Below the pieces are notes generated by a model. The model was not told the DNA's origin, did no database searches, and saw nothing but the letters and a program-made list of their open reading frames with translations. From Roseomonas gilardii (GTDB taxonomy: Bacteria; Pseudomonadota; Alphaproteobacteria; Acetobacterales; Acetobacteraceae): a stretch of 64,000 bases of DNA. Made by a program: the position numbers and the translations under genes. Where the stretch lies: the NCBI RefSeq assembly GCF_001941945.1, contig NZ_CP015583.1:361001-425000 (forward strand), written 5' to 3'. This document shows, in pieces, positions 1 through 64,000 of the stretch (position 1 is the stretch's first letter; the number at the start of each line of letters is the position of its first letter).

Positions 1-352
1 CGATGGCCTGCTCGACATCGAAGGTGCCCTCCTTGGCCCCGCCGAAGGTGGGCAGCCGCTCGATCTGGGGATAGCGCCGCAGATAGGCGCCGTAGCCATC
101 AAGGTCCGCCTTGCGGAAATCGTCCCGCCAGCCGACCACCCGCGCGAAGGGATCGGCGGTCTCCAGCGCCGCCACCAGATACATCTGCCGCCCTTCGCCC
201 AGGATCATCCGCCGCGCCGGCCCCGCCAGCCGCACGTCGCGCCCGGCGATGTCGCGGATGTCCACCCCCTGCGCCGCCCGCGATGTCATGGGCAGCAAGG
301 CGCTGCCTGCCAGGGCCAGGAGGGAACGCTTGGTGAGGACGGCGGAGGACAT
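1..352 (-). CDS. ABC transporter substrate-binding protein, FecB/BtuF-like (partial, cut by left edge)
   Basis: The first about 117 codons of a minus-strand gene that runs off the left edge. It starts at ATG 352 with a twin-arginine-free export signal (KRSLLALAGSALLPM, cleavage near SRAAQG). The next stretch, DIAGRDVRLAGPARRMIL, is the usual opening of periplasmic binding proteins for iron-siderophore, haem or cobalamin ABC uptake (FecB/FhuD/BtuF class III fold). It is followed by the 'VVGWRDDF' and 'RLPTFGG' stretches typical of that family. The ligand cannot be told from this fragment. A partly AT-rich leader with TTGCAATTGC lies about 60-80 bases upstream and may hold the promoter. The permease and ATPase partners are not in the window; they may lie to the left. 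Confidence 0.8.
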   Translation of the reverse strand, partial: MSSAVLTKRSLLALAGSALLPMTSRAAQGVDIRDIAGRDVRLAGPARRMILGEGRQMYLVAALETADPFARVVGWRDDFRKADLDGYGAYLRRYPQIERLPTFGGAKEGTFDVEQAI

Positions 353-850
353 GGGGCGGCCTTTGCTGGCTCGGAAAGGGGCGAGGGCCACCCCGTTATC
401 GCCGTCTATGATAAAGAGAAGCAATTGCAACAGCAAAAACTGCGGGTCCAAAACGAATCCCCGTTGTGGGTCCCCTGGAATTCACCCGCATGGCGAAGAC
501 GCAGCCGCCAACCTCGCCTTCTCCATTCCTGGAAAGGCCTTCGCGATGGGCCGTTGCTTCGCCGAAGCGCCAGGACCCGAGGCCGGGCGGGCGGCAGGCT
601 CACGGAACCCCGCCTGAAGGCTTGGGCCGCCGGATTCCGCTGACGATGTCCGGTCCGGACCTGCCAGACTGTCGGCGGACGGTTCCCTTTGCCCGCTGGC
701 CTCAACAGCCACGGGCCTGGTACATCGATACCGCACGGGGGCCGTCCACCCGCTCACTCCCGATGACGCCGCCGATGTCGCCCCCGATGCCGCCCCCGGG
801 GCAGGGCGGGCACGGGGAGCCGAAAGCGCCGCGGTCCCCGGCCCATCCCT
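353..850. other. intergenic region without a supported gene
   Basis: About 500 bases between two minus-strand genes. Short open frames are present on both strands, but they are arginine/proline-rich, lack a ribosome binding site and resemble no family I know. The part next to 352 (about 410-440) is AT-richer and is the likely promoter of the binding-protein gene. I looked for a cobalamin riboswitch and did not find a convincing one. Confidence 0.4.
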
Positions 851-2185
851 CTACTTCCCGGCGTTCAGCCCCAGCCCGCGCACCAGCACGATCCGCGTGC
901 GCTCCCCGCTGATGCCGAAATCGTCGTCGTTCACCAGCAGCAGCGTGTCGTCGGGCAGGATCGCCATCCCCTCCAGCTTCACCGGCAGATCCTTGTGGTC
1001 GGCGGTGTCCAGCACCAGCCGCTTGCGCAGCGGCGTGACACCCGTCCCCGACAGCTCGTTGCTCTGCTCCAGCGTCGGCCGCGTCTGCGGGTCGTCCCAC
1101 TGGCCGCCCGCGATGTCGGTGGCGCCGTCGTTCAGCTTCACCTCGAACAGCTTCGTCGTGCCGTCCGTGCGCTCCAGCACCAGCAGCCGGTCCGGCCCCA
1201 GCCAGGTCATCTCGCTGATCCGCGGCGCCGACTGGTTCTCCGAAGGGTCCAGCCGGAAGGAACGCGGGTCCTCCAGCTGGTACACCCACTCGCCCGTCAC
1301 CTTCCCCGTCGCCGGGTCGAAGCGCAGCAGCCGCGTGTTCCGCGCCTTGCGGTAGGCCGCCGCATCCGGGTTCGCCAGCGGGTTCTGCACCATCGCATAG
1401 AGTGCGCTGCCATCCGGCACGCCGGTCAGGCTCTCGATCCCCCGGTTCGACTGCCGCTTCGCCAGGATCGCCGGCAGCGTGTCCGCCACCTCGTAACGTG
1501 CCCCCGCCAGCTCCGCCTTGCTGCCGCCCGCCGGCACATAGCGCCGCAGCACCCGCCCATCCGCGCCGATATGCACGATGGAGGGCGCATTCTCCTCGCC
1601 GATCCAGAAGCTCCCGTCCGGCGCGCGGAACAGCCCTTCCGCGTCCAGCGCGGAAGGATCGAAGTCCAGCTTCTTCCCCTCGGCATCGATCGGCGTCTCG
1701 GTACGGCCGGGCAGGGGGTTCGTCAGCCCCGTCACCGGCCGCCCGTCCTGCCCCTTGATCGCGATCGCCTCGAAGACGCGGAAGCGCTTCGCCGCCGGGT
1801 CCAGCATCACCCCATAGATCGTCGGGCTGTAGGACGGCACCGGATAGACCCGCCCCTTCTCGTCCGGCGCGCAGAGCTTCCCGATCGCCAGCCCGGTGAT
1901 CTTCACCCCTTCCTCGCAGGTGAAGTTCGGCCCCCGGTCGGACATCGTATAGACGATGTCCGGCGCATCCCCCGGCCGGCGATAGGCAGCGGAGCCGATC
2001 CCCACCGTCAGCTCCAGCGTCTTGCCATCCGGAAAGCGTACCGTCCCGAGCCTCATGCCCGGATCGTGGTCGTCCAGGATGGTGATCTGCGGCTCCGCGG
2101 CACGCGCCGCCGGCGACAGGAACAGGAAGCCGCCCACCAGGCAGGGCAGGGCCAGGCAGGTGGCGGCAAGCAGAAGGCGACGCAT
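851..2185 (-). CDS. esterase-like activity of phytase family protein, secreted
   Basis: 444 aa. The start is ATG 2185, directly before a classic Sec signal peptide (MRRLLLAATCLALPC to about residue 30, ending AARAAEP). An in-frame extension further upstream is not protein-like. The mature part begins with the beta-propeller pattern of the phytase-like esterase family (Pfam PF13449): 'VYTMSDRGPNFTCEEG' near residue 75, repeated D-x-E/EG blades such as 'DAEGLFRAPDGSFWIGEE', and a C-terminal 'DDTLLLVNDDDFGI'. Proteins of this family are periplasmic and are annotated as phytase or phosphodiesterase-like, but the substrate is not established. The gene stands alone, with no obvious operon partner. 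The product family is clear; the exact reaction is not. Confidence 0.85.
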   Translation of the reverse strand: MRRLLLAATCLALPCLVGGFLFLSPAARAAEPQITILDDHDPGMRLGTVRFPDGKTLELTVGIGSAAYRRPGDAPDIVYTMSDRGPNFTCEEGVKITGLAIGKLCAPDEKGRVYPVPSYSPTIYGVMLDPAAKRFRVFEAIAIKGQDGRPVTGLTNPLPGRTETPIDAEGKKLDFDPSALDAEGLFRAPDGSFWIGEENAPSIVHIGADGRVLRRYVPAGGSKAELAGARYEVADTLPAILAKRQSNRGIESLTGVPDGSALYAMVQNPLANPDAAAYRKARNTRLLRFDPATGKVTGEWVYQLEDPRSFRLDPSENQSAPRISEMTWLGPDRLLVLERTDGTTKLFEVKLNDGATDIAGGQWDDPQTRPTLEQSNELSGTGVTPLRKRLVLDTADHKDLPVKLEGMAILPDDTLLLVNDDDFGISGERTRIVLVRGLGLNAGK

Positions 2186-2424
2186 CCGCACTCCGGATTC
2201 TGTGATCTCAGGCGGCGGCGGATGTAACCGCTCCCCGCGCCACCGCGTGTGACGCTCCTGTGACGTTTGCGCCCGGCCACTCCGACCGCCGGAACCGCAT
2301 GGACGATTCATGCAGTATTCGTAATGATGCGCTGGAATCGCCCCGCCGCTCCGCCGAATCCGGCGGCCGCGAACAAGGCCGGACCCACCGGCCCTCCGTC
2401 CAGGACAGAAAGACAGAACCGCGC

Positions 2425-3435
2425 ATGTCATCCCGAGACCTTTCGCGACGCGCCGCCCTCGGCCGCACCCTGGGCCTCGCCGCCCTGGCGGCCCCCTTCG
2501 TGGCCACCTCGCGCCCCGCCCGGTCCCAGGCCGGCTGGCCCACCCGCCCCGTCACCCTGGTGGTCGGCTTCCCGCCCGGCGGCCAGACCGACTTCGCCGC
2601 TCGCATCGTTCAGCCCGGCATCGGCAAGGTCCTCGGCCAGACCCTGGTGATCGAGAACCGCGGCGGCGCCGGCGGCAACCTCGCCACCGAGGTGGTCGTG
2701 CGCGCGAAGCCCGACGGCTACACCCTGATGGCCTCCAACTCCTCCCCCATGGCCATCAACCCCCACACCTTCCCCAACATGACCGTCAATCCGCTGGAGA
2801 TGGTGAACATCGGCCTCGCCCTGCGCTCGGCCATGGTCCTCTGCGTCCACCCCTCCGTCCCGGCCCGGAACATCGCGGAATTCACCGCCTGGGTGAAAGC
2901 CCAGAAGGACATCCCCGACTACGGCATCGCCTCCGCCGGCAGTCTCTCCCACTGCACCTCGGAACTCTTCCGCGCCCGTGCCGGCCTGCCCGCGATGCAG
3001 AGCATCCCCTACCGTGGCTCCGGCCCCGCCATGCAGGACTTCATCGCCGGCCGCTTCCCCATGATGTTCGACGCCGCCTCCGTGGTCGCGCCCTTCGTCA
3101 AGGCCAACCAGATCCGCGCCATCATGGTCACCAGCGAGAAGCGCGTCCCCGCCTTCCCCGATGCCGCGACCGCCCAGGAACAGGGCCTCGACGACTTCAT
3201 CGTCAGCTCCTGGATCGGCATCTCCGGCCCCCGCGGCACCCCGCCCGAGGTCGTGGCCCGGGTCAACGCCGCCCTCAACGAGGCCCTCTCCGACCCCGCC
3301 GTGCGCGACCGCATCACCAGCCAGGGCGACGAGCCCGGCGGCGGCACGCCGGAAAGCTTCGACAAGCTCGTCCGCAGCGACCACGCCCGCTGGGGGCAAG
3401 TGGTCAAGGCCAACAACATCACCAGCGCCGGCTGA
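2425..3435 (+). CDS. tripartite tricarboxylate transporter substrate-binding protein (Bug/TctC family)
   Basis: 336 aa periplasmic solute receptor. The start at ATG 2425 gives an N-terminal Tat-like signal (SRRAALGRTLGLAALAAPF, cleavage near ARSQA). The hallmarks of the Bug fold follow: 'WPTRPVTLVVGFPPGGQTD' at about residues 37-55, 'VIENRGGAGGNLA' near 77, 'ADGYT'-type 'KPDGYTLMASN', 'PYRGSGPAMQDFIAGR' near 195, and the late 'GPRGTPPEVVARVNAAL'. Family members bind carboxylates or other small organic acids for TctAB-type uptake, but many are orphans. No tctA or tctB lies beside it, so it is probably an orphan receptor with an unknown ligand. A hairpin 25 bases after the stop probably ends the transcript. 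Confidence 0.9.
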   Translation: MSSRDLSRRAALGRTLGLAALAAPFVATSRPARSQAGWPTRPVTLVVGFPPGGQTDFAARIVQPGIGKVLGQTLVIENRGGAGGNLATEVVVRAKPDGYTLMASNSSPMAINPHTFPNMTVNPLEMVNIGLALRSAMVLCVHPSVPARNIAEFTAWVKAQKDIPDYGIASAGSLSHCTSELFRARAGLPAMQSIPYRGSGPAMQDFIAGRFPMMFDAASVVAPFVKANQIRAIMVTSEKRVPAFPDAATAQEQGLDDFIVSSWIGISGPRGTPPEVVARVNAALNEALSDPAVRDRITSQGDEPGGGTPESFDKLVRSDHARWGQVVKANNITSAG

Positions 3436-3459
3436 ACCGGGCCGATCCCCGACAGGCAC

Positions 3460-3482
3460 CCGGCCCGCCCGTCGCGGGCCGG
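3460..3482 (+). terminator. hairpin after the Bug receptor gene
   Basis: A perfect 8-bp stem (CCGGCCCG / CGGGCCGG) with a 7-base loop starts 25 bases after the stop codon at 3435. There is no T-run, so intrinsic termination is possible but not assured. Confidence 0.5.
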
Positions 3483-3497
3483 ACCTGCCCGATCAAA

Positions 3498-3517
3498 TTG
3501 GTACGATTTCGCACCAA
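3498..3517. promoter_or_regulatory. inverted repeat, candidate operator upstream of the LysE-family gene
   Basis: The 20-bp site TTGGTACGATTTCGCACCAA matches its reverse complement at 16 of 20 positions. It sits in an AT-richer pocket about 130 bases upstream of the exporter start at 3646. TTGGT...ACCAA arms are common in operators, but no regulator gene adjoins it. Confidence 0.4.
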
Positions 3518-3645
3518 ACTCCTCCGAACGCAGGACGCGCCACACCCGCCCAACGGCTTCATTCCTCCCCGGACCCGCCCCATCCGGCGCCACCCCCGGC
3601 CCCGCCCACGGATCGCCCGGAGGAACAGGAAAGCGAAGCCCCGCC

Positions 3646-4362
3646 ATGATCACCGGCCACCTCGCCAGCCCGCACCCGCTGCCAGCCCTCTCGTCCCTGC
3701 TGCTCTTCCTCCTCGGCTACGCCGCCATCCTCGCCATCCCCGGCCCCAACCTCCTGGCCGTCGGCCTCGTCTCCGCCCTGCGCGGCCCCCGTGGCGCCGC
3801 ACCCCTCTGCGCCGGCATCGCCCTCGGCGCCGCCACCCTGGCCGCCGCCATCGCCCTGACCCTGGAGGCCACCGCCCGCCTCCCCGGCCTGCCCGGCACC
3901 TTGCACGGGATCGGCGCCCTCCTCCTCCTCGGCACCGCCGCCTCCCTCGCCTGGCCCCGCCCGGCCAGCCCCGCGCCCCATGCCCCCACGGCTGGCATCC
4001 CCGAAACCCCGCCCGCCCGCTTCCAGGCCGAAGGGCTCATGGCCTTCGGCGCCGGCTTCTGCACCGCCGCCGCCAACCCGGTGACCACCAGCTTCTTCGC
4101 CGGCGCCTTCGCCCAGCTCCGTGCCGAGGGCTCCGGCCTCGTCCCCCTCGCCATCCCCGGCGTCGCCCTCACCGCGCTGCTCTTCTTCCTGGGCATCGCC
4201 CAGCTCCTGTCCCGCCCCCTGGCCCGCCGCGCCGCCCTGGCCTGGCAGCGCCCGCTGCGCCTAGGAGCCGCCACCCTCCTGGCCGTCCTGGCCACCGCCA
4301 TCCTCGTCCGCCCGGCCCCGCCGCCTTCCCCGCCACCCCTGGTCCTGATCCGCACCCCCTGA
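3646..4362 (+). CDS. LysE/RhtB family amino-acid exporter
   Basis: 238 aa inner-membrane protein with about six hydrophobic segments. The signature of the LysE/RhtB family is visible: 'AAILAIPGPNLLAVG' near residue 25 (family motif around PGP) and 'FGAGFCTAAANPVTTSFFAG' near residue 130 (the N-P-K/V-T-type motif of the fourth segment). These proteins export amino acids, homoserine lactone-like compounds or other small metabolites in exchange for protons. The tail is proline-rich. The gene is transcribed alone. A strong palindrome just after its stop is shared with the convergent EamA gene, and an operator-like dyad lies upstream at 3498-3517. The substrate is unknown. Confidence 0.85.
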   Translation: MITGHLASPHPLPALSSLLLFLLGYAAILAIPGPNLLAVGLVSALRGPRGAAPLCAGIALGAATLAAAIALTLEATARLPGLPGTLHGIGALLLLGTAASLAWPRPASPAPHAPTAGIPETPPARFQAEGLMAFGAGFCTAAANPVTTSFFAGAFAQLRAEGSGLVPLAIPGVALTALLFFLGIAQLLSRPLARRAALAWQRPLRLGAATLLAVLATAILVRPAPPPSPPPLVLIRTP

Positions 4363-4369
4363 CACAAGC

Positions 4370-4400
4370 ACGAAAAAGGGGAGCCCCTCCGGGACTCCCC
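4370..4400 (-). terminator. intrinsic terminator, strong on the minus strand
   Basis: A stem of 6 + 3 bp (GGGGAG..CTCCCC, one internal mismatch) with loop TCC occupies 4378-4400. On the minus strand it is followed by five T's (A-run at 4373-4377), which fits termination of the EamA transporter transcript arriving from 4559. The hairpin may also stop the convergent LysE transcript. Confidence 0.75.
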
Positions 4401-4558
4401 CATCCACGCCATCCCGGAAACAGGGCAGGGACCACGCCCCGGACCCACCTCCGGGAAGGCAGCCCCAAAGAATCAGCCCCGGAAGAACCGCCCCCAGGGA
4501 ATCAACCCCACGAGCGGCACCCCCCGAAGCCCGGCGCCACCCGCCCGGCAAACCCCGC

Positions 4559-5548
4559 CTACCGCCCCGGCACCACCATCTCCGCCTTCCGCGCCCCGCA
4601 ACCCGCGGCCACCACCGCCTCCCGCGGCACCGCCCCGGCCCCGCGCGCCACCCCCGCCAGGCTGTTCAGCACCAGCGCCCCGATCACCAGCGCCACCCCC
4701 GCCAGCTCCGCCCCCACCGGCACGCGCCCACCCACGACAGCGACCACGAAGGCCGTCACCGGCACCAGATTGATGAACAACACCCCCCGCGCCGCCCCCA
4801 TCGCCCGCATCCCGGCATTCCAGCCGAGCACCCCCAGCACCGAGGCCACGCCGATCAGATACCCCAGCTCCGGCCAGGCCCCCGCCAGCACCGCGCCCCC
4901 CGGCCATTGCGCCCAGCCCCCCGCGAACGCCGCCACATCCAGCGCCAGGATGGTCAGCACCCCCAGCGCACAACTCAAAGCCGTGTACCGCAGCCCCGAC
5001 CACCCCGGGAAAGCCGCCGCCCCCAGCGTGTAGAACACCCACAGCGCCGCCCCGATGAAGATCAGCGCCTCCCCGCGCCCGGCCCCGCCCTGCACCAGCG
5101 CCAGCGGCGCCCCGCGCGTCACCACCAGCACCACCCCCGCCAGCCCCAGCGCCACCGCCAGCAGCACCCGCCCCGCCGGCCACCGCCGCGCCCGCCACGC
5201 CGCCACCGCCACCGCGATCAGCGGCATCGTCGCCGGGATCACCGCCGCATGCTCCGGCTGCGCCACCCGCAGCCCCAGGAAGGCCAGCACCCCGAACCCG
5301 GCAAACCCCAGCGTCCCCAGCCACCACAGCCGCCACCCGCGCCCCTCCAGCCGCAGCGCGCCCACCCCTTCCACCAGCACCAGCAGCACCAGGAACACCG
5401 GCGCCGTCACGCCGTATCGCAGCAGCGTCAGCGTGAACGGGTCCACCACACCCATCAGCGGCTTCGTCACCGCGAACATCCCGCCCCAGGCAACCGCCGT
5501 CCCCGCCAGCATCGCCCCGCCCTGTAACCAAACCGGCACCCGCATCAT
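4559..5548 (-). CDS. EamA/DMT family transporter
   Basis: 329 aa with about ten hydrophobic helices arranged as two EamA repeats. 'TAVAWGGMFAVTKPL' near residue 15 opens the first and 'GEALIFIGAALWVFYTL' opens the second. ATG 5548 is chosen because GGAG lies 7 bases upstream; a second ATG follows directly and is also possible. The drug/metabolite transporter superfamily exports metabolites or amino acids by proton antiport, but the substrate is not predictable. A LysR-type regulator is divergently transcribed from about 80 bases away, the usual arrangement for a regulator controlling an exporter. The C-terminal 30 residues are alanine/glycine-rich and polar. Transcription probably ends at the T-tailed hairpin at 4370-4400. 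Confidence 0.87.
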   Translation of the reverse strand: MMRVPVWLQGGAMLAGTAVAWGGMFAVTKPLMGVVDPFTLTLLRYGVTAPVFLVLLVLVEGVGALRLEGRGWRLWWLGTLGFAGFGVLAFLGLRVAQPEHAAVIPATMPLIAVAVAAWRARRWPAGRVLLAVALGLAGVVLVVTRGAPLALVQGGAGRGEALIFIGAALWVFYTLGAAAFPGWSGLRYTALSCALGVLTILALDVAAFAGGWAQWPGGAVLAGAWPELGYLIGVASVLGVLGWNAGMRAMGAARGVLFINLVPVTAFVVAVVGGRVPVGAELAGVALVIGALVLNSLAGVARGAGAVPREAVVAAGCGARKAEMVVPGR

Positions 5549-5627
5549 CGGACCGCTCCATTGCTGTCTCACAACACCCTGCAACATGACCGTGGACAGC
5601 CGCACAAGAAACGCGCCTCTTCCCACA

Positions 5628-6617
5628 ATGCCCGCGCAGAAACGCACACCCCCAACCACCACCCCACCGAGCAACCCCCCGCCGCCCCACACCCCCGCAC
5701 CACGCCCCCGCGACCCCGACCGCGCCCTCGCCGATTGGGACCGCCTCCGCACCCTCCTCGCCCTGCGCCGCGGCGGCACCCTCTCCGCCGCTGCCCGCAG
5801 CCTCGGCGTCGATCACACCACCATCGCCCGCCGCCTCGACTCCCTCGAACGCGACCTCGACACTCCCCTCTTCACCCGTACCCCGGACGGCTTCACCCCC
5901 ACCCCCACCGGCGAACAACTCCTCGCCGCCGCCGCCCGTATGGAGGCGGAGGTCACCGGCCTCCTCCGCCGCCTCGACGGCGCCCCCTGCGGCCTCACCG
6001 GCACCATCCGCCTCACCACCACCCCCCACCTCGCCACGTCGCTCATCGCCCCCAGCCTCGCCCCCTTCCTGGCCCAGAACCCCGGCCTCCAGGTCGAGCT
6101 CGTCGGCGACGCCCGCGCCTTCGACCTCTCGCGGAGAGAGGCCGACCTCGCCCTCCGCCTTTCCCGCCCCGACACCCCCGGCCTCGTCGCCCGCCGCCTC
6201 GGCAGCCTCGCCTTCGCCTTCTACGCCGCCGCCCACGACCCCCGCCCCTTCGAGGACCAGCCCTTCCTCGCCTATGGCGACAGCGTCAGCCACGCCGCCA
6301 TCCACCGCCATTTGGCCGACCTCGTCCCGCCGGAACGCATCGCCCTCCGCGCCAACTCCATGCACGCCTTGCAGGAGGCCGCCCGCACCGGCCTCGGCGC
6401 CACCCTCCTCTCCTGCTTCTCCGGCGAATCCGATCCCGCCCTGCGCCGCCTGCCCGCCCCCCGCGCCATGACACCGCTCCCCCTCTGGCTCCTCTTCCAC
6501 GAGGACCTGCGCCGCAGCCCGCGCCTCCGCGCCGCCGTCGCCTTTCTGGACAGCACCATCGCCGCCCATCGCGGCGCCCTGTTGCCGGTGGGGTTTCCGT
6601 TCGATCCGCTAGATTGA
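5628..6617 (+). CDS. LysR-type transcriptional regulator
   Basis: 329 aa. It has an N-terminal winged helix: 'ADWDRLRTLLALRRGGTLSA' leads into 'AARSLGVDHTTIARRLDSLE', the recognition helix of LysR proteins of the ArgP/AmpR-like 'single-gene' type. The substrate-binding domain follows, with 'GTIRLTTTPHLATSLIAP' near residue 115 and 'ADLALRLSRPD' near 165. About 35 proline-rich residues precede the DNA-binding domain, which is unusual. The start is therefore uncertain: ATG 5586 is an alternative, and neither has a clear ribosome binding site. The gene diverges from the EamA transporter at 5548 and is expected to bind the shared promoter region. The inducer is unknown. The 3' end lies just before a partial interspersed repeat. 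Confidence 0.85.
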   Translation: MPAQKRTPPTTTPPSNPPPPHTPAPRPRDPDRALADWDRLRTLLALRRGGTLSAAARSLGVDHTTIARRLDSLERDLDTPLFTRTPDGFTPTPTGEQLLAAAARMEAEVTGLLRRLDGAPCGLTGTIRLTTTPHLATSLIAPSLAPFLAQNPGLQVELVGDARAFDLSRREADLALRLSRPDTPGLVARRLGSLAFAFYAAAHDPRPFEDQPFLAYGDSVSHAAIHRHLADLVPPERIALRANSMHALQEAARTGLGATLLSCFSGESDPALRRLPAPRAMTPLPLWLLFHEDLRRSPRLRAAVAFLDSTIAAHRGALLPVGFPFDPLD

Positions 6618-7001
6618 GGCTGGGGGGGGGGCGTGCCGCGCCGGGGGAGGGGAGGGGTGTTCCGGCCTCGCGCCGTCCTCGGGGGAAGGCTCCGCCTTGC
6701 CCCCGAACCCCCATCCGCCAGGAACCTGAGGTTCCTGGACCTCCCGTTTGCTAGTTCGTATTTGCCAGCGAGGACCGCAATGGATGGGACATCGGACAAT
6801 AGCTTTTGCTGCGCCTAAGTTCCGCTGTGTGCCCATACTGGACGGTTAGCTTAGCCACCCGGCTTCTCGGAAGCGGATATCTGTCCGTTTGCCAATCGCC
6901 GACCGAGGCGGACAGGAAGTGGCTATAGAGAAGGCCCGGTGCCAGACGACGCGGTCTTCCACTATGAGGATATCAAGATTGCCCTGAACCTCGAGCCGCA
7001 G
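6618..7001. other. intergenic region: repeat fragment, then start of a low-GC island
   Basis: Bases 6618-6753 are very GC-rich and include a truncated copy of the hairpin-ended interspersed repeat. From about 6754 the composition drops sharply, and remains lower through the minus-strand gene ending at 7002. No gene is supported here. A short plus-strand frame beginning at 6939 is antisense to the 3' part of that gene and is rejected. Confidence 0.45.
6681..6753 (+). repeat. interspersed repeat, truncated copy (left end only)
   Basis: This carries the left block of the element seen complete at 26436-26778. It has a G-rich/C-rich hairpin (GGGGGAAGGC / GCCTTGCCCCC), then a run of C's, then CCATCCGCCAGGA and a TTCCTGGACC block. 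Similarity stops at about 6753, where the low-GC island begins, as if the rest had been lost or displaced. Confidence 0.6.
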
Positions 7002-8378
7002 CTACACCCACGCATAGCGGAGGTCTTTCACCCAGAGGAGCGTGGAAATGCTGTGCCTGATGGCGTAGGCGGCGCCAAGGCCGAGGGCGTGCTCATGGAA
7101 CATGCGCTCATTTGCGACAAGCGGGTGTTCGCTGGTGCCGCCTGTCCCTGCCGTGAGCCTGACGATGTGCGACACGTCATTAGCCATATTCTGGCCAATG
7201 ACCTCGGTGACGGCCACCATGGAACGAGCGGGAACCACAAGTGACGGTCTCAGTTCCCGTGCACCCTGGATGAGACGCATGGCTTCCACGTTGAAGAGGT
7301 GGTTCGCGAAGCCAAAGAGGCCTTGCGCGGTTCTGCTACCGTTCCCCTCCGAGTACCACGACCACCACGCCTGAACGGGCGTCCGAACACGCACGAGGGG
7401 TGCGAGCGGGGTAGACTGTCCCTCGGCCTGCACCTCCGTCCGACGCCATTCCTCTAAACTCTCGCAGAGGTCTGGGTCGTCGCCTAGTTCCCTGCGGAGT
7501 TCCTCCCATTCGTGACGGGTGACGAGAGGGAAGGTGGTCGCCACTGGCGGGCAGTACTCCATGCCTGTTCCGTTCAGCCTCGGGCGCCCATGAATGTAGA
7601 AGGGCGATTTTCCGCCGATGGCCGGTGCAGGCCTGATGTAAGTCACTCCGTCAACGTCGAACTGTGTGTCGCGGACCGGCCCTTTTGACGCCTTTGAGAG
7701 GCTCTCAGGCCGAAAGAGCTCTGTCATGAAGGCGTCGGTGAGGGCTGACCACGCCTCCCTGACGAAATCGGCCTCACGAAAAGGCACCGCAGCATTTAGA
7801 GGAACGATGTCGATTGGCCAAAGAAAGTACCCATCGAAACCGTCAGAGTGGTAGTAGCAGCCGGATACGATGATAACGTCAATCTCGGATGTGTCGTTCC
7901 TCGCCCGCGCCGCCGCAAGCGCCGCGATCTGCTGATGGCTTAGTGTAGTGAAGCCATTATTTACGACCCATAGGACGGAGCACACGGCCCCAGGCTCTTC
8001 TATCCTCGACTGCTTTAGCTGCTTCGCCGCCTTGGTAACCGCTGTCTTAATCGGGCCTACGACCGCTTGGTCAAACGCTCGGCGTTCTTGCTCCGGGAGG
8101 GCCTCACGGTCGAGCACGACGACAGGCCGGTCGAGGGTATGGCTCCGAAAGATGCGCGCGAGCTTCGCTTGGCGATCTGGCTTCTCGAAACCTTCCTCGT
8201 CAAGGCACTTGAGTTCAATAATGGAAGTGCCAAGCCGGAAGTCTGCGCCAACGACGTTCCGCACTGTGGGGTCGGCATGGAGCCACGCGCCACCGACCGC
8301 TTGGATTGCTGCATGGATGTCCCCCTCGTCCAGGGGGCGAACTTGCATGGCGTCCATCTTGCCGAGGCCTATTGCCAT
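7002..8378 (-). CDS. hypothetical protein with a PD-(D/E)XK-like motif, low-GC island
   Basis: 458 aa; I do not recognise the family. The start is taken as ATG 8378 (later in-frame ATGs at 8357 and 8348 are possible; none has a clear ribosome binding site). Residues 41-57 contain D46-x8-E55-L-K57 in 'GADFRLGTSIIELKCLD', followed by R69 and K72. This spacing matches the catalytic core of PD-(D/E)XK nucleases, and nothing else in the protein points to a function. A hydrophobic strand pattern ('AVCSVLWVVNN', 'IDVIIVSGCYY') suggests an alpha/beta domain in residues 130-190. There is no signal peptide or membrane helix. Base composition is clearly lower in GC than all neighbours, and the gene is alone between a repeat fragment and a transposase relic. 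These points suggest horizontal acquisition, perhaps as a defence or DNA-processing gene. Confidence 0.65.
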   Translation of the reverse strand: MAIGLGKMDAMQVRPLDEGDIHAAIQAVGGAWLHADPTVRNVVGADFRLGTSIIELKCLDEEGFEKPDRQAKLARIFRSHTLDRPVVVLDREALPEQERRAFDQAVVGPIKTAVTKAAKQLKQSRIEEPGAVCSVLWVVNNGFTTLSHQQIAALAAARARNDTSEIDVIIVSGCYYHSDGFDGYFLWPIDIVPLNAAVPFREADFVREAWSALTDAFMTELFRPESLSKASKGPVRDTQFDVDGVTYIRPAPAIGGKSPFYIHGRPRLNGTGMEYCPPVATTFPLVTRHEWEELRRELGDDPDLCESLEEWRRTEVQAEGQSTPLAPLVRVRTPVQAWWSWYSEGNGSRTAQGLFGFANHLFNVEAMRLIQGARELRPSLVVPARSMVAVTEVIGQNMANDVSHIVRLTAGTGGTSEHPLVANERMFHEHALGLGAAYAIRHSISTLLWVKDLRYAWV

Positions 8379-8497
8379 GGTCAGATGGTAGCACGTTAGC
8401 AAGTTTCCGGTTGTGGTCGCATAGCGCCCAAGCCGACGGTAACGACGTGGCTTCCTCGGCGCGCACCAGACCCTTGGCAGAGACCGCGATGCCGAGC

Positions 8498-8520
8498 CCA
8501 ACGAGTCGGAAGCTCGTTGG
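8498..8520. promoter_or_regulatory. perfect inverted repeat upstream of the island gene
   Basis: CCAACGAG-7 bases-CTCGTTGG is a perfect 8-bp dyad about 120 bases upstream of ATG 8378. It lies beside an AT-rich tract (8521-8562) that could hold the minus-strand promoter and contains AGGAA..TTCCT half-sites. It could be an operator, or a hairpin insulating the island from upstream transcription. Confidence 0.4.
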
Positions 8521-8585
8521 TATATTGACAAAAGGAAAATATTCCTATATTTCCTGTATTACCCCTACCCGGAGCTCCCCGCCCC

Positions 8586-9133
8586 ATGCCCAGCTCCCCC
8601 ACCCTCCCCGACCCCGCCTGGGCCGCCCTGGCCCCCACCTCCCCCCTCTCGCCCCCCAGGGCCGCCGCACGGCCTCCCTCCGCACTCGGATGGAGGCCAT
8701 CTTCCACCACGCCGCCACCCCCGGCGCCCCTTGGGCTTCCCTCCCGTCACACTACGGCCGCCCCGACACCGTCGCCCGTTTCTTCCGCCGCCTCACCCAT
8801 GCCGGCCTCTGGCACCGCCTCCTCCGCGCCCTGGCGGATGCACCCCCCTCCCACCCCCTCCGCCTGCTGCAACACGCCATCTGCCGCGCCGCCCGCCTCG
8901 CCGCGCGCCTCGGCGGCATGCCCCTCCTCATCCTGATCCGCCGCCTCGGCCTCCGCGCCGCGCTCCCCGCGCCCCCCTGGCTGCTCCCCGATCCCCTTTT
9001 GTCCGAAACCGTCGCCCGCCTGCTCCGCACCCTGCCGCTGACGCGCGAAAACCTCCGTTCCCTGATGGCCGTCGCCCGCACCGCCGGTGGCCGCCGCCGC
9101 ATCCCCCGCTCCGTCCGCCTCTCCTGGCCATGA
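8586..9133 (+). pseudogene. IS5-type transposase-like remnant (frameshifted)
   Basis: The reading frame from ATG 8586 begins like IS5-group/DUF4096 transposases ('[11 protein letters not shown]'). The expected continuation '[20 protein letters not shown]' lies in another frame, entered at about 8670-8690. From there '[19 protein letters not shown]' and '[12 protein letters not shown]' match the N-terminal helix-turn-helix-like part of such transposases. The rest, to the stop at 9133, is arginine/leucine/proline-rich and shows no DDE catalytic residues. So at least one frameshift has occurred and the catalytic domain is missing. If translated at all, a product could start at ATG 8690. No terminal inverted repeats were recognised. 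It lies directly upstream of argG. Confidence 0.5.
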
Positions 9134-9219
9134 ACCGCGCCCCGCGCGGCCTTGCCCCGCCGCACCGCACGGGCCTAAACCGGCCCTCGCATTCCCATTC
9201 AGCAAGGACCGGCGGCGAA

Positions 9220-10455
<1,236 letters not shown>

Positions 10456-10462
10456 GACCGCG

Positions 10463-10486
10463 CCGCGAAAGCCCCGGCTTTCGCGG
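10463..10486 (+). terminator. hairpin terminator after argG
   Basis: A perfect 11-bp stem CCGCGAAAGCC / GGCTTTCGCGG with a 2-base loop lies 7 bases after the argG stop. There is no downstream T-run. Confidence 0.6.
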
Positions 10487-10567
10487 CCCGACCTCACGCA
10501 CGGGACTATTGAACCGATCGCGCCTCATATCTCCCGCACGGCGGCATGACACGGGGCAGGGCACTCT

Positions 10568-10840
10568 TCACCACCCCTGCCACCCATCCGGGTCCGGCGG
10601 CCCCAGCCGCCGCACCCAGCCCTGGGCCAGCAGCACGGCAGTCCAGTTCACCACCGGCCGCAGCACCAGGCCGCCCATGATCGCCAGCTTCCAGCCCCCG
10701 TTGGGCAGCCACACGAAGGCGATCGCCATCATCAGCAGCCGCCACGCCCAATGCGGCAACCACCAGCCCGGCGGCCGCCACACCGGGCGGCATTCCTGCA
10801 ACGGGAACTGGTACGGCGAACGCCAGGCGGAATCGGGCAT
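10568..10840 (-). CDS. small tryptophan-rich membrane protein, unknown function
   Basis: 90 aa. AGAGGA lies 6 bases before ATG 10840, which supports translation. The protein has an N-terminal polar stretch, then 'WAWRLLMMAIAFVWLP' and 'LAIMGGLVLRPVVNWTAVLLA', which look like one or two membrane helices. There are eleven tryptophans in 90 residues. I do not recognise a family. It is oriented with the EamA gene upstream (gap of about 120 bases, with a CATGCTT-AACG-AAGCATG hairpin at 10901-10918 between them), so it may be a separate transcript. It converges on argG. Confidence 0.55.
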   Translation of the reverse strand: MPDSAWRSPYQFPLQECRPVWRPPGWWLPHWAWRLLMMAIAFVWLPNGGWKLAIMGGLVLRPVVNWTAVLLAQGWVRRLGPPDPDGWQGW

Positions 10841-10960
10841 GGCCGATCCTCTCGAAGGATCTCGGTCTGCCCTCCTGGCGATGCCCCGTTCCTATGCCCC
10901 CATGCTTAACGAAGCATGAACGCCCCCGCCCGCACGCAACCCCTGGCCCCGGGCGGGCGC

Positions 10961-11848
10961 TCAGCCCCGCTCCACCGGCCGCACCCGCGCGCGCAACAGC
11001 AACAGCAGCCCGATCAGCGTCACGCCGCCCCCGCCCAGGTCGCTCCAGCCGAGTCTCTCTCCCAGGAAGCCCCAGCCGAGCAGCACCGCCACCACAGGGC
11101 TGAGAAGCTGCAGAGCCGTGACCGTGGAAGCCGGCAGGCGCCGGAACAGCGTGAACATGATCCCATAGCCGATCACGCCGGACAGCAGGATGCAGTAGCC
11201 CAGCGCCAGCACCGTGGCCGGCGCGGCGCTGCCGGGCGGCGCCCCTTCCAGCAGCGGCGCGAGCGCCAGCAGCAGCAGCGCACTGGTCACCGACTGCCCG
11301 AAGCTCGCCGCCCAGAGATCCACCCGCCCACGCGCCGGCGCGAAGAGCAGGATGCCCGCCCCCTGCGCCAGCGCACCCGCCAGCGCCAGCCCGAAGCCCA
11401 GCATCTCCCCGGCCCCCAGCCCCTGGCCCGCGCGCCCGATCCCCAGCACCGCCACGCCCAGCCAGCCGAGCCCCAGCCCGCCCCAGGCCAGCGGCGCCAT
11501 CCGCTGCCCCAGGAACAGCACTTCGCCCATCGCCACGAAGAGCGGCGAGCAGGCCGAGATCAGCGCCGTCAGCCCCGAGGCCACATGCGTCGCCGCCGAC
11601 CAGGACAGCGCCAGATAGCCACCCGTGCCGAGCAGCCCCATCCCCGCCACCCGCAGCAGGTCCGCCCCGCGTGGCAGCCGGTGCCCCCGCGCCAGCATCA
11701 GCGCCAGCAGCAGCGGCGCCGTCAGGCCGAAGCGCACCGCCAGCGCCCAGAGCGGCGGCCAGTCCGACACCACAACCTTGGCGGCGTTGAAGGCCGCGCC
11801 CCAGATCAGGACGAAGCAGCCCGCCAGCAGCGCATCACCTGCCCGCAC
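10961..11848 (-). CDS. EamA/DMT family transporter
   Basis: 295 aa with ten predicted membrane helices in two EamA repeats: 'CFVLIWGAAFNAAKVVVSD' near the N-terminus, and 'LGFGLALAGALAQGAGILLF' beginning the second half. 'LPASTVTALQLLSPVVAVLLGW' is the conserved last-but-one helix of the family. Such proteins export small metabolites, but the substrate cannot be predicted. The gene starts 32 bases downstream of the folD stop on the same strand and could be the last gene of the yggT-DUF167-folD transcript. It is not related closely to the EamA copy at 4559. Confidence 0.85.
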   Translation of the reverse strand: MRAGDALLAGCFVLIWGAAFNAAKVVVSDWPPLWALAVRFGLTAPLLLALMLARGHRLPRGADLLRVAGMGLLGTGGYLALSWSAATHVASGLTALISACSPLFVAMGEVLFLGQRMAPLAWGGLGLGWLGVAVLGIGRAGQGLGAGEMLGFGLALAGALAQGAGILLFAPARGRVDLWAASFGQSVTSALLLLALAPLLEGAPPGSAAPATVLALGYCILLSGVIGYGIMFTLFRRLPASTVTALQLLSPVVAVLLGWGFLGERLGWSDLGGGGVTLIGLLLLLRARVRPVERG

Positions 11849-11880
11849 GCTGTCTTCCCCTCGTCCGCGTCAGTCGCCGG

Positions 11881-12726
11881 TCAGGCGCCCCGCCGGCCCA
11901 GCGCTGCCTGCAAGGTATTCTCCAGCAGGCAGGCGATGGTCATCGGCCCGACCCCGCCCGGCACGGGCGTGACCGCCCCGGCATGGCCCACCACCTCGCC
12001 GAAGGCCACGTCGCCCACCAGCTTGCCATCCGCCCCGCGGTTGATGCCGACATCGATCACCGTGGCCCCATTGGCCACCCAGTCGCCGCGCACCAGTTGC
12101 GCCCGGCCCACCGCCGCGACGATGATCTCCGCCCGGCGGCACTCGCTCGCCAGGTCGCGGGTCCGCGAATGCGCCACCGTCACCGTGGCATTGGCCGCCA
12201 GCAGCAGCGCCGCCACCGGCTTGCCCACGATGGTGCTGCGCCCGACCACCACCGCCCGCGCCCCGCTCAGGGAGACCTTCGCCTCCTCCAGCAGCAGCAT
12301 CACGCCGCGCGGCGTGCAGGGCACCAGCCCTGGCCGCCCCAGCGCCAGCGCCCCCTGGTTCACCGGATGAAAACCATCCACGTCCTTGCCCGGGTCCACC
12401 GCGTCCAGCACGGCATCCGTGCGGATATGCGCGGGCAGGGGCAACTGCACCAGGATCCCGTCCACCGCCGGGTCGTCGTTCAACCGCCGCACCAGCGCCA
12501 GCAGCTCCGCCTCGGTCGTGGCCTCCGGCAGTTGCAGCGTGGCGCTGTCGAACCCTGCCTCCTTTGCCGCCCGGTCCTTGTTGCGCACATAGACGCCGCT
12601 GGCCGGGTCGTCGCCCACCCGCACCACGCGCAGGCCGGGGCGGAAGCCGAGCCCGGCCACACGCTCCGCCAGCGCCGCGCGCCGGCGTGCCGCCAGCGCC
12701 TTGCCGTCGAGGATCGTGGCAGTCAT
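11881..12726 (-). CDS. folD: bifunctional methylene-THF dehydrogenase / methenyl-THF cyclohydrolase
   Basis: 281 aa cytoplasmic enzyme that interconverts 5,10-methylene-THF and 10-formyl-THF using NADP. It shows '[19 protein letters not shown]' near residue 41 (catalytic K in YxxxK), 'ILVQLPLP', '[10 protein letters not shown]', the nucleotide-binding '[14 protein letters not shown]', and '[13 protein letters not shown]' near the C-terminus. These are all invariant family blocks. ATG 12726 overlaps the stop of the upstream DUF167 gene by 4 bases (ATGA), indicating translational coupling; the ATG two codons earlier is less likely. Confidence 0.97.
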
Positions 12727-13049
12727 GCCCATTGCTCCAATATTGCGGCGAGGCTCTTCGCCTCGCCCTCGATTCGGAAGGTCTTCTCGCGCGAGGCGGC
12801 GCCCGCCAGCAAGCTGATGGCCGAGGGCGGGACCCGCAGGGCCTCGGCCAGCGTCTCCACCACCGCACGGGTCGCGCGGCCATCCTCCGGCGCCGGGGAA
12901 ACGGCTACCCGCAGGCGTGGGCCATCCGCTCCTTCCACCACCCCGGTGATGCCGGGCTTCCGCGCCTTGGGTTGCGCCCGCACCCGCAGTTCCAGCCCCT
13001 CCGGCACCATTCGCCAGGCAAGGGGGGAGGGAGCACGACCGCCGCTCAC
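12723..13049 (-). CDS. DUF167 (YggU) family protein
   Basis: 108 aa. The core '[18 protein letters not shown]' near residue 20, followed by '[20 protein letters not shown]' and a C-terminal 'KTFRIEG', matches the DUF167/YggU fold. This small alpha/beta protein has an unknown biochemical role. It usually lies next to yggT, as here. The start at 13049 is plausible, but Met-14 is an alternative. It overlaps folD by 4 bases, and YggT lies 145 bases upstream on the same strand, an order common in alphaproteobacteria. Confidence 0.9.
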
Positions 13050-13194
13050 GCCGCCCGCTCCCGGTCCTCAGTGTCCGGTGCCGCACCATGCATGGAGAGG
13101 TCCAAAGGGGCGGAGCAGGGCCCGGACGGGTCAGGATACCCTTCCATCGAGGGGCCAGGGTGGCTGGAGCGGGCCAAGGCGGACGGAACCGGTC

Positions 13195-13485
13195 CTAGAA
13201 GGCGAGGCGCCAGAGCGTGGTGGCGATGAAGATCCGCAGCGCCTGCAGGACCAGGATCAGGATGACCGGGGAAACGTCGATTCCCCCCAGATTCGGCAGG
13301 AAGCGCCGGATCGGCGCCAGGGCCGGCTCGGTGATCCGATAAAGGAAGTCACCGATCGTCCAGACCAGCCGGTTCCGCGTATCGAGGACGCCGAAGGAGG
13401 TCAGCATGCTGAAGACGGCTGCGGCGATCAGGACCCAGATGTAAATCCCGATGATCTGATCCACGAGCCAGAACAATGCCGCCAT
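13195..13485 (-). CDS. YggT family integral membrane protein
   Basis: 96 aa with two hydrophobic hairpins. 'YIWVLIAAAVFSMLTSFGV' is the first long helix region, and 'ITEPALAPIRRFLPNLGGID' is the highly conserved loop of the YggT family (P-x-R-x-x-P-x-x-G-x-x-D). 'VSPVILILVLQALRIFI' is the last helix. It is an inner-membrane protein whose role is not well defined; relatives affect osmotic tolerance and cell-division phenotypes. It heads the yggT-DUF167-folD gene group and diverges from the tRNA-Ala gene. Confidence 0.93.
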   Translation of the reverse strand: MAALFWLVDQIIGIYIWVLIAAAVFSMLTSFGVLDTRNRLVWTIGDFLYRITEPALAPIRRFLPNLGGIDVSPVILILVLQALRIFIATTLWRLAF

Positions 13486-13634
13486 AGGTCGCCTTCCCGG
13501 TGTTGGTGTGCGTATCGGCCGCGCGCCGAGGTGCCGAGCCAGGGTGTATGGGGCCAGGGCACGCGGAGCAAGCGCGAGGGGTGCTTGACGGCGGCCTTGT
13601 CGTGATGGATAAGCCGCCTCGCCTTAGCGGGCAT

Positions 13635-13710
13635 GGGGCTGTAGCTCAGATGGGAGAGCGCCTCGTTCGCAATGAGGAGGTCAGGGGTTCGATTCCCCTC
13701 AGCTCCACCA
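13635..13710 (+). tRNA. tRNA-Ala (anticodon CGC)
   Basis: A 76-base cloverleaf. The acceptor GGGGCTG pairs with CAGCTCC and includes G3-U70, the alanine identity pair. The D arm is GCTCAGATGGGAGAGC, the anticodon stem CCTCG/TGAGG holds loop TTCGCAA, and the T arm is AGGGGTTCGATTCCCCT. The CCA end is encoded. It stands alone. Confidence 0.97.
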
Positions 13711-13808
13711 TTCCCGCTCGGCCTCCTTCACCCCTGTATCTTGTCCGCCATGGCGCCTTGCGGTTCCGTGCCCAGGCGGCCTCATTTCCGTGGGTCTGGC
13801 TCCAGGTC

Positions 13809-13841
13809 AAAAACCCCCGGAAGAATTAGGTCTCCCGAGGG
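13809..13841 (-). terminator. intrinsic terminator of the MFS permease gene
   Basis: On the minus strand a 7-bp stem (CCCTCGG / CCGGGGG, with one G-U pair) is followed by TTTTTG, about 60 bases after the permease stop at 13902. Confidence 0.6.
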
Positions 13842-13901
13842 CTTCCAAGATCCTGCGCTGTCCTGCGCCCGCCTCCCTGGAAGGAGCCGGCGCTCTCCGG
13901 C

Positions 13902-15242
13902 CTACCGGTCGCGTGTCTCGAACTGCCGGTTGGTCGCCAGGGCAATCACGGTGCAGATCGCGCCGGACAGCAGATAGGCGCCCACCGCCGCCAGCCCGAA
14001 CCAGTTGGACAGGGCCAGCACCACCAGAGGGGCGAATCCGGCGCCGACCAGCCAGGCAATGTCCGACGTGATGGCCGATCCGGTGTAGCGGTAGCGGCGC
14101 TCGAAATTCGAGGCGACGGCGCCACTGGCCTGTCCGAAAGACAGGCCCAGCAGTCCGAAGCCCAGCAGCACGAAGGTCTCCTCGCCACTCCGTCCGCCGC
14201 CCAGCAGGAAAGGCGCGATGAAGCTGAAGGCGCCGATCAGCAGCGCACCGATCCCGAGCAGCTTCCGCCGTCCGATCCGGTCGGCCAGAAGACCGGAGAT
14301 GATCACGGTGACCGCGCAGATAAGCGCCCCCAGCATCTGCACCAGGATGAAGTTCCCCGCGTCGCGGTCCGTGTGCAGCACGATCCAGGCCAGCGGAAAG
14401 ACCGTCACCAGATGGAACAGCGCGAAGCAGTCGAGCGGCACGAAGGCGCCGATCAGCACGTTGCGGCCATTCGCCCGCAGCATCTCGGTGACGCGAACGG
14501 CCTCCAGCTCCTCACGCTCCAGCAGCGAGGAGAATTCCCGCGTGGCCACGAGCCGCAGGCGGGCGAAAAGGGCGACCACGTTGATGGCGAAGGCCACGAA
14601 GAAGGGGTAGCGCCAGCCCCACTCCTGGAAATCGGCCTCCGGCAGGGTGGTGGCCAGGAAGGCGAAGAGCGCGCCAGCCAGGATGAAGCCCAAGGGGGCA
14701 CCCAACTGGGGCATCATCGCATACCAGCCGCGCTTGTTCTGCGGCGCATTGAGCGAAAGGAGCGAGGCCAACCCGTCCCAGGCGCCGCCGAGGGCAAGGC
14801 CCTGGCAGAAGCGGAACACCGCCAGCGACACGATGGCGGCCACACCCTTGTCCGCATAGCTGGGCAGGAAGCTGATCGCGGCCGTGGCGCCGCCCAGCAG
14901 GAAAAGGGCGACGGTCAGCTTCACGCCGCGGCCATAGGCGCGGTCCACGGCCATGAAGATGAAGGAACCGATCGGCCGGGCGATGAAGGCCAGGGAGAAG
15001 ATGGCGAAGGAGGCCAGCATCGCCGAGGTGGGATCGGTGTTCGGGAAGAAGAATCGCGGAAAGATCAGCACCGACGCGAGGGCATAGGTGAAGAAGTCGA
15101 AGAATTCCGACATGCGCCCGATGACGACACCGAGCGCGATCTGTGCCGGGGAGACCGCGTGATCGTCCTTGTGAACGCGCCGGGCATCCCGCTCCAGTTC
15201 CGTCGAGTTCGGGATGCCACGCCTTTCGGTGACCGCTATCAA
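13902..15242 (-). CDS. MFS transporter, metabolite:H+ symporter (MHS)-like
   Basis: 446 aa, about twelve membrane helices. The MHS-type opening 'AQIALGVVIGRMSEFFDFF' is present near residue 40 (usually I/V-G-x-x-x-E-x-Y/F-D-F). 'FIARPIGSFIFMAVDRAYGR' is the loop 2-3 motif, and 'LADRIGRRKLLGIG' is its repeat in the second half. These permeases take up small organic acids or zwitterions with protons. The start is TTG 15242, chosen because GGGAGG lies 7 bases upstream; the open frame further upstream is not protein-like. It diverges from cyoA. A perfect 19-bp dyad at 15393-15411 between them may control one or both. Confidence 0.85.
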   Translation of the reverse strand: MIAVTERRGIPNSTELERDARRVHKDDHAVSPAQIALGVVIGRMSEFFDFFTYALASVLIFPRFFFPNTDPTSAMLASFAIFSLAFIARPIGSFIFMAVDRAYGRGVKLTVALFLLGGATAAISFLPSYADKGVAAIVSLAVFRFCQGLALGGAWDGLASLLSLNAPQNKRGWYAMMPQLGAPLGFILAGALFAFLATTLPEADFQEWGWRYPFFVAFAINVVALFARLRLVATREFSSLLEREELEAVRVTEMLRANGRNVLIGAFVPLDCFALFHLVTVFPLAWIVLHTDRDAGNFILVQMLGALICAVTVIISGLLADRIGRRKLLGIGALLIGAFSFIAPFLLGGGRSGEETFVLLGFGLLGLSFGQASGAVASNFERRYRYTGSAITSDIAWLVGAGFAPLVVLALSNWFGLAAVGAYLLSGAICTVIALATNRQFETRDR

Positions 15243-15392
15243 TTTCCACCCTCCCCGTTCCGTCCTACCGGCCGGGAGGCTCCGGCATCCTTCCGGCGGC
15301 CCGGATAGCCTTCGCCACAGAAAGATTGCCGATTCGCCTCCAAGTCTATAGGCATCGTTGCAGAGCTCAGCATACAAGGCGAGCCACCGTCC

Positions 15393-15411
15393 ATTGGACA
15401 AAATGTCCAAT
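15393..15411. promoter_or_regulatory. perfect palindromic operator candidate between the MFS gene and cyoA
   Basis: ATTGGACA-AAA-TGTCCAAT: 8-bp perfect arms with a 3-base spacer, 64 bases before the cyoA start and 151 bases before the divergent MFS start. The shape is that of a dimeric repressor site. The regulator is not identified. Confidence 0.5.
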
Positions 15412-15474
15412 CCCTCCGGAGCCCGTCCTTCCGTAGAAGCTGTGCATCGCACCATAGTTTCACGATCGAGTGGC

Positions 15475-16557
15475 ATGCCCTCCAAGATCCTGCGTACCCT
15501 GCCCCTGGTGGCGCTGGCCGCGCTGCTGTCCGGCTGCAAAATGGTGGTCCTGAATCCATCGGGTGACATCGCTGTCCAACAGCGTGACCTGATCGTGATC
15601 TCCACCATCCTGATGTTGCTGATCATCGTTCCGGTGATCGTGCTGACCCTGCTGTTCGCCTGGCGCTACCGCGCCTCGAACACCAAGGCGAAGTACGATC
15701 CGGAATGGTATCATTCCACGCCCCTGGAAGTGGTCATCTGGGCCGCGCCCCTGACGATCATCATCGCGCTCGGCGCGGTGACCTGGGTCGGCACCCACCT
15801 GCTCGATCCCTTCCGCCCGCTCTCGCGCATCGACGCGCAGCGGCCGGTGACGGAGGACATGAAGCCCCTGGAGATCCAGGTCGTGTCCCTCGACTGGAAG
15901 TGGCTCTTCATCTACCCGGAGCAGGGGATCGCCACGGTCAACGAGGTGGCCGCCCCGGTGGACGTGCCGATCAACTTCCGGATCACCTCCTCGGCCCTGA
16001 TGAACTCCTTCTCCATCCCGGCCCTGGCCGGGCAGATCTACTCGATGCCCGGCATGGAGACGAAGCTGCACGCGGTGATCAACAAGCCGGGCAGCTATCA
16101 GGGCTTCTCGGCCAACTACAGCGGCGCCGGCTTCTCCGACATGCACTTCCAGTTCAAGGGCATGAGCCAGGAGGAGTTCGGCCGCTGGGTGGTGGAGGCC
16201 AAGACCTCCAACGAGGACCTGACCCGCGCCGCCTACCTCCAGCTGGAACGCCCCAGCCTGAAGGAGCCCGTGCGCCGCTTCCGCACCGTCGATCCCGAGC
16301 TCTTCGCCGCCATCCTGGACCGCTGCGTGGACACCAACCGGATGTGCCAGAGCCAGATGATGCGCATCGATGCCAATGGCGGGCTCGGCCCGGCAGGTAC
16401 CTTCAACGTGGCCAGCCGCCTGGCGGCATCCCGCCAGAAGGGCGAGGCGGCGGAAGCCCGGGCGGAGGACCGCAACGCGCCCCGCCAGCGCTATGTGATG
16501 GCCCTCTGCACCCCCGCCGACCCCTATGGCCGTGCCCAGGCCGAGGCCGCGAATTGA
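15475..16557 (+). CDS. cyoA: cytochrome bo3/ba3 quinol oxidase subunit II
   Basis: 360 aa. A lipoprotein signal with lipobox 'ALLSGC' (Cys at about residue 20) follows the chosen ATG 15475. Two membrane helices come next ('IVISTILMLLIIVPVIVL' and 'PLTIIIALGAVTWVG'), then a periplasmic cupredoxin-like domain with 'DWKWLFIYPEQGIATVN' and 'AGQIYSMPGMETKLHAV'. The Cu-A ligands of cytochrome c oxidases are absent, as expected for a quinol oxidase. It is the first gene of cyoABCD-surf1. The C-terminal 60 residues are charged and alanine-rich. Confidence 0.97.
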   Translation: MPSKILRTLPLVALAALLSGCKMVVLNPSGDIAVQQRDLIVISTILMLLIIVPVIVLTLLFAWRYRASNTKAKYDPEWYHSTPLEVVIWAAPLTIIIALGAVTWVGTHLLDPFRPLSRIDAQRPVTEDMKPLEIQVVSLDWKWLFIYPEQGIATVNEVAAPVDVPINFRITSSALMNSFSIPALAGQIYSMPGMETKLHAVINKPGSYQGFSANYSGAGFSDMHFQFKGMSQEEFGRWVVEAKTSNEDLTRAAYLQLERPSLKEPVRRFRTVDPELFAAILDRCVDTNRMCQSQMMRIDANGGLGPAGTFNVASRLAASRQKGEAAEARAEDRNAPRQRYVMALCTPADPYGRAQAEAAN

Positions 16558-16708
16558 CATCCTCCGCTCGCCGCCGGCTCCCCGCCGGCGGCCGACCCAT
16601 CCCGCCGGGTAGCCGCTTCTCCTCCCATAGGGGAGCCCCGGTGGCCCGTGAAACCGGCCGGCCCTTCCAGGGTCCGGCCCTCGATCACGAAGTGATAGAG
16701 TAGACCCA

Positions 16709-18712
16709 ATGTCCTCCAGCACGGACCTCGCGACACTCTTGTTCGGGCGGCTCTCGCTCGAATCGATCCCGTACCACGAACCGATCCTGATCGTGACCTT
16801 CCTCGGCGTGGCCATCGGTGGCCTCGCCCTGCTTGGCGCGCTCACCTATTTCCGCCTCTGGGGCTATCTCTGGAACGAGTGGTTCACCTCGGTGGACCAC
16901 AAGAAGATCGGGGTCATGTACGTGATCCTGGCCATCATCATGCTGCTGCGCGGCTTCGCCGACGCGGTCATGATGCGGGCCCAGCAGGCCATCGCCTTCA
17001 ACGGCTCCGAAGGCTACCTGCCGCCGCACCACTACGACCAGGTCTTCACCGCCCATGGCGTGATCATGATCTTCTTCATGGCCATGCCGCTGGTGACCGG
17101 CCTGATGAACTTCGTGGTGCCGCTGCAGATCGGCGCCCGCGACGTGGCCTTCCCGTTCCTGAACAACTTCAGCTTCTGGATGACCACGGCCGGCGCCGTG
17201 CTGGTCATGATGTCGCTGTTCATCGGCGAGTTCGCCCAGACCGGCTGGCTGGCCTATCCGCCGCTCTCCGGCTACGAGGCCAATCCCGGGGTCGGGGTCG
17301 ACTATTACATATGGGCCTTGCAGATCGCGGGCATCGGCACCTTGCTATCGGGCGTCAACCTGATCGCGACGATCGTGAAGATGCGCGCGCCGGGCATGAC
17401 CATGATGAAGCTGCCCGTCTTCACCTGGACCGCTCTCTGCACCAACGTGCTGATCGTCGCGGCCTTCCCGGTGCTGACCGCGGTGCTGGCCCTGCTCTCG
17501 CTTGACCGCTACGTGGGGACGAACTTCTTCACCGCCGATCTCGGCGGCAACCCCATGATGTACGTGAACCTGATCTGGATCTGGGGCCATCCAGAGGTCT
17601 ACATCCTGATCCTGCCGGCCTTCGGCGTGTTCTCGGAGGTGGTCTCCACCTTCTGCTCGAAGCGCCTCTTCGGCTACACCTCCATGGTCTACGCCACGGT
17701 GGTGATCACCATCCTGTCCTACCTGGTCTGGCTGCACCACTTCTTCACCATGGGCTCCGGCGCCAGCGTGAACTCCTTCTTCGGCATCACGACGATGATC
17801 ATCTCGATCCCGACGGGTGCCAAGCTGTTCAACTGGCTCTTCACCATGTACCGCGGCCGTATCCGGTTCGAGGTGCCGATGCTCTGGACGGTCGGCTTCA
17901 TGGTGACCTTCACCATCGGCGGCATGTCCGGCGTGATGCTCGCCATCCCGCCGGCCGACTTCCAGTTCCACAACACGCTGTTCCTGATCGCCCACTTCCA
18001 CAACGTCATCATCGGCGGCGTGGTCTTCGGCATGCTGGCCGGCATCACCTACTGGTTCCCCAAGGCTTTCGGCTTCAAGCTCGATCCCTTCTGGGGCAAG
18101 ATGTCCTTCTGGTTCTGGCTGATCGGCTTCTACTTCGCCTTCATGCCGCTCTATGTCCTGGGGCTGATGGGCGTGACGCGCCGCGTGAACCACTTCGACG
18201 ACCCGTCGCTGCAGATCTGGTTCATCATCGCCGCCTTCGGCGCCTTCCTGATTGCGCTCGGCATCCTGAGCTTCATCATCCAGCTGGTGGTGAGCTTCAT
18301 GAAGCGCGACCAGCTGCGCGACGTGACCGGCGATCCCTGGAACGGCCGTACCCTGGAATGGGCGACCTCCTCGCCGCCGCCGGAGTACAACTTCGCCTTC
18401 ACCCCGGTGATCCACAGCCATGACGCGTGGTGGGACATGAAGCAGCGTGGCCACGAGCACCCGCAGGGTGGCTACCGTCCGATCCACATGCCCAAGGGCA
18501 CCGGCGCGGGCATCATCCTGGCCGGCCTGTCGCTGGTCTTCGGCTTCGCGATGATCTGGTACATGTGGTGGCTGGCGGCGCTGAGCTTCGTGGCCATCCT
18601 GGTCGCCGCGATCGTCCATACCTTCAACTACAACCGTGACTTCTACATCCCTGCGGATGTGGTGGCGCGGACGGAACAGGCCCGCGCGGCCGCCATGGCG
18701 GCGGGGGAGTGA
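16709..18712 (+). CDS. cyoB: cytochrome bo3/ba3 quinol oxidase subunit I
   Basis: 667 aa, the catalytic haem-copper subunit with about 15 membrane helices. It reduces O2 to water using ubiquinol and pumps protons. Visible features are '[11 protein letters not shown]' at the N-terminus, '[11 protein letters not shown]' (low-spin haem histidine), '[12 protein letters not shown]' (Cu-B histidine cross-linked to tyrosine), 'WLHHFFTMG' (two Cu-B histidines) and '[12 protein letters not shown]' (haem ligands). The length matches CyoB. The 150-base gap after cyoA has no ORF; it may hold an RNA-level control or processing site. The cyoC start lies 8 bases beyond the stop. Confidence 0.99.
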
Positions 18713-18719
18713 GCGGCGC

Positions 18720-19352
18720 ATGAGCACGCATTCCTACAACCCGGCCGTGGATGCGAAGGTCCCCTTCTACGTCCTGGATGACGATCACGCGCATCCGGAG
18801 AACAGCACCATGCTGGGCTTCTGGATCTACCTGATGAGCGACTGCCTCATCTTCGCGGTGCTCTTCGCCACCTATGGCGTGCTGGGGCGCAGCTTCGCCG
18901 CCGGTCCGACGCCGCAGGAGCTGTTCGACCTGCCGCTGGTGGCGCTCAACACCGCGATGCTGCTGTTCTCCTCCATCACCTATGGCTTCGCCATGCTGGC
19001 GATGATGAAGCAGCAGAAGGGCGCGGTGCTGTTCTGGCTGCTGATCACCGGCCTGTTCGGCGCCGCCTTTCTCGGGCTGGAGCTGTATGAGTTCCACCAC
19101 CTGATCTCGGAAGGGGCGGGGCCGCAGCGCAGCGCCTTCCTGTCCTCCTTCTTCGTGCTGGTCGGCACGCACGGGCTGCATGTGACGGTGGGCATCATCT
19201 GGCTGCTCACCCTCATGGTGCAGGTCGCCCGGTTCGGCCTGCACCAGGCGAACCAGCGCCGCCTGATGTGCCTCAGCCTGTTCTGGCACTTCCTGGACGT
19301 CATCTGGATCGGCGTCTTCTCCTTCGTCTATCTCCTCGGGGTGCTGCAATGA
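18720..19352 (+). CDS. cyoC: cytochrome bo3/ba3 quinol oxidase subunit III
   Basis: 210 aa, five membrane helices. '[21 protein letters not shown]' near residue 30 is the conserved first helix of quinol oxidase subunit III. '[20 protein letters not shown]' and '[21 protein letters not shown]' complete the heme-copper subunit III pattern. ATG 18720 has GGGGGAG upstream within the end of cyoB. The last codons overlap cyoD by 4 bases. Confidence 0.97.
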
Positions 19353-19762
19353 GCTCGCACGCAACCGCGCACCAGCACGGTCATGACCATGGCCATGGCG
19401 GCCATGGTCATGACGACCATCATGACGGTGGCTATCACGGCACCTATGGCGGGTATCTGACCGGCTTCATCCTGTCGGTCATCCTCACCGCCATTCCCTT
19501 CTGGCTGGTGATGGGCGACGTCATCGCCGATCCCCGCGTGACCGCCATGGCGGTCATGGGCCTGGGGGCGGTCCAGGTCATCGTGCACATGGTCTACTTC
19601 CTGCACATGAACTCCCGCTCCGAGGGCGGCTGGACCATGCTGGCGCTGATCTTCACGATCGTTCTGGTCGTCATCACCCTCTCGGGTTCGCTCTGGGTCA
19701 TGTACCACCTGAACAACAACATGATGCCCATGAGCGTCCACGACATGAAGAACATGCCCTGA
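19349..19762 (+). CDS. cyoD: cytochrome bo3/ba3 quinol oxidase subunit IV
   Basis: 137 aa, three membrane helices: '[17 protein letters not shown]', then '[20 protein letters not shown]' (the family signature), then '[20 protein letters not shown]'. The N-terminal 35 residues are strikingly histidine/glycine/aspartate-rich (about a dozen histidines), a possible metal-binding tail. The ATG overlaps the cyoC stop (ATGA), so translation is coupled. Confidence 0.96.
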
Positions 19763-19771
19763 GGCCAGGTC

Positions 19772-20566
19772 TTGCCTCCATCCATGGAGACCGAGCCCGG
19801 GGGTCATGACCCCGACGGGGCCGGGGAGGGCTGGCGCCGGCACTCCCCGGCCCGCCTGTTTCTGCTGGGTGTCCTGGCGCTGCTGGCCTTTGCCGGGCTG
19901 GTGGCGCTGGGCACCTGGCAGGTCGAGCGCCGTGCCTGGAAGCTCGATCTGATCCAGCGTGTCGAGAGCCGCGTCCACGCCCCGCCCGCCGCGCCGCCCG
20001 GGGCGGATTCCTGGCCCGGCGTCACCGCCGCGCGGGACGAATACCGGCATGTCCGGATCGCCGGGCGCTTCCTCCACGACCGGGAAACGCTGGTCCAGGC
20101 CAATACCAACCTGGGCGCCGGCTTCTGGGTGCTCACTCCGCTCCAGGGCGAGGCGGGCTTCACCGTCCTGGTCAACCGCGGCTTCGTCCCCGGCGACCGG
20201 CGCGACCCCGCCAGTCGCGCGGAAGGGCAGGTGGCCGGCCCCGTTACCGTCACGGGCCTGCTCCGCGTCACCGAACCCGGCGGCAGCTTCCTGCGCAGCA
20301 ATGTCCCGGCGGAGGGGCGCTGGTTCTCCCGCGACGTGGCCGCCATCGCCGCCGCCCACGGTCTTCAGGGGCCGGTCGCCCCCTATTTCATCGATGCCGA
20401 TGCCGCCCCCAACCCGGGTGGCCTGCCGGTCGGCGGGCTGACGGTGATCAGCTTCCCGAACAGCCACCTGGTCTATGCGATCACCTGGTACGCCCTGGCG
20501 CTGATGGTGGCGGCCGCCACGGCCTATGTCGCTCGGGAGGAATGGCGGGCCCGGCGTCGGGCCTGA
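19772..20566 (+). CDS. SURF1 family protein (terminal oxidase assembly)
   Basis: 264 aa. It has an N-terminal helix 'LFLLGVLALLAFAGLVALG' immediately followed by the family signature 'GTWQVERRAWKLDLI', a periplasmic domain with 'YRHVRIAGRFLHDRETLV' and 'VLVNRGFVPGDRRDP', and a second helix at the C-terminus ('YAITWYALALMVAAATAYV'). SURF1 helps deliver haem a to subunit I of terminal oxidases. Its place at the end of the cyo operon suggests the oxidase here may carry haem a (ba3-type), as in acetic acid bacteria; this is inference. The start is TTG 19772 (GAGG 7 bases upstream); ATG 19784 is the alternative. Confidence 0.93.
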   Translation: MPPSMETEPGGHDPDGAGEGWRRHSPARLFLLGVLALLAFAGLVALGTWQVERRAWKLDLIQRVESRVHAPPAAPPGADSWPGVTAARDEYRHVRIAGRFLHDRETLVQANTNLGAGFWVLTPLQGEAGFTVLVNRGFVPGDRRDPASRAEGQVAGPVTVTGLLRVTEPGGSFLRSNVPAEGRWFSRDVAAIAAAHGLQGPVAPYFIDADAAPNPGGLPVGGLTVISFPNSHLVYAITWYALALMVAAATAYVAREEWRARRRA

Positions 20567-20665
20567 CCACCGTCGGCGCCGTCTCTCAAAGCCGTATTGC
20601 AGGGCTGACCCGCGCCCGGCCGAGGCCCCCTCGCCGCAGGGGGCGGCCGGGGGTAGGACAGGCGG

Positions 20666-22081
20666 ATGCCATCATCCCCCAGCATGGCGGGGCGCGTCCC
20701 GGCCCGGCGCCGCCGGCGGGCCCGGCCCGAGGCGGAACGCCTGATGCAGGCCTCCCGCGGCCCGCTGGTCCCGGCCCAGCCCCCGCTGTCGCGGGACGAG
20801 GCCGGCAGCAAGAACATGCTCCAGCTCGTCCAGCTCCGCTGGGTGGCGGTGGTGGGGCAGGTGCTGACCATCGGCACCGTCCGCTACGGGATAGGCATTG
20901 ACCTGCCGCTGCGGCAGATGGCCCTGGTGGTGGCCGCGCTGATCGGGCTGAACCTCCTCAGCCTGCTCCGCCTGCGCCTGCGCACCCCCGTCGGAGGGCT
21001 GGAGCTCTTCCTGGTCCTGGCCTTCGACGTGGCCGCGCTGACGGTGCAGCTCTATCTCAGCGGCGGGATGACCAACCCCTTCGTCTCGCTCTACCTGCTC
21101 CAGGTCACCCTGGCGGCGGTGCTGCTGGAACAGCGCGGCGCCTGGGCCGTGGTGGCAATCGCCATCGCCTGTTTCCTCGGCCTGACCCTGGACTACCGCC
21201 CGCTGCTCCTGCCGGAGAAGCTGGGCGCCGACCTCTTCACCCTGCATCTCTATGGGCTGCTGGTCTGCTTCATCCTGGTCGCCGTGCTGCTGATGATCTT
21301 CACCACCCGCATCAGCGGCAACCTGCGGGACCGCGACGCCCATCTCGCCCATATGCGCCAGCAGGCGGTGGAGGAGGAGCACATCATCCGCATGGGCCTG
21401 CTCGCCTCCGGCGCGGCGCATGAGCTCAGCACGCCGCTCGCCACCGTCTCCGTCATCCTGGGCGACTGGCAGCGTATGCCGGTGCTGCGGGAGGTGCCGG
21501 ACCTGCAGGGCGAGATCGAGGAGATGCAGGCCGCCATCGACCGCTGCAAGTCGATCATCGGCGGCATTCTCCTTTCGGCCGGGGAGGCGAGGGGGGAGGA
21601 CCCGGCGCTCACCACCATCGGCGCCTTCCTGGAGGATTTCCTCCATGAGTGGGAGCTTGCCCATCCCGGCTTCGGCCTCACCTTCCGCAACGAGCTGGTG
21701 GAGGACATCCCGATCGTGGCCGATCCGGCGCTGAAACAGGTCCTGGCCAACCTCCTGGTCAATGCGCAGGAGGCGCCCTCGCCCGCGGTGCACCTCACCG
21801 CCTCGCGCGACGGAGACGACCTGCTGCTGGAGGTGAGCGACGACGGCCCCGGTTTCGCGCCGGGGATGCTAGCCGAGTTCGGCAGCCCCTACCGATCCAC
21901 CAAGGGGCGCACCGGCGGGGGGCTCGGCCTTTTCCTCGTGGTCAATGTCGCGCGCAAGCTGGGCGGCACCGTCACCGCCCGCAACCGGCCGGGGCGGGGA
22001 GCCACCGTCACCCTGACCCTGCCCCTGGCCGCCATCGCCATCGGCGAGGACCCGGAGGAGCAAGACGACGATGCCCGATAA
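20666..22081 (+). CDS. regB: redox sensor histidine kinase, RegB/PrrB/ActS family
   Basis: 471 aa inner-membrane kinase. Six helices occupy residues about 55-215 and include the quinone-sensing box 'SGGMTNPF' (132-139). The H-box 'GAAHELSTPLAT' follows, with the phospho-accepting His252. Cys294 in 'DRCKSIIGGIL' corresponds to the redox-active cysteine of RegB. The ATPase domain has an N-box ('LANLLVNAQEA') and G-boxes ('DDGPGFAPG', 'GGGLGLFLV'). ATG 20666 has TAGGA 7 bases upstream; Met-27 is possible. It overlaps regA by 11 bases and lies just downstream of the terminal oxidase operon that this family typically controls. Confidence 0.93.
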   Translation: MPSSPSMAGRVPARRRRRARPEAERLMQASRGPLVPAQPPLSRDEAGSKNMLQLVQLRWVAVVGQVLTIGTVRYGIGIDLPLRQMALVVAALIGLNLLSLLRLRLRTPVGGLELFLVLAFDVAALTVQLYLSGGMTNPFVSLYLLQVTLAAVLLEQRGAWAVVAIAIACFLGLTLDYRPLLLPEKLGADLFTLHLYGLLVCFILVAVLLMIFTTRISGNLRDRDAHLAHMRQQAVEEEHIIRMGLLASGAAHELSTPLATVSVILGDWQRMPVLREVPDLQGEIEEMQAAIDRCKSIIGGILLSAGEARGEDPALTTIGAFLEDFLHEWELAHPGFGLTFRNELVEDIPIVADPALKQVLANLLVNAQEAPSPAVHLTASRDGDDLLLEVSDDGPGFAPGMLAEFGSPYRSTKGRTGGGLGLFLVVNVARKLGGTVTARNRPGRGATVTLTLPLAAIAIGEDPEEQDDDAR

Positions 22082-22604
22082 GCGCCTTCTGCTGATCGTC
22101 GAGGACGATGCCAGCTTCTCCCGCACCTTGCGCCGCTCCTTCGAGCGCCGCGGCTACGAGGTCCTGGCCGCGGCCGGGCTGGAGGAGATGGAAGCGCTGC
22201 TCCAGGCCCGCACGCCGCATTACGCCGTGGTGGACCTGAAGCTCTCCGGCGCCTCGGGCCTCGCCTGCGTCCAGGCCCTGCACGAGCACAATCCGGAGAT
22301 GCTGATCGTCGTCCTCACCGGCTTCGCCAGCATCGCCACGGCGGTGGAGGCCATCAAGCTCGGCGCCTGCCACTACCTTGCCAAGCCCTCCAACACCGAC
22401 GACATCGAGGAGGCCTTCGGCAAGGCCGCCGGCAACGTGACGACGCCGCTCAGCCAGCGTCCGACCTCGATCAAGACCCTGGAATGGGAACGCATCCACC
22501 AGACCTTGGCGGAAACCGGCTTCAACGTCTCTGAATCCGCCCGCCGCCTCGGCCTCCATCGCCGCACCCTGGCGCGGAAGCTGGAGAAGCGGCAGGTCGA
22601 GTAG
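22071..22604 (+). CDS. regA: response regulator, RegA/PrrA/ActR family
   Basis: 177 aa. The receiver domain has 'IVEDDASFSRTL' (acidic pocket), phospho-acceptor Asp55 in 'AVVDLKLSG', T/F-A switch residues in 'VLTGFASIATAV' and Lys in 'LAKPSN'. A proline-containing linker and a C-terminal Fis-type helix-turn-helix ('NVSESARRLGLHRRTLARKL') complete the compact RegA architecture. Family members bind DNA globally in response to redox state, activating or repressing terminal oxidases, CO2/N2 fixation and photosynthesis genes. The start overlaps the end of regB, so production is coupled. Confidence 0.95.
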   Translation: MPDKRLLLIVEDDASFSRTLRRSFERRGYEVLAAAGLEEMEALLQARTPHYAVVDLKLSGASGLACVQALHEHNPEMLIVVLTGFASIATAVEAIKLGACHYLAKPSNTDDIEEAFGKAAGNVTTPLSQRPTSIKTLEWERIHQTLAETGFNVSESARRLGLHRRTLARKLEKRQVE

Positions 22605-22616
22605 CCCACGCGTCGC

Positions 22617-23285
22617 TCACCCTGGCGGCAGCACGCGCCAGACCGTGACCTCCCGCGTGTCGCGGTCCTCCAGCTCCCGCGTCACCGGCACGATGTAGCG
22701 CGGACCGGGTGCCAGGGCCTCGCGCGGCAGGTAGGCCCGGCCCGGATCGGCCAGCCAGACCTCCGCCCCGCCCGCGGCGAGGCCGCGCAGCCAGGGCAGG
22801 ATGTGCCGGGTCATCGGCGCCTCGTAGCAGACATCCCCGGCCAGGATCACGTCCCAGCGCCCGGGTGCCCCCACCACGTCGCCGAGGAAATCCCGCACCG
22901 AATCCGCCCCGTTGTGCCGCGCGTTCAGCCGGATGGCGGCGCAGGCGAGCGGGTCGAGTTCCGCCGCCTCCACCGAGGCTGCCCCGGCCCTGTGGCAGGC
23001 GATGGCGGCCAGCCCGCCCCCGGCGGCGAAGTCTAGCACCCGGCGCCCTGCCACGCGGGCGGGCTCGTCCAGCACCAGCCGCGCCAGGGCCTGGCTGCCC
23101 GGCCAGGCGAAGGCCCAGAAGGGCGGCTCCACTCCCTCTGCTTCCAGCCAGGTCTCGGTCGCCTTCCAGATCGGGGTGATCTCGGTGGCGAGGTGGAGTT
23201 CCACCTCCGGCACCAGGGCCGGGCGGGCGAGGGCGGTCTGCATGCGGATGAAATCTTCCGCCAGGGGCTTGTCCATCGCCGGCAT
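22617..23285 (-). CDS. class I SAM-dependent methyltransferase (METTL/ETFB lysine methyltransferase-like)
   Basis: About 222 aa. SAM-binding motif I is 'RRVLDFAAGGGLAAIACHRAG'-like, with DFAAGGG near residue 85. The acidic strand 'VEAAELDPLACAAIRLNA' follows, then 'WDVILAGDVCYEAPM', the post-I/II motif found in the nicotinamide-N-methyltransferase/METTL20 protein methyltransferase group. 'PPFWAFAWPGSQALARLVLD' near residue 55 is characteristic. The substrate is probably a protein lysine (electron-transfer flavoprotein beta subunit or ribosomal protein), by family analogy only. The start is uncertain: ATG 23285 has AAGGGG 8 bases upstream, with 23324 and 23276 as alternatives. It follows ubiA on the same strand. 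Confidence 0.85.
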   Translation of the reverse strand: MPAMDKPLAEDFIRMQTALARPALVPEVELHLATEITPIWKATETWLEAEGVEPPFWAFAWPGSQALARLVLDEPARVAGRRVLDFAAGGGLAAIACHRAGAASVEAAELDPLACAAIRLNARHNGADSVRDFLGDVVGAPGRWDVILAGDVCYEAPMTRHILPWLRGLAAGGAEVWLADPGRAYLPREALAPGPRYIVPVTRELEDRDTREVTVWRVLPPG

Positions 23286-23343
23286 TCCGATCGCCCCTTC
23301 GGGAGTCATCCTCCGGGATGACATCCCCCCGGGGGCTGTCCCC

Positions 23344-24243
23344 TTAGGGCCGGCCGAGCAGGAAGGCCAGGGCGATGGCCAGCCCGACCTCGCGGTTCGA
23401 CTTGAACAGCATGAGGCAATGCGCCGGATCGTCCAGCCGCAGCGTCAGCACCTGCCGCGCCAGCAGCACCGCCGGCAGCGCCATGGCGAGCAGGAAGGGC
23501 CAGCGCAGCCCCGCCAGCAGCCCCGTGGCCACCAGAAGCGCCAGCACCAGCCCGTAGCACACCACCAGGAAGGGCCGGGTCCGCTCGCCCAGCGTCAGGG
23601 CGGAGGAACCGATGCCGACGATCGCATCGTCCTCCCGGTCCTGGTGGGCATAGATCGTGTCGTAGCCCAGGATCCAGAAGAAGGCCGCCAGCCAGAGCGC
23701 GAAGGCCGCCGGTGGCAGCGCCCCCGTCGCGGCCGCCCAGCCGGTCGGCGCCGCCCAGGAGAAGACGAAGCCCAGCATGGCCTGGGGCCAGCCCGTCACC
23801 CGCTTGGCCAGCGGGTAGAGCGCGATCGGCACCAGCGACAGCACGCCCAGCAGGATGGCGAGGCCGTTCAGTTGCATCAGCACCACGAGCCCCACGAGGC
23901 ACAGCACCGCCAGCCAGGCCAGGGCCTGCCGCGGCGTCACCGCGCCGGAGGCCAGCGGCCGCCCGGCAGTGCGCTCCACCTTCCGGTCGATGTCGCGGTC
24001 CCACAGGTCGTTCACCACGCAGCCCGCCCCGCGCATCGCCACCGCGCCGATGCCGAACAGCACGGTCAGGCGGATTCCCTCCACCCAGCCCGGTGCCACG
24101 GCCGCGAAGGCCCAGAGCCCCGGCAGGAACAGCAGCCAGGAGCCGATCGGCCGGTCCAGCCGGGCGAGCAGCGCATAGGGGCGGGCGGAGGCGGGCAGGC
24201 GGGCGACCCAGCCTTCGGCCCGGATATCGGTATAGGCGGCCAT
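23344..24243 (-). CDS. ubiA: 4-hydroxybenzoate polyprenyltransferase
   Basis: 299 aa integral membrane prenyltransferase of ubiquinone synthesis, which attaches the polyprenyl tail to 4-hydroxybenzoate. The two Asp-rich Mg-diphosphate motifs are 'NDLWDRDIDRKVERTAGRPL' near residue 80 and 'YDTIYAHQDREDDAIVGIGS' near 205. About eight helices lie between and after them. ATG 24243 has AGGGAGAG about 9 bases upstream; an upstream in-frame ATG would overlap the divergent rsmE promoter. It is divergent from rsmE, with only 28 bases between starts. Confidence 0.95.
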   Translation of the reverse strand: MAAYTDIRAEGWVARLPASARPYALLARLDRPIGSWLLFLPGLWAFAAVAPGWVEGIRLTVLFGIGAVAMRGAGCVVNDLWDRDIDRKVERTAGRPLASGAVTPRQALAWLAVLCLVGLVVLMQLNGLAILLGVLSLVPIALYPLAKRVTGWPQAMLGFVFSWAAPTGWAAATGALPPAAFALWLAAFFWILGYDTIYAHQDREDDAIVGIGSSALTLGERTRPFLVVCYGLVLALLVATGLLAGLRWPFLLAMALPAVLLARQVLTLRLDDPAHCLMLFKSNREVGLAIALAFLLGRP

Positions 24244-24271
24244 GCGTGCTACTCTCCCTGCCTGAAGCGCC

Positions 24272-25018
24272 ATGTCCATCCCACGTCTCTTCATCGATGC
24301 CCCGCTGGCCGAGGAATCCGAGGTCGATTCCCTGCCCGGCCAGGGCCGCTACCTGGGCTCCGTGCTGCGCCGGGGCGTGGGGGATGCGGTCCTCCTGTTC
24401 AACGGCCGCGACGGCGAGTTCGAGGCCGCCATCGCCGCGCTCCGCAAGGACAGCGCCCGCTTCGCCCTGCGCCGCCGCCTGCGCCCCCAGCCCGCCCCCA
24501 CCGGCCCTGTCCTCCTCCTCGCCCTGCTGAAGCGCGACGCGATGGAGTGGACGGTGGAGAAGGCGACCGAGCTCGGCGTCTCGGCCATCCGGCCCGTCCT
24601 CACCACCCGCTGCGTGGCCGACAAGGTGAACCGCGACCGCCTGGGCCTGATCGCCCGCGAGGCCGCCGAGCAGTGCGAGCGCCTGGACGTGCCGGAGATC
24701 GCCGAGCCGCTTCCCTTGCACGCGGCGCTCGATCTCTGGGCCCGCGAGGGCGCCGCCCCGCTCTTCCTGGGTGCGGAGCGCGGCGCCGCGCCGCCCTTGC
24801 CGGAGGCCCTCCGACGAGCCCCGCCCGCCGCCGATCCCGGCTGGCTGGTCGGTCCGGAAGGCGGCTTCGCGCCGGCGGAGCTTGACGCAGTGCGGCGGCG
24901 TCCCTTTGTTGTGCCGGTTGCCCTCGGCCCGCGGATCCTGCGGGCGGAGACGGCGGCAATCTCGGGGCTCGCGGTGCTGCAGGCTTGCTGCGGCGACTGG
25001 GCCGAAGGTCGTAACTGA
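24272..25018 (+). CDS. rsmE: 16S rRNA (uracil1498-N3)-methyltransferase
   Basis: 248 aa SPOUT-class methyltransferase that modifies U1498 of 16S rRNA. It begins 'RLFIDAPLAE', has the PUA-like N-domain with 'YLGSVLRRGVGDAVLLFNG', and the family block 'KATELGVSAIRPVLTTRC' near residue 95. The trefoil-knot SAM site is 'GWLVGPEGGFAPAELDAV' near 190 and 'LGPRILRAETAAISGLAVLQ' at the end, all diagnostic. It is 37 bases upstream of gshA on the same strand. Confidence 0.97.
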   Translation: MSIPRLFIDAPLAEESEVDSLPGQGRYLGSVLRRGVGDAVLLFNGRDGEFEAAIAALRKDSARFALRRRLRPQPAPTGPVLLLALLKRDAMEWTVEKATELGVSAIRPVLTTRCVADKVNRDRLGLIAREAAEQCERLDVPEIAEPLPLHAALDLWAREGAAPLFLGAERGAAPPLPEALRRAPPAADPGWLVGPEGGFAPAELDAVRRRPFVVPVALGPRILRAETAAISGLAVLQACCGDWAEGRN

Positions 25019-25055
25019 GGGCACGCGTGCCCGAGAGCGCATAGGCAAGCGAAGC

Positions 25056-26405
25056 ATGTCCAATCCCGGCGAGGCCAATCCCACGCCGATCCACTCCGTG
25101 CGGCAGCTCGCCGACTGGTTCGCGGAGGGGTCCAAGCCGCGCCGGGACTGGCGCATCGGCACCGAGCACGAGAAGTTCGGCTTCCGCCGCGACGACCTGC
25201 GCCCGCCCGCCTATGACGACCATCCCGGCGGCATCCGCGCCATCCTGGAAGGGCTGGCCGCCCGGGGCTGGGAGCCCATCCTGGACCGTGGCAACCCGAT
25301 CGGCCTGGTGAAGGACAATGCTTCCGTCTCGCTGGAGCCGGGCGGGCAGACCGAGCTGTCCGGCGCTCCGCTGGCGGACCTGCACGCCACTGCGGCCGAA
25401 CTGGACTCGCACCTCTCCGAGCTGCGCGAGGTCGCGGGCCCCCTCGGCATCGCCTTCCTGCCCGTCGGCTTCCATCCGCTGGCGACGCGCGACGCCATGC
25501 CCTGGATGCCCAAGCAGCGCTACGCCATCATGCGGGAATACATGCCGCGCGTGGGCGAGCTCGGCCTCGACATGATGCTCCGCACCTGCACCGTGCAGAG
25601 CAACCTCGATTTCGGTGACGAGGCCGACATGGTGGAGAAGCTGCGCCTGTCCCTGGCGCTGCAGCCTCTCTCCACCGCCCTCTGGGCCAATTCCCCCTTC
25701 CGCGAGGGCCGGGCGACCGACTACCTGACCCTGCGCGGCGAGGTCTGGACCCGCACTGACCCCGACCGCACCGGCATTCCCGCCGTGGTCTTCGAGGAAG
25801 GCTTCGGCTTCGAGCGCTTCGCCGAATACGTCCTCGACGTGCCCATGTATTTCGTGATGCGCGACGGCGCCTTCGTGGACGCCACCAGCACCAGCTTCCG
25901 CAACTTCATCCGTCACGGCCTGCCGGGCCACCCCGATGTCCATGCCACCATGGGCGACTGGGCGGACCATGTGACCACCGTCTTCACCGATGTCCGCCTC
26001 AAGCGCTTCCTGGAGATGCGCGGCGCCGATGTCGGCAGCCCGGCGATGATCGTGGCCCACCCCGCCTTCTGGACCGGCCTGCTCTACGACGACGCGGCGC
26101 AGAAGGCCGGGCTGGAGCTGGTGCGCGGCTGGAGCGTCGAGGAGATGCGCCGGCTGCGGACCGAGGTCCCAAAGCTCGGCCTGCGCGCCGAGATCGGCGG
26201 CCGCCCGCTGCGCGACGTGGCACGCGACGTGGTCCGAATCGCCCGCGACGGGCTGGTGGCGCGTGGCCTCGGAGAAGAAAAGTTCCTTGCCCCGGTCGAG
26301 GAGATCGCGGAAACCGGCCAGACCCAGGCGGACCGCTGGCTGGCTCACGCCCGTGGCCCCTGGCACGGCGACGTCTCGCGCATCTTCGCCGAGGGCGCTG
26401 TCTGA
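25056..26405 (+). CDS. gshA: glutamate-cysteine ligase (plant/alphaproteobacterial type)
   Basis: 449 aa cytoplasmic enzyme that makes gamma-glutamylcysteine, the first step of glutathione synthesis. 'WRIGTEHEKFGFRRDDL' near residue 32 supplies the metal-binding glutamates. 'SVSLEPGGQTELSGAPL' near 90, 'GFHPLATRDAMPWMPKQRY' near 140 and 'MMLRTCTVQSNLDFGDEADM' near 170 are signatures of the plant-like GCS2 class. ATG 25056 is the first start giving only family-like sequence. It probably shares a transcript with rsmE. gshB lies 8 kb downstream at 34430. Confidence 0.97.
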   Translation: MSNPGEANPTPIHSVRQLADWFAEGSKPRRDWRIGTEHEKFGFRRDDLRPPAYDDHPGGIRAILEGLAARGWEPILDRGNPIGLVKDNASVSLEPGGQTELSGAPLADLHATAAELDSHLSELREVAGPLGIAFLPVGFHPLATRDAMPWMPKQRYAIMREYMPRVGELGLDMMLRTCTVQSNLDFGDEADMVEKLRLSLALQPLSTALWANSPFREGRATDYLTLRGEVWTRTDPDRTGIPAVVFEEGFGFERFAEYVLDVPMYFVMRDGAFVDATSTSFRNFIRHGLPGHPDVHATMGDWADHVTTVFTDVRLKRFLEMRGADVGSPAMIVAHPAFWTGLLYDDAAQKAGLELVRGWSVEEMRRLRTEVPKLGLRAEIGGRPLRDVARDVVRIARDGLVARGLGEEKFLAPVEEIAETGQTQADRWLAHARGPWHGDVSRIFAEGAV

Positions 26406-26435
26406 CAGGCCTGGCGCCGCGCCCTGACCCATCGG

Positions 26436-26778
26436 TCTGGCGTTGCGCCCGTGGCCCGAGGGAAAGGCGCCGCCTTTCCCCCGATACCCCCTATCCGCCA
26501 GGAGCCAGTGTCTCCTGGACCTGCCGATCGCTGGCGCTCGCTGCGGCCGGGTCGCGCCGGAGGGCCACGCCCTCCGGCGACTGCGGGTGCCACCAGCGCG
26601 GATGAGGTATTTTTCTGCTTCTGGCGCCCGATGTGTCCGCCAACCCTGCGGGATCGAACCCGAGACGGACGGCCACCGCTGGCACCAACTCAAGCCCGGG
26701 GTCCGGGGACCGGCTTCGGTCCCCGGCGGTGAGGGGGGCCGGGGCGAGAGGCGGAGCCTCTCCCCCGGGGCCAGCCCG
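26436..26778 (+). repeat. interspersed repeat with hairpin ends, full copy 1
   Basis: About 343 bases between the convergent genes gshA and the hexapeptide transferase. Each end carries a G-rich/C-rich hairpin: GGGAAAGGCG/CGCCTTTCCC at the left, and CGAGAGGCGGAGCCTCTCCC at the right. Internal blocks TATCCGCCAGGA, GCGCCGGAGGGCCACGCCCT and AAGCCCGGGGTCCGGGGACC recur in inverted orientation at 37215-37554. No open frame of note lies inside. Either end hairpin could stop transcription from gshA or from the opposite side. Confidence 0.75.
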
Positions 26779-26805
26779 GAAGCGCGCCCCCAGATCCTTC
26801 AGCCC

Positions 26806-27462
26806 TCAGGCCGGATCGTAGCGTCGGCAGAACGCCTCCGCGCCGAGCGAGCGGAAGTCGCCGAGCCGCTCGCCCAGGACCTCATGGGGCCAGTCCCACC
26901 AGGCGATGCGTTCCAGCGCCGCGATCACCTCTGGCGTGAAGCGGAAGCGCAGCACGCGCCCCGGCACGCCGACCACGATGGCGAAGGGCGGCACATCCTT
27001 CGTCACCACCGCGCCCGCGCCGATGGCGGCGCCGTTGCCGATGCGCAGCCCCGGCAGCACCACCGCGCCATGCCCGATCCACACGTCGTGGCCGAGCGTG
27101 ACGTGATGGTCCCGCCGCCAGCCGAAGAAATCCGCGTCGTCGTCGCCAAGGCCATAGGCGGCGGAGCGGTAGGTGAAGTGGTTCAGCGCCACGCGTTCCA
27201 GCGGGTGGTTGCCGGGGTTGATCCGCACCTGCGCGGCGATGGAGCAGAAGCGCCCGAGCGTGGCGTAGATGATGTCGCTGTCGTTCGCGACGTAGCTGTA
27301 GTCGCCGAAGGCGCACTCCGCGAGCTTCGTCCGCGCCCCGACCTCGCAATACCGGCCGAGGCGCGTGTCGCGCAGGCTGGCGCTGGGATCGATGGCCGGC
27401 GCCGCGCCCAGCCGCTTCGTGGCTGTCGCCGGGTCCCTGTGCCGCCCGCCTGTCGCGTCCAT
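26806..27462 (-). CDS. hexapeptide-repeat acetyltransferase, phosphonate-associated (PhnO-like/DapH) family
   Basis: 218 aa left-handed beta-helix transferase. It shows repeated [LIV]-G-x4 hexapeptides: 'LRDTRLGRYCEVGARTKL', 'YATLGRFCSIAAQVRI', and 'VTLGHDVWIGHGAVVLPGLR' followed by 'IGAGAVVTKDVPPFAIVVG'. The central 'HFTYRSAAYGLGDDDADFF' stretch matches the hexapeptide transferase family often found in phosphonate-utilisation clusters (TIGR03308-like). No phn genes are nearby, so the link to phosphonates is not supported by context, and a xenobiotic or sugar acetyltransferase role is possible. The start is ATG 27462 with GGAGG 5 bases upstream. Longer upstream frames are not protein-like. 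Confidence 0.88.
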   Translation of the reverse strand: MDATGGRHRDPATATKRLGAAPAIDPSASLRDTRLGRYCEVGARTKLAECAFGDYSYVANDSDIIYATLGRFCSIAAQVRINPGNHPLERVALNHFTYRSAAYGLGDDDADFFGWRRDHHVTLGHDVWIGHGAVVLPGLRIGNGAAIGAGAVVTKDVPPFAIVVGVPGRVLRFRFTPEVIAALERIAWWDWPHEVLGERLGDFRSLGAEAFCRRYDPA

Positions 27463-27661
27463 CCGTGCCTCCGTGGAAAGGGCGGCGCTGTTGCCATTTC
27501 CGCCGGCGGTACAGGAAGACATTCTCGTGACATCCGTGCCGTGCATTGCGGAACGGGGCGCACGATCGCGTGCCGTGACGAACGCCTGCCGGGACCGAGC
27601 GTTCGTGTGCAGGGGCCGGACAGACCCGTGCCGGCCCGTCGGCAAGGATCAAGGAACGCGC

Positions 27662-27871
27662 ATGGCCAAGTCCCTCAAGCCCGGCGACTCGGTGCGCTGG
27701 GAAAGCTCCGGCGGCACCAGCCATGGCACGGTGGAGAAGAAGCTGACCGGCCAGACGCGGATCAAGGGCCACAAGGTCAGTGCTTCGCCGGAGGAACCGC
27801 AGTTCCTGGTGAAGAGCGGCAAGAGCGGCGGCAAGGCGGCGCACAAGCCGGAAGCACTGCGGAAGGAGTGA
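27662..27871 (+). CDS. DUF2945 / hypervirulence-associated TUDOR-domain protein
   Basis: 69 aa, basic. 'KPGDSVRWESSGGTSHGTV' at the N-terminus, then 'KKLTGQTRIKGHKVSASPEE', 'PQFLVKSGKSGGKAAHKPE' and 'LRKE', is the typical whole-length pattern of the DUF2945 family. This is a small SH3/Tudor-like barrel found across bacteria and fungi, with unknown biochemical function. ATG 27662 follows AAGGATCAAGGAACGC. It is a single gene, converging on the LysR gene at 27881 with a 9-base gap. Confidence 0.9.
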   Translation: MAKSLKPGDSVRWESSGGTSHGTVEKKLTGQTRIKGHKVSASPEEPQFLVKSGKSGGKAAHKPEALRKE

Positions 27872-27880
27872 GGCTGGGCC

Positions 27881-28783
27881 TCACACCTTGCCCGGCTGCT
27901 GCCGCAGGAAATCCACGAAGGCGCGCAGCGGCGCGGGCATGTGGCGGCGTTCCGGATAATAGAGGAAGGGTCCGGAGAAGCGCTGAGACCAGTCCTCCAG
28001 CACCGGGACCAGCGCACCGGATGCCAGATGGGGCGCCCGGTATTCCTCGAACAGCTTGACCACCCCGAAGCCCCGTGCCGCGAGGAAGATCTCCAGATCG
28101 GCGTTGCCCGTCACGAGCCTGCCTTCGGGCGCGATCTTCACCACCCGGCCGTCCTTCTCGAACTCCCAGACCGCGACCACGCCGCTCAGGAAGCGGTGCC
28201 GGATGCAGTCATGCCCGAGCAGGTCGCGCGGATGCCGCGGCACGCCCCGCGCCGCCAGATAATCCGGCGAGGCCGCCGCCACGAAGCGCTGCACGCGTGG
28301 CCCGATCGGTACGGCGATCATGTCGCGCTCCAGCCGCTCGTCATAGCGCACGCCGGCGTCGAAACCGGCGGCCAGCACGTCGATGAAGTTGTCGTCGCTC
28401 ACCACCTCCATGCGGATTCCCGGATGCACGCGCAGGAAGGCATCCAGCAGCGGCGGCAGGACCATCCGCGCCACCACCGTCGGCACGTTGAGCCGCAGTG
28501 TGCCCGCCGGGCTGTCGCGGAAGCTGTTCACCGCATCCAACGCCGCCGCGACCTCGCCCAGGGCCGGTCCCAGCCGTTCCAGCAGGCGCTCCCCCGCCTC
28601 GGTCGGCGTCACGCTGCGGGTGGTGCGGTTCAGCAACCTGACCCCCAGCACGGTTTCGAGCCGGCGCACCGCCTCGCTCAGCGAGGATGCGGAGACCCCG
28701 CGCAGCCCGGCCGCCCGGCGGAAGCTGCGCACCCGCGACACCGCCGCGAAGGCATCGAGATCAGCGAGATCGGGCCTGGTCAT
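27881..28783 (-). CDS. LysR-type transcriptional regulator
   Basis: 300 aa. Residues 1-60 form the winged helix: 'DLDAFAAVSRVRSFRRAAGL' then 'SASSLSEAVRRLETVLGVRL' and 'LNRTTRSVTPTEAGE'. The effector-binding domain has 'GTLRLNVPTVVARMVLPPLL' near residue 95 and 'GFDAGVRYDERLERDMIAVP' near 145, a pattern typical of the CrgA-like LysR subgroup. ATG 28783 is preferred; TTG 28798 is an alternative. It diverges from an aldo/keto reductase gene 132 bases away, so it probably regulates that gene. Confidence 0.9.
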   Translation of the reverse strand: MTRPDLADLDAFAAVSRVRSFRRAAGLRGVSASSLSEAVRRLETVLGVRLLNRTTRSVTPTEAGERLLERLGPALGEVAAALDAVNSFRDSPAGTLRLNVPTVVARMVLPPLLDAFLRVHPGIRMEVVSDDNFIDVLAAGFDAGVRYDERLERDMIAVPIGPRVQRFVAAASPDYLAARGVPRHPRDLLGHDCIRHRFLSGVVAVWEFEKDGRVVKIAPEGRLVTGNADLEIFLAARGFGVVKLFEEYRAPHLASGALVPVLEDWSQRFSGPFLYYPERRHMPAPLRAFVDFLRQQPGKV

Positions 28784-28915
28784 CGTGCGGAAATCCAAAC
28801 AACCCGTACGGAGAGGGCCGGATTATCGCACGAACCCCGCCGCCTCATACTCCCCTCCAGCCCGGAAGGCAGCACATCGCGGCATCGGGAAGACTGGCAG
28901 ACAGGAGAAGACATC

Positions 28916-29911
28916 ATGCAGCACCGCCAGCTCGGCGCGGCCGGACCGCGCGTCTCCACCCTCGGCCTCGGCTGCATGGGCATGTCCGGCATGTACGGCC
29001 CGTCGGACCGGGCCGAGAGCGTCGCCACCATCCATGCCGCCCTGGATGCGGGCATCGACCTGCTCGACACGGGCGATTTCTACGGCATGGGCCACAACGA
29101 GATGCTGATCGGCGAGGCGCTCCGCACCCGCCGGCGCGAGGATGTGCGGATCAGCGTCAAGTTCGGCGCCCTGCGCGACCCCGCCGCGAACTGGGTCGGC
29201 TATGACGCCCGCCCGGCGGCGGTGAAGAACTTCCTGTCCTATACGCTGCAACGCCTGGGCGTGGACCATATCGACATCTACCGCCCCGCGCGCCTCGACC
29301 CGCAGGTTCCGATCGAGGACACGATCGGTGCCATCGCCGAGATGGTGCGGGCCGGCTATGTCCGCCAGATCGGCCTGTCCGAGGTCGGCCCCGACACCAT
29401 CCGCCGCGCCGCCGCCGTGCACCCGATCTGCGACCTGCAGATCGAGTACTCCCTGATCTCGCGCGGCATCGAGGACCGTATCCTCCCCACCTGCCGGGAG
29501 CTCGGCATCGGCATCACCGCCTATGGCGTCCTCTCCCGCGGGCTGATCAGCGGCCACTGGCAGGCGGGGCAGGCTGCCGCCGGCGACTTCCGCAGCCACA
29601 GCCCGCGCTTCCAGCAGGGCAATGTGGAACGCAACCTGGCATTGGTGGAGGAGCTGCGGCGCATCGCGGCGGCGAAGGGTGCCAGTGTCGCCCAGATCGC
29701 CATCGCCTGGGTCGCCGCGCAGGGCGGGGACATTATCCCCCTCGTCGGCGCCCGCCGCCGCGACCGACTGGAGGAGGCCCTGGGCGCGCTCGACGTCACG
29801 CTGACGCCGGAAGACCTCGCTGCCATCGAACGGGTGGTGCCCAGGGACGCCGCGGCGGGTGACCGCTACGACCCGAAGCAGATGGCCGTGCTGGACAGCG
29901 AACGCGGCTAA
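28916..29911 (+). CDS. aldo/keto reductase
   Basis: 331 aa (beta/alpha)8-barrel NADPH-dependent oxidoreductase. 'LGLGCMGMSGMYGPSDRAES' near residue 17, then 'GIDLLDTGDFYGMGHNEMLIG', gives catalytic Asp51 and Tyr56; Lys82 is in 'ISVKFG'. At the position where AKRs usually have the catalytic histidine, the sequence reads 'IDIYRPARLDP', so the tetrad is altered (a feature seen in some AKR subfamilies). 'IGLSEVGPDTIRRAAAVHPI' and the cofactor loop 'IIPLVGARRRDRLEEALGAL' are clear. GGAGA lies 9 bases before ATG 28916. It is divergent from a LysR regulator. The substrate is unknown. Confidence 0.92.
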   Translation: MQHRQLGAAGPRVSTLGLGCMGMSGMYGPSDRAESVATIHAALDAGIDLLDTGDFYGMGHNEMLIGEALRTRRREDVRISVKFGALRDPAANWVGYDARPAAVKNFLSYTLQRLGVDHIDIYRPARLDPQVPIEDTIGAIAEMVRAGYVRQIGLSEVGPDTIRRAAAVHPICDLQIEYSLISRGIEDRILPTCRELGIGITAYGVLSRGLISGHWQAGQAAAGDFRSHSPRFQQGNVERNLALVEELRRIAAAKGASVAQIAIAWVAAQGGDIIPLVGARRRDRLEEALGALDVTLTPEDLAAIERVVPRDAAAGDRYDPKQMAVLDSERG

Positions 29912-29959
29912 CGGCGGGGCTCCGCGCGCCCTGGATTCATGTTCGCCAGCCGGATCGCG

Positions 29960-31618
29960 TCAGTTCCGCTGGCGGCTGAGGATCACCAGCCAGACGATGC
30001 CGCCGATGGTGGCACCGATGCCCAGCAGCACGAAGAGGGGCACGCCGAGCCAGTAAGGACCGTGCTGGCCCAGCAGGGGAGCGAGGCCGATGGCGAAGGC
30101 GCCGGTGACGACCGCGACCGCGACCTGCAGCGCCGCGTGCTCGATGCGGCGGCCGAGCTTCTCGAGCTGGACGACCTCCAGCCGGGCGGAGAAGCGGCCG
30201 TACTGCATCCGGCGCAGCACGGTGCGCAGGATGCCCGGCATGTCCTGCGCCAGGCCCTGCATCTCCAGCAGCGCCGTCTCCGTGCGGTTGCGGAGCGCGC
30301 GAGGCGTGTAGCGCTGGCGCATCACCTGTTCGACCATCGGGCGCATGGAGCCGACGAGGTCGAAGCCGGGCTCCATGCGGCGGACCACGCCCTCGGCGGT
30401 GACCAGCGCCTTGAAGCCCTGGGCGAGGTCGGCGGGCAGGGCGAGCCCGTGATCGCGCATCAGGCCCATGAAATCCGGGATGGCCTGGCTGAGCAGGAGC
30501 GGGCCGGTGCTGTGGCGGGCGACGAAGGCATCGGCGGCCTCGGCGACGGCGACCGGGTCCACCTCCGGCTGGCCGGCCCAGTCCAGGAGGACATCGCTGA
30601 CGCCGGCCGACTTGCCGCGGGCCAGGGCAGCGATGAGCGTCAGCACCTGGTCGCGGCGGCGGAGCGAGAGGCGGCCGATCGTGCCGAAGTCCAGCAGGGC
30701 GATGCGGTTGCCGCTCTGGCAGAGGACGTTGCCCGGATGCGGGTCGGCGTGGAACAGCCCGTCCACCAGGGTCATGCGGAAGAAGGCCTCGGCGCCGCGA
30801 TGGGCGAGGATGGCGGTGTTCATCCCGGCGGCCTCCAGCGTCGCGCGGTCGCGCGGGTGCTGGCCCTCCAGGTGGTCCTCCACCAGCAGCCTCTCGGTGG
30901 TGTATTCCCAGTGGATGCCGGGGAAGACGATCTCCGGCCGGTCCGCGAAGCCGGCGGCGATGGCCTCGGCATTGCGGCCCTCGTTGGCGAGGTCCAGCTC
31001 CTCCCGCATCGCACCCAGGAGCTGGCGCAGGATCTCCCGCGCGCGGTAGCGGGCGAGGTCGGGCCATTCCGCCTCCAGCATCCCGATCAGGTGGGAGAGG
31101 AGGCGCAGGTCGGCCTCCACCAGCGGGCGCAGGCCGGGGCGGCGGATCTTCACCACCACCTCCCGCCCGTCGCGCAGCGTGGCGCGATGGACCTGGGCGA
31201 TGGAGGCGGAGGCGAGGGGCAGGGGCTCGAAGCGGGCGAAGACCTCCTCCGGCGGCGCGCCCAGGTCTTCCTCGACCTGGGGACGCAGCGCCTCGAAGGG
31301 CAGGGCGGGGACGTGGCTGTGGAGCCGTTCCAGCTCCTCGATCCAGTCGGGCGGCAGGAGGTCGGCGCGGGAGGCCAGGACCTGGCCGAGCTTGATGAAG
31401 GTGGGGCCCAGCTCCTCCAGCGCGCGGCGGACGCGGGCGGGGAGCGAGAGGAGGCGGGCCTCCGCATCAGGCGGTTCCTGTCGCAGGCCCAGCTGGCGCA
31501 GCAGGCCGCGCAGGCCGGAGCGCTGCACGAAGTCGTCCAGCCCGAAGCGGACCAGCACCGCGCCGATCTGTTGCAGGCGCCGGCGGTCCCGTGCGGCGAC
31601 GAGGGCGGTCTGGAGCAT
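29960..31618 (-). CDS. ubiB: UbiB/ABC1/AarF family atypical kinase
   Basis: 552 aa. The family-specific KxGQ motif is in 'GPTFIKLGQVLASRADLLPP' (residues about 70-90), and the Ala-rich nucleotide loop is 'LASASIAQVHRATLRDG'. 'VVKIRRPGL' holds the VAVK-like lysine. The catalytic loop is 'DGLFHADPHPGNVLC' and the metal site is 'IALLDFGTIGRL'. Two C-terminal membrane helices ('VAVVTGAFAIGLAPLLG' and 'VPLFVLLGIGATIGGIVWLV') anchor it to the inner membrane. Members support ubiquinone biosynthesis as ATPases rather than classic protein kinases. There is a single gene here; ubiA lies 6 kb away. Confidence 0.92.
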   Translation of the reverse strand: MLQTALVAARDRRRLQQIGAVLVRFGLDDFVQRSGLRGLLRQLGLRQEPPDAEARLLSLPARVRRALEELGPTFIKLGQVLASRADLLPPDWIEELERLHSHVPALPFEALRPQVEEDLGAPPEEVFARFEPLPLASASIAQVHRATLRDGREVVVKIRRPGLRPLVEADLRLLSHLIGMLEAEWPDLARYRAREILRQLLGAMREELDLANEGRNAEAIAAGFADRPEIVFPGIHWEYTTERLLVEDHLEGQHPRDRATLEAAGMNTAILAHRGAEAFFRMTLVDGLFHADPHPGNVLCQSGNRIALLDFGTIGRLSLRRRDQVLTLIAALARGKSAGVSDVLLDWAGQPEVDPVAVAEAADAFVARHSTGPLLLSQAIPDFMGLMRDHGLALPADLAQGFKALVTAEGVVRRMEPGFDLVGSMRPMVEQVMRQRYTPRALRNRTETALLEMQGLAQDMPGILRTVLRRMQYGRFSARLEVVQLEKLGRRIEHAALQVAVAVVTGAFAIGLAPLLGQHGPYWLGVPLFVLLGIGATIGGIVWLVILSRQRN

Positions 31619-31764
31619 CTAGGACAGGCCGTGCCGGAAGCGGGCCGGGGGCCGCACGGGGCCGGTGGGCCAGTCGCCCGCTGCCTTGCCGCTGGGCGGC
31701 CGGCTCGCCCCATCGGGGGCAGCCCGCCGGGACGCCTGGGGTGCGGCTGCGCGGGCGGGCCTGG

Positions 31765-32469
31765 TCACGGGGTGGGGGGCTGCCCGGCGGCGTCCAGGGT
31801 GGCCCAGGGATTCTCCTTGAAGCGGGCCATGAAGGCGGCGTGGCGCTCCAGCTCCTCGGGCGCCGGGACGATGGGGCGGGGCGTGCGCGGGCCGGCTGGG
31901 CCGGTGGAGGCGACCAGCACGGGCCCCGTGGCCTGGGCCGCCAGGGCGAGGCCCGGCTGCTTGCCGCCCATCAGCTCCAGATAGACCTGGGAGAGCAGTT
32001 GCACGTCGAGCAGGGCGTTGTGCGAGGTGCGCATCGAATTGTCGATGGCGAAGCGGCGGCACAGCGCGTCCAGGCTGTTGGGCAGGCCGGGGAAGCGTTT
32101 CTTGGCGAGGGCCAGCGTGTCCACCATGCGGCGGCGGTCGATCACCGGCGCGCCGCAGCGGCGGAACTCGTGGTCCAGGAAGTTGAAGTCGAAGGGCGCG
32201 TTGTGCGCCACCACCGGGTCGTCGGCCAGGAAGTCCAGCAGCTCCGGCAGGATGGCGTCGAAGAGCGGCTTGCCGGCCAGCATCTCGCGCGTGAAGCCGT
32301 GGATGCGGCTGGCCTCCTCCGGCACGTCGCGCTGCGGGTCGATCAGCTTGTGGAACTCGCGGCCGGTGGGCATGAAGTTCACCACCTCGATGGCCGCGAC
32401 CTCCAGCACCCGGTCGCCGGTGGCGGGGTCGAGGCCGGTGGTCTCGGTGTCCAGGATCAGGGCTCGCAT
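31765..32469 (-). CDS. dnaQ: DNA polymerase III epsilon subunit (3'-5' proofreading exonuclease)
   Basis: 234 aa DEDDh exonuclease. Exo I is 'LILDTETTGLDP' at residues 4-15. Exo II is 'VVAHNAPFDFNFLDHEFRR' near 90, and Exo III is 'SHNALLDVQLLSQVYLEL' near 155, including the general-base His. The C-terminal tail (residues 180-234) is alanine/proline-rich with 'AFMARFKENPW' at the end, where the alpha subunit contact is expected. ATG 32469 directly precedes the conserved 'MRALILDTETTG'. It starts 10 bases after coaE and forms the alphaproteobacterial aroE-coaE-dnaQ order. Confidence 0.95.
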   Translation of the reverse strand: MRALILDTETTGLDPATGDRVLEVAAIEVVNFMPTGREFHKLIDPQRDVPEEASRIHGFTREMLAGKPLFDAILPELLDFLADDPVVAHNAPFDFNFLDHEFRRCGAPVIDRRRMVDTLALAKKRFPGLPNSLDALCRRFAIDNSMRTSHNALLDVQLLSQVYLELMGGKQPGLALAAQATGPVLVASTGPAGPRTPRPIVPAPEELERHAAFMARFKENPWATLDAAGQPPTP

Positions 32470-32479
32470 GGCCCTGCCC

Positions 32480-33118
32480 CTAGCACAGAGTGGCGGCGGG
32501 TGGCAGCGGCCGCGCCGCCGGCCCTGCGTGGCGGCGCACCAGGGCGCGCACCGCCCGCTGGGCGACGTGGCGCGACAGGCCGGTGTGGATGACATGGTCG
32601 GCCAGGCGGCGCTTCTCGGCATCCGGCATCTGGCGGGCCAGGATGGCGGCGAGGCGTTCCGGCGTCATGCCCTTCCGCCGCAGCACCCGGGCACGCTGCG
32701 TGGCGGCCGGGGCGGAGACGACGACGACCGCATCCACGCGCCGCTGCCCGCCGCCTTCCAGCAGCAGGGGGATGTCCAGCACCGCGAGGCGGCGGCCGGC
32801 GCGGCGGGCGCGGGCCAGGAATCGGCGCTCCTCGTCGCGGACCAGCGGATGGACGATGCGTTCCAGCCGGTTCATCGCCGCGTCGTTGCCGATCACCGCG
32901 CGGCGCAGGGCCTCCCGGTCCACCCGCCGGCCGCCGGGCAGGTCGCGCACCGTGCCGGGAAAGGTGGCCTCGATCGCGGCCAGGGCGCGCCCGCCCGGTC
33001 CCTGGAGGCGGTGGACCGTGGCATCGGCGTCGAAGACCGGCACGCCCAGGCGGCGGAAGGCATTGGCGGCGGTGGACTTGCCCATGCCGATGCTGCCGGT
33101 CAGGCCCAGGACCTTCAT
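32480..33118 (-). CDS. coaE: dephospho-CoA kinase
   Basis: 212 aa P-loop kinase that completes CoA synthesis by phosphorylating the 3' hydroxyl of dephospho-CoA. The Walker A is '[20 protein letters not shown]' at the N-terminus, followed by '[15 protein letters not shown]' and '[20 protein letters not shown]' (substrate site). '[13 protein letters not shown]' is the Walker B-like strand, and '[18 protein letters not shown]' is a family block near the C-terminus. ATG 33118 has GGGGAG 9-10 bases upstream. It lies between aroE and dnaQ on the same strand. Confidence 0.96.
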
Positions 33119-33272
33119 GCGGGCAGCTCCCCGCGCCCGGGGTGGCGGGGGCAGGTCGCTGGCGTGTGGCGCGAATCCCGGGCGGCGTGCATGGCCCGTC
33201 CTAGGTGGCATCGCTCCGGGAAGCTGGGAAGCCGCCGGGACGATTTGTCACGGTGGCGAGGGGGCGGCCGTG

Positions 33273-34118
33273 TCAGCGCGGCGGGATATCCGCCGCGACA
33301 TGGGCGCGGAGGGCGGCATCGACCTCCGGCATCACGCCGAACCAGGCCGCGAAGCCCGGCCGGCCCTGGTGGAGCAGCATGCCGAGCCCGTCCACGGCGC
33401 GCAGCCCGCGCGCCCGGGCGGCGGCCAGTAGCGGCGTTTCCAGCGGGACATAGACGATGTCGCAGACCACCGCCGTGTCCGGCAGGGGCGAGAGGTCGAT
33501 CTCCAGCGGTGGCTGGCCCCGCATGCCCAGCGGCGTGGTGTTCACCAGCAGGGCGGTTTCCGCCAGCGGCGGGGCGGCGGCGACCTCGATGCGGCCCTCG
33601 CCGGGGCGTTCCAGGTCGCGCGCCAGCTTCTCCGCCCGCCAGGTGGCGCGGTTGACCAGCACGACGCGCGGGCAGCCGGCCTTCAGCAGGGCCGCGGCGA
33701 TGGCACGCGCCGCACCGCCGGCACCGAGCAGGGTGACGGTGCCGCCGGAGGGGCGCCAGCCGGGGGCCTGTTCCTCCATGCTGGCGAGGAAGCCCCAGCC
33801 ATCGGTGTTGGAGCCGATGATCAGCCCGCCTTGGAAGACCAGCGTGTTGACCGCCCCGGCGCGGTGGGCGGTGTCGTCCACCTCGTCACAGCAGGCGAAG
33901 GCGGCTTCCTTGTGTGGGATGGTGACATTGGCGCCGGCGAAGCCCGCCAGGGTCAGGGCGCGGGCGACCTCCGGCAGGCGGCCGGGTTCCACCGGCAGGG
34001 GGATATAGGTGCCGTCGATGCCGTAGCGTTCCAGCCAGAAACCATGCAGGCGGGGCGAGCGGGAATGCGAGACGGGCCAGCCGAACACGCCGGCGACCTT
34101 CGACTTGCCGGTCAGCAT
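33273..34118 (-). CDS. aroE: shikimate dehydrogenase
   Basis: 281 aa. It reduces 3-dehydroshikimate with NADPH in aromatic amino-acid synthesis. '[18 protein letters not shown]' near residue 12 is the shikimate-binding S-x-S motif. '[13 protein letters not shown]' holds the catalytic lysine, '[10 protein letters not shown]' the paired aspartate, and '[20 protein letters not shown]' the NADP Rossmann glycine motif. ATG 34118 is chosen because about 90 further upstream codons in frame are low-complexity and not family-like. A 154-base gap separates it from coaE, so an internal promoter is possible. Confidence 0.95.
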
Positions 34119-34429
34119 GGGCTGCGCCTTTTCCGCCGCGTCATCGCTGCTGGTCCTTCCTCCTTGTGCGGCGCCCTTCTTGGCATGCCGCGTGGCGAAT
34201 TCCGAATCCCCGCTCCGCGCCGGATGGGGTGCCCGGATGGGCGTCTGGTCAACGGCGGCGGAAGGGAAACGGGGGGACGCTTCCGGCACCGGTCCCTGCC
34301 CCCCAGAGGACGGGACGGGGCGAGGCCCGGTGCCCCGCCTCCAAACCCCTCTGGCGTTGCCGGCCCGGGAATGCGACCAAGATCGCATCCCGGACGGACT
34401 TCCCCTACGGGCTTCAGGGAATGGAAGGC

Positions 34430-35383
34430 ATGACGCGCACGCTGAAGGTCGCGGTCCAGATGGACCCGATCGGTTCCATCGACATCAAGGGCGACAGCAC
34501 CTTCGCCCTGATGCTGGAGGCCCAGAACCGGGGCCACCAGCTCTGGCACTACCACCCGCGCGACCTGGCGATGCATGCGGGGCGGGTGACCGCCTGGGCG
34601 CAGCCGGTGGAGGTGCGGCGGGAGGCCGGCAACCACGCCACGCTGGGGCCGGACGAGGAGATCGACCTCGCCGGGATGGACGTGGTGCTGATGCGCCAGG
34701 ACCCGCCCTTCGACATGGCCTATATCACCGCCACGCACCTGCTCCAGCACATCCACCCGCGGACGCTGGTGGTGAACGACCCCATCGAGGTGCGGAACGC
34801 GCCGGAGAAGCTCTACGTCCTGCAATACACGGACCTGATGCCGGAAACGCTGGTCACCGCCGACCGCCGCCGCATCCTGAAGTTCCGCGAGGCGCATGGC
34901 GACATCATCCTCAAGCCGCTCTACGGCAATGGCGGCGCGGGCGTGTTCCATGTGCGGCCGGACGATCCGAACCTCGCCTCGCTGCTGGAGATGTTCACGG
35001 AGCGGTCGCGCGAGCCGCTGATGGTGCAGAAATACGTCCCCGCCGTGCGCAAGGGCGACAAGCGCATCATCCTGGTGGATGGCGAGGTGGGCGGCGCGAT
35101 CAACCGCGTGCCGGCGGAAGGCGAGAGCCGTTCCAACATGCATGTCGGCGGCAAGGCGACGCAGACCACGTTGACCGACCGCGAGCGCGAGATCTGCGCG
35201 CGTATCGGCCCCGACCTGCGGGCGCGCGGGCTGATCTTCGTCGGTATCGACGTGATCGGCGACTACCTGACCGAGATCAACGTCACCTCCCCCACCGGGC
35301 TCCAGGAGATCGCACGCTTCGACAACATCTTCCTGGAGAAGCAGATCTGGGAGGCGATCGAGGCGCGCGTGACGCCGCGCTGA
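34430..35383 (+). CDS. gshB: glutathione synthase
   Basis: 317 aa ATP-grasp enzyme that adds glycine to gamma-glutamylcysteine. '[20 protein letters not shown]' at the N-terminus, '[20 protein letters not shown]' near residue 90 and '[15 protein letters not shown]' near 150 (ATP-grasp) are present. '[20 protein letters not shown]' near 195 and '[19 protein letters not shown]' near 275 complete the invariant GshB pattern. ATG 34430 is taken (AGGGA 9 bases upstream); ATG 34421 is possible. It diverges from aroE with about 310 bases between starts, which hold GC-rich sequence and no recognised gene. A strong hairpin follows the stop. Confidence 0.97.
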
Positions 35384-35390
35384 GTTGCCA

Positions 35391-35417
35391 GGCCGGGCGG
35401 CCCTGCGCCGCCCGGCC
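35391..35417 (+). terminator. hairpin terminator after gshB
   Basis: A perfect 11-bp stem GGCCGGGCGGC / GCCGCCCGGCC with loop CCTGC begins 7 bases after the stop codon. There is no immediate T-run. Confidence 0.6.
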
Positions 35418-35592
35418 CGGGCGATCCCTGCCATGCACCGGGTGTTGGCCAGTAAAAATGTGTTTTTGCCTGCTCAACAAAAAGGACCGGGCAGGTCTAT
35501 AGACGCGGCACGCAGAAGCGGCCCGCGTTCCGGCCCCCACGTCTTTCCCGCCGAGTGCTCCGGAACCCCCGCCGCCAAAGGAGGTCCCGAAG

Positions 35593-37170
35593 GTGAATCG
35601 CAGGCAGTTCCTGGGCGGCGCCACGGCGCTCGGCGCCACAAGCGTGCTTTCCCGTCCCGCCCTGGCGCAATCCGATGCGCGCACGCTGCATTTCGTGCCG
35701 GAAAGCAACCTCGCCACGCCGGACCCGGTCTGGAACGTCACGCCCGTCACCCGCAACCACGGGATGATGGTGTGGGACATGCTCTACGGGCTCGATGCGA
35801 ATTTCGAGCCGCAGCCGCAGATGGCGGCGGGGCATGAGCTGTCGGACGACCGGCTGACCTGGCGCTTCACGCTGCGCGACGGGCTGTTCTGGCATGATGG
35901 CGAGCCGGTGCGTCCGGCGGACTGCATCGCCAGCATCGTGCGCTGGTCGAAGCGGCGGCCGTTGGGGCAAAGGCTGCTGGCGCTGGCGGAGGAGATGCGG
36001 CCGCTCGACGACCGGCGCTTCGAGATCCGGCTGAAGCGGCCCTTCGCGCAGCTCACGCGGGCCTTCAGCGAATACTGCTTCATGATGCCGGAACGCATCG
36101 CGAAGACGGACGCCTTCTCGCGCATCGACGAATATGTCGGCAGCGGGCCGTATCGCTTCGAGGCGAAGGAATGGGTGTCCGGCGCCCAGGCGGTCTATAC
36201 GCGCTTCGACAAGTACCAGCCGCGCAAAGAGGCGCCGAGCTTCATGGCCGGCGGCAAGCAGGTGCATTTCGACCGCGTGGTCTGGCATGTGATGCCCGAT
36301 CCGGCGACGGCGGCGGCCGCCCTGCAAAGCGGCGAGGTGGACTGGGTGCAGCAGCCGCAGTTCGACCTGCTGCCGATGCTGCGCGGATCGCGGGGCGTGA
36401 AGGTGGCGGTGAACGACAAGGTCGGCGTCACCGGCATGCTGGCGCTGAACCAGCTCTACCCACCCTTCGACAACGCGAAGCTGCGGCGGGCGGTCCTTTC
36501 GGCCGTGGACCAGAAGGAGTTCGTGGCGGCGGCGGTGGGCGACGATCCGTCCATGTCGCGCGTGCCGGTCGGCGTCTTCCCGCCAGGGATGCCGATGGCC
36601 AGCGATGCGGGGCTGGAGGCGCTGACCGCGCCGCGTGACCTGGCGCGCAGCCGGAAGCTGGTCGACGAGAGCGGCTATCGGGGCGAGCCCGTGCTGGTGA
36701 TGGGCGCGGTGGACAGCCCGGTGACGCAGGCCTTCGCCCAGGTGGTGGCGGACCTGTTCCAGAAGCTCGGCCTGAATGTCGATTACGTCAGCATGGACCT
36801 GGGCACGCTGGTGCAGCGCCGTGCCAACAAGGCGCCGCCGGACAAGGGCGGCTGGAACGCCTTCACCACCACCTATGAGGGGTTAAGCATCTCCGACCCC
36901 GGCAACAACATCGCGCTGCGCGGCAACGGGCCGGATGCCTGGTTCGGCTGGCCGACCAGTCGGCCGCTGGAGGATCTGCGCGAACAGTGGTTCGACGCCA
37001 CCGACGAGGCCGGGCGCCGGCGCGTCGCGGCGGAGATCCAGCGCACCGCCTTCCAGGAAGTGCCCTTCATCCCGCTGGGGCAGCTCTTCTACCCCACGGG
37101 TTTCCGCAGCAATGTCGAGGACATCCTACCGGCGGCCTTCCCGGTGTTCTGGAACGTGCGGAAGAGCTGA
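35593..37170 (+). CDS. ABC transporter substrate-binding protein, peptide/opine (SBP_bac_5, DppA-like) family
   Basis: 525 aa periplasmic receptor. The start is GTG 35593, supported by AAAGGAGG 8 bases upstream. It has a Tat signal (NRRQFLGGATALGATSV, cleavage after 'ALAQ'). The mature protein has 'NHGMMVWDMLYGLDANFEPQ' near residue 58, the family segment 'LTWRFTLRDGLFWHDGEPV' near 95, and the later 'GVTGMLALNQLYPPFDNAKL' with 'RRAVLSAVDQKEFV' near 300. These are typical of DppA/OppA/NikA-type solute receptors. No permease or ATPase genes adjoin it, so it may serve a transporter encoded elsewhere. The ligand is unknown. The AT-rich pocket at 35450-35500 probably holds its promoter. Confidence 0.93.
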   Translation: MNRRQFLGGATALGATSVLSRPALAQSDARTLHFVPESNLATPDPVWNVTPVTRNHGMMVWDMLYGLDANFEPQPQMAAGHELSDDRLTWRFTLRDGLFWHDGEPVRPADCIASIVRWSKRRPLGQRLLALAEEMRPLDDRRFEIRLKRPFAQLTRAFSEYCFMMPERIAKTDAFSRIDEYVGSGPYRFEAKEWVSGAQAVYTRFDKYQPRKEAPSFMAGGKQVHFDRVVWHVMPDPATAAAALQSGEVDWVQQPQFDLLPMLRGSRGVKVAVNDKVGVTGMLALNQLYPPFDNAKLRRAVLSAVDQKEFVAAAVGDDPSMSRVPVGVFPPGMPMASDAGLEALTAPRDLARSRKLVDESGYRGEPVLVMGAVDSPVTQAFAQVVADLFQKLGLNVDYVSMDLGTLVQRRANKAPPDKGGWNAFTTTYEGLSISDPGNNIALRGNGPDAWFGWPTSRPLEDLREQWFDATDEAGRRRVAAEIQRTAFQEVPFIPLGQLFYPTGFRSNVEDILPAAFPVFWNVRKS

Positions 37171-37214
37171 CACGGGCGGCGGTTTCTACCGGCCGTTCCC
37201 GCGCTGCACTCCTT

Positions 37215-37554
37215 GGCGGCCCGCCGGGGGAGAGGCGCCGCCTCTTGCCCCGGACCCTCTCTCCGCTGTGGACCGAAGCCGGTCCTCGGACCCCGGGCTT
37301 TGGTTGGAGCTGGTGGTGGCTGTCAGCCTGATGCCTGATCCCCGGAGAGCACGCGGAAAGGCGGGGCTCCCCGGAAAGAAGGACACCCTGGCCGCGCTCG
37401 CGGCACCGGCAGCCCGCCGGAGAGCATGGCTCTCCGGCGCGATCGGGCCGCAGGAAGAAGCAGCCAATGGGGTCCAGGGCGCGAAGCGTCCTGGCGGATA
37501 AGGGGGGCCGGGGGAAAAGGCAGAGCCTTTCCCCCGGGTCAGCGCAACGCCAGA
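37215..37554 (-). repeat. interspersed repeat with hairpin ends, full copy 2 (inverted)
   Basis: The reverse complement aligns end to end with 26436-26778. Shared blocks are TCTGGCGTTGCGC, the GGGGGAAAGGC hairpin, TATCCGCCAGGA, the GCGCCGGAG..CTCCGGCG hairpin, AAGCCCGGGGTCCG and GACCGGCTTCGGTCC, then the GAGAGG-type end hairpin. The centre (about 37325-37400) is not conserved. It fills most of the 530-base gap between the peptide-binding protein and nhaA, which holds no gene. Confidence 0.75.
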
Positions 37555-37700
37555 GACGCGGAATGGGCAAGCCGCTATCCGCAGCGCCTCGGGGTGTCCC
37601 ACTGAACCTTGGCCGGGCCGGTTCGTTGCACCCGCTGGACACCTCTGGCGGCGGTCGCCCGCCCGCCCGAGGGTGACGGCAGGTCGAGAAGGAAGCCCGG

Positions 37701-39194
37701 TTGCCCAAGATCCCGCCCCGTTTGCACGGGAAGCTCCGGGCCCGCGCGCATCACTCCCGCTTCGCGCGCCACTATTTCCAGAACATTGCACCCTTGTTCT
37801 TCGCGCCGGAGGTTGCCGGCGGTCCTTTGCTGATTGCCACGGCCGTTGCCATCGTGGCGATGAACTCCCCCTGGGCCGAGGCCTATGCGGCCTTCTGGCA
37901 GACGCCGCTCGCCTTTTCCTTCGGTGGGTCGGAACTCCGCTACAGCCTCGCCGAATGGGCGAACGAGGCGCTGCTGCCGGTCTTCTTCTTCGGCATCGGC
38001 GTCGAGGTGAAGCGGGAGCTGACCAAGGGCCTGCTCTCGGAGCGCGCCACCGCCGCCTTCCCCTTCTTCGGTGCCCTCGGCGGGCTGCTCGTGCCCGTGC
38101 TGATCTACCTCGCCTTCAACATGGGCGGGGAGGGGCAGCGCGGCTGGGGCATTCCCGTCACCATGGACACCGCCTTCGCCCTGGGCATTCTCGGCTTCGC
38201 CGGCCATCGCATGCCCCGCATCCTCCGCGTCCTGCTGATGGCCTTCTCCGCGGTGGACGATGTCGGCGGGCTGCTGGTCATCGCCTTCGCCTATACGCCC
38301 GATGTCCGGCTCTGGCCGCTGCTGGGCGCACTGCTCGCCTATGCCGCCGTGCTGGGCCTGATCCGGACAGGGGTGATCTCCAGCGTCCCCTATGTGCTGC
38401 TCGGCGTGGTCGTCTGGTTCCTGATGCAGCAGGCCCATGTGCATGCCACCCTGGCCGGCGTCGCCCTGGGCTTCCTGGTGCCCACCAGCCCCCGCGTCTC
38501 GCCCGGCAGCTTCGCCAGCAAGGTGCGCCACCCCTTGCGCCTCTTCCGCCGTGCCCGCCGTCAGATCGAATCCGACTCGCAGGAAAGGAAGCAAGAGGGC
38601 CATGAGGATGCCGCCCGCGCCCTCGGCACCCTCAGCGAGCTCTCGGACGCGACCTACGAAGCCGCCGAGCGCGTCCTGGCCGTCGCCAATCCCTGGATCA
38701 CCTTCGTGGTCCTGCCACTCTTTGCCCTGTCCAATGCCGGGATCGCCATCTCGCCCGACCTGCTGCGCGACGCCGTGGCCAGCCCCATCGCGCTGGGCAT
38801 CGTGGCGGGCCTGCTGCTGGGCAAGCCGGTGGGCTTCCTCGGCGCCACCTGGCTTGCCTGCCGTGCCGGGCTCGCCCGCCTGCCGGAAGGGACAAGCTGG
38901 GCCATGATCACCGCCCTGGGCATCCTGGCCGGCATCGGCTTCACCGTTTCGCTCTTCATCACGGAACTCGCCTTCGGCGGCAGCCGGTACGAGGAACTGG
39001 CCAGGATCGCGGTCCTCGCTTCCTCCCTGGCAGCGGGCCTGCTCGGCTATGTCACGCTGCGCTGGGCCCTGCCTGCCGCCGGCGATGCCGATGCCGATGC
39101 CAGGGAGAATGGCGACCGTGCGGACTGGCCGAACGGAGCGGATTCCGGACAGGTGAGGTCGCCTGCCCGGGTGAAGATGTTCAGGAAACAATAA
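37701..39194 (+). CDS. nhaA: Na+/H+ antiporter NhaA
   Basis: 497 aa inner-membrane antiporter with about twelve helices. 'MNSPWAEAYAAFWQTPLAF' near residue 54, 'EALLPVFFFGIGVEVKRELT' near 90 and 'GWGIPVTMDTAFALGILGF' near 150 are present. The ion-binding aspartate pair is in 'MAFSAVDDVGGLLVIAFAYT' (VDD near 190). 'IGFTVSLFITELAF' is the last conserved helix. The protein is longer than E. coli NhaA (388 aa), with an insertion of charged residues near 285-310 and a C-terminal tail whose last residues are encoded inside a short interspersed repeat. The start is TTG 37701 (AAGGA 7 bases upstream). Confidence 0.95.
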   Translation: MPKIPPRLHGKLRARAHHSRFARHYFQNIAPLFFAPEVAGGPLLIATAVAIVAMNSPWAEAYAAFWQTPLAFSFGGSELRYSLAEWANEALLPVFFFGIGVEVKRELTKGLLSERATAAFPFFGALGGLLVPVLIYLAFNMGGEGQRGWGIPVTMDTAFALGILGFAGHRMPRILRVLLMAFSAVDDVGGLLVIAFAYTPDVRLWPLLGALLAYAAVLGLIRTGVISSVPYVLLGVVVWFLMQQAHVHATLAGVALGFLVPTSPRVSPGSFASKVRHPLRLFRRARRQIESDSQERKQEGHEDAARALGTLSELSDATYEAAERVLAVANPWITFVVLPLFALSNAGIAISPDLLRDAVASPIALGIVAGLLLGKPVGFLGATWLACRAGLARLPEGTSWAMITALGILAGIGFTVSLFITELAFGGSRYEELARIAVLASSLAAGLLGYVTLRWALPAAGDADADARENGDRADWPNGADSGQVRSPARVKMFRKQ

Positions 39195-39234
39195 GCCGGA
39201 GCGGTTGGAGTGAGCCGAAGCGAACGAAGGCCGC
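39173..39234 (+). repeat. short interspersed repeat, copy 1 (overlaps nhaA 3' end)
   Basis: About 62 bases matching 58611-58672. Both begin GAAGATG, share AACAAT, a perfect GGTTGGAGTGAGCCG block and GCGAACG, with a one-base indel. The nhaA stop codon (39192-39194) lies inside it. Confidence 0.6.
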
Positions 39235-39934
39235 TCCAGGCGAAGGCGTTGCGCTGGCAGAGGGTCCGGCTGACCGGCCCGCGGCAGGACGGGCACGGGC
39301 CGCGCTGACGTCCTCCGCCCCGTGCCGGACGGCGGGCAGAGGCGTGGGACGATCCTCTTCCTAGGGGCGAGTCCGTCCAGAGGAGCGCGAAGCCGTCACG
39401 GCCCCGAACGCCGCGCGCCCCTGGCGGCGGCTTTCCGCACCATCCCCTGCACGACCCTTCTCCGCCGATGCCATAGGCACGGCCGATGACCCGTGGGCGA
39501 AGCCTTCGTGAACGCTTCGGTGCGGACGAGCCCGAACCGGCCACAACCATGAGATGAAGAAACCTTCCTCGGCCATCGGGAAGGGATCGGGGAGCGAATG
39601 TCCTGCTTTCCATGTCTCGGCGCATGACCGATTGCGAAGCATGCTCACCATGCGCCAGATCACCTGACGCAGTGGTTGCATCTCCGTAAGGCCGAAGCCG
39701 GCAGCGGCAGGCCCAACCTTGTTGGTTCCACGATGCAGAAAGAGTATTGCGAAAAATAGCACACGTAATAATAGATCATAATAACTGCAAATCAATCATG
39801 AGTAGTTTATAGATCAATAAAGACACTTTAATATTGCGAAAGAAATCTATTTTACGTGCAACGAGATGTTCGTCCCCGTTCCGTCCTGCTGGACTGAATG
39901 GTCATCGCTGAGAGCATGAAAAGGAAAAAAGACC
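39195..39934. other. long intergenic region upstream of the desaturase
   Basis: 740 bases. 39195-39234 finishes the short repeat. 39235-39720 is GC-rich with no supported gene; a minus-strand frame at 39361-39795 has no ribosome binding site or family resemblance. 39730-39870 is the most AT-rich stretch of the window and probably holds the desaturase promoter and its leader. Confidence 0.5.
39747..39774 (+). promoter_or_regulatory. possible sigma70-type promoter for the desaturase
   Basis: TTGCGA, 16-base spacer, TAATAG, inside an AT-rich tract about 160 bases before the desaturase start. This is a match by eye only; the tract contains other TTGCGA and TATTTTA combinations. Confidence 0.3.
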
Positions 39935-41137
39935 ATGTCCTTCCTCCCCAACCGCCAGTCCCTGAACCGCCCCAACCTCGCCCAGGGCCTGGAAACCGCC
40001 ACCTTCCTGCGCGATGACCCTCGCGCCCACATGGCGGCCCGCCTCCCGGCCTCCCTGCAACCCCTGTTGACGCTGATCACCGCCAAGCCGGCCCCCGGCG
40101 AGGAAACGCCCGAGCGCTCGCCCATCGCCTTCGTGGCCGGCGGCCTCCTGGCCATGCTCATCGGCGCGGGGCTGAGCGCCGCCGCCATCGCCGTGGCGAT
40201 GCCGCTCTGGCTGGCCGGCCTGCTGCTCTTCGCCGGGCTGACCGCCACCGCCTCCGGCCTCGGCCTCTACCAGGTCGTGGTCTTCCACCACTGCTCGCAT
40301 GGCACCGTCTTCTCGACACGGGAGCGCAACCGCACCGTCGGCCGCCTAGTGTCCAGCCTGCTGCTCTTCGCCCGGTTCGAGGACTACCAGCGCGAGCACA
40401 TGCTGCATCACAGCGCCAACAAGATGCTGACCGACGAGGACGAGTTCACCGGCTTCGTCTTCGGCGTCTGCCGGCTGGAGCCGGGCGTGAGCAAGCGTGA
40501 GCTGTGGCGCCGGGTGGTCACCAACCTCGTCTCGCCGCTCTTCCACGCCCGCTTCCTGCGCCGTCGCGTCCGGGCTGCCATGTTCGGCCAGGACCGGCAG
40601 CACAACTGGATGAGCCGCTCGGCCTACCTCGCCGCCTTCGCCCTGGCCGCCGCGACCGGCACGATGACCGAGTTCCTGGTGGCCTGGATCCTGCCGCTCA
40701 CCGTGCTGCTGCAGATCGCGACCGTCTTCCGCATCCTCTGCGAGCACCGCTTCCCTGAGCCGGATCTGATCGCCGCCCGTGGCAAGGCCTTCGTTTGCGC
40801 CTCCACCACCGGCGTCTTCCCCGGCGCCATGCCTCCGGAGGCGCGTGCCAACAGCCTACGCGGCATCCTGGCCTGGGCGCTGTGGTGGGCCAACATGCTG
40901 ACCGTCACGGTGTTCTCGCGCGCCTTCGTGCTGGTCGGCGACGCTCCCTGCCACGACTTCCACCATCGCCGCCCGGCCAACCGCAAGTGGACCAGCTACG
41001 CCCATGCGCGGCAGCAGGATTCCGACGCCGGCTCCCCCGGCTTCCCGGTGGGCTACACCGAGAACTGGGGCCTGATCCGCGCCGTGGACAGCAACCTCGC
41101 CACCCTCGCCGCGACCCCGCCGGGCCTGGTGCATTGA
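39935..41137 (+). CDS. membrane fatty acid desaturase
   Basis: 400 aa di-iron membrane enzyme. Three histidine clusters are visible: 'VVFHHCSHGTVF' near residue 118, 'REHMLHHSANK' near 150 and 'CHDFHHRRP' near 342. Helices lie between ('AGGLLAMLIGAGLSAAAIAV', 'LLLFAGLTATASGLGLYQVV', 'LVAWILPLTVLLQIATVFRI'). The family inserts double bonds into acyl chains of membrane lipids (or hydroxylates carotenoids or similar lipids). The regiospecificity cannot be read. Its position near the capsule lipid operon may be coincidental. The preceding 740-base leader suggests complex control, for example by temperature. Confidence 0.88.
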   Translation: MSFLPNRQSLNRPNLAQGLETATFLRDDPRAHMAARLPASLQPLLTLITAKPAPGEETPERSPIAFVAGGLLAMLIGAGLSAAAIAVAMPLWLAGLLLFAGLTATASGLGLYQVVVFHHCSHGTVFSTRERNRTVGRLVSSLLLFARFEDYQREHMLHHSANKMLTDEDEFTGFVFGVCRLEPGVSKRELWRRVVTNLVSPLFHARFLRRRVRAAMFGQDRQHNWMSRSAYLAAFALAAATGTMTEFLVAWILPLTVLLQIATVFRILCEHRFPEPDLIAARGKAFVCASTTGVFPGAMPPEARANSLRGILAWALWWANMLTVTVFSRAFVLVGDAPCHDFHHRRPANRKWTSYAHARQQDSDAGSPGFPVGYTENWGLIRAVDSNLATLAATPPGLVH

Positions 41138-41162
41138 GCGGCGCCCTCCCCATGGGGGCCAA

Positions 41163-41199
41163 GGCTACGCCACCGGCGCGGTGCGTCGGCGGCGTAGCC
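41163..41199. terminator. bidirectional hairpin between convergent genes
   Basis: GGCTACGCC (41163-41171) pairs perfectly with GGCGTAGCC (41191-41199). The stem is extended by flanking C-rich/G-rich complementarity (CCCC..GGGG). It sits between the stops of the desaturase and the kinase gene. Confidence 0.55.
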
Positions 41200-41225
41200 T
41201 CCCCCCGTGGGGCTCGCCGTCCGCC

Positions 41226-42683
41226 TCAGCCCTGCGGCGGCCCGCCCGCGGCGACGCAGTCCGCGGGCAGGACGATGGTGATGGTGGTGCCGATGCCAGG
41301 CTCGCTCTCGATCTGCAGGAAGCCGCCATGCGCCTCGGCCAGGCCCTTGGCGATCGGCAGGCCCAGCCCGGTGCCGGTCGAGGACCGGCTGAACGGGTCG
41401 CCCACCTGCCGGAAGGGCTCCAGCGCGCGCGGGATGTCTTCCGCCGCGATGCCCACGCCGTTGTCGCGGACCCGCAGACGCAGCCCCTGGCCCTCCTGGC
41501 AGCGTGCCTCCAGCACCACCCGGCCCCCCGGCGCCGTGAAGCGCATGGCGTTGCTGAGCAGGTTGTCCAGGATCTGCCGGAACCGTGTCCGGTCCACCCG
41601 GATCCACCAGACCTCCTCCGGCAGGTCGCAGGTCACCTCGACCTCCCGCTCGGCGGCGGTGCCGGCCGTGGCGCCCGTCACCTCCTTCAGCAGGTCGTTC
41701 AGCGGCAGCCAGCGCCGGCCCAGCGTCGTGCGCCCCCGCGCCAAGCTGGAATAGTCCAGGATCTCGTTGATCAGCGCCAGCAGGTGCTTGGCCGAGTTCA
41801 GGATGTGCCGGTTGTACTCGCCCCGCTCATGCACCGTGGGCTCGTAGCCGGAGCCCGTCGCCATCATCTCGGAAAAGCCGATGATCGCGTTCAGCGGCGT
41901 GCGCAGCTCGTGCGTCAGCGTCGCCAGGAAGCGCGACCGCGTGGAACTCGCCTCCTCCGCCTGCGCCTTGGCCAGCCGCAGTTCCGCCTCGGACCGCTTG
42001 CGCAGCAGCACATCGATATAGACGGACAGCGCGCCCTCGATCAGCTCCTGGTCCGCCTCCTCGAAGGGGCGGCTGACATTGCTTTCCGACTGGTTGCCGA
42101 GGATCAGCGCCATCCCCGTCGCCGCGTCATAGGCCCAGAGGACATAGGGCAGGCGCAGGATGCCGGTCAGCTCATAGGCCGGCGTTTCCAGCCGGGTGCG
42201 GGAGGTGGTGAAGAAGAAGGGCGGCGGCGCCGGCACAAAGATCTCCCCCGCCACCGGGGGGTGGCCGGCCGGGGCTCCCACGGCTCCCCCAACATGCGGC
42301 CCCCCGGCGGGGCTCCCCGCAGGGCCGCCGGGCGGCAGGCCCAGCGAATGCGTGACGCGGAAGCGCTGGCTGCCGCGCGGGGTCTCCTGCAGCAGCGCCG
42401 CGCGGTCGCAGATCGTGTTGTCCACCACGATCTCCAGCATCGGCTCGCCGATATCCTCGGGCGCGCTGCCATGATCGGCCAGGCGATAGGCTTCGCGGAT
42501 CAGCTTCGCCACGGTGCGGGAACGCCGCGCCTCGCGGAAGGCCTGGCTCTGCTCCTCCTGCAGCCGCAGCAGCCGCGCCCCCAGCGCGTTGCATTCGCGC
42601 CGGTAATAGGCGAGCTCGCGCTCCAGCTGCCCGTCCGCAGCCGGGCTCTGACCGGCGCCCTGGGACGGGAAGATCCCGTTCAC
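41226..42683 (-). CDS. sensor histidine kinase, cytoplasmic, GAF-like sensory domain
   Basis: 485 aa. An N-terminal coiled coil (residues about 18-55) leads into a GAF-like domain (60-230). That domain is interrupted by a glycine/proline-rich insertion at about 116-146. Then come HisKA with phospho-accepting His258 in 'FLATLTHELRTPLNAIIGF' and a HATPase domain with 'QILDNLLSNAMRF' (N-box), 'VRDNGVGIAAEDIP' and 'TGTGLGLPIAKGLAE' (G-boxes). No membrane helix is seen, so it senses in the cytoplasm. Its start overlaps the stop of the FIST gene by 4 bases (ATGA). The two are translationally coupled, and the FIST protein is probably its sensory partner. No response regulator is adjacent. Confidence 0.92.
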   Translation of the reverse strand: MNGIFPSQGAGQSPAADGQLERELAYYRRECNALGARLLRLQEEQSQAFREARRSRTVAKLIREAYRLADHGSAPEDIGEPMLEIVVDNTICDRAALLQETPRGSQRFRVTHSLGLPPGGPAGSPAGGPHVGGAVGAPAGHPPVAGEIFVPAPPPFFFTTSRTRLETPAYELTGILRLPYVLWAYDAATGMALILGNQSESNVSRPFEEADQELIEGALSVYIDVLLRKRSEAELRLAKAQAEEASSTRSRFLATLTHELRTPLNAIIGFSEMMATGSGYEPTVHERGEYNRHILNSAKHLLALINEILDYSSLARGRTTLGRRWLPLNDLLKEVTGATAGTAAEREVEVTCDLPEEVWWIRVDRTRFRQILDNLLSNAMRFTAPGGRVVLEARCQEGQGLRLRVRDNGVGIAAEDIPRALEPFRQVGDPFSRSSTGTGLGLPIAKGLAEAHGGFLQIESEPGIGTTITIVLPADCVAAGGPPQG

Positions 42684-43954
42684 GCCGCCCGCCGTCGCAG
42701 CACGACCAGCACGCCGGTCCAGTCGAGCGGCCGGCTGTAGCCGTCGAAGGGCGCCACCTCCACGCCGGAATAGAAGCCGCCGAAGGGTACGCCCGGCGGC
42801 AGGCCCCGCAGCACCATCTCCGCCTCCTCGACCGGCGAGCCCGATCGCGCGCTGCCACGGCCCGCGCAGTCGATGTAGAAGCCCAGCAGCGCTTCCGGCG
42901 CCGCCAGCGAATCCCGCAGCGCCGCCACGCCCTGCTCCACCGAATCGAGCATCAGCATGTTGTCGCGGCCCATGATCTGCACCCGGGCGCCGCGCGCGAA
43001 ATCCGGCTCGAACAGCGTCACCGAGCCGGTTTCCGGATTGGCCCGCAGGATCAGCCGGTTGACGTAGTCGTTCTCGTCATAGGCGCCGAAGGGGTCGCCC
43101 TGCTTCTGGCCCAGCGTCGCCATCAGCGACAGTTCCTGCCCCCGCGCCGCGCCGAGCGAGAGGCCCAGCATCCGCTCGATCACGCCCAGAGCCGGCTGTC
43201 CGTCCAGCTCATAGACCTCGGCGCCGTCGATGCGGGTGATCTCCATGAAAGTGCTGACGGGCCGGCAGCCATGCAGGATCGCCGTCTCCATCGTCACCTC
43301 CGGCGGGAAGACCAGCGCCAGCGCGATATGCTTGCGCACCGAATCCCCGTCGAAGACCCAGGCATCGGTCAGGTTCATGTCGGTCAGCAGCCCGCCGCCG
43401 ACGAGCTGGATGCGATGCCCGCCCAGCCCTTCGTGCAGGCCCTGCACGATCAGGCTCGCCGGATGCAGCCGCAGCGGCGCCCGGCTGGCCACGCTGTCGA
43501 AGAGCAGCAGCACGCTCGCATCCGCGGCCGCCATGGCGCGGATGCGCTCGCCCAGCACCCGGCCGCCCTGGTGCTCGTCGGGTTGCAGTTCCGCCGAGAC
43601 CACCGCCGGCACTGGCGCCCCCTCGCCGAAGGCGATCACCAGCAGTTCCAGCCCGCTATAGCCGAAGGCGTCGCGCGCGATGGCCCCGGCCGCCGCGCCG
43701 CCCACCACCGGCACGGCGCCATAGGCCGCCCGCAGAGCCGCCAGCACCACCTCGCCATCCAGCTTGCCGCCGCAGAAGACCAGCAGGAAAGCAGGCCGCA
43801 TCGCGCCGAGATCGGCAATGCAGCGTTCCGCGGCCACGGCGGCATCGCCATGCCGCCGGCAGGCGACGCGGATCAAGGGCGGGTCTCCGCCAAGGGGAAA
43901 AGGCTCATCGGAAACACCCAGATGCGCGGCAACGGATGCGGCGCGCGTCACCAT
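42680..43954 (-). CDS. FIST-domain sensory protein
   Basis: About 424 aa. The FIST N domain covers roughly residues 30-225: 'PAFLLVFCGGKLDGEVVLAA', 'VPVVGGAAAGAIARDAFGYS', then 'GHRIQLVGGGLLTDMNLTDA'. The FIST C domain covers 225-400: 'ARGQELSLMATLGQKQGDPF', then 'EALLGFYIDCAGRGSA'. The last segment, 'GLPPGVPFGGFYSGVEVAPF', is the conserved G-x-Y-x-x-G-E-type end of FIST C. FIST proteins are thought to bind small ligands, perhaps amino acids, and pair with signalling proteins. Here the partner is the overlapping histidine kinase. ATG 43954 is chosen; an extension upstream is arginine-rich and unlikely. It is divergent from the capsule glycosyltransferase gene. Confidence 0.87.
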   Translation of the reverse strand: MVTRAASVAAHLGVSDEPFPLGGDPPLIRVACRRHGDAAVAAERCIADLGAMRPAFLLVFCGGKLDGEVVLAALRAAYGAVPVVGGAAAGAIARDAFGYSGLELLVIAFGEGAPVPAVVSAELQPDEHQGGRVLGERIRAMAAADASVLLLFDSVASRAPLRLHPASLIVQGLHEGLGGHRIQLVGGGLLTDMNLTDAWVFDGDSVRKHIALALVFPPEVTMETAILHGCRPVSTFMEITRIDGAEVYELDGQPALGVIERMLGLSLGAARGQELSLMATLGQKQGDPFGAYDENDYVNRLILRANPETGSVTLFEPDFARGARVQIMGRDNMLMLDSVEQGVAALRDSLAAPEALLGFYIDCAGRGSARSGSPVEEAEMVLRGLPPGVPFGGFYSGVEVAPFDGYSRPLDWTGVLVVLRRRAA

Positions 43955-44100
43955 AGACTGAATCGGTCCCGGCCAGGACCACCTGTCACCGCACGCGGCG
44001 AGCGTGGCGCCGCATGGAACACCCCTTCTCCTCCCATGGAGCCGTTCTCGCCACAACCCCGGACCTCCGCGCGTGGCAACGTGAGGTCACAGTGGGAGCG

Positions 44101-44175
44101 GAATCATACCCACTCCATATTGCAATGCAGAAGAAATACTTCCTTAAGGTTGTAATTAACGTTTATGATACACCC
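44101..44175 (+). promoter_or_regulatory. AT-rich promoter region of the capsule operon
   Basis: A sharp AT-rich pocket upstream of the GT4 gene at 44228, in the 273-base gap from the divergent FIST gene. TATGAT at 44164-44169 is a plausible -10 box; no good -35 is seen at the right spacing. CTTAAG and TTAATTAA-like runs lie in the same pocket. Confidence 0.4.
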
Positions 44176-44227
44176 ATAGAGGGATGGACCGGTTGGTGCA
44201 TGCCCCTGAACCGACAGGAGCGCCAAG

Positions 44228-45913
44228 ATGGATGCCACGCCATCGGTTCTCGACCGGCAATGGTCCCTGGTCCAGCCCCTCCGCGCGGAAAGCGGCGAGG
44301 GTTTCCATGCGGCTCCGGGTGTGGTGCTGGACATCTCCCGCCTGCTCGCCCGCGGCCGCAAAGTCGCACCCTCCGGGATCGATCGGGTCGAACTCGCCTA
44401 TGCGCGCCGCTGGGCGGCCATGCCGGAGGACCGTTGCGTCTTCGTGGCTGGCGCCCTGTCCGGCGCCTGGTCCGTGCTGCCTCGCCGTGCGGTGGAGGAG
44501 CTGGTGGCGGCCCTCTCCATCTCCTGGTGCGGCACGCCCGCCGCTCCTCCGCCTCCCTGGTTCCCGCACGGTCCGTCCATGGCCGGAGGGGGGGCCGGAG
44601 GGGAGGGCTGGCAGGATCGCTGGGAAAGCCAGGACGAGATCCAGGCCGGGATGCAGCGGGAGGCGCAGCGGGACGCGGAACGGATCGCCACCCGCCTCCG
44701 CCTGCTCGCCGGCCTGGGCCTCGGCGCCGGGCAGCTCGCTCCCCGCCTCGGTCGCCTGGGCGCTCGCCGCGCCTTCCTGTTGGTCTCCCACCGGGCGCTG
44801 GAACGGCCCGGCCCGATCCAGGCGATGCGGGCCCGGGGCTGCGCCTTCGTGCCGCTGATCCATGACCTGATCCCCGCGACCCATCCGGAATATGCCCGTC
44901 CGGGACAGTCGGCGCGGCACCTGCGGCGGATCGACACCACCGCCCGCCTCGCCGATGGGGTGATCGTGAATTCCACCGACACCGCCGAGGTGCTGGCCCC
45001 CCATCTGCGCATCCGCCCGGTGCCCCCGCCGGTGATCGTGGCCCCCCTTGGCATCGAGACCACCGGCGTCGTGAGCGCCATGGGCCAGGGGGTCGTGACC
45101 CAAGACATCGTGACCCAGGGCGCCGTGACCCAGGGCGCCGTGATCCAGGGTGTCGGCGCGCGGTCCCTGCGGCACGCCGCCGCCACTGCCGAACGGCCTG
45201 GCGGACCGGCCCCCTATTTTGTCACCCTCGGCACCATCGAGCCTCGCAAGAACCACCTGCTGCTTCTGCATCTCTGGCGCGACTTCGTGCGCGCCGGCGC
45301 CGCCGGCCTTGGCGGCCCGGTGCCGCGCCTGCTGATCATCGGACGGCGTGGCTGGGAGAACGAGAACATCATCGACATCCTGGAGCGCAGCGCCGTCCTG
45401 CGCGGGACGGTCGAGGAACTCGGTCAGCTCTCCGACACCCGGATGGCCGCGCTGCTGAGCGGTGCCCGGGCGCTGCTCTTCCCCTCCTTCGTGGAGGGCT
45501 ACGGCCTGCCGCTGGCCGAGGCCCTGGCCCTCGGCGTGCCGGCGATCTGTTCCGACCTGCCCGCGCTGCGCGAGGTCGGAGGCCCGGTGCCGCATTATCT
45601 CGACCCGCTGGACGGCGCCGGCTGGCGCGCCGCGATCCTGGACTATGCCCGGCCCGGCAGTGCCGCCCGCGCCGCCCAGGCCACCCGGCTGCAGAACTGG
45701 CGGCCGCCGGGCTGGGACTCCCATTTCCGCCAGGTGGACGCCATGCTGGAGCATGTGACCCGTCCCCGGCCCGGCAGCGGGTCCGCCGCCTCGCCTCCTG
45801 CCACGGCCTTTCGCCGCTGGCCCGGCTGGCGCACCACCGCAACCCCGGAAATCTCTTCCGCATCCGGAAAAATTTCCTGGGTTCCCCTCGCAACCCACGG
45901 ATACGCAACGTAA
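44228..45913 (+). CDS. glycosyltransferase family 4 protein
   Basis: 561 aa GT-B glycosyltransferase, probably cytoplasmic, building part of the capsular polysaccharide. The N-domain shows 'VVLDISRLLARGRKVAPSGI' followed by 'DRVELAYARRW', and 'FVPLIHDLIPATHPEYARPG' near residue 218. The C-domain has 'YFVTLGTIEPRKNHLLLLHL' near 330, 'LLIIGRRGWENENIIDIL' near 365 and the donor-site E-x7-E block 'LFPSFVEGYGLPLAEALALG' near 420. A 15-bp tandem repeat encodes a (V-T-Q-G-A)-type linker at residues about 289-308. The last 40 residues look disordered. The PKS gene starts 10 bases downstream, so they are probably co-transcribed. Sugar specificity is unknown. Confidence 0.9.
   Translation: MDATPSVLDRQWSLVQPLRAESGEGFHAAPGVVLDISRLLARGRKVAPSGIDRVELAYARRWAAMPEDRCVFVAGALSGAWSVLPRRAVEELVAALSISWCGTPAAPPPPWFPHGPSMAGGGAGGEGWQDRWESQDEIQAGMQREAQRDAERIATRLRLLAGLGLGAGQLAPRLGRLGARRAFLLVSHRALERPGPIQAMRARGCAFVPLIHDLIPATHPEYARPGQSARHLRRIDTTARLADGVIVNSTDTAEVLAPHLRIRPVPPPVIVAPLGIETTGVVSAMGQGVVTQDIVTQGAVTQGAVIQGVGARSLRHAAATAERPGGPAPYFVTLGTIEPRKNHLLLLHLWRDFVRAGAAGLGGPVPRLLIIGRRGWENENIIDILERSAVLRGTVEELGQLSDTRMAALLSGARALLFPSFVEGYGLPLAEALALGVPAICSDLPALREVGGPVPHYLDPLDGAGWRAAILDYARPGSAARAAQATRLQNWRPPGWDSHFRQVDAMLEHVTRPRPGSGSAASPPATAFRRWPGWRTTATPEISSASGKISWVPLATHGYAT
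45092..45151 (+). repeat. 15-bp tandem repeat, four units, in frame inside the GT4 gene
   Basis: Four consecutive 15-base units related to GCCGTGACCCAGGGC, encoding VVTQD-IVTQG-AVTQG-AVIQG. Units 2 and 3 differ at two bases. It lies in the linker between the two Rossmann-like domains, where unit number changes would keep the frame. Confidence 0.8.
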
Positions 45914-45922
45914 GATTGCGGA

Positions 45923-48900
45923 ATGCCGGTGGCAAAAAACTCCCAAAAGAATCGTGTGAAAAATTCGCAACGGAAGGTTGTCCCGATCGCCATTGTCGGG
46001 GCGGCCTGTCGTTTCCCCGGGGCGCCGGACCTGGAATCCTTCTGGCGCCTGATGGCGGAAGGCCGCGACGCGGTCTCCACCCTGCCGGAGGACCGCTTCT
46101 CCCAGGCCCGGTTCCACCACCCCCGCAAGGGGGAGCCCGGCCGCGCCTATACCTTCGCCGCCGGGCATCTGGGCGACATCGCCGGCTTCGACGCCCGGGC
46201 CTTCGGCCTGTCCCCGCGCGAGGCCGCGGAGGCCGACCCGCAGCAACGCCTGCTGTTGGAGGTCGCGGCCGAGGCCATCGAGGATTCCGGCATGCCCGCC
46301 AGCAGCCTGGCCGGGCGGCCGGTCGGCGTCTGGATCGGCGGCTCCTCCACCGACTATGCCGAATTGCGGCTCTCCGACCCCTCGGGGGCGGACCGCTACT
46401 TCATGACCGGCAACACGCTGTCGATCCTGGCCAACCGGCTCACCAACGTCTTCGACCTGCGCGGCCCGGCCCAGACGGTGGACACGGCCTGCTCCTCCGC
46501 CCTGGTGGCCCTGCATCACGCGCTGCGCGCCCTGGCCCATGGCGATGCCGAGTTGGCGCTGGTGGGAGGCGTGCAACTGCTGCTCTCGCCCTATGCCTTC
46601 ATGGGCTTCTCCCGGGCCTCGATGCTCTCGCCCACCGGCAGGTGCCGCGCCTTCGACGCCACCGCCGACGGCTATGTCCGGGCCGAGGGCGCGGGCGTGG
46701 TGGTGCTGAAGCCGCTCGACCGCGCCCTGGCCGAGGGGGACCAGGTGCGCGCCGTGCTGCTCGCCTCCGGCGTCAACAGCGCCGGCCGTACCATTGGCCT
46801 GTCCCTCCCCAATGGCGAGGCCCAGGCCGCGCTGATGGCCCGCGTGATGCGCGAGGCCGAGGTGGAGCCGGAGCAGTTCGGCTATTTCGAGGCGCACGGC
46901 ACCGGCACCCAGGCGGGCGACCCGATCGAGACCTGGGCGATCGGCGAGGCCATCGCGAAGCGCCGCCGCGCGCCGTTGCCGGTGGGTTCGGTGAAGACCA
47001 ATATCGGCCATACCGAGCCCGCCTCCGGCATGGCCGGGCTGCTGAAGGCGATGCTGGTGCTGGAACGCCGCAGCATCCCGCCCAGCCTGCATTTCTCCAC
47101 CCCCAACCCGAACATCGCCTTCGACCGGCTGAACCTGCATGTGCCGGTGGCGGAGGAGCCGCTGCGCCTCGGTGGCCGCCCGGCCCGCCGGCGCGGGGAC
47201 CCGGCGCCGGTGGTGGGGGTGAACTCCTTCGGCTTCGGCGGCACCAATGCCTCGGTGATCCTGGCCGCCGCGCCGGTGACGGCCACGGAGGAGCCCGGCC
47301 CAGGAGAGGTTCCCGCGCCCGTCGCCGCCCCGCTGCCGCCCCTGCTGCTCTCCGCCCGCTCCCCCGCCGCGCTGCGCCTCCTGGCTGGGCGCTGGCAGGC
47401 GCGGCTGGCGGAAACGCCGGACGAGGACCTTCCCGCCCTGTTGCGGGGTGCCGCCCGGCACCGCGACCTGCAGCCACACCGCCTCGCCCTGCGCGGCCGC
47501 GGCGCCGCGGAACTCGCCGCCGCCCTGGCCGACTGGTCGGAGGGGCGCGACAGCCCCGCCACCACCGAGGGTCAGGCCCCCGCGGTGTCCGACCTCCCGG
47601 CGGGCGGCCTTGCCTTCGTCTTCTCCGGCAACGGCTCGCAGTTCCCCGGCATGGCGCGCGAAGCGCTGGCCGCCAGCCCCGCCCTGCGCGCCGGTCTGGA
47701 GGAGGCCGATGCCGCCCTGGCGCCGCTGCTTGGCTGGTCGCCCGCCGCCCGCCTCGCCGCCGGCGTCTCCGAGGCGGAGGTCGCCGGCACCGACATCGCC
47801 CAGCCGCTGCTCTTCGCCATCCAGGCCGCCCTGCTGCGCGCCCTGGCGGGGGAGGGGCTGCGCCCCGCTTTGGTCCTCGGCCATTCGGTCGGCGAGGCCG
47901 CCGCCGCGCTCGCCGCCGGCATCCTGGACATGGACCAGGCCGCGCGCCTCGTGGTGGCCCGTTCCGCCGCGCAGCACCGCACCCGTGGCCAGGGCCGCAT
48001 GGCCGCCCTGGCCCTGCCGCCCGAGGAGGCCGCGCCGCTGCTGGCGGAGGCCGGTCCGGGCCTGGAGATCGCCGCCCGCAACGCCCCCCGCGCCGTCACC
48101 GTGGCCGGTCCCGCCGGGGCGATCGCCCGCCTGGCCGAGCTGGCGAAGGCCCAGCGCGCGAACTGCGTGCCGCTCGACCTCGACTACGCCTTCCATTCCG
48201 CCGCCATGGAGCCGGTGCGGGAGGCCCTGCTTGGCGCCCTCGGCGCCATGGCGCCACGCCACGGCACCATCCCCTTCATCTCCACCGTCACCGGCGCTCC
48301 GCTGCCCGGCGAGGCGGCGGATGCGGAATACTGGTGGCGTAACCTGCGCGCCCCGGTGCGCTTCGCCGAAGCCACGGCGGCGGCGCTGGGGCAGGGGGCC
48401 CGGCTCTTCCTGGAGATCGGCCCCAACCCGGTCCTGCAATCCTATCTGCGCGAGGGCGCCCGCACCGCCGGCCTTTCCGCCGGGACGGTGTTCAGCCTGT
48501 CCCGCCGCGATCGCCCGGAGGCCTTTCCCGGCGGCGACCCCATCCCCGCCATCGCCGACCGCGCCACCACGCGCGGCGCCGACCCGCGTGGCGGCGCGCT
48601 CTTCCAAGGCCCGACCCGCCGCGACCTGCCCCTCACGCCCTTCGCGCGCGAACGCCACTGGCTGGCCATGACGGCGGAAAGCGAGCGCCTGCACGACGCG
48701 CCGCGCGACCACCGCCTGCTGGGGGAGCGCCGCGACCCGGAGCCACGGCTCTGGAGCCGCGAGCTCGACACGCTGCTGGAGCCCTGGCTGGCCGACCACC
48801 GCCTGGGCGGGGAGCCGGTGCTGCCGGCCGCCGCCATGCTGGAGATGGCTCTCGCCGCCGCCGCCCTGCGCTTCCCCGAGGCACCGGCGCTGGAGGTCGC

Positions 48901-51900
48901 GACCTTCCAGATCCTCCGCCCCCTGCCGCTCTCCGACAGCGAGGCCCGGCAGGTGCGCCTGCGCCTCGCCGATGACGGCATCGTCACCCTGGAAAGCCGT
49001 CTGCGCCTGGCCGAGGCCGCCTGGACGCTGCATGCCCGCGGCCGGCTGGGCGAGGCCGGGGAAGCCGCGCTGCCCGATGCCCCCGCCCTGGCCCTGGCCG
49101 CACCGGACGAGATGACGGGCGCGGAGATCACCGCGCTCGCTGCCCGCCTTGGCCTGGATTACGGCCCGGCCTTCCGTCCGGTCGCCGCCCTGGCCGCCGA
49201 GGATGGGCAAGCGGTGCTCCGTCTCGCGCTGCCCGAATCCGCCCCGCCGGACGAGGGCTTCCACCTTCACCCCGTCCGCCTCGACGGCGCGTTGCAGGGG
49301 CTGATCGGCCTGCTGGCGCCGCAGTTCCCGGTTCGCGCCGAGGCGCTGCCGGAGGGCGAGGCCCTTGTCCCCGTCCGCTTCGAGCGGCTGGTCTTCCGCC
49401 GTGGCGCCGCCCCGGCGGACAGCGCGGAGCTGCGCCTCGCCAGCCTGGGCGAGCGTTCCGCCGAGGCCACCCTCCTGCTGCGCGATGCCGCCGGTCAGGT
49501 GGTGGCCTTCGCCCAGGGCGTGACCCTGCAGCGCCTGCGCCTCGCGCGCGGCGAGGAAGCCCCGCTGCGCGCTTTCCGGCTGGAGGACGTGCCGGTCGCC
49601 GATCCCTCCCTGCCGGCCCCGGAACCCGCGCTGGCCGCCGCGCTGGCCGCCGCGATGCGGGCCGACGAGCGGCTGGACCTCAGCGAATCCGCCCTGCTGC
49701 TCGAAGGCTGGGCCGGCGCGCTGGCGCAGCGCGCGCTGTCCGCGCTGCCCGCGGCTCGCCCCCTCGCGCCTTCCGCGCCGGCCACCCCCCTGGCGAACGG
49801 GCTGTGGCAGGCCCTGGCGGAGGACGGGCTGGCCCACCATGACGGCACCGGCTGGCGCCTGCTGCCGCAGGAGGATCTGCCGGCGCCCGAGGAGATCTGG
49901 CAGTCCGTCCTGGCCGAGCAACCCTCGCTGGCGCATGACCTCGCCTGGCTCGCCCTGGCGGCGGAACACCTGCCCGGCAGCCTCGCCGGCCATGTCCCCA
50001 CTCTGCCGCTGGCCCCGCCCGACCTCGCCGGCGGCCAGGACCGGTTGGCCGAGGCCGCCGCCGCCGCTGCCGCCGCACTGGCCACCGCTTGGCCCGCCGA
50101 CCGGCCGTTGCGCGTGCTCGACCTCGGCGGCGCCGCGCTGACCCGCCACCTGCTCGCCGCCCTGGCCGAGACCGGCCGCGCCGTCACCCTGCTGGTGGCC
50201 GGCGAAGGGCGCCCGCTGCCGGAGGCGCGCGGCGGCGTGACGCCCGAGGCCCTGGCCTGGGACCCGCTCTCGGATCAGCCCGCCCCCGTGGCGGCGGATC
50301 TGGTGGCCGGCATCGGCGCCGCGCTGCGCGCACGCTGCGGCACCGGCCTCCTCGCCCGCCTCGCTCCCGCTTTGGCCGAGGGCGGCACCCTGCTGCTGGC
50401 CGAGCCGCTGCCCGGCCGCCTCTTCGACCTCGCTTTGGGGCAGGAGCCCGGCTGGTGGTCGGGCCGCCCGCTGCCGGATGCCACGGAATGGCGCGCCGCC
50501 CTGGCGCCGGAGGCCGGTTGGCAACACGCCCAGGCCGAGCCGCTGCGTGCCGCCCCCTGGCCCGCCCTGCTGCTGCTCGCCGCCCGCCCGGCCCCCTGTC
50601 CCTCCGTGGCGGGCGCCATGCCCGGCACCGCCCGCCCGCTGCTCCTGGCCGATGCCGGCGCCGCCGCGCTACGCGATGCCCTGGCCGGGGAATTCGCCGC
50701 CGCCTTGCCGGACGCGCTCCGCGACGGCGGGCGGCTGGAGGACGCCACCGCGCTGCCGGCCCGCGAACTGCGAGGGACCGAACTGCTGGTCCTGGCCGCG
50801 CCCGACGAAGCGGCCCTTCCTGCCACCCTGGCCTCCCTGGCCCGGCTGGCCGAGGCGGCCCAGGGCGCGGTTCGCCGCTTCACCCTGGTCATCGCGGGTG
50901 GCCCGGCCCATCCGGCCGCCGAGGCCCTGCGCGCCTTCGCCCGTGGTTTGGCCAACGAGATGCCGGACCTCGCCCCGCGCCGCATCCTGCTGGACACCGC
51001 CCTGGAACCGCGCGCGGCGGCGGCCCGCCTGCTGCCGGAGCTTCTCGCCCCGGCTGCGGAGCCCGAGCTGCTGATCGGGGCCGCCGCCCGCCGCGCCCCG
51101 CGCCTGCGCCCCGGTGCCGCCGATCCGCGTCCGCCCTGCGCGCCGGCTCGCCTCGCGGTGCGGCAGCCGGGGCAGCTCGGCACCCTGGCCTGGGAGGCGC
51201 TGCCGCCGGTCCAGCACCATATGCTCGGCCAAGGGCTCGCCCAGGGCGAGATCGCCGTGCGCGTCGAGGCCGCCGGTCTGAACTTCCGCGACCTGATGTG
51301 GGCCCAGGGCCTGCTGCCGGAGGAGACCCTGCGCGACGGCTTCGCCGGCCCCGGCCTCGGCATGGAATTCGCGGGCGTGGTCGAGGCCGTGGGCCCCGGC
51401 ACCGCGCTGCATCCCGGCGCCCGTGTCTTCGGCTTCGCGCCGCGCGCCCTCGCCTCCCATGCCGTGACCCGGGCCGAGGCCGTGGCACCGATGCCGGAGG
51501 GCATGGGTTTCGCCGCCGCCGCCACCGCCCCCGTGGCCTTCCTCACCGCCCTCTGGTCGCTGGAGGCCTGCGCCCGCCTCCAGCCCGGCGAGCGCGTCCT
51601 GGTCCATGGCGGCGCCGGGGCGGTCGGCCTCGCCGCGTTGCAGGTCGCCCGCGCCGCCGGGGCCGAGGTGGCGATGACCGCCGGCACCGAGGCCAAGCGC
51701 GCCTTCCTGCGCGCCGCCGGGGCCGATCTGGTGCTGGACAGCCGCGATGCCGGCTTCGCCGACCATCTCCGCCGCCACTGGCCGGATGGGGTGGACGTGG
51801 TGCTCAACAGCCTAGCGGGGGAGGCGATGGAGCGCTCCATCGCCCTGCTGCGCCCCTGGGGCCGCTTCGTGGAGCTGGGCAAGCGCGACTATGCCGAGGA

Positions 51901-53452
51901 CCGCCGCATCGCGCTGCGCCCCTTCCGCCGCAACATCAGCTATTTCGGCGTGGACGTGGACCAGCTCCCGGCCGCCCGCCCGGCCGAGGCCCAGCGGCTG
52001 ATCGAGAGCCTGCGCGACCGCCTTTCGCGCGGCGAGCTGCTGCCCCTGCCGCGCCTGACCCGCCGGGCGGAGGAGGTCGAGGACGCCTTCCGCCTGCTCC
52101 AGGCCAGCGCGCAGATCGGCAAGATCGTGATCCTGCCGCCGCGCCTCCAGGCGGCGGAGAAGCCGGACTGGACCCCGCCGGAGGGGATCGTCCTTGTCAC
52201 CGGCGGCACCGGCGGCTTCGGACTGGAATGCGCCAAGTGGCTCGCCGCCAGCGGTGCCGGGCGCCTCGCCCTGATCTCCCGGCGCGGCCCCGCCACGCCG
52301 GGCATCGAGGCCGCGCTGGTGGCATTGGGTGCCCTGGGCGCGCGGGCCTCGGCCCATGCCTGCGACGCCGCCGATCCCCAGGCCCTGGCCGCGTTGCTGG
52401 GCACGCTGCGGCGCGAGGGCCCCATCGCCGGCCTGGTCCATGCCGCCGCGGTCTTCGACGACGGCGCCCTGGCCTCGCTCGACGCGCCACGCTTCGCCGC
52501 CGTGCTGGCCCCCAAGCTGGGGGCGGCCCTGAATCTCGACCGGCTGACGCGGCGCGATCCGCTGGAGCTCTTCCTGCTCTTCTCCTCGGCCACCACGCCG
52601 CTCGGCAATCCGGGGCAGGGCAACTACGTCGCCGCCAATGCCGGGCTGGAGGCCCTGGCCCGCGCCCGCCGCGCCGCCGGGCGGCCTGCCCTGGCTGTCG
52701 GCTGGGGCCCCATCGCCGATGCCGGCATCCTGGCCCGCGAATCCGGCACCGCCGCCACCCTGGCCCGCCGTCTGGGCGTGGAGCCGATGGCGTCGCGGGA
52801 GGCGCTGGACAGCCTGCCGGCGCTGCTGTCCGGGGACCGGCCCGTGGTGCATCTCGCCCGGCTCGGCTGGCGACGCCTGGGCGCCGCCCTGCCGGTGCTG
52901 CGCGAACCCGCCTTCGCCCCGGTGCGCGAGGCCGGTGGGACGGGCGCCGAGGTCGGCGACATGCGCGCCCATCTCGCCGCCCTGCCGCCCGAGGAGGCCC
53001 GCGCCCTGCTGGTCCGCATCGGCGCCGAGGAACTCGGCCGCATCCTGCGCCTGCCGCCCGAATCCCTGGCCGCCGACACGCCTGTGGCGCGGCTGGGGCT
53101 GGACAGCCTGGGCGGGCTGGAATTGCGCGGCGCGCTGGAGCAACGCCTGGGCCTGTCCGTCCCCCTGGCCAGCGTGACCGACGACCTGACCCTCGGCTCC
53201 CTCGCCGCCCGCGTGGTCGATGGCCTGCGCGGCGGCGGCGAGGAGGCCCAAGTCGCCATGCTGCTGGAGCATTTCGAGCCTTCGCGCCCTCCGGAGGGGA
53301 TGGGCGGCGAGGCCGCGCCGGCGCCGGCATCCCGCGATGACGTCCACCGCGGCCCTCTTCCCGCCGCTTCCCGGCACGATTCCTCTGGCGGCCCGCATCC
53401 CGGCGCCTCCGGCGGCCAGCCCCTGACCACCGAGGGAGAGACCGCCCGATGA
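45923..53452 (+). CDS. iterative type I polyketide/fatty-acid megasynthase (RkpA-like)
   Basis: 2509 aa. Domains in order: KS about 20-450 (Cys190 in 'DTACSSA', His325 in 'EAHGTGT', His363 in 'NIGHTEP'); AT 565-870 (Ser655 in 'GHSVG', 'YAFHS' near 755); DH 925-1205 (His959 in HxxxGxxxxP, Asp1121 in 'VRLDGALQG'); a methyltransferase-like domain 1290-1560 with a decayed SAM motif ('VLDLGGAALTRHL'); a pseudo-KR about 1565-1735; ER 1745-2070 ('LVHGGAGAVGLAALQVA'); KR 2088-2320 ('VTGGTGGFGL', Tyr2235); ACP 2350-2435 (Ser2395 in 'GLDSLG'). This is the layout of animal FAS and highly reducing PKS. There is no thioesterase, and the next gene, an alpha-oxoamine synthase overlapping by 4 bases, is the likely release enzyme. 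The first 20 residues are Lys/Asn-rich and low in GC. By analogy with rhizobial RkpA it should make a saturated acyl chain for a capsule lipid. Confidence 0.93.
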   Translation: MPVAKNSQKNRVKNSQRKVVPIAIVGAACRFPGAPDLESFWRLMAEGRDAVSTLPEDRFSQARFHHPRKGEPGRAYTFAAGHLGDIAGFDARAFGLSPREAAEADPQQRLLLEVAAEAIEDSGMPASSLAGRPVGVWIGGSSTDYAELRLSDPSGADRYFMTGNTLSILANRLTNVFDLRGPAQTVDTACSSALVALHHALRALAHGDAELALVGGVQLLLSPYAFMGFSRASMLSPTGRCRAFDATADGYVRAEGAGVVVLKPLDRALAEGDQVRAVLLASGVNSAGRTIGLSLPNGEAQAALMARVMREAEVEPEQFGYFEAHGTGTQAGDPIETWAIGEAIAKRRRAPLPVGSVKTNIGHTEPASGMAGLLKAMLVLERRSIPPSLHFSTPNPNIAFDRLNLHVPVAEEPLRLGGRPARRRGDPAPVVGVNSFGFGGTNASVILAAAPVTATEEPGPGEVPAPVAAPLPPLLLSARSPAALRLLAGRWQARLAETPDEDLPALLRGAARHRDLQPHRLALRGRGAAELAAALADWSEGRDSPATTEGQAPAVSDLPAGGLAFVFSGNGSQFPGMAREALAASPALRAGLEEADAALAPLLGWSPAARLAAGVSEAEVAGTDIAQPLLFAIQAALLRALAGEGLRPALVLGHSVGEAAAALAAGILDMDQAARLVVARSAAQHRTRGQGRMAALALPPEEAAPLLAEAGPGLEIAARNAPRAVTVAGPAGAIARLAELAKAQRANCVPLDLDYAFHSAAMEPVREALLGALGAMAPRHGTIPFISTVTGAPLPGEAADAEYWWRNLRAPVRFAEATAAALGQGARLFLEIGPNPVLQSYLREGARTAGLSAGTVFSLSRRDRPEAFPGGDPIPAIADRATTRGADPRGGALFQGPTRRDLPLTPFARERHWLAMTAESERLHDAPRDHRLLGERRDPEPRLWSRELDTLLEPWLADHRLGGEPVLPAAAMLEMALAAAALRFPEAPALEVATFQILRPLPLSDSEARQVRLRLADDGIVTLESRLRLAEAAWTLHARGRLGEAGEAALPDAPALALAAPDEMTGAEITALAARLGLDYGPAFRPVAALAAEDGQAVLRLALPESAPPDEGFHLHPVRLDGALQGLIGLLAPQFPVRAEALPEGEALVPVRFERLVFRRGAAPADSAELRLASLGERSAEATLLLRDAAGQVVAFAQGVTLQRLRLARGEEAPLRAFRLEDVPVADPSLPAPEPALAAALAAAMRADERLDLSESALLLEGWAGALAQRALSALPAARPLAPSAPATPLANGLWQALAEDGLAHHDGTGWRLLPQEDLPAPEEIWQSVLAEQPSLAHDLAWLALAAEHLPGSLAGHVPTLPLAPPDLAGGQDRLAEAAAAAAAALATAWPADRPLRVLDLGGAALTRHLLAALAETGRAVTLLVAGEGRPLPEARGGVTPEALAWDPLSDQPAPVAADLVAGIGAALRARCGTGLLARLAPALAEGGTLLLAEPLPGRLFDLALGQEPGWWSGRPLPDATEWRAALAPEAGWQHAQAEPLRAAPWPALLLLAARPAPCPSVAGAMPGTARPLLLADAGAAALRDALAGEFAAALPDALRDGGRLEDATALPARELRGTELLVLAAPDEAALPATLASLARLAEAAQGAVRRFTLVIAGGPAHPAAEALRAFARGLANEMPDLAPRRILLDTALEPRAAAARLLPELLAPAAEPELLIGAAARRAPRLRPGAADPRPPCAPARLAVRQPGQLGTLAWEALPPVQHHMLGQGLAQGEIAVRVEAAGLNFRDLMWAQGLLPEETLRDGFAGPGLGMEFAGVVEAVGPGTALHPGARVFGFAPRALASHAVTRAEAVAPMPEGMGFAAAATAPVAFLTALWSLEACARLQPGERVLVHGGAGAVGLAALQVARAAGAEVAMTAGTEAKRAFLRAAGADLVLDSRDAGFADHLRRHWPDGVDVVLNSLAGEAMERSIALLRPWGRFVELGKRDYAEDRRIALRPFRRNISYFGVDVDQLPAARPAEAQRLIESLRDRLSRGELLPLPRLTRRAEEVEDAFRLLQASAQIGKIVILPPRLQAAEKPDWTPPEGIVLVTGGTGGFGLECAKWLAASGAGRLALISRRGPATPGIEAALVALGALGARASAHACDAADPQALAALLGTLRREGPIAGLVHAAAVFDDGALASLDAPRFAAVLAPKLGAALNLDRLTRRDPLELFLLFSSATTPLGNPGQGNYVAANAGLEALARARRAAGRPALAVGWGPIADAGILARESGTAATLARRLGVEPMASREALDSLPALLSGDRPVVHLARLGWRRLGAALPVLREPAFAPVREAGGTGAEVGDMRAHLAALPPEEARALLVRIGAEELGRILRLPPESLAADTPVARLGLDSLGGLELRGALEQRLGLSVPLASVTDDLTLGSLAARVVDGLRGGGEEAQVAMLLEHFEPSRPPEGMGGEAAPAPASRDDVHRGPLPAASRHDSSGGPHPGASGGQPLTTEGETAR

Positions 53453-54831
53453 CCCAGTCCTTCGGCCTCACCACCACCGCCCGCCTGGCGCTGCTGCAGC
53501 GCCTGGCCAAGCGGCGCGCGCACCAGGACGAGGCGCGTGCCGGACAGGGACATAACGGGGGAGGCCATGCGGAGGGCCACGGGGCGGGGCGGGAGGGCCG
53601 GGGCCACGGCACCCGCAGCCGCTTCGCCGACCTGCCCGGCATGCGCGACTTCGCGCTGATGCAGACGGCGGTGGAGGCGCTCTCGCTGGAAAGCCCCTTC
53701 TTCCGCCCCCATGCCGGCGTCGCCGGGGCGCGGACCACCATCGGCAACAGCCGCTACCTCAACTTCTCCTCCTACAACTACCTCGGCCTGAACGGCGATC
53801 CGCGCGTCACCGGCGCGGCCAAGGCGGCGATCGACCGCTATGGCGTCTCGCCCTCCGCCTCCCGCCTCGTTTCCGGCGAGCGCCCGGTCCATGCCGAGCT
53901 CGAATCCCTGCTGGCGGAGAACTATGGTGCCGAGGCAGCGCTCTGCATGGTCTCCGGCCATGCCACCAACGTCACCGTCATCGGCCACCTGATGGGCGCA
54001 CGCGACGTCATCGTCCACGACGCCGCCATCCACAATTCCTGCACCGAGGGCGCCCGCCTTTCCGGCGCCCGCCGCATCCCCTTCGCCCACAACGACTGGC
54101 GCGCCGCTGAACGCGCGCTGGAGGGCGCCCGCCGCGCCGCAGGCCGAGCCCTGCTGGTGATCGAAGGGCACTATTCCATGGATGGCGATGTCCCCGACCT
54201 CGCCCGCTTCGTGGAGATCGCCCGCCGCCACGACGCCTGGCTGATGGTGGACGAGGCCCATTCCCTGGGCGTGCTCGGCCCCACCGGCCGCGGCATCTTC
54301 GAGGCCCAGGGCGTCGATCCCGCCGGCGTCGATATCTGGATGGGTACGCTCAGCAAGACCCTGTCCGGCTGCGGCGGCTTCATCGCGGCGCAGCGCGACC
54401 TGATCGAATGGCTGCGCCACACCGCGCCGGGCTTCGTCTATTCCGTCGGCCTGCCGCCCAACCTCGCCGCCGCCGCCAGCGAGTCCCTGCGCATCATGCG
54501 GGCCGAGCCCTGGCGCGTGGAGAAGCTCCAGCACAACGCACGCCACTTCCGCGACCGCGCGCGTGCCATGGGCTTCGACACCGGCTCCTCCGAGGGCCAT
54601 GCCATCGTGCCCGTCATCACCGGCTCCTCGGTGAAGGCCGCGCGCCTGTCCGTCGCGATGTTCGAGCGCGGCGTGAACGTGCAGCCCATCGTCTTTCCCG
54701 CCGTGCCGGAACAGTCCGCCCGCCTGCGCTTCTTCCTCTGCGCCGAGCATGAGACGGCGGATCTGGACCGCGCGCTGGAGGCGCTGGCCGATGCCATGGC
54801 CAGCCTCTCGCCGCTGGAGGTTCCAGGCTGA
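53449..54831 (+). CDS. alpha-oxoamine synthase (AONS/SPT-like, RkpG-like) PLP enzyme
   Basis: 460 aa fold-type I PLP enzyme. It would condense an acyl thioester, here probably PKS-ACP-bound, with an amino acid and lose CO2, giving a 2-amino-3-ketone. Conserved points are 'YLNFSSYNYLGLNGDPRVT' near residue 105, 'GVSPSASRLVSGERPVHAEL' near 135 and 'SGHATNVTVIGHLMG' near 170. 'MVDEAHSLGVLGPTGRG' near 267 includes Asp268 and His271, and the Schiff-base Lys303 is in 'GTLSKTLSGCGGF'. About 55 extra N-terminal residues are His/Gly-rich. The ATG overlaps the PKS stop (ATGA), so translation is coupled. Which amino acid is used (Ser, Ala or Gly) cannot be read from sequence. Confidence 0.92.
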   Translation: MTQSFGLTTTARLALLQRLAKRRAHQDEARAGQGHNGGGHAEGHGAGREGRGHGTRSRFADLPGMRDFALMQTAVEALSLESPFFRPHAGVAGARTTIGNSRYLNFSSYNYLGLNGDPRVTGAAKAAIDRYGVSPSASRLVSGERPVHAELESLLAENYGAEAALCMVSGHATNVTVIGHLMGARDVIVHDAAIHNSCTEGARLSGARRIPFAHNDWRAAERALEGARRAAGRALLVIEGHYSMDGDVPDLARFVEIARRHDAWLMVDEAHSLGVLGPTGRGIFEAQGVDPAGVDIWMGTLSKTLSGCGGFIAAQRDLIEWLRHTAPGFVYSVGLPPNLAAAASESLRIMRAEPWRVEKLQHNARHFRDRARAMGFDTGSSEGHAIVPVITGSSVKAARLSVAMFERGVNVQPIVFPAVPEQSARLRFFLCAEHETADLDRALEALADAMASLSPLEVPG

Positions 54832-54860
54832 CCACGCTCGCCACATCGCCGGCCGGGACG

Positions 54861-56042
54861 ATGGCCGCGCCCGCCATGGCGCGGGCATCGGCCCCGCTCC
54901 GCATCGTCGGGATCGCCTCGGCGCCGGAAGCGGCCACCTGGCTCGACCTGCCCGCGCGCCTGGGCGGGGAGGCGGCGGGCTGGAGCGTGCCCCTGCTCTT
55001 CGAGAGCCGCCGCGTCTTCGATCCCGGCTTCAACACTGCCCTGGGCGAATGGCGCATCGCCCGCTTCCTGGCCCTGCGCGGCGCGGAACCGGTGGGCCGC
55101 ATCTGCGCCGCCCTGCCACGCGACGGCTCCACCGGCGGCATCGGCCATTTCGGCTTCCTGGCCTGCGAGGAGGACCACGCCATCCTGCGTGCCCTGCTCG
55201 GCGCCGCCGCCGCGCAGCTCGCCGCCTGGGGCGCCACGGCCCTGCGCGGTCCCTTCTCCTTCTCGGTGAACCACGAGATCGGCCTGCGCGTCGAAGGTGG
55301 CGAGGCGCCGATGCTGCGCATGCCCCGCAACCCCGCCTGGCTGCCGCCCCTGCTGGAAGAGGCCGGCGCCCCGCTCGGCCTGCAGCGGGAGAAGGACGTG
55401 CTCGCCTGCACGCTGGACGTCGCCGCCGAGACCCACCGCGCCCGCTTCGCTTCCCTCCAGGCCCTCTGGCCGGGACGCGACCGCCTCTGCATCCGCCCGC
55501 ACGACCCCTGGCGGCTGGGCGAGGAGGTCGGGCTGATCCGCGCGCTCTACAACGATGCCTGGGCGGAGAACTGGGCCGCCCAGCCGGTCACCGAGGCCGA
55601 GGCGGACACGATGCGCCGCCTCCTGCGCCCGCTGCTCGCCTCCGGCCGCGTGTTCTTCGCCGAATGGGAAGGGGAGCCGATCGGCCTCTGCGCCGTGGTG
55701 CCGAACCTGGAGGAAGTCTCCCACCGGCTCGGTGGCCGCCTCTGGCCCACCGGCTGGCTCGGCATGGCCGGCGCGCTCGCCGGCCGCACCACCTCCGCCC
55801 GCATCCCCCTGCTCGGCATCCGCCGCGCTTTCCGCCGCAGCCAGGTTTCGCGCATGGCCGTCGGCGCTCTGCTGTCCGAGGCCATCGCCCTGGCGGAGCG
55901 CCGTGGCTGGCATCGCCTTGAGACCTCCTGGGTGCTGGAGGACAACGCCCCGATGCTGGCCGCGATGACACGGCTGCGCGCGCCCGTGACCGGGCGCTGG
56001 CGTGTCTGGCGCGCCCCGCTGGAGGCAGTCCCTCCCGCATGA
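54861..56042 (+). CDS. GNAT-like acyltransferase, candidate N-acyltransferase of the aminoketone lipid
   Basis: 393 aa, probably two GNAT-type halves. The first half has 'WSVPLLFESRRVFDPGFNTA' followed by 'GEWRIARFLALRGAEPVGRI' near residue 65, then 'IGHFGFLACEEDHAILRALL' and 'ALRGPFSFSVNHEIGLRVEG'. This series of blocks is seen in large GNAT-like proteins that occur in lipid gene clusters. The second half has 'GRVFFAEWEGEPIGLCAVVP' and 'SRMAVGALLSEAIALAERRG'. Bacterial ceramide synthase is also a GNAT-related protein, so N-acylation of the oxoamine synthase product is a reasonable inference, not shown. It starts 29 bases after the synthase and overlaps kpsS by 4 bases. Confidence 0.75.
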   Translation: MAAPAMARASAPLRIVGIASAPEAATWLDLPARLGGEAAGWSVPLLFESRRVFDPGFNTALGEWRIARFLALRGAEPVGRICAALPRDGSTGGIGHFGFLACEEDHAILRALLGAAAAQLAAWGATALRGPFSFSVNHEIGLRVEGGEAPMLRMPRNPAWLPPLLEEAGAPLGLQREKDVLACTLDVAAETHRARFASLQALWPGRDRLCIRPHDPWRLGEEVGLIRALYNDAWAENWAAQPVTEAEADTMRRLLRPLLASGRVFFAEWEGEPIGLCAVVPNLEEVSHRLGGRLWPTGWLGMAGALAGRTTSARIPLLGIRRAFRRSQVSRMAVGALLSEAIALAERRGWHRLETSWVLEDNAPMLAAMTRLRAPVTGRWRVWRAPLEAVPPA

Positions 56043-57421
56043 ACGCCATCGCCACCGCGCGCGCCGGCACCCCGCCGCCCGGGCACAAGTCCTTCCTGTT
56101 CCTGCAGGGGCCGATCAGCCCCTTCTTCCGCATGGTCGGCGCGGAGCTGCGCGCCCTCGGCCATGACGTGCTGCGCGTGAACCTCAATGCGGGCGACTGG
56201 CTGATCTGGCACGGCCCCGACGCCGTGAACTACCGCGGCCGACCTGGTGACTGGCCCGCCTGGTTCGAGGCGCTCTGCGAGGAGCGGCAGGCCACCGACC
56301 TTGTGCTGCTCGGCGAGCAGCGCCCCCAGCACAAGGCCGCCATCGCCATCGCCCGCCGCCGTGGCATGCGCGTCGTGGCCACGGATTTCGGCTATATCCG
56401 CCCCGACTGGATCGTCCTGGAACGCGACGGCATGAATGCCGAGAGCCGTTTCCCGCGCGATCCGGAAACCATCGTCGAGATGGGCCGCAACCTGCCGCCG
56501 CCCGACCTCGTCGTGCATCACCGCGACAGCTTTCCGCGCCAGGCCGCCTGGGACATCGCCTATCACCTCACGGCGATGCTGCGCTGGCCCTTTCCGCACC
56601 ACCGCAGCCACCAGCTCTATCATCCCATCCCGGTCTATGCGGGCACGCTGCTGCGTCTGCTGACCCGCCGCCACGACAACCGCCGCGCCGACGCCATCGT
56701 GCGCGCGTTGCAGGGCCAGGGCCCGCTCTTCCTCTTCGCCATGCAGATGGAGACGGACTTCTCCCTGCGGGCCTATTCCCACTATCCCGACCTCGACACG
56801 GCGATGGAGGAGGTGATGGAATCCTTCGCTCGCCATGCACCTGTCGAGGCGAAGCTGCTGGTCAAGGTCCATCCGCTCGATCCCGGCATCAAGCGCTGGA
56901 AGCGCCGTGTCCGCCGCATTGCCGGCCGCCATGGCGTCGGCGACCGCGTACATTACCTGGGCGGCGGCAATCTCGGCCATATCACCGAGAGCGTGCAGGG
57001 CGTCATCACCGTCAACAGCACCGTCGGCCTGCGCGCGCTGATCGACAACCTGCCCACCCACGCGCTGGGACAGGCGATCTACAAGATCCCCGGTCTCACC
57101 CATGCCGGGCCGCTCGACGCCTTCTGGCGCGACCCGCCCCGCCCCGACATGGCGCTGCGAGAGGGCTTCCTGCGCGGCATCGCCCACTGCCTGCATATCC
57201 GCGGCGTCTACTATGCTAAGGAAGGTCTGGACGTCGCCGTGCGGCAGGCCACCCACCGCCTGCACCACGGGCTGCTGAATGCCCCCGTGCTGGACTTCAC
57301 CGCCGCCTTGCCCCTGCCGTCCCTGGCCGCGCAAGCGCCCCCCATCGGCGGCGCCACCAACCCGATCCTCTCTCCGGCGCCCTGCCCGGCGGAGCCGTCG
57401 GTGCCGGTTTCCGCGGCCTGA
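56039..57421 (+). CDS. kpsS: capsule polysaccharide biosynthesis/export protein KpsS
   Basis: 460 aa. KpsS is a beta-Kdo transferase that starts the poly-Kdo linker on the lipid acceptor of group 2 capsules. The N-domain has 'FLFLQGPISPFFRMVGAELR' near residue 20 and 'HDVLRVNLNAGDW'. 'VVATDFGYIRPDWIVLERDG' near 120 (F-G-Y-x-R-P-D) and 'LFLFAMQMETDFSLRAYSHY' near 230 follow. Then come 'KLLVKVHPLDPGIKRWKRRV' (K-x-H-P nucleotide-sugar motif) and 'GVITVNSTVGLRALIDNLPT'. All are standard for KpsS. Residues after about 415 look like a disordered tail. It is the last gene of the PKS operon; its overlap with the acyltransferase gene ties lipid synthesis to capsule initiation. Confidence 0.93.
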   Translation: MNAIATARAGTPPPGHKSFLFLQGPISPFFRMVGAELRALGHDVLRVNLNAGDWLIWHGPDAVNYRGRPGDWPAWFEALCEERQATDLVLLGEQRPQHKAAIAIARRRGMRVVATDFGYIRPDWIVLERDGMNAESRFPRDPETIVEMGRNLPPPDLVVHHRDSFPRQAAWDIAYHLTAMLRWPFPHHRSHQLYHPIPVYAGTLLRLLTRRHDNRRADAIVRALQGQGPLFLFAMQMETDFSLRAYSHYPDLDTAMEEVMESFARHAPVEAKLLVKVHPLDPGIKRWKRRVRRIAGRHGVGDRVHYLGGGNLGHITESVQGVITVNSTVGLRALIDNLPTHALGQAIYKIPGLTHAGPLDAFWRDPPRPDMALREGFLRGIAHCLHIRGVYYAKEGLDVAVRQATHRLHHGLLNAPVLDFTAALPLPSLAAQAPPIGGATNPILSPAPCPAEPSVPVSAA

Positions 57422-57743
57422 CGTCCTGCCCGGGGAGCCTGCCCCAGCGGCAACGGGTTTCTCCGGGAACAGCGACAAGGCGTCCTGCCCGGACAGGTCA
57501 AGAAGCCACTGCCGGCAAGGGGATGACGCGCATCTGCCCGATCCGGAGGATGGCATCGGTGTATCCGACCTGTCGGCAGCGCCGCCAGTAATCCCAACGG
57601 ACCGTCTTGGTGTCTGATGAATCGGGACGTCTCAAATATACATCGTCCAAAATAAAAATCAGCCCGAATACCTCAAAAGGATCGAATTTGCGGGAATGGG
57701 CAAAGAATTTGTGCTAAGAGGATGGCCGGACGAGGAGCAGCAC
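57422..57743 (+). promoter_or_regulatory. intergenic leader with AT-rich promoter pocket
   Basis: 322 bases between kpsS and the transglutaminase-like gene. The first 200 are GC-rich without a recognised feature. 57625-57720 is strongly AT-rich (runs such as AAAATAAAAATC) and is likely the promoter of the downstream gene. No gene is supported in this stretch. Confidence 0.45.
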
Positions 57744-58574
57744 GTGCATATCCAGGTCGGCTACGAGATTACCTATGAACTGCCGCAGCCCACTCCCATG
57801 GTTCTGATGCTGAACATCCATCCGGATCGCGCCGGGGATATTCTGGTTCCTGAAGCGCTGCGTTGTGATCCTCCTGTCCCTGTCGCTCCGTACAGGGATG
57901 GGTTCGGCAATCTCGGTTCCCGCCTGACCGCACCGGCGGGACGCTTCGTCCTCTCGAACAAGGCGCTGGTCCAGGACACGGGACTGCCCGACATCCTGGT
58001 GCCGGACGCGGCGGAACACGGTGTGGCCGATCTGCCGGATGAGGCGATAGGCTTCCTGCTGGGAAGCCGGTACTGCGAGGTGGATCTGCTGGCGGCGACC
58101 GCCTGGCGGCTGTTCGGGGATGTTCCGCCGGGCTGGGCGCGCGTGCAGGCGATCTGTGACTTCGTCCATCGGCACATCGCCTTCGACTACCAGGCGGCGC
58201 GTTCCACCAGGACGGCGTCGGAAGCCTATGACGAGGGCCGTGGCGTCTGCCGTGACTACGCACATCTCGCGATCGCCTTCTGTCGCGGCCTGAACATCCC
58301 GGCGCGCTACTGCACGGGCTATCTCGGAGACATGGGGACGCCGCAGCCATGGGGCGTTCCCGATTTCGCGGCCTGGTTCGAGGTCTATCTGGGCGGTGGC
58401 TGGCACACCTTCGACGCGCGCAACAACACGCCCCGTATCGGGCGCATCCTGTTGGCGAGAGGCCGGGACGCCACGGATGTCGCGATCACAACGACATTCG
58501 GCTCCCATTACCTCGCCGGCTTCAAGGTCCAGACCGACGAAGTGCCGGATGCGGAAGTGGCCAGGGTCGGTTAG
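57744..58574 (+). CDS. transglutaminase-like cysteine protease-fold protein
   Basis: 276 aa. The start is GTG 57744, because GAGGAG lies 6 bases upstream and the family begins with 'HIQVGYEITYELPQPTPM'. An earlier ATG (57696) would add an unrelated 16 residues. The N-terminal beta domain includes 'MLNIHPDRAGDIL' and 'YRDGFGNLGSRLTAPAG'. The transglutaminase core carries the catalytic Cys in 'GRGVCRDYAHLAIAFCRGLN', with His and Asp in 'GWHTFDARNN'. Bacterial relatives are usually cytoplasmic and probably act as peptidases or amide-modifying enzymes. Sitting in a capsule locus between kpsS and kpsC, with its own AT-rich promoter, its role is unclear. Confidence 0.9.
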   Translation: MHIQVGYEITYELPQPTPMVLMLNIHPDRAGDILVPEALRCDPPVPVAPYRDGFGNLGSRLTAPAGRFVLSNKALVQDTGLPDILVPDAAEHGVADLPDEAIGFLLGSRYCEVDLLAATAWRLFGDVPPGWARVQAICDFVHRHIAFDYQAARSTRTASEAYDEGRGVCRDYAHLAIAFCRGLNIPARYCTGYLGDMGTPQPWGVPDFAAWFEVYLGGGWHTFDARNNTPRIGRILLARGRDATDVAITTTFGSHYLAGFKVQTDEVPDAEVARVG

Positions 58575-58610
58575 GGCGGACCGCGTCCGGATGGAATCAT
58601 CCGGGCGCAT

Positions 58611-58672
58611 GAAGATGCTCCCAGAACAATGACTGGAGTGGTTGGAGTGAGCCGGGGCGAACGGGAACCGCG
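58611..58672 (+). repeat. short interspersed repeat, copy 2 (abuts kpsC stop)
   Basis: Matches 39173-39234: GAAGATG, AACAAT, the 15-base block GGTTGGAGTGAGCCG and GCGAACG in the same order and orientation. It lies between the convergent stops of the transglutaminase-like gene (58574) and kpsC (58673). Confidence 0.6.
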
Positions 58673-60484
58673 CTAGCGCCGCCCCGACAGCCGCGCGATC
58701 CACCGCCGGACCCGCCCTTCCAGCCCGCGATGCAGGGTCAGCGGCGAGAGCTTCCAGGCCCTGGGGTCTTCCATCCGCTCCAGGATCAGCTCCACCGGGC
58801 AGGGCAGCAGCGTCACCGGGTCGATGTAGCGCGGGTAGAGGATCAGCACCGCCGCCACCAGCTCCTCCAGCGAGCGCGCCACGCCGCGCCGCCCGGCGGG
58901 AAAGCCCTCCGGCGCCCGGTCCTCGGTCAGCCCCCAGCCGGCATAGAAGGGCCGCCCATAGGTCACCACCGGCACGTCGCGCAGCAGCGCCTCGAAGCCC
59001 GAGAGCGAGGTCAGCGTGTGCACCTCGTCCACCAGCGGGAACAGGCCGGAGAGCGGCGCCCCCAGCACCACCTGGTCCGCCACCGCCGCCAGCTCCGCCG
59101 CCGCGATCCGCCCCTTGCGGAACCCGGCCTCCAGGTCCGGATGCGGCTTGTACAGGATGAACCCCTCCGGCCGCGCTGCCCGCACTGCCCGCAGCAGCGC
59201 GAGGTTGGACTGGATCGCCCCGCCGCCGCAGCGCACCGAGGCGTCGTCCTGCACCTGCCCGGGCACCAGCAGCACGCGCCGCCCCGCCGGCGCCGTGATG
59301 GGCGGGACCTCCCCGCCCAGGTGGTACTTGCCGATGCCACGCGCCACGATCGCCGCGCGCAGGGTCTTCGCCCGCGCCAGCAGCCGCCGGTCCGTCACGC
59401 CCCGCTGCAGGATCAGCTCCAGATCCGAGGGTTGCGCCGGGTCGTAATAGGCGCCCCGCCCGTCGAGGCAGTAGGAGGCCCCCGGCAGGAACCGCGCGCC
59501 CAGCCCGCGCGAGCGCAGGAAGCCGTCCTCCAGCGCCAGCACCGGTATGCCTCCCGCGCGCAGCCCAGGCTTCTCGCGCGAGGCCCAGACGGCGATCCCG
59601 TCGGCCCCGCCCTGCTTTCGCGCCGCCCGCGCCACCCGCAACGCGCCCTCCGCGCTTTCCGCGAAGCGCGGGGCCGAGCCGTCGTCGCGTCCCAGCAGCG
59701 CCCCGACCTGCGCCCGCTTCCAGCGCGCGATGCCCAGGCAGACCGAGACGCGGCGGTTCTCCCGCTCCCGCTCCCGCCAGAAGCGCAGCAGCTCCATCGC
59801 CTCGGGCAAGGGCAGGGGACGGTGCCGGAACGGGTCCGCCGCCCGCGCCTCCGCCAAGTCACCCGTCATGTCAGCGGGGGGCGCGTCGGGACAGGGGAGG
59901 CCCGCGATCCGCGCCAGCACCGCCATGGCCCGCCCGGCGCCCCGCATCTCCGTGGCGATGTCGATCAGGCTCCAGGGCGAGACGCGCGGCTCCAGCCGTG
60001 GCACGCCCGGCACGGCCCCGGGCAGGAACCCCGTCCAGGGATCGCGCGCCAGCGCCGCCCGGCCCCCTTCCGCCAGGACCTGCCGCGCCGCCGCCTCCGT
60101 GAAGCAGAGCGCATGTCCCCGCGCAGCCTCGTCCAGCGCCTTTCCGCCCGGATCGGGCAGGCCGGGCGGCCCGCCCAGCCGGTGGCGCCGCGCCAGCGCC
60201 GCCGCCTCGTCCCGCTCATCCCGTCCGGCGGTCCCCGCCAGGCCGGGCGCGAAGAGAACCACTGGCGCCCGGTGCCCGGCGAAGCCCGGCGGATCGAAGG
60301 GGGAGGGGGAGACGCGCTGCACCAGCCCCGCCCAGCCCCGCGGCACCGGATCACCCTCCCGCAGCAGCAACGGCCCCACCCCGTCCCGTTCCGGGACAAG
60401 CACGGTATCGGGCCAGAAGCCGGACAGGTGTGGCCAGGAAGCCAGCATCGCGTCCGTAACCGTGAGGGGAGTGGCCAATTTCAT
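58673..60484 (-). CDS. kpsC: capsule polysaccharide biosynthesis protein KpsC, with a single recognisable Kdo-transferase half
   Basis: 603 aa. The C-terminal half (about 245-570) is a full KpsC-type beta-Kdo transferase domain: 'CLGIARWKRAQVGALLG', 'IPVLALEDGFLRSRGLGARF' near 313, 'LLVPGQVQDDASVRCGGG' near 405, 'ILYKPHPDLEAGFRKG' near 443 and 'VVTYGRPFYAGWGLTEDRAP' near 506. Classic KpsC (about 675 aa) has two such domains and repeats these motifs. Here the first 240 residues lack the KPHP and GRPFYAGWGLT motifs, so the N-terminal transferase is missing or decayed. It is divergent from the lipoprotein-kpsMTED genes, with a 52-base shared promoter gap that is AT-rich. ATG 60484 is the only good start. 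Confidence 0.9.
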   Translation of the reverse strand: MKLATPLTVTDAMLASWPHLSGFWPDTVLVPERDGVGPLLLREGDPVPRGWAGLVQRVSPSPFDPPGFAGHRAPVVLFAPGLAGTAGRDERDEAAALARRHRLGGPPGLPDPGGKALDEAARGHALCFTEAAARQVLAEGGRAALARDPWTGFLPGAVPGVPRLEPRVSPWSLIDIATEMRGAGRAMAVLARIAGLPCPDAPPADMTGDLAEARAADPFRHRPLPLPEAMELLRFWRERERENRRVSVCLGIARWKRAQVGALLGRDDGSAPRFAESAEGALRVARAARKQGGADGIAVWASREKPGLRAGGIPVLALEDGFLRSRGLGARFLPGASYCLDGRGAYYDPAQPSDLELILQRGVTDRRLLARAKTLRAAIVARGIGKYHLGGEVPPITAPAGRRVLLVPGQVQDDASVRCGGGAIQSNLALLRAVRAARPEGFILYKPHPDLEAGFRKGRIAAAELAAVADQVVLGAPLSGLFPLVDEVHTLTSLSGFEALLRDVPVVTYGRPFYAGWGLTEDRAPEGFPAGRRGVARSLEELVAAVLILYPRYIDPVTLLPCPVELILERMEDPRAWKLSPLTLHRGLEGRVRRWIARLSGRR

Positions 60485-60536
60485 CCGTTAACCATTTTAC
60501 TCGCAGTTGCGGGATCGGCTACCTTAGGTAGATGAA

Positions 60537-60947
60537 ATGCCGGTCAACCTTTCGGATTTTCGCGGTATGAGAGTGTTTCTGCTCCTTCTTCCGCTCCTGC
60601 TGGCCGGGTGCGGCGGGCGTGGGATCGGGCTGACCTGGGAGGCCGCGCCGGCCGCCGCCTCCGCCGCGAGCCCCAACCTGCCGATGCCGCCGGCCCGCCA
60701 GGCGGATGCGATCGGCGCCTTCGTCGGGCAGGCCCAGCCGGGCCAGCAGGCCAGCCTGCCCCTGCCCGATGGCGGCCGGGTCGCCAGCGTGCGGGTGGTG
60801 CGCGCCTATGATGCCGCCTCGGGCCGCCCCTGCCGCGAGGTGCAGATCGGCGGCGCCCCCGGCAGCCGCGTCTATTGCCAGGACCCCGCCCTTGGCTGGG
60901 TGCCGACCCGCCCGCTGCTCAGCGGCGGGACCTTCGGGCAGTTGTGA
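60537..60947 (+). CDS. small lipoprotein of the capsule locus, unknown function
   Basis: 136 aa. It is a predicted lipoprotein: the hydrophobic stretch 'VFLLLLPLLLAGCGGRG' ends in lipobox LLAGC (Cys25 counting from ATG 60537, Cys15 from ATG 60567; either start is possible). An alanine/proline-rich spacer follows, and then a small domain, 'DGGRVASVRVVRAYDAASGR', with two cysteines in 'PCREVQ' and 'VYCQDP' that may form a disulfide. 'ALGWVPTRPLLSG' ends it. The domain resembles those of small surface-antigen-like outer-membrane lipoproteins. It is placed 6 bases before kpsM, so it probably belongs to the export operon and may act at the outer membrane. Confidence 0.8.
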   Translation: MPVNLSDFRGMRVFLLLLPLLLAGCGGRGIGLTWEAAPAAASAASPNLPMPPARQADAIGAFVGQAQPGQQASLPLPDGGRVASVRVVRAYDAASGRPCREVQIGGAPGSRVYCQDPALGWVPTRPLLSGGTFGQL

Positions 60948-60953
60948 CCTGAC

Positions 60954-61754
60954 GTGAGCATCTCCTACGGGGAAAAGCCGAGCCTTCTCGAATCCTTCCG
61001 CGTGCAGCGCGCCGTGGTGGGGGCCCTGTTCATGCGCGAGCTGCACACGCGCTTCGGCCGCCACAATATCGGCTTCCTCTGGCTTTTCCTCGAACCGCTG
61101 ACCCTGGGCACGGCGGTGGGCATGCTCCACTCCCTGTCGGGGCACGACATGCCGGGGGGCATCAACCCCTTCCTGTTCTCGATGTTCGGCTATGTGCCCT
61201 TCTTCGTCTTCCGCTCCGTCGTCACCCGCGCGCCGACCGCCATCCATTCCAACCTGACCCTGCTCTACCACCAGCGCGTGACGCTGCTGGACATCATGCT
61301 GGCGCGGAACATCCTGGAATCCTCCGCCATCCTCGGCGTGATCATGGTGATCGTCGCGGTCTGCTCCTTTGTCGCGGAGATGCCGCCGGCCAATCCCGGC
61401 CTGCTGATCCTCGGCGTGGCCTGCATGATCCTGCTCAGCCACGGCCTCTCGCTCCTGCTGGCCTCGGCCGGCGGCCGCTGGGAAGGCTTCGAGCGCCTGG
61501 TCCACCCCGTCACCTACCTGCTGATGCCCGTCTCCGGCGCCTTTTTCGCGCTGAACTGGTTCTCCCCGGAATGGCGGGAGATCCTGCTCTGGATGCCGCT
61601 GATCAACATCCACGAGATGATCCGCGATGGCCAGTTCGGCGACCAGCTCCCTTCCTACTACGACACGGTCTACATCCTCGAATGGATCGTCGGCAGCAAC
61701 GTCGCCGGGATGCTCGCGCTGCGCGCCGTCCGCAGCAAGCTGAGCATGTACTGA
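60954..61754 (+). CDS. kpsM: capsule export ABC transporter permease KpsM
   Basis: 266 aa ABC-2 type permease with six helices. The N-terminal amphipathic stretch 'VVGALFMRELHTRFGRHNIG' and 'FLWLFLEPLTLGTAVGML' are characteristic of KpsM/Wzm-type exporters. 'HQRVTLLDIMLARNILESSA' precedes the central helices, and 'MPLINIHEMIRDGQFGDQLP' is the conserved C-terminal loop of the KpsM family. With KpsT it moves the lipid-linked polysaccharide across the inner membrane. The start is GTG 60954. kpsT begins 4 bases after the stop. Confidence 0.95.
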   Translation: MSISYGEKPSLLESFRVQRAVVGALFMRELHTRFGRHNIGFLWLFLEPLTLGTAVGMLHSLSGHDMPGGINPFLFSMFGYVPFFVFRSVVTRAPTAIHSNLTLLYHQRVTLLDIMLARNILESSAILGVIMVIVAVCSFVAEMPPANPGLLILGVACMILLSHGLSLLLASAGGRWEGFERLVHPVTYLLMPVSGAFFALNWFSPEWREILLWMPLINIHEMIRDGQFGDQLPSYYDTVYILEWIVGSNVAGMLALRAVRSKLSMY

Positions 61755-61758
61755 CGCC

Positions 61759-62406
61759 ATGCTGGTGCTGGAGAACGTCTGGAAGGCCTACCACACCCGC
61801 GCCGGGGTGAAGCAGGTGTTGCAGGGCGTGAACATGGTGGTCCATCCGGGCGACGCGGTCGGCATCCTCGGCCGCAACGGCGCCGGCAAGTCCACCCTGC
61901 TGCGCATTTTCGCCGGGGTGGAGATGCCGACGGTCGGCCGGGTCTGGAAGGACATGTCGGTGAGCTGGCCGCTCGCCTCCGGCATCGGCGTGCAGGGCAG
62001 CCTGACCGGCGCCGACAATGCCCGCTTCATCGCCCGCGTCTATGGCATCCCGGTGCGGCAGGTCCTCGACTACGTGCAGGACTTCGCCGAACTCGGCCCC
62101 TATTTCCACGAGCCCGTCCGCACCTATTCCGCCGGCATGATGAGCCGCCTCCTGCTCGGCCTCTCCTTCGCGGTGGACTTCGACTGCTACCTGGTGGACG
62201 AGGCGGTGGGCGCCGGCGACGCCCGCTTCGTGGACCGCACGCACCAGGCCATGGAGGAGCGCCTGTCCCGCTCCGCCCTGCTGATGGTCTCCCACAGCCC
62301 GGAACAGGTCCGCCTCTTCTGCCGGACGGCCGGCGTGCTCCGCCAGGGCCGCCTGGATTTCTACGAGGATGTCGATGAAGCTATCGCCGCCTATCAGTCC
62401 CTTTGA
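61759..62406 (+). CDS. kpsT: capsule export ABC transporter ATPase KpsT
   Basis: 215 aa ABC ATPase. Walker A is 'GRNGAGKST' (residues 38-46), the signature is in 'RTYSAGMMSRLLLGLSFAVD' near residue 130, and Walker B is 'CYLVDEAVGAGD'. The switch histidine is in 'LLMVSHSPEQV'. The signature reads SAGM rather than LSGGQ, as is usual in the KpsT/Wzt subfamily. The small size matches KpsT, which lacks the Wzt carbohydrate-binding domain. Its 3' end overlaps kpsE by 32 bases. Confidence 0.96.
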   Translation: MLVLENVWKAYHTRAGVKQVLQGVNMVVHPGDAVGILGRNGAGKSTLLRIFAGVEMPTVGRVWKDMSVSWPLASGIGVQGSLTGADNARFIARVYGIPVRQVLDYVQDFAELGPYFHEPVRTYSAGMMSRLLLGLSFAVDFDCYLVDEAVGAGDARFVDRTHQAMEERLSRSALLMVSHSPEQVRLFCRTAGVLRQGRLDFYEDVDEAIAAYQSL

Positions 62407-63568
62407 CGCGACAGGCGGCCTCGAGGGCAGCAGCGTCCTGCCGCCGCTGCCGCGCCGCCGCGGCCGGCTGCAGGCCCTGCTGCACCGCTACCGCCTGGTG
62501 CTGCTGGTTATCGGCCTGCCGATGCTCATCGCCTCCACCTATTTCCTCCTGGTCGCCACGCCACAGTACCAGAGCGAGGCGCGCTTCCTCGTCCGCACCC
62601 GCTCCGGCGGTCCCACCGCCTCCAGCGCGCTCGGCTCGCTGCTGACCTCGGCCGGATTCACCTCCTCCAACGAGGACGCGCTGGCGATCGTGGACTTCAT
62701 CAAGTCCCGCGACGCGCTGGACGGGGTGCAGCAGAAGCTGAACCTGGTGGAGCTCTGGCGCCGGCCCGAGGCGGATCTCGTGGCCCGGCTCTGGGACAGC
62801 GACCCGCCGGCCGAACGGCTGCTCAAGTACTACAAGCGCATGGTCAGCGTCGCGCATGACAGCTCCTCCGGCACGGTCACGCTCAGCGTGCGCGCCTTCC
62901 GGGCGGAGGATGCCCAGGCCGTCACTGAGGCGCTGCTCGGCCTTTCGGAAGGTCTCGTGAACAGGCTCGGCGACCGCGCGCGGGAGAACACGCTGAACGT
63001 CGCCCGCGCCGAGGTCACGCGCGCCGAACAGCGCGTGATCGCGGCGCGCGAGGCGGTGACCGGCTTCCGCGTCCGCGAGCGTCTTGTCGATCCGGCGAGC
63101 GAGGCCAAGGCCAGCCTCGACATCGTGGCCAAGCTGGAGGCCACGCTGACCCAGGCGCGCGCCGAGCTGATCGAGAAGACCGCCTATCTGCGCCCCGGCA
63201 ATCCGGAGCTGCGCAACGTGCAGAACCGGATCGACGCGCTGGAGCGCCAGATCGCCATCGAGCGCGCCCGCATCACGGCCGACGGACAGCAGTCGCTGCC
63301 GCAGCAGCTCGCGGGCTATGAGCGCCTGCTGCTGGAGCGGGAATTCGCCGACAAGCAACTCGCCTCCGCCACCGCCTCGCTGGAGACGGCGCGGGTGGAT
63401 GCGCAGCGCCAGGCTCTCTTCCTGGCCCGCGTGGTGGAGCCGAACATGGCCCAGGAGGCCGAGTATCCGAAGGCCGGCTTCATCCTGATCAGCCTCCTCG
63501 CGATCCTCTGCGTGCTCTACGCGATGGGCTGGCTCGTCGTCGCCGGCGTTCGGGAACACGCCTCCTGA
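62375..63568 (+). CDS. kpsE: capsule export inner-membrane/periplasmic protein KpsE (PCP-3 family)
   Basis: 397 aa polysaccharide co-polymerase-type protein. A first helix 'LVLLVIGLPMLIASTYFLLV' near residue 45 is followed by 'TPQYQSEARFLVRTRSGG', the family opening. The large periplasmic coiled-coil domain has 'VARAEVTRAEQRVIAAREAV' and 'LEATLTQARAELIEKTAYLR'. The conserved exit 'LARVVEPNMAQEAEYPK' precedes a second helix, 'ILISLLAILCVLYAMGWLVV'. KpsE links KpsMT to the outer-membrane channel KpsD. ATG 62375 is preferred (GAGG 6 bases upstream) over ATG 62369. Confidence 0.94.
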   Translation: MKLSPPISPFDATGGLEGSSVLPPLPRRRGRLQALLHRYRLVLLVIGLPMLIASTYFLLVATPQYQSEARFLVRTRSGGPTASSALGSLLTSAGFTSSNEDALAIVDFIKSRDALDGVQQKLNLVELWRRPEADLVARLWDSDPPAERLLKYYKRMVSVAHDSSSGTVTLSVRAFRAEDAQAVTEALLGLSEGLVNRLGDRARENTLNVARAEVTRAEQRVIAAREAVTGFRVRERLVDPASEAKASLDIVAKLEATLTQARAELIEKTAYLRPGNPELRNVQNRIDALERQIAIERARITADGQQSLPQQLAGYERLLLEREFADKQLASATASLETARVDAQRQALFLARVVEPNMAQEAEYPKAGFILISLLAILCVLYAMGWLVVAGVREHAS

Positions 63569-63634
63569 TCCCCGGGGAGGGGGCTCAGGGGGAGAGAACG
63601 GGATGGCGTCACTGTTGTTTGGGGGATGCATGAG

Positions 63635-64000
63635 ATGCGTGCGCTGATCCTGGCCGCGGCCCTTCTGGTGCCGCTGTCGCTGACTGCCGCCAAGGCACAG
63701 ACCCTGCCGCAGATGCTGCAGCAGTCGCAGCAGACGGTGGGGCAAGCCGTGCCCGGCCGCCTGTCCGGCCAGAGCGCCAATGGCGGCGGGGCGGACAATT
63801 CGCTGGCTCCGTCGCAGATCGACCGGCTCCTCGGCAACGAGACGCAGATCAACCGCGAGGGCTCGGCCACCGAGGCCGAGGGCGGCGCCAACGCCACCGG
63901 CCCGCTGGCGGAGCCCGACCGCTTCCCCGGCCCGACCCGCGCCGTCTTCGGCGCCTCCCTCTTCACCCGCAATTCCCCCAGCGCCATCGACGCGCCGACG
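63635..64000 (+). CDS. kpsD: polysaccharide export outer-membrane protein KpsD (partial, cut by right edge)
   Basis: The first 122 residues of a secreted protein. The signal peptide is 'MRALILAAALLVPLSLTAAK' with cleavage near AKAQ. A low-complexity Gln/Ser/Gly-rich segment follows, then 'FPGPTRAVFGASLFTRNSPS', which resembles the stretch preceding the polysaccharide-export and SLBB domains in KpsD. The start at 63635 follows GGGGGA by about 9 bases; an in-frame ATG at 63626 is too close to it. It lies 66 bases after kpsE, where the export channel gene is expected. The diagnostic domains lie outside the window, so the call rests on position and N-terminal character. Confidence 0.75.
   Translation, partial: MRALILAAALLVPLSLTAAKAQTLPQMLQQSQQTVGQAVPGRLSGQSANGGGADNSLAPSQIDRLLGNETQINREGSATEAEGGANATGPLAEPDRFPGPTRAVFGASLFTRNSPSAIDAPT

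Follow-up and report, generated by a model that had tools for sequence, protein, structure and literature searches.

The window analysed here, a 64,000-nucleotide stretch of Roseomonas gilardii DNA, encodes a megasynthase in line with a KpsS-family transferase beside capsule export genes, which raises the question of whether this bacterium makes a lipid of its own for its capsule. The initial annotation had proposed that the megasynthase product is released as an aminoketone, N-acylated to a ceramide-like lipid and used by KpsS in place of a phospholipid. Our analysis partly supports this interpretation.

Organization of the locus

Five genes form a tight operon (GT4, PKS, AOS, GNAT and KpsS) beside KpsC and the capsule export genes, as the feature analysis confirmed (Table 1). 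The PKS/AOS and GNAT/KpsS junctions are ATGA overlaps of 4 bases each, and 29 bases separate AOS from GNAT. These spacings, the coordinates of the run from PKS to KpsS and the identities of its four proteins, which had all been noted before, were reproduced from the sequence or agree with Pfam. The earlier four-gene operon holds as far as it goes, but it overlooked the GT4 gene and the adjoining capsule locus from KpsC to the OPX protein.

Table 1. Coding features of the capsule locus, in window positions
Feature	Position	Strand	Evidence and remarks
GT4 glycosyltransferase, operon gene 1	44228..45913	+	PF00534, 57 bits; 9 bases 5' of PKS
Reducing type I PKS, KS-AT-DH-ER-KR-ACP, without thioesterase, 2509 aa	45923..53452	+	Pfam, motifs
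Alpha-oxoamine synthase (AOS; PLP, AONS/SPT superfamily)	53449..54831	+	PF00155, 174 bits
GNAT-type N-acyltransferase, CerS/YghO family, capsule-slot clade	54861..56042	+	PF00583, weak; tree
KpsS-family beta-Kdo transferase, AOS-linked clade	56039..57421	+	PF05159, 242 bits; tree
Transglutaminase-like protein, outside the proposed pathway	57696..58574	+	PF01841
KpsC-like beta-Kdo transferase	58673..60484	-	PF05159, 120.6 bits
Capsule ABC transporter permease, KpsM-like	60954..61754	+	PF01061
Capsule ABC transporter ATPase, KpsT-like	61759..62406	+	PF00005
Wzz/KpsE-like polysaccharide co-polymerase	62369..63568	+	PF02706, 26.8 bits (cut-off 25.5)
OPX/Poly_export outer-membrane protein (KpsD/Wza-like), 5' part; extends past the window	63626..64000	+	L042:13627-15414, PF02563

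The locus layouts of relatives were drawn from tblastn matches. The GT4 gene is also found 5' of the PKS in relatives' loci, and the transglutaminase-like protein has no match in the 17 loci examined. Adjacency of AOS and GNAT recurs in 11 Acetobacteraceae genomes of 8 genera, the window's included, which indicates that it is not due to chance. Of the 12 family genomes with this GNAT, 9 show the consecutive order AOS, GNAT, KpsS. A minus-strand frame at 60519-61760 was rejected as a gene, as it most likely runs antisense to the permease gene of the ABC transporter.

The PKS and the alpha-oxoamine synthase

Pfam assigns KS, AT, DH, ER and KR domains and one PP-binding domain to the PKS. Motifs for KS, AT, ER, KR and ACP are also present; the DH call rests on two Pfam domains, because the only match of the DH pattern is spurious. 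The AOS lies under every NCBIfam equivalog cut-off listed and scores 298.7 bits against the best SPT model (cut-off 640), so that it does not qualify as an NCBIfam SPT equivalog, whereas another SPT copy in the same genome scores 629.5 bits, over its cut-off of 500. In the PDB, it matches SPT 3a2b (E 1.8e-65). H195, D268, H271 and K303, which we take to be the catalytic residues, are invariant in an alignment of 22 sequences.

A natural KS-AT-DH-ER-KR-ACP-AOS fusion in Planktothrix bears out the earlier suggestion that the AOS is the likely release step of the PKS. Long AOS frames within the family (L115, L116, L117 and L138) were considered as further fusions and discarded, since their PKS and AOS matches fall in different frames. 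One genome (G072; L127/L176) has AOS, formyltransferase and KpsS with no PKS match within the surrounding 20 kb, which counts against the pathway proposed below.

Two unrelated enzymes in the proposed cap slot

The PF00583 match of the GNAT is weak (23.6 bits, cut-off 20.7), yet the protein is 35% identical to the CerS homologue of the same genome and shares about 28% identity with YghO across 95% of the query. In the GNAT tree, 17 slot-type rows form one clade (support 100/99) and the 46 others include E. coli YghO; 32 positions of the alignment reach 90% conservation or more in each of the two clades. Homology and shared conserved residues thus place the GNAT in the CerS/YghO family, in line with its earlier reading as an N-acyltransferase. 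It falls outside the ceramide-locus clade and is therefore not the CerS orthologue of that locus; the genome also keeps a separate ACP-SPT pair and the CerS homologue (L038). The neighbours of E. coli YghO are an SPT-like enzyme, an ACP, an epimerase/dehydratase, an acyl-AMP ligase and LptFG, and passages of PMC9386255 list both CC_1154 and yghO for the N-acyltransferase step in the synthesis of dihydroceramide. The GNAT also matched ATM1 exporters in the PDB (E 7e-5); these hits were set aside as composition matches, the aligned part being an ABC ATPase region. Relative to known PKS and AOS capsule-lipid loci, the GNAT is a new element.

We surveyed the cap enzymes in 38 Acetobacteraceae genomes with an AOS at least 57% identical to that of the window. 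Twelve have the GNAT only, 24 have a formyltransferase only, and two have neither; the GNAT and the formyltransferase apparently never occur together in one genome. The formyltransferase is unrelated to the GNAT and usually occupies the same slot, which is empty in four genomes (G011, G089, G111 and G031) that carry the cap gene elsewhere. Locus L170 of Pararoseomonas indoligenes is an example of the formyltransferase version. Each cap gene co-occurs with AOS (GNAT in 12 of 12 genomes, formyltransferase in 24 of 25). The AOS tree, which like the KpsS tree is a quick one with SH-aLRT support only, shows eight switches between the two among rows having either cap. Four slot formyltransferases that were tested score below every NCBIfam cut-off, with PRK06988, ArnA and Fmt as the best models. 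That the predicted lipid carries an N-cap is well supported by genomics, and the exchange with a formyltransferase suggests that this cap may be small, which makes the earlier "ceramide-like" lipid one option only.

KpsS clades and the link to the capsule

The KpsS clears the Pfam cut-off of 20 and scores 189.1 bits against the NCBIfam equivalog NF050054, under its cut-off of 600. Within the surveyed family, the clade of the window's KpsS occurs in 25 genomes, in each of them inside the AOS operon, and the KpsS of the remaining 32 placed family genomes belongs to the other clade. Outside the family, KpsS was taken only from loci picked by AOS, so that the exclusiveness of the clade is a result within the family alone. 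Independent distribution of kpsS and the PKS genes had been named as evidence against the original idea, and the outcome is mixed: 20 of the 58 family genomes with PF05159 lack AOS, and 7 of the 45 with AOS lack a PF05159 match, against the complete association of the operonic clade. Seven genomes (G011, G047, G127, G059, G104, G028 and G115) have AOS and a cap gene with a KpsS of the other clade, which indicates that the special KpsS is not required.

Among the 80 best AOS loci of named genomes, 50 have a gene labelled KpsC, KpsS or capsule ABC/KpsE-type within 10 kb; the other 30, some of them on short contigs, show none. An LtaS-like protein occurs in 1 of the 25 genomes with the AOS-linked KpsS clade versus 30 of the 32 others. 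LtaS-like domains should lie on the periplasmic side of the membrane and KpsS acts on the cytoplasmic side; the protein was therefore rejected as the source of a lyso-PG-like acceptor, and the correlation is left unexplained. We infer the link from lipid to polymer from guilt by association.

Comparison with known systems

Like the rkp-1 and wcb-type loci, the window has a mono-modular reducing PKS followed by an AOS, and both a KpsS-type gene and the genes for capsule ABC export lie close by. The rkp-1 region of Sinorhizobium meliloti (L278), with the genes rkpA-G-H-I-J, shares the order of PKS, AOS (with a 4-base overlap) and then a KpsS-type protein, and its AOS is 50% identical to that of the window. 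Between AOS and KpsS, however, S. meliloti encodes an SDR and an LtaS-like protein (PF00884) in place of the CerS-family GNAT, which upholds the earlier remark that the GNAT goes beyond rkp-1. The window is not rkp-1 proper: three SDR queries found no match, and thus no 3-keto reductase, within the window, and the LtaS-like query found none in the genome at E 1e-15, where three PF00884 genes match none of the LtaS-like queries. Passages of PMC4881576 report that rkp-1 is involved in capsule export and, on the lipid, name no more than "a specific lipid carrier" for it.

The wcbR-type PKS of Burkholderia capsule loci is described in parts of PMC3908369 and PMC4245539 as mono-modular and reducing. 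The Burkholderia and Paraburkholderia loci examined resemble the window in having AOS after PKS, with export genes visible in L212 and L233, but differ in an LpxC paralogue between PKS and AOS (L230 tested, L282 by annotation, seven more similar by eye). In Pseudomonas fluorescens MYb115, the iterative PKS and AOS of SgaAB yield free C24-C28 sphinganines, the AOS preferring L-serine over alanine and glycine; phosphoglycerol sphingolipids are most likely made as well (PMC12134224). In contrast to the window, an SDR is the proposed next step of SgaAB(C); "capsul", "GNAT" and "polysaccharide" are absent from the main text of PMC12134224. The rhodobacterial ceramide route (aasR, acpR, spt, cerR, cerS) likewise combines an SPT-type step with a CerS-family N-acyltransferase, but there AasR charges a stand-alone AcpR, which donates the acyl group (passages of PMC9386255); in the window, the donor would be the megasynthase's own ACP. 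The E. coli group 2 capsule also employs KpsS, KpsC and ABC export, with (lyso-)phosphatidylglycerol as the acceptor according to passages of PMC7694667, in contrast to the sphingoid-like lipid proposed here. A dedicated capsule lipid and the formation of sphinganine by PKS and AOS are thus not new ideas (parts of PMC4881576; PMC12134224).

A proposed pathway and its alternatives

The operon probably both synthesizes and employs a capsule lipid of its own, an N-capped sphingoid-like aminoketone that would be the capsule acceptor. The iterative PKS would build a saturated acyl chain on its own ACP, as its complete reducing domains and lack of a thioesterase suggest. The AOS would free the chain as a sphingoid-like 2-amino-3-ketone in a decarboxylative condensation for which serine is the most likely amino acid, as its family, the gene coupling, the natural fusion and SgaAB suggest. 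The GNAT would N-acylate the amine, and the mutually exclusive formyltransferase would be its equivalent in related genera. The KpsS of the AOS-linked clade may then start the beta-Kdo linker on this lipid, which would take the place that (lyso-)phosphatidylglycerol has in E. coli group 2 capsules; KpsC would extend the linker and the ABC exporter would move the finished glycolipid out. We infer the capsule attachment, the amino acid and the chain lengths.

The capsule attachment would fall away if the PKS, AOS and GNAT made a free membrane or secreted aminolipid and the capsule were built on ordinary phosphatidylglycerol, with KpsS co-located only as an envelope gene. The SgaAB products are of this kind, PF05159 and AOS are partly separable, and KpsS lies away from AOS in some genomes; the capsule genes near most of the best AOS loci, the operonic KpsS clade and the reported role of rkp-1 in export argue against it, and we regard it as improbable. 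The GNAT and the formyltransferase could also act on an amino sugar of the capsule, since sugar N-acyl- and N-formyltransferases differ among surface polysaccharides, Formyl_trans_N also includes sugar N-formyltransferases, and the four slot formyltransferases tested reach no NCBIfam cut-off. This is very unlikely: the GNAT is a member of the CerS family, the cap gene is placed between AOS and KpsS and is tied to AOS across genomes, and beyond KpsC and KpsS the examined stretch of the locus encodes a single GT4. For PF01041 sugar aminotransferases, the closest match lies more than 200 kb away, which is not decisive because GlcNAc-type sugars need no aminotransferase.

A rather unlikely variant is that the acyl group added by the GNAT is long, which would make the anchor a two-chain ceramide, and that a different lipid, with a single chain, is made in the lineages with the formyltransferase. 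The positions conserved in both GNAT clades and the separate CerS homologue are in its favor, as is the requirement for CerS (CC_1154) for Caulobacter dihydroceramide in passages of PMC11324152; the repeated formyltransferase exchange suggests that the cap is small or that its size matters little, and canonical acceptors include single-chain lyso-PG (passages of PMC7694667). A free 2-amino-3-ketone is reactive. We entertain, with some doubt, a more specific form of the private-lipid reading, a distinct anchor class in which a PKS-derived N-acyl or N-formyl sphingoid aminoketone would serve directly as the acceptor for a KpsS clade that has moved away from phosphatidylglycerol. The cap would be needed because of this reactivity, which other lineages would solve by ketone reduction with an SDR, as in S. 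meliloti. If this is true, published PKS sphingolipids of the sgaAB type would be capsule-anchor intermediates.

The two unrelated and apparently exclusive cap enzymes hint at the structure of the lipid: their exchange points to a single group, the amine that the AOS would generate, and gives the capsule-lipid question a definite mass-spectrometry expectation. The KpsS family may contain a subgroup with a different acceptor, and the locus suggests a second sphingolipid-like route in these bacteria, one that serves the capsule rather than the membrane.

Organization of the operon in the window

The PKS, alpha-oxoamine synthase (AOS), GNAT and KpsS genes have the content and positions reported in the initial annotation. 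The PKS/AOS and GNAT/KpsS pairs each overlap by 4 bases, and 29 bases separate AOS from GNAT. The first gene of the operon, one gene ahead of the PKS, encodes a GT4 glycosyltransferase. Downstream of the operon lie KpsC, an ABC permease, an ABC ATPase, a Wzz/KpsE-like protein and an OPX protein, whose gene extends beyond the end of the window and is followed by a DUF2491 protein, an unassigned frame and then an M20 peptidase. Apart from KpsC and KpsS, the GT4 enzyme is the sole glycosyltransferase in the stretch read, in which acceptor, linker and export genes are present. Divergent histidine kinase and FIST-domain sensor genes, possible regulators, are located immediately upstream of the operon.

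Coordinates of features in the window and in the compared loci
Feature	Location	Strand	Remark
Histidine kinase and FIST-domain sensor genes	window 41226-42683, 42680-44056	-, -	immediately upstream of operon
GT4 glycosyltransferase	window 44228-45913		first operon gene
PKS	window 45923-53452	+	
AOS	window 53449-54831	+	
GNAT	window 54861-56042	+	
KpsS	window 56039-57421	+	
ACP-SPT pair	L038 (own genome C2:147000-166999): 4492-4743, 4746-5966		
CerS homologue	L038: 15597-16754		
Natural PKS-AOS fusion	L279:2536-10134		Planktothrix agardhii plasmid p3
LtaS-like frame	L278:13265-14803		S. meliloti pSymB
LtaS-like gene	G028:C3:119495-120751		example from the family
2OG-Fe(II) oxygenase	L131:1360-2349		between formyltransferase and KpsS
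LpxC paralogues	L230:8907-9821, L282:7887-8801		Burkholderia, Paraburkholderia

The PKS and the AOS

The PKS contains KS, AT, DH, ER, KR and ACP domains, with no thioesterase among them; its active-site motifs are intact, the DH motif alone not being located by the pattern search. The closest PDB relatives of the AOS are serine palmitoyltransferase (SPT) and KBL, and its score falls below every NCBIfam cut-off listed, including those of BioF, KBL, SPT and ALAS. The genome carries three further homologues. One of them, on another contig, passes a curated SPT model (629.5 bits; cut-off 500) and has an 83-residue ACP gene directly before it. The capsule AOS is therefore distinct from the ordinary SPT of the genome, and the ordinary ceramide route is separate from the capsule operon. 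A homologue of the bacterial ceramide synthase (CerS) family lies 10 kb from the ACP-SPT pair and has an LptG-like gene and a fatty acid hydroxylase in its vicinity.

An AOS homologue of Planktothrix agardhii (49% identical) is fused C-terminal to the ACP of a KS-AT-DH-ER-KR-ACP protein, which is consistent with AOS releasing the chain from the PKS ACP. A PKS and AOS pair of Pseudomonas fluorescens is reported to yield C24-C28 sphinganines; supplied with acyl-CoA surrogates, its AOS prefers L-serine over alanine and glycine (PMC12134224). In a scan of named genomes, the best 80 of 583 AOS relatives come, with few exceptions, from alpha-, beta- and gammaproteobacteria; 50 of these 80 loci have a gene labelled as KpsC, KpsS or capsule ABC/KpsE-type no more than 10 kb away, and no such label occurs in the other 30, some of which are on short contigs.

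The GNAT is a CerS-family protein

Pfam detects only a weak GNAT domain, and homology searches lead to the CerS family, with 35% identity to the other copy in the genome and roughly 28% to YghO of E. coli. The neighbours of YghO are an SPT-like enzyme, an ACP, an epimerase/dehydratase, a fatty acyl-AMP ligase and LptFG. CC_1154 and yghO have been grouped as the N-acyltransferase needed for dihydroceramide synthesis (PMC9386255), and CC_1154 is referred to as CerS (PMC11324152). A tree was built from complete frames of 330–460 residues (90 loci with usable frames before de-duplication, 63 distinct proteins). The 17 proteins of the capsule type form a single clade (100/99) separate from the 46 others. 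One member of this clade comes from another family (G306, next to a PKS and an AOS), and another is a relocated copy (G011). GNAT relatives occur in 41 of 289 sampled genomes of the class, all at most 38% identical save the window's own copy.

GNAT and formyltransferase replace each other

We searched 150 Acetobacteraceae genomes with GNAT, AOS, PF05159 and a formyltransferase (PF00551) found in the same place between AOS and KpsS. GNATs of the capsule clade are present in 12 genomes (49–100% identical; next best 38%), all of which have AOS. The formyltransferase is present in 25 (E 1e-30 or better), 24 of them with AOS; the exception, G012, is 86% complete and its match lies at a contig end. 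Among the 38 genomes with an AOS at least 57% identical to that of the window, 12 have GNAT only, 24 formyltransferase only, none both and two (G042 and G123) neither. Such zero overlap has a chance of 3e-8 assuming independent genomes, though the genomes are related, and on account of this kinship the AOS tree is preferred as the measure of exchange. Counted over the rows with one of the two enzymes (17 with GNAT and 29 with formyltransferase, out of 50), that tree (SH-aLRT only) requires 8 changes; it requires 9 or 10 when GNAT or formyltransferase is set against all remaining rows, at least three of these being forced by starred branches. The formyltransferase also occurs within the window's own genus, in one member (G003, locus L115).

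The GNAT or formyltransferase gene adjoins AOS in 11/12 and 20/24 genomes, respectively; it lies away from AOS in G011, G089, G111 and G031, and upstream of the PKS matches in G076. The strict pattern of catalytic Asn, His and Asp is matched by 28 of the 35 formyltransferase loci (duplicates counted); by eye, the other seven differ only at the Ser or Pro next to His, and one of them, L149, ends before Asp. Two unrelated amine-acylating enzymes that are mutually exclusive and tied to an amine-making AOS are the strongest pointer in this analysis to an N-capped lipid. A 2OG-Fe(II) oxygenase gene lies between formyltransferase and KpsS in L131 and gaps of similar size occur there in L122 and L134, so certain lineages may hydroxylate the lipid.

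KpsS clades and LtaS-like genes

PF05159 is found in 38 of 45 AOS genomes (G076 on a weak partial match) versus 20 of the 105 others in the family (Fisher 3.8e-14), so the two are associated but not tied. The KpsS tree comprises 93 sequences, excluding duplicates and spans below 280 residues: 44 operonic with AOS, 21 near AOS and 28 taken from short AOS-free stretches (20 from genomes lacking AOS, 8 from genomes with AOS elsewhere). In the clade of the window's KpsS are 41 of the operonic rows and 9 of the near ones, and no sequence from an AOS-free stretch; three operonic rows fall in the other clade. Because most AOS-side rows were chosen through their AOS, the family survey is the fair test: there, the window's clade occurs in 25 genomes, always in an AOS operon (25/25), and the other clade in 32. 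Seven genomes pair AOS and a GNAT or formyltransferase gene with the other clade; the special KpsS thus accompanies the operon but is not strictly needed. An LtaS-like gene is present in 64 family genomes, including 30 of the 32 with the ordinary KpsS clade versus 1 of the 25 (G107) with the AOS-linked clade.

Other arrangements between AOS and KpsS

S. meliloti pSymB (CP090106.1) carries, in this order, PKS, AOS, SDR, a 512-residue frame and a KpsS-type protein, which we take to be rkpA, G, H, I and J, although the record itself does not use these names. The frame, RkpI presumably by its position, contains a sulfatase/LtaS domain (PF00884, 89 bits) and is absent from the PLSDB gene table, itself stated to be incomplete. 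This rkp-1-type locus thus has an SDR and an LtaS-like frame where the window has GNAT. An SDR also occupies this place in L141-L143 of the family and L154-L156 of the class. Of the 10 family-type loci with KpsC in view, 7 (two of them on the same contig) have an SDR beside KpsC; the window does not. AOS is directly followed by KpsS in two class loci (L150 and L152). In one family genome, G072 (L127/L176), AOS, formyltransferase and KpsS occur together, and the stretch around them gives no PKS match. In L147 and L280 (Acidisoma), also of the family, GNAT, SDR and AOS lie next to KpsC/KpsS without PKS, a ceramide-like set inside a capsule locus.

In a Pseudomonas plasmid (pL21564-1, L281), the SDR is the fifth gene past AOS and has capsule genes as well as an LtaS-like gene around it. 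The sgaB and sgaC locus tags (RS19800 and RS19775) of the P. fluorescens MYb115 PKS/AOS system have the same spacing, and sga may therefore be a capsule locus. In loci of Burkholderia and Paraburkholderia, PKS and AOS are separated by an LpxC paralogue (NF009666 in L230, 519 bits; cut-off 423); a deacetylase next to an amino-lipid pathway is worth attention.

Relation to described capsule lipids

The rkp and wcb loci are described PKS-capsule loci (PMC3908369, PMC4245539), and according to a review the gene products of rkp-1 build a specific lipid carrier used in capsule secretion and also modify it (PMC4881576). E. coli KpsS is reported to put Kdo on (lyso-)PG (PMC7694667). In the literature covered, which is thin on subscription papers and the original rkp papers, we found no description of a CerS-family GNAT in a capsule operon, of its exchange for a formyltransferase or of an AOS-linked KpsS clade. 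The private capsule lipid proposed in the initial annotation stands as a sound extension of rkp-1 rather than as a new kind of system. Gene content, synteny, the mutual exclusion of GNAT and formyltransferase, and the clades are established here; the reactions are inferred, in that the AOS would act on the PKS chain, the GNAT or formyltransferase would cap the resulting sphingoid-like amine, and KpsS would transfer Kdo to this AOS-derived lipid.
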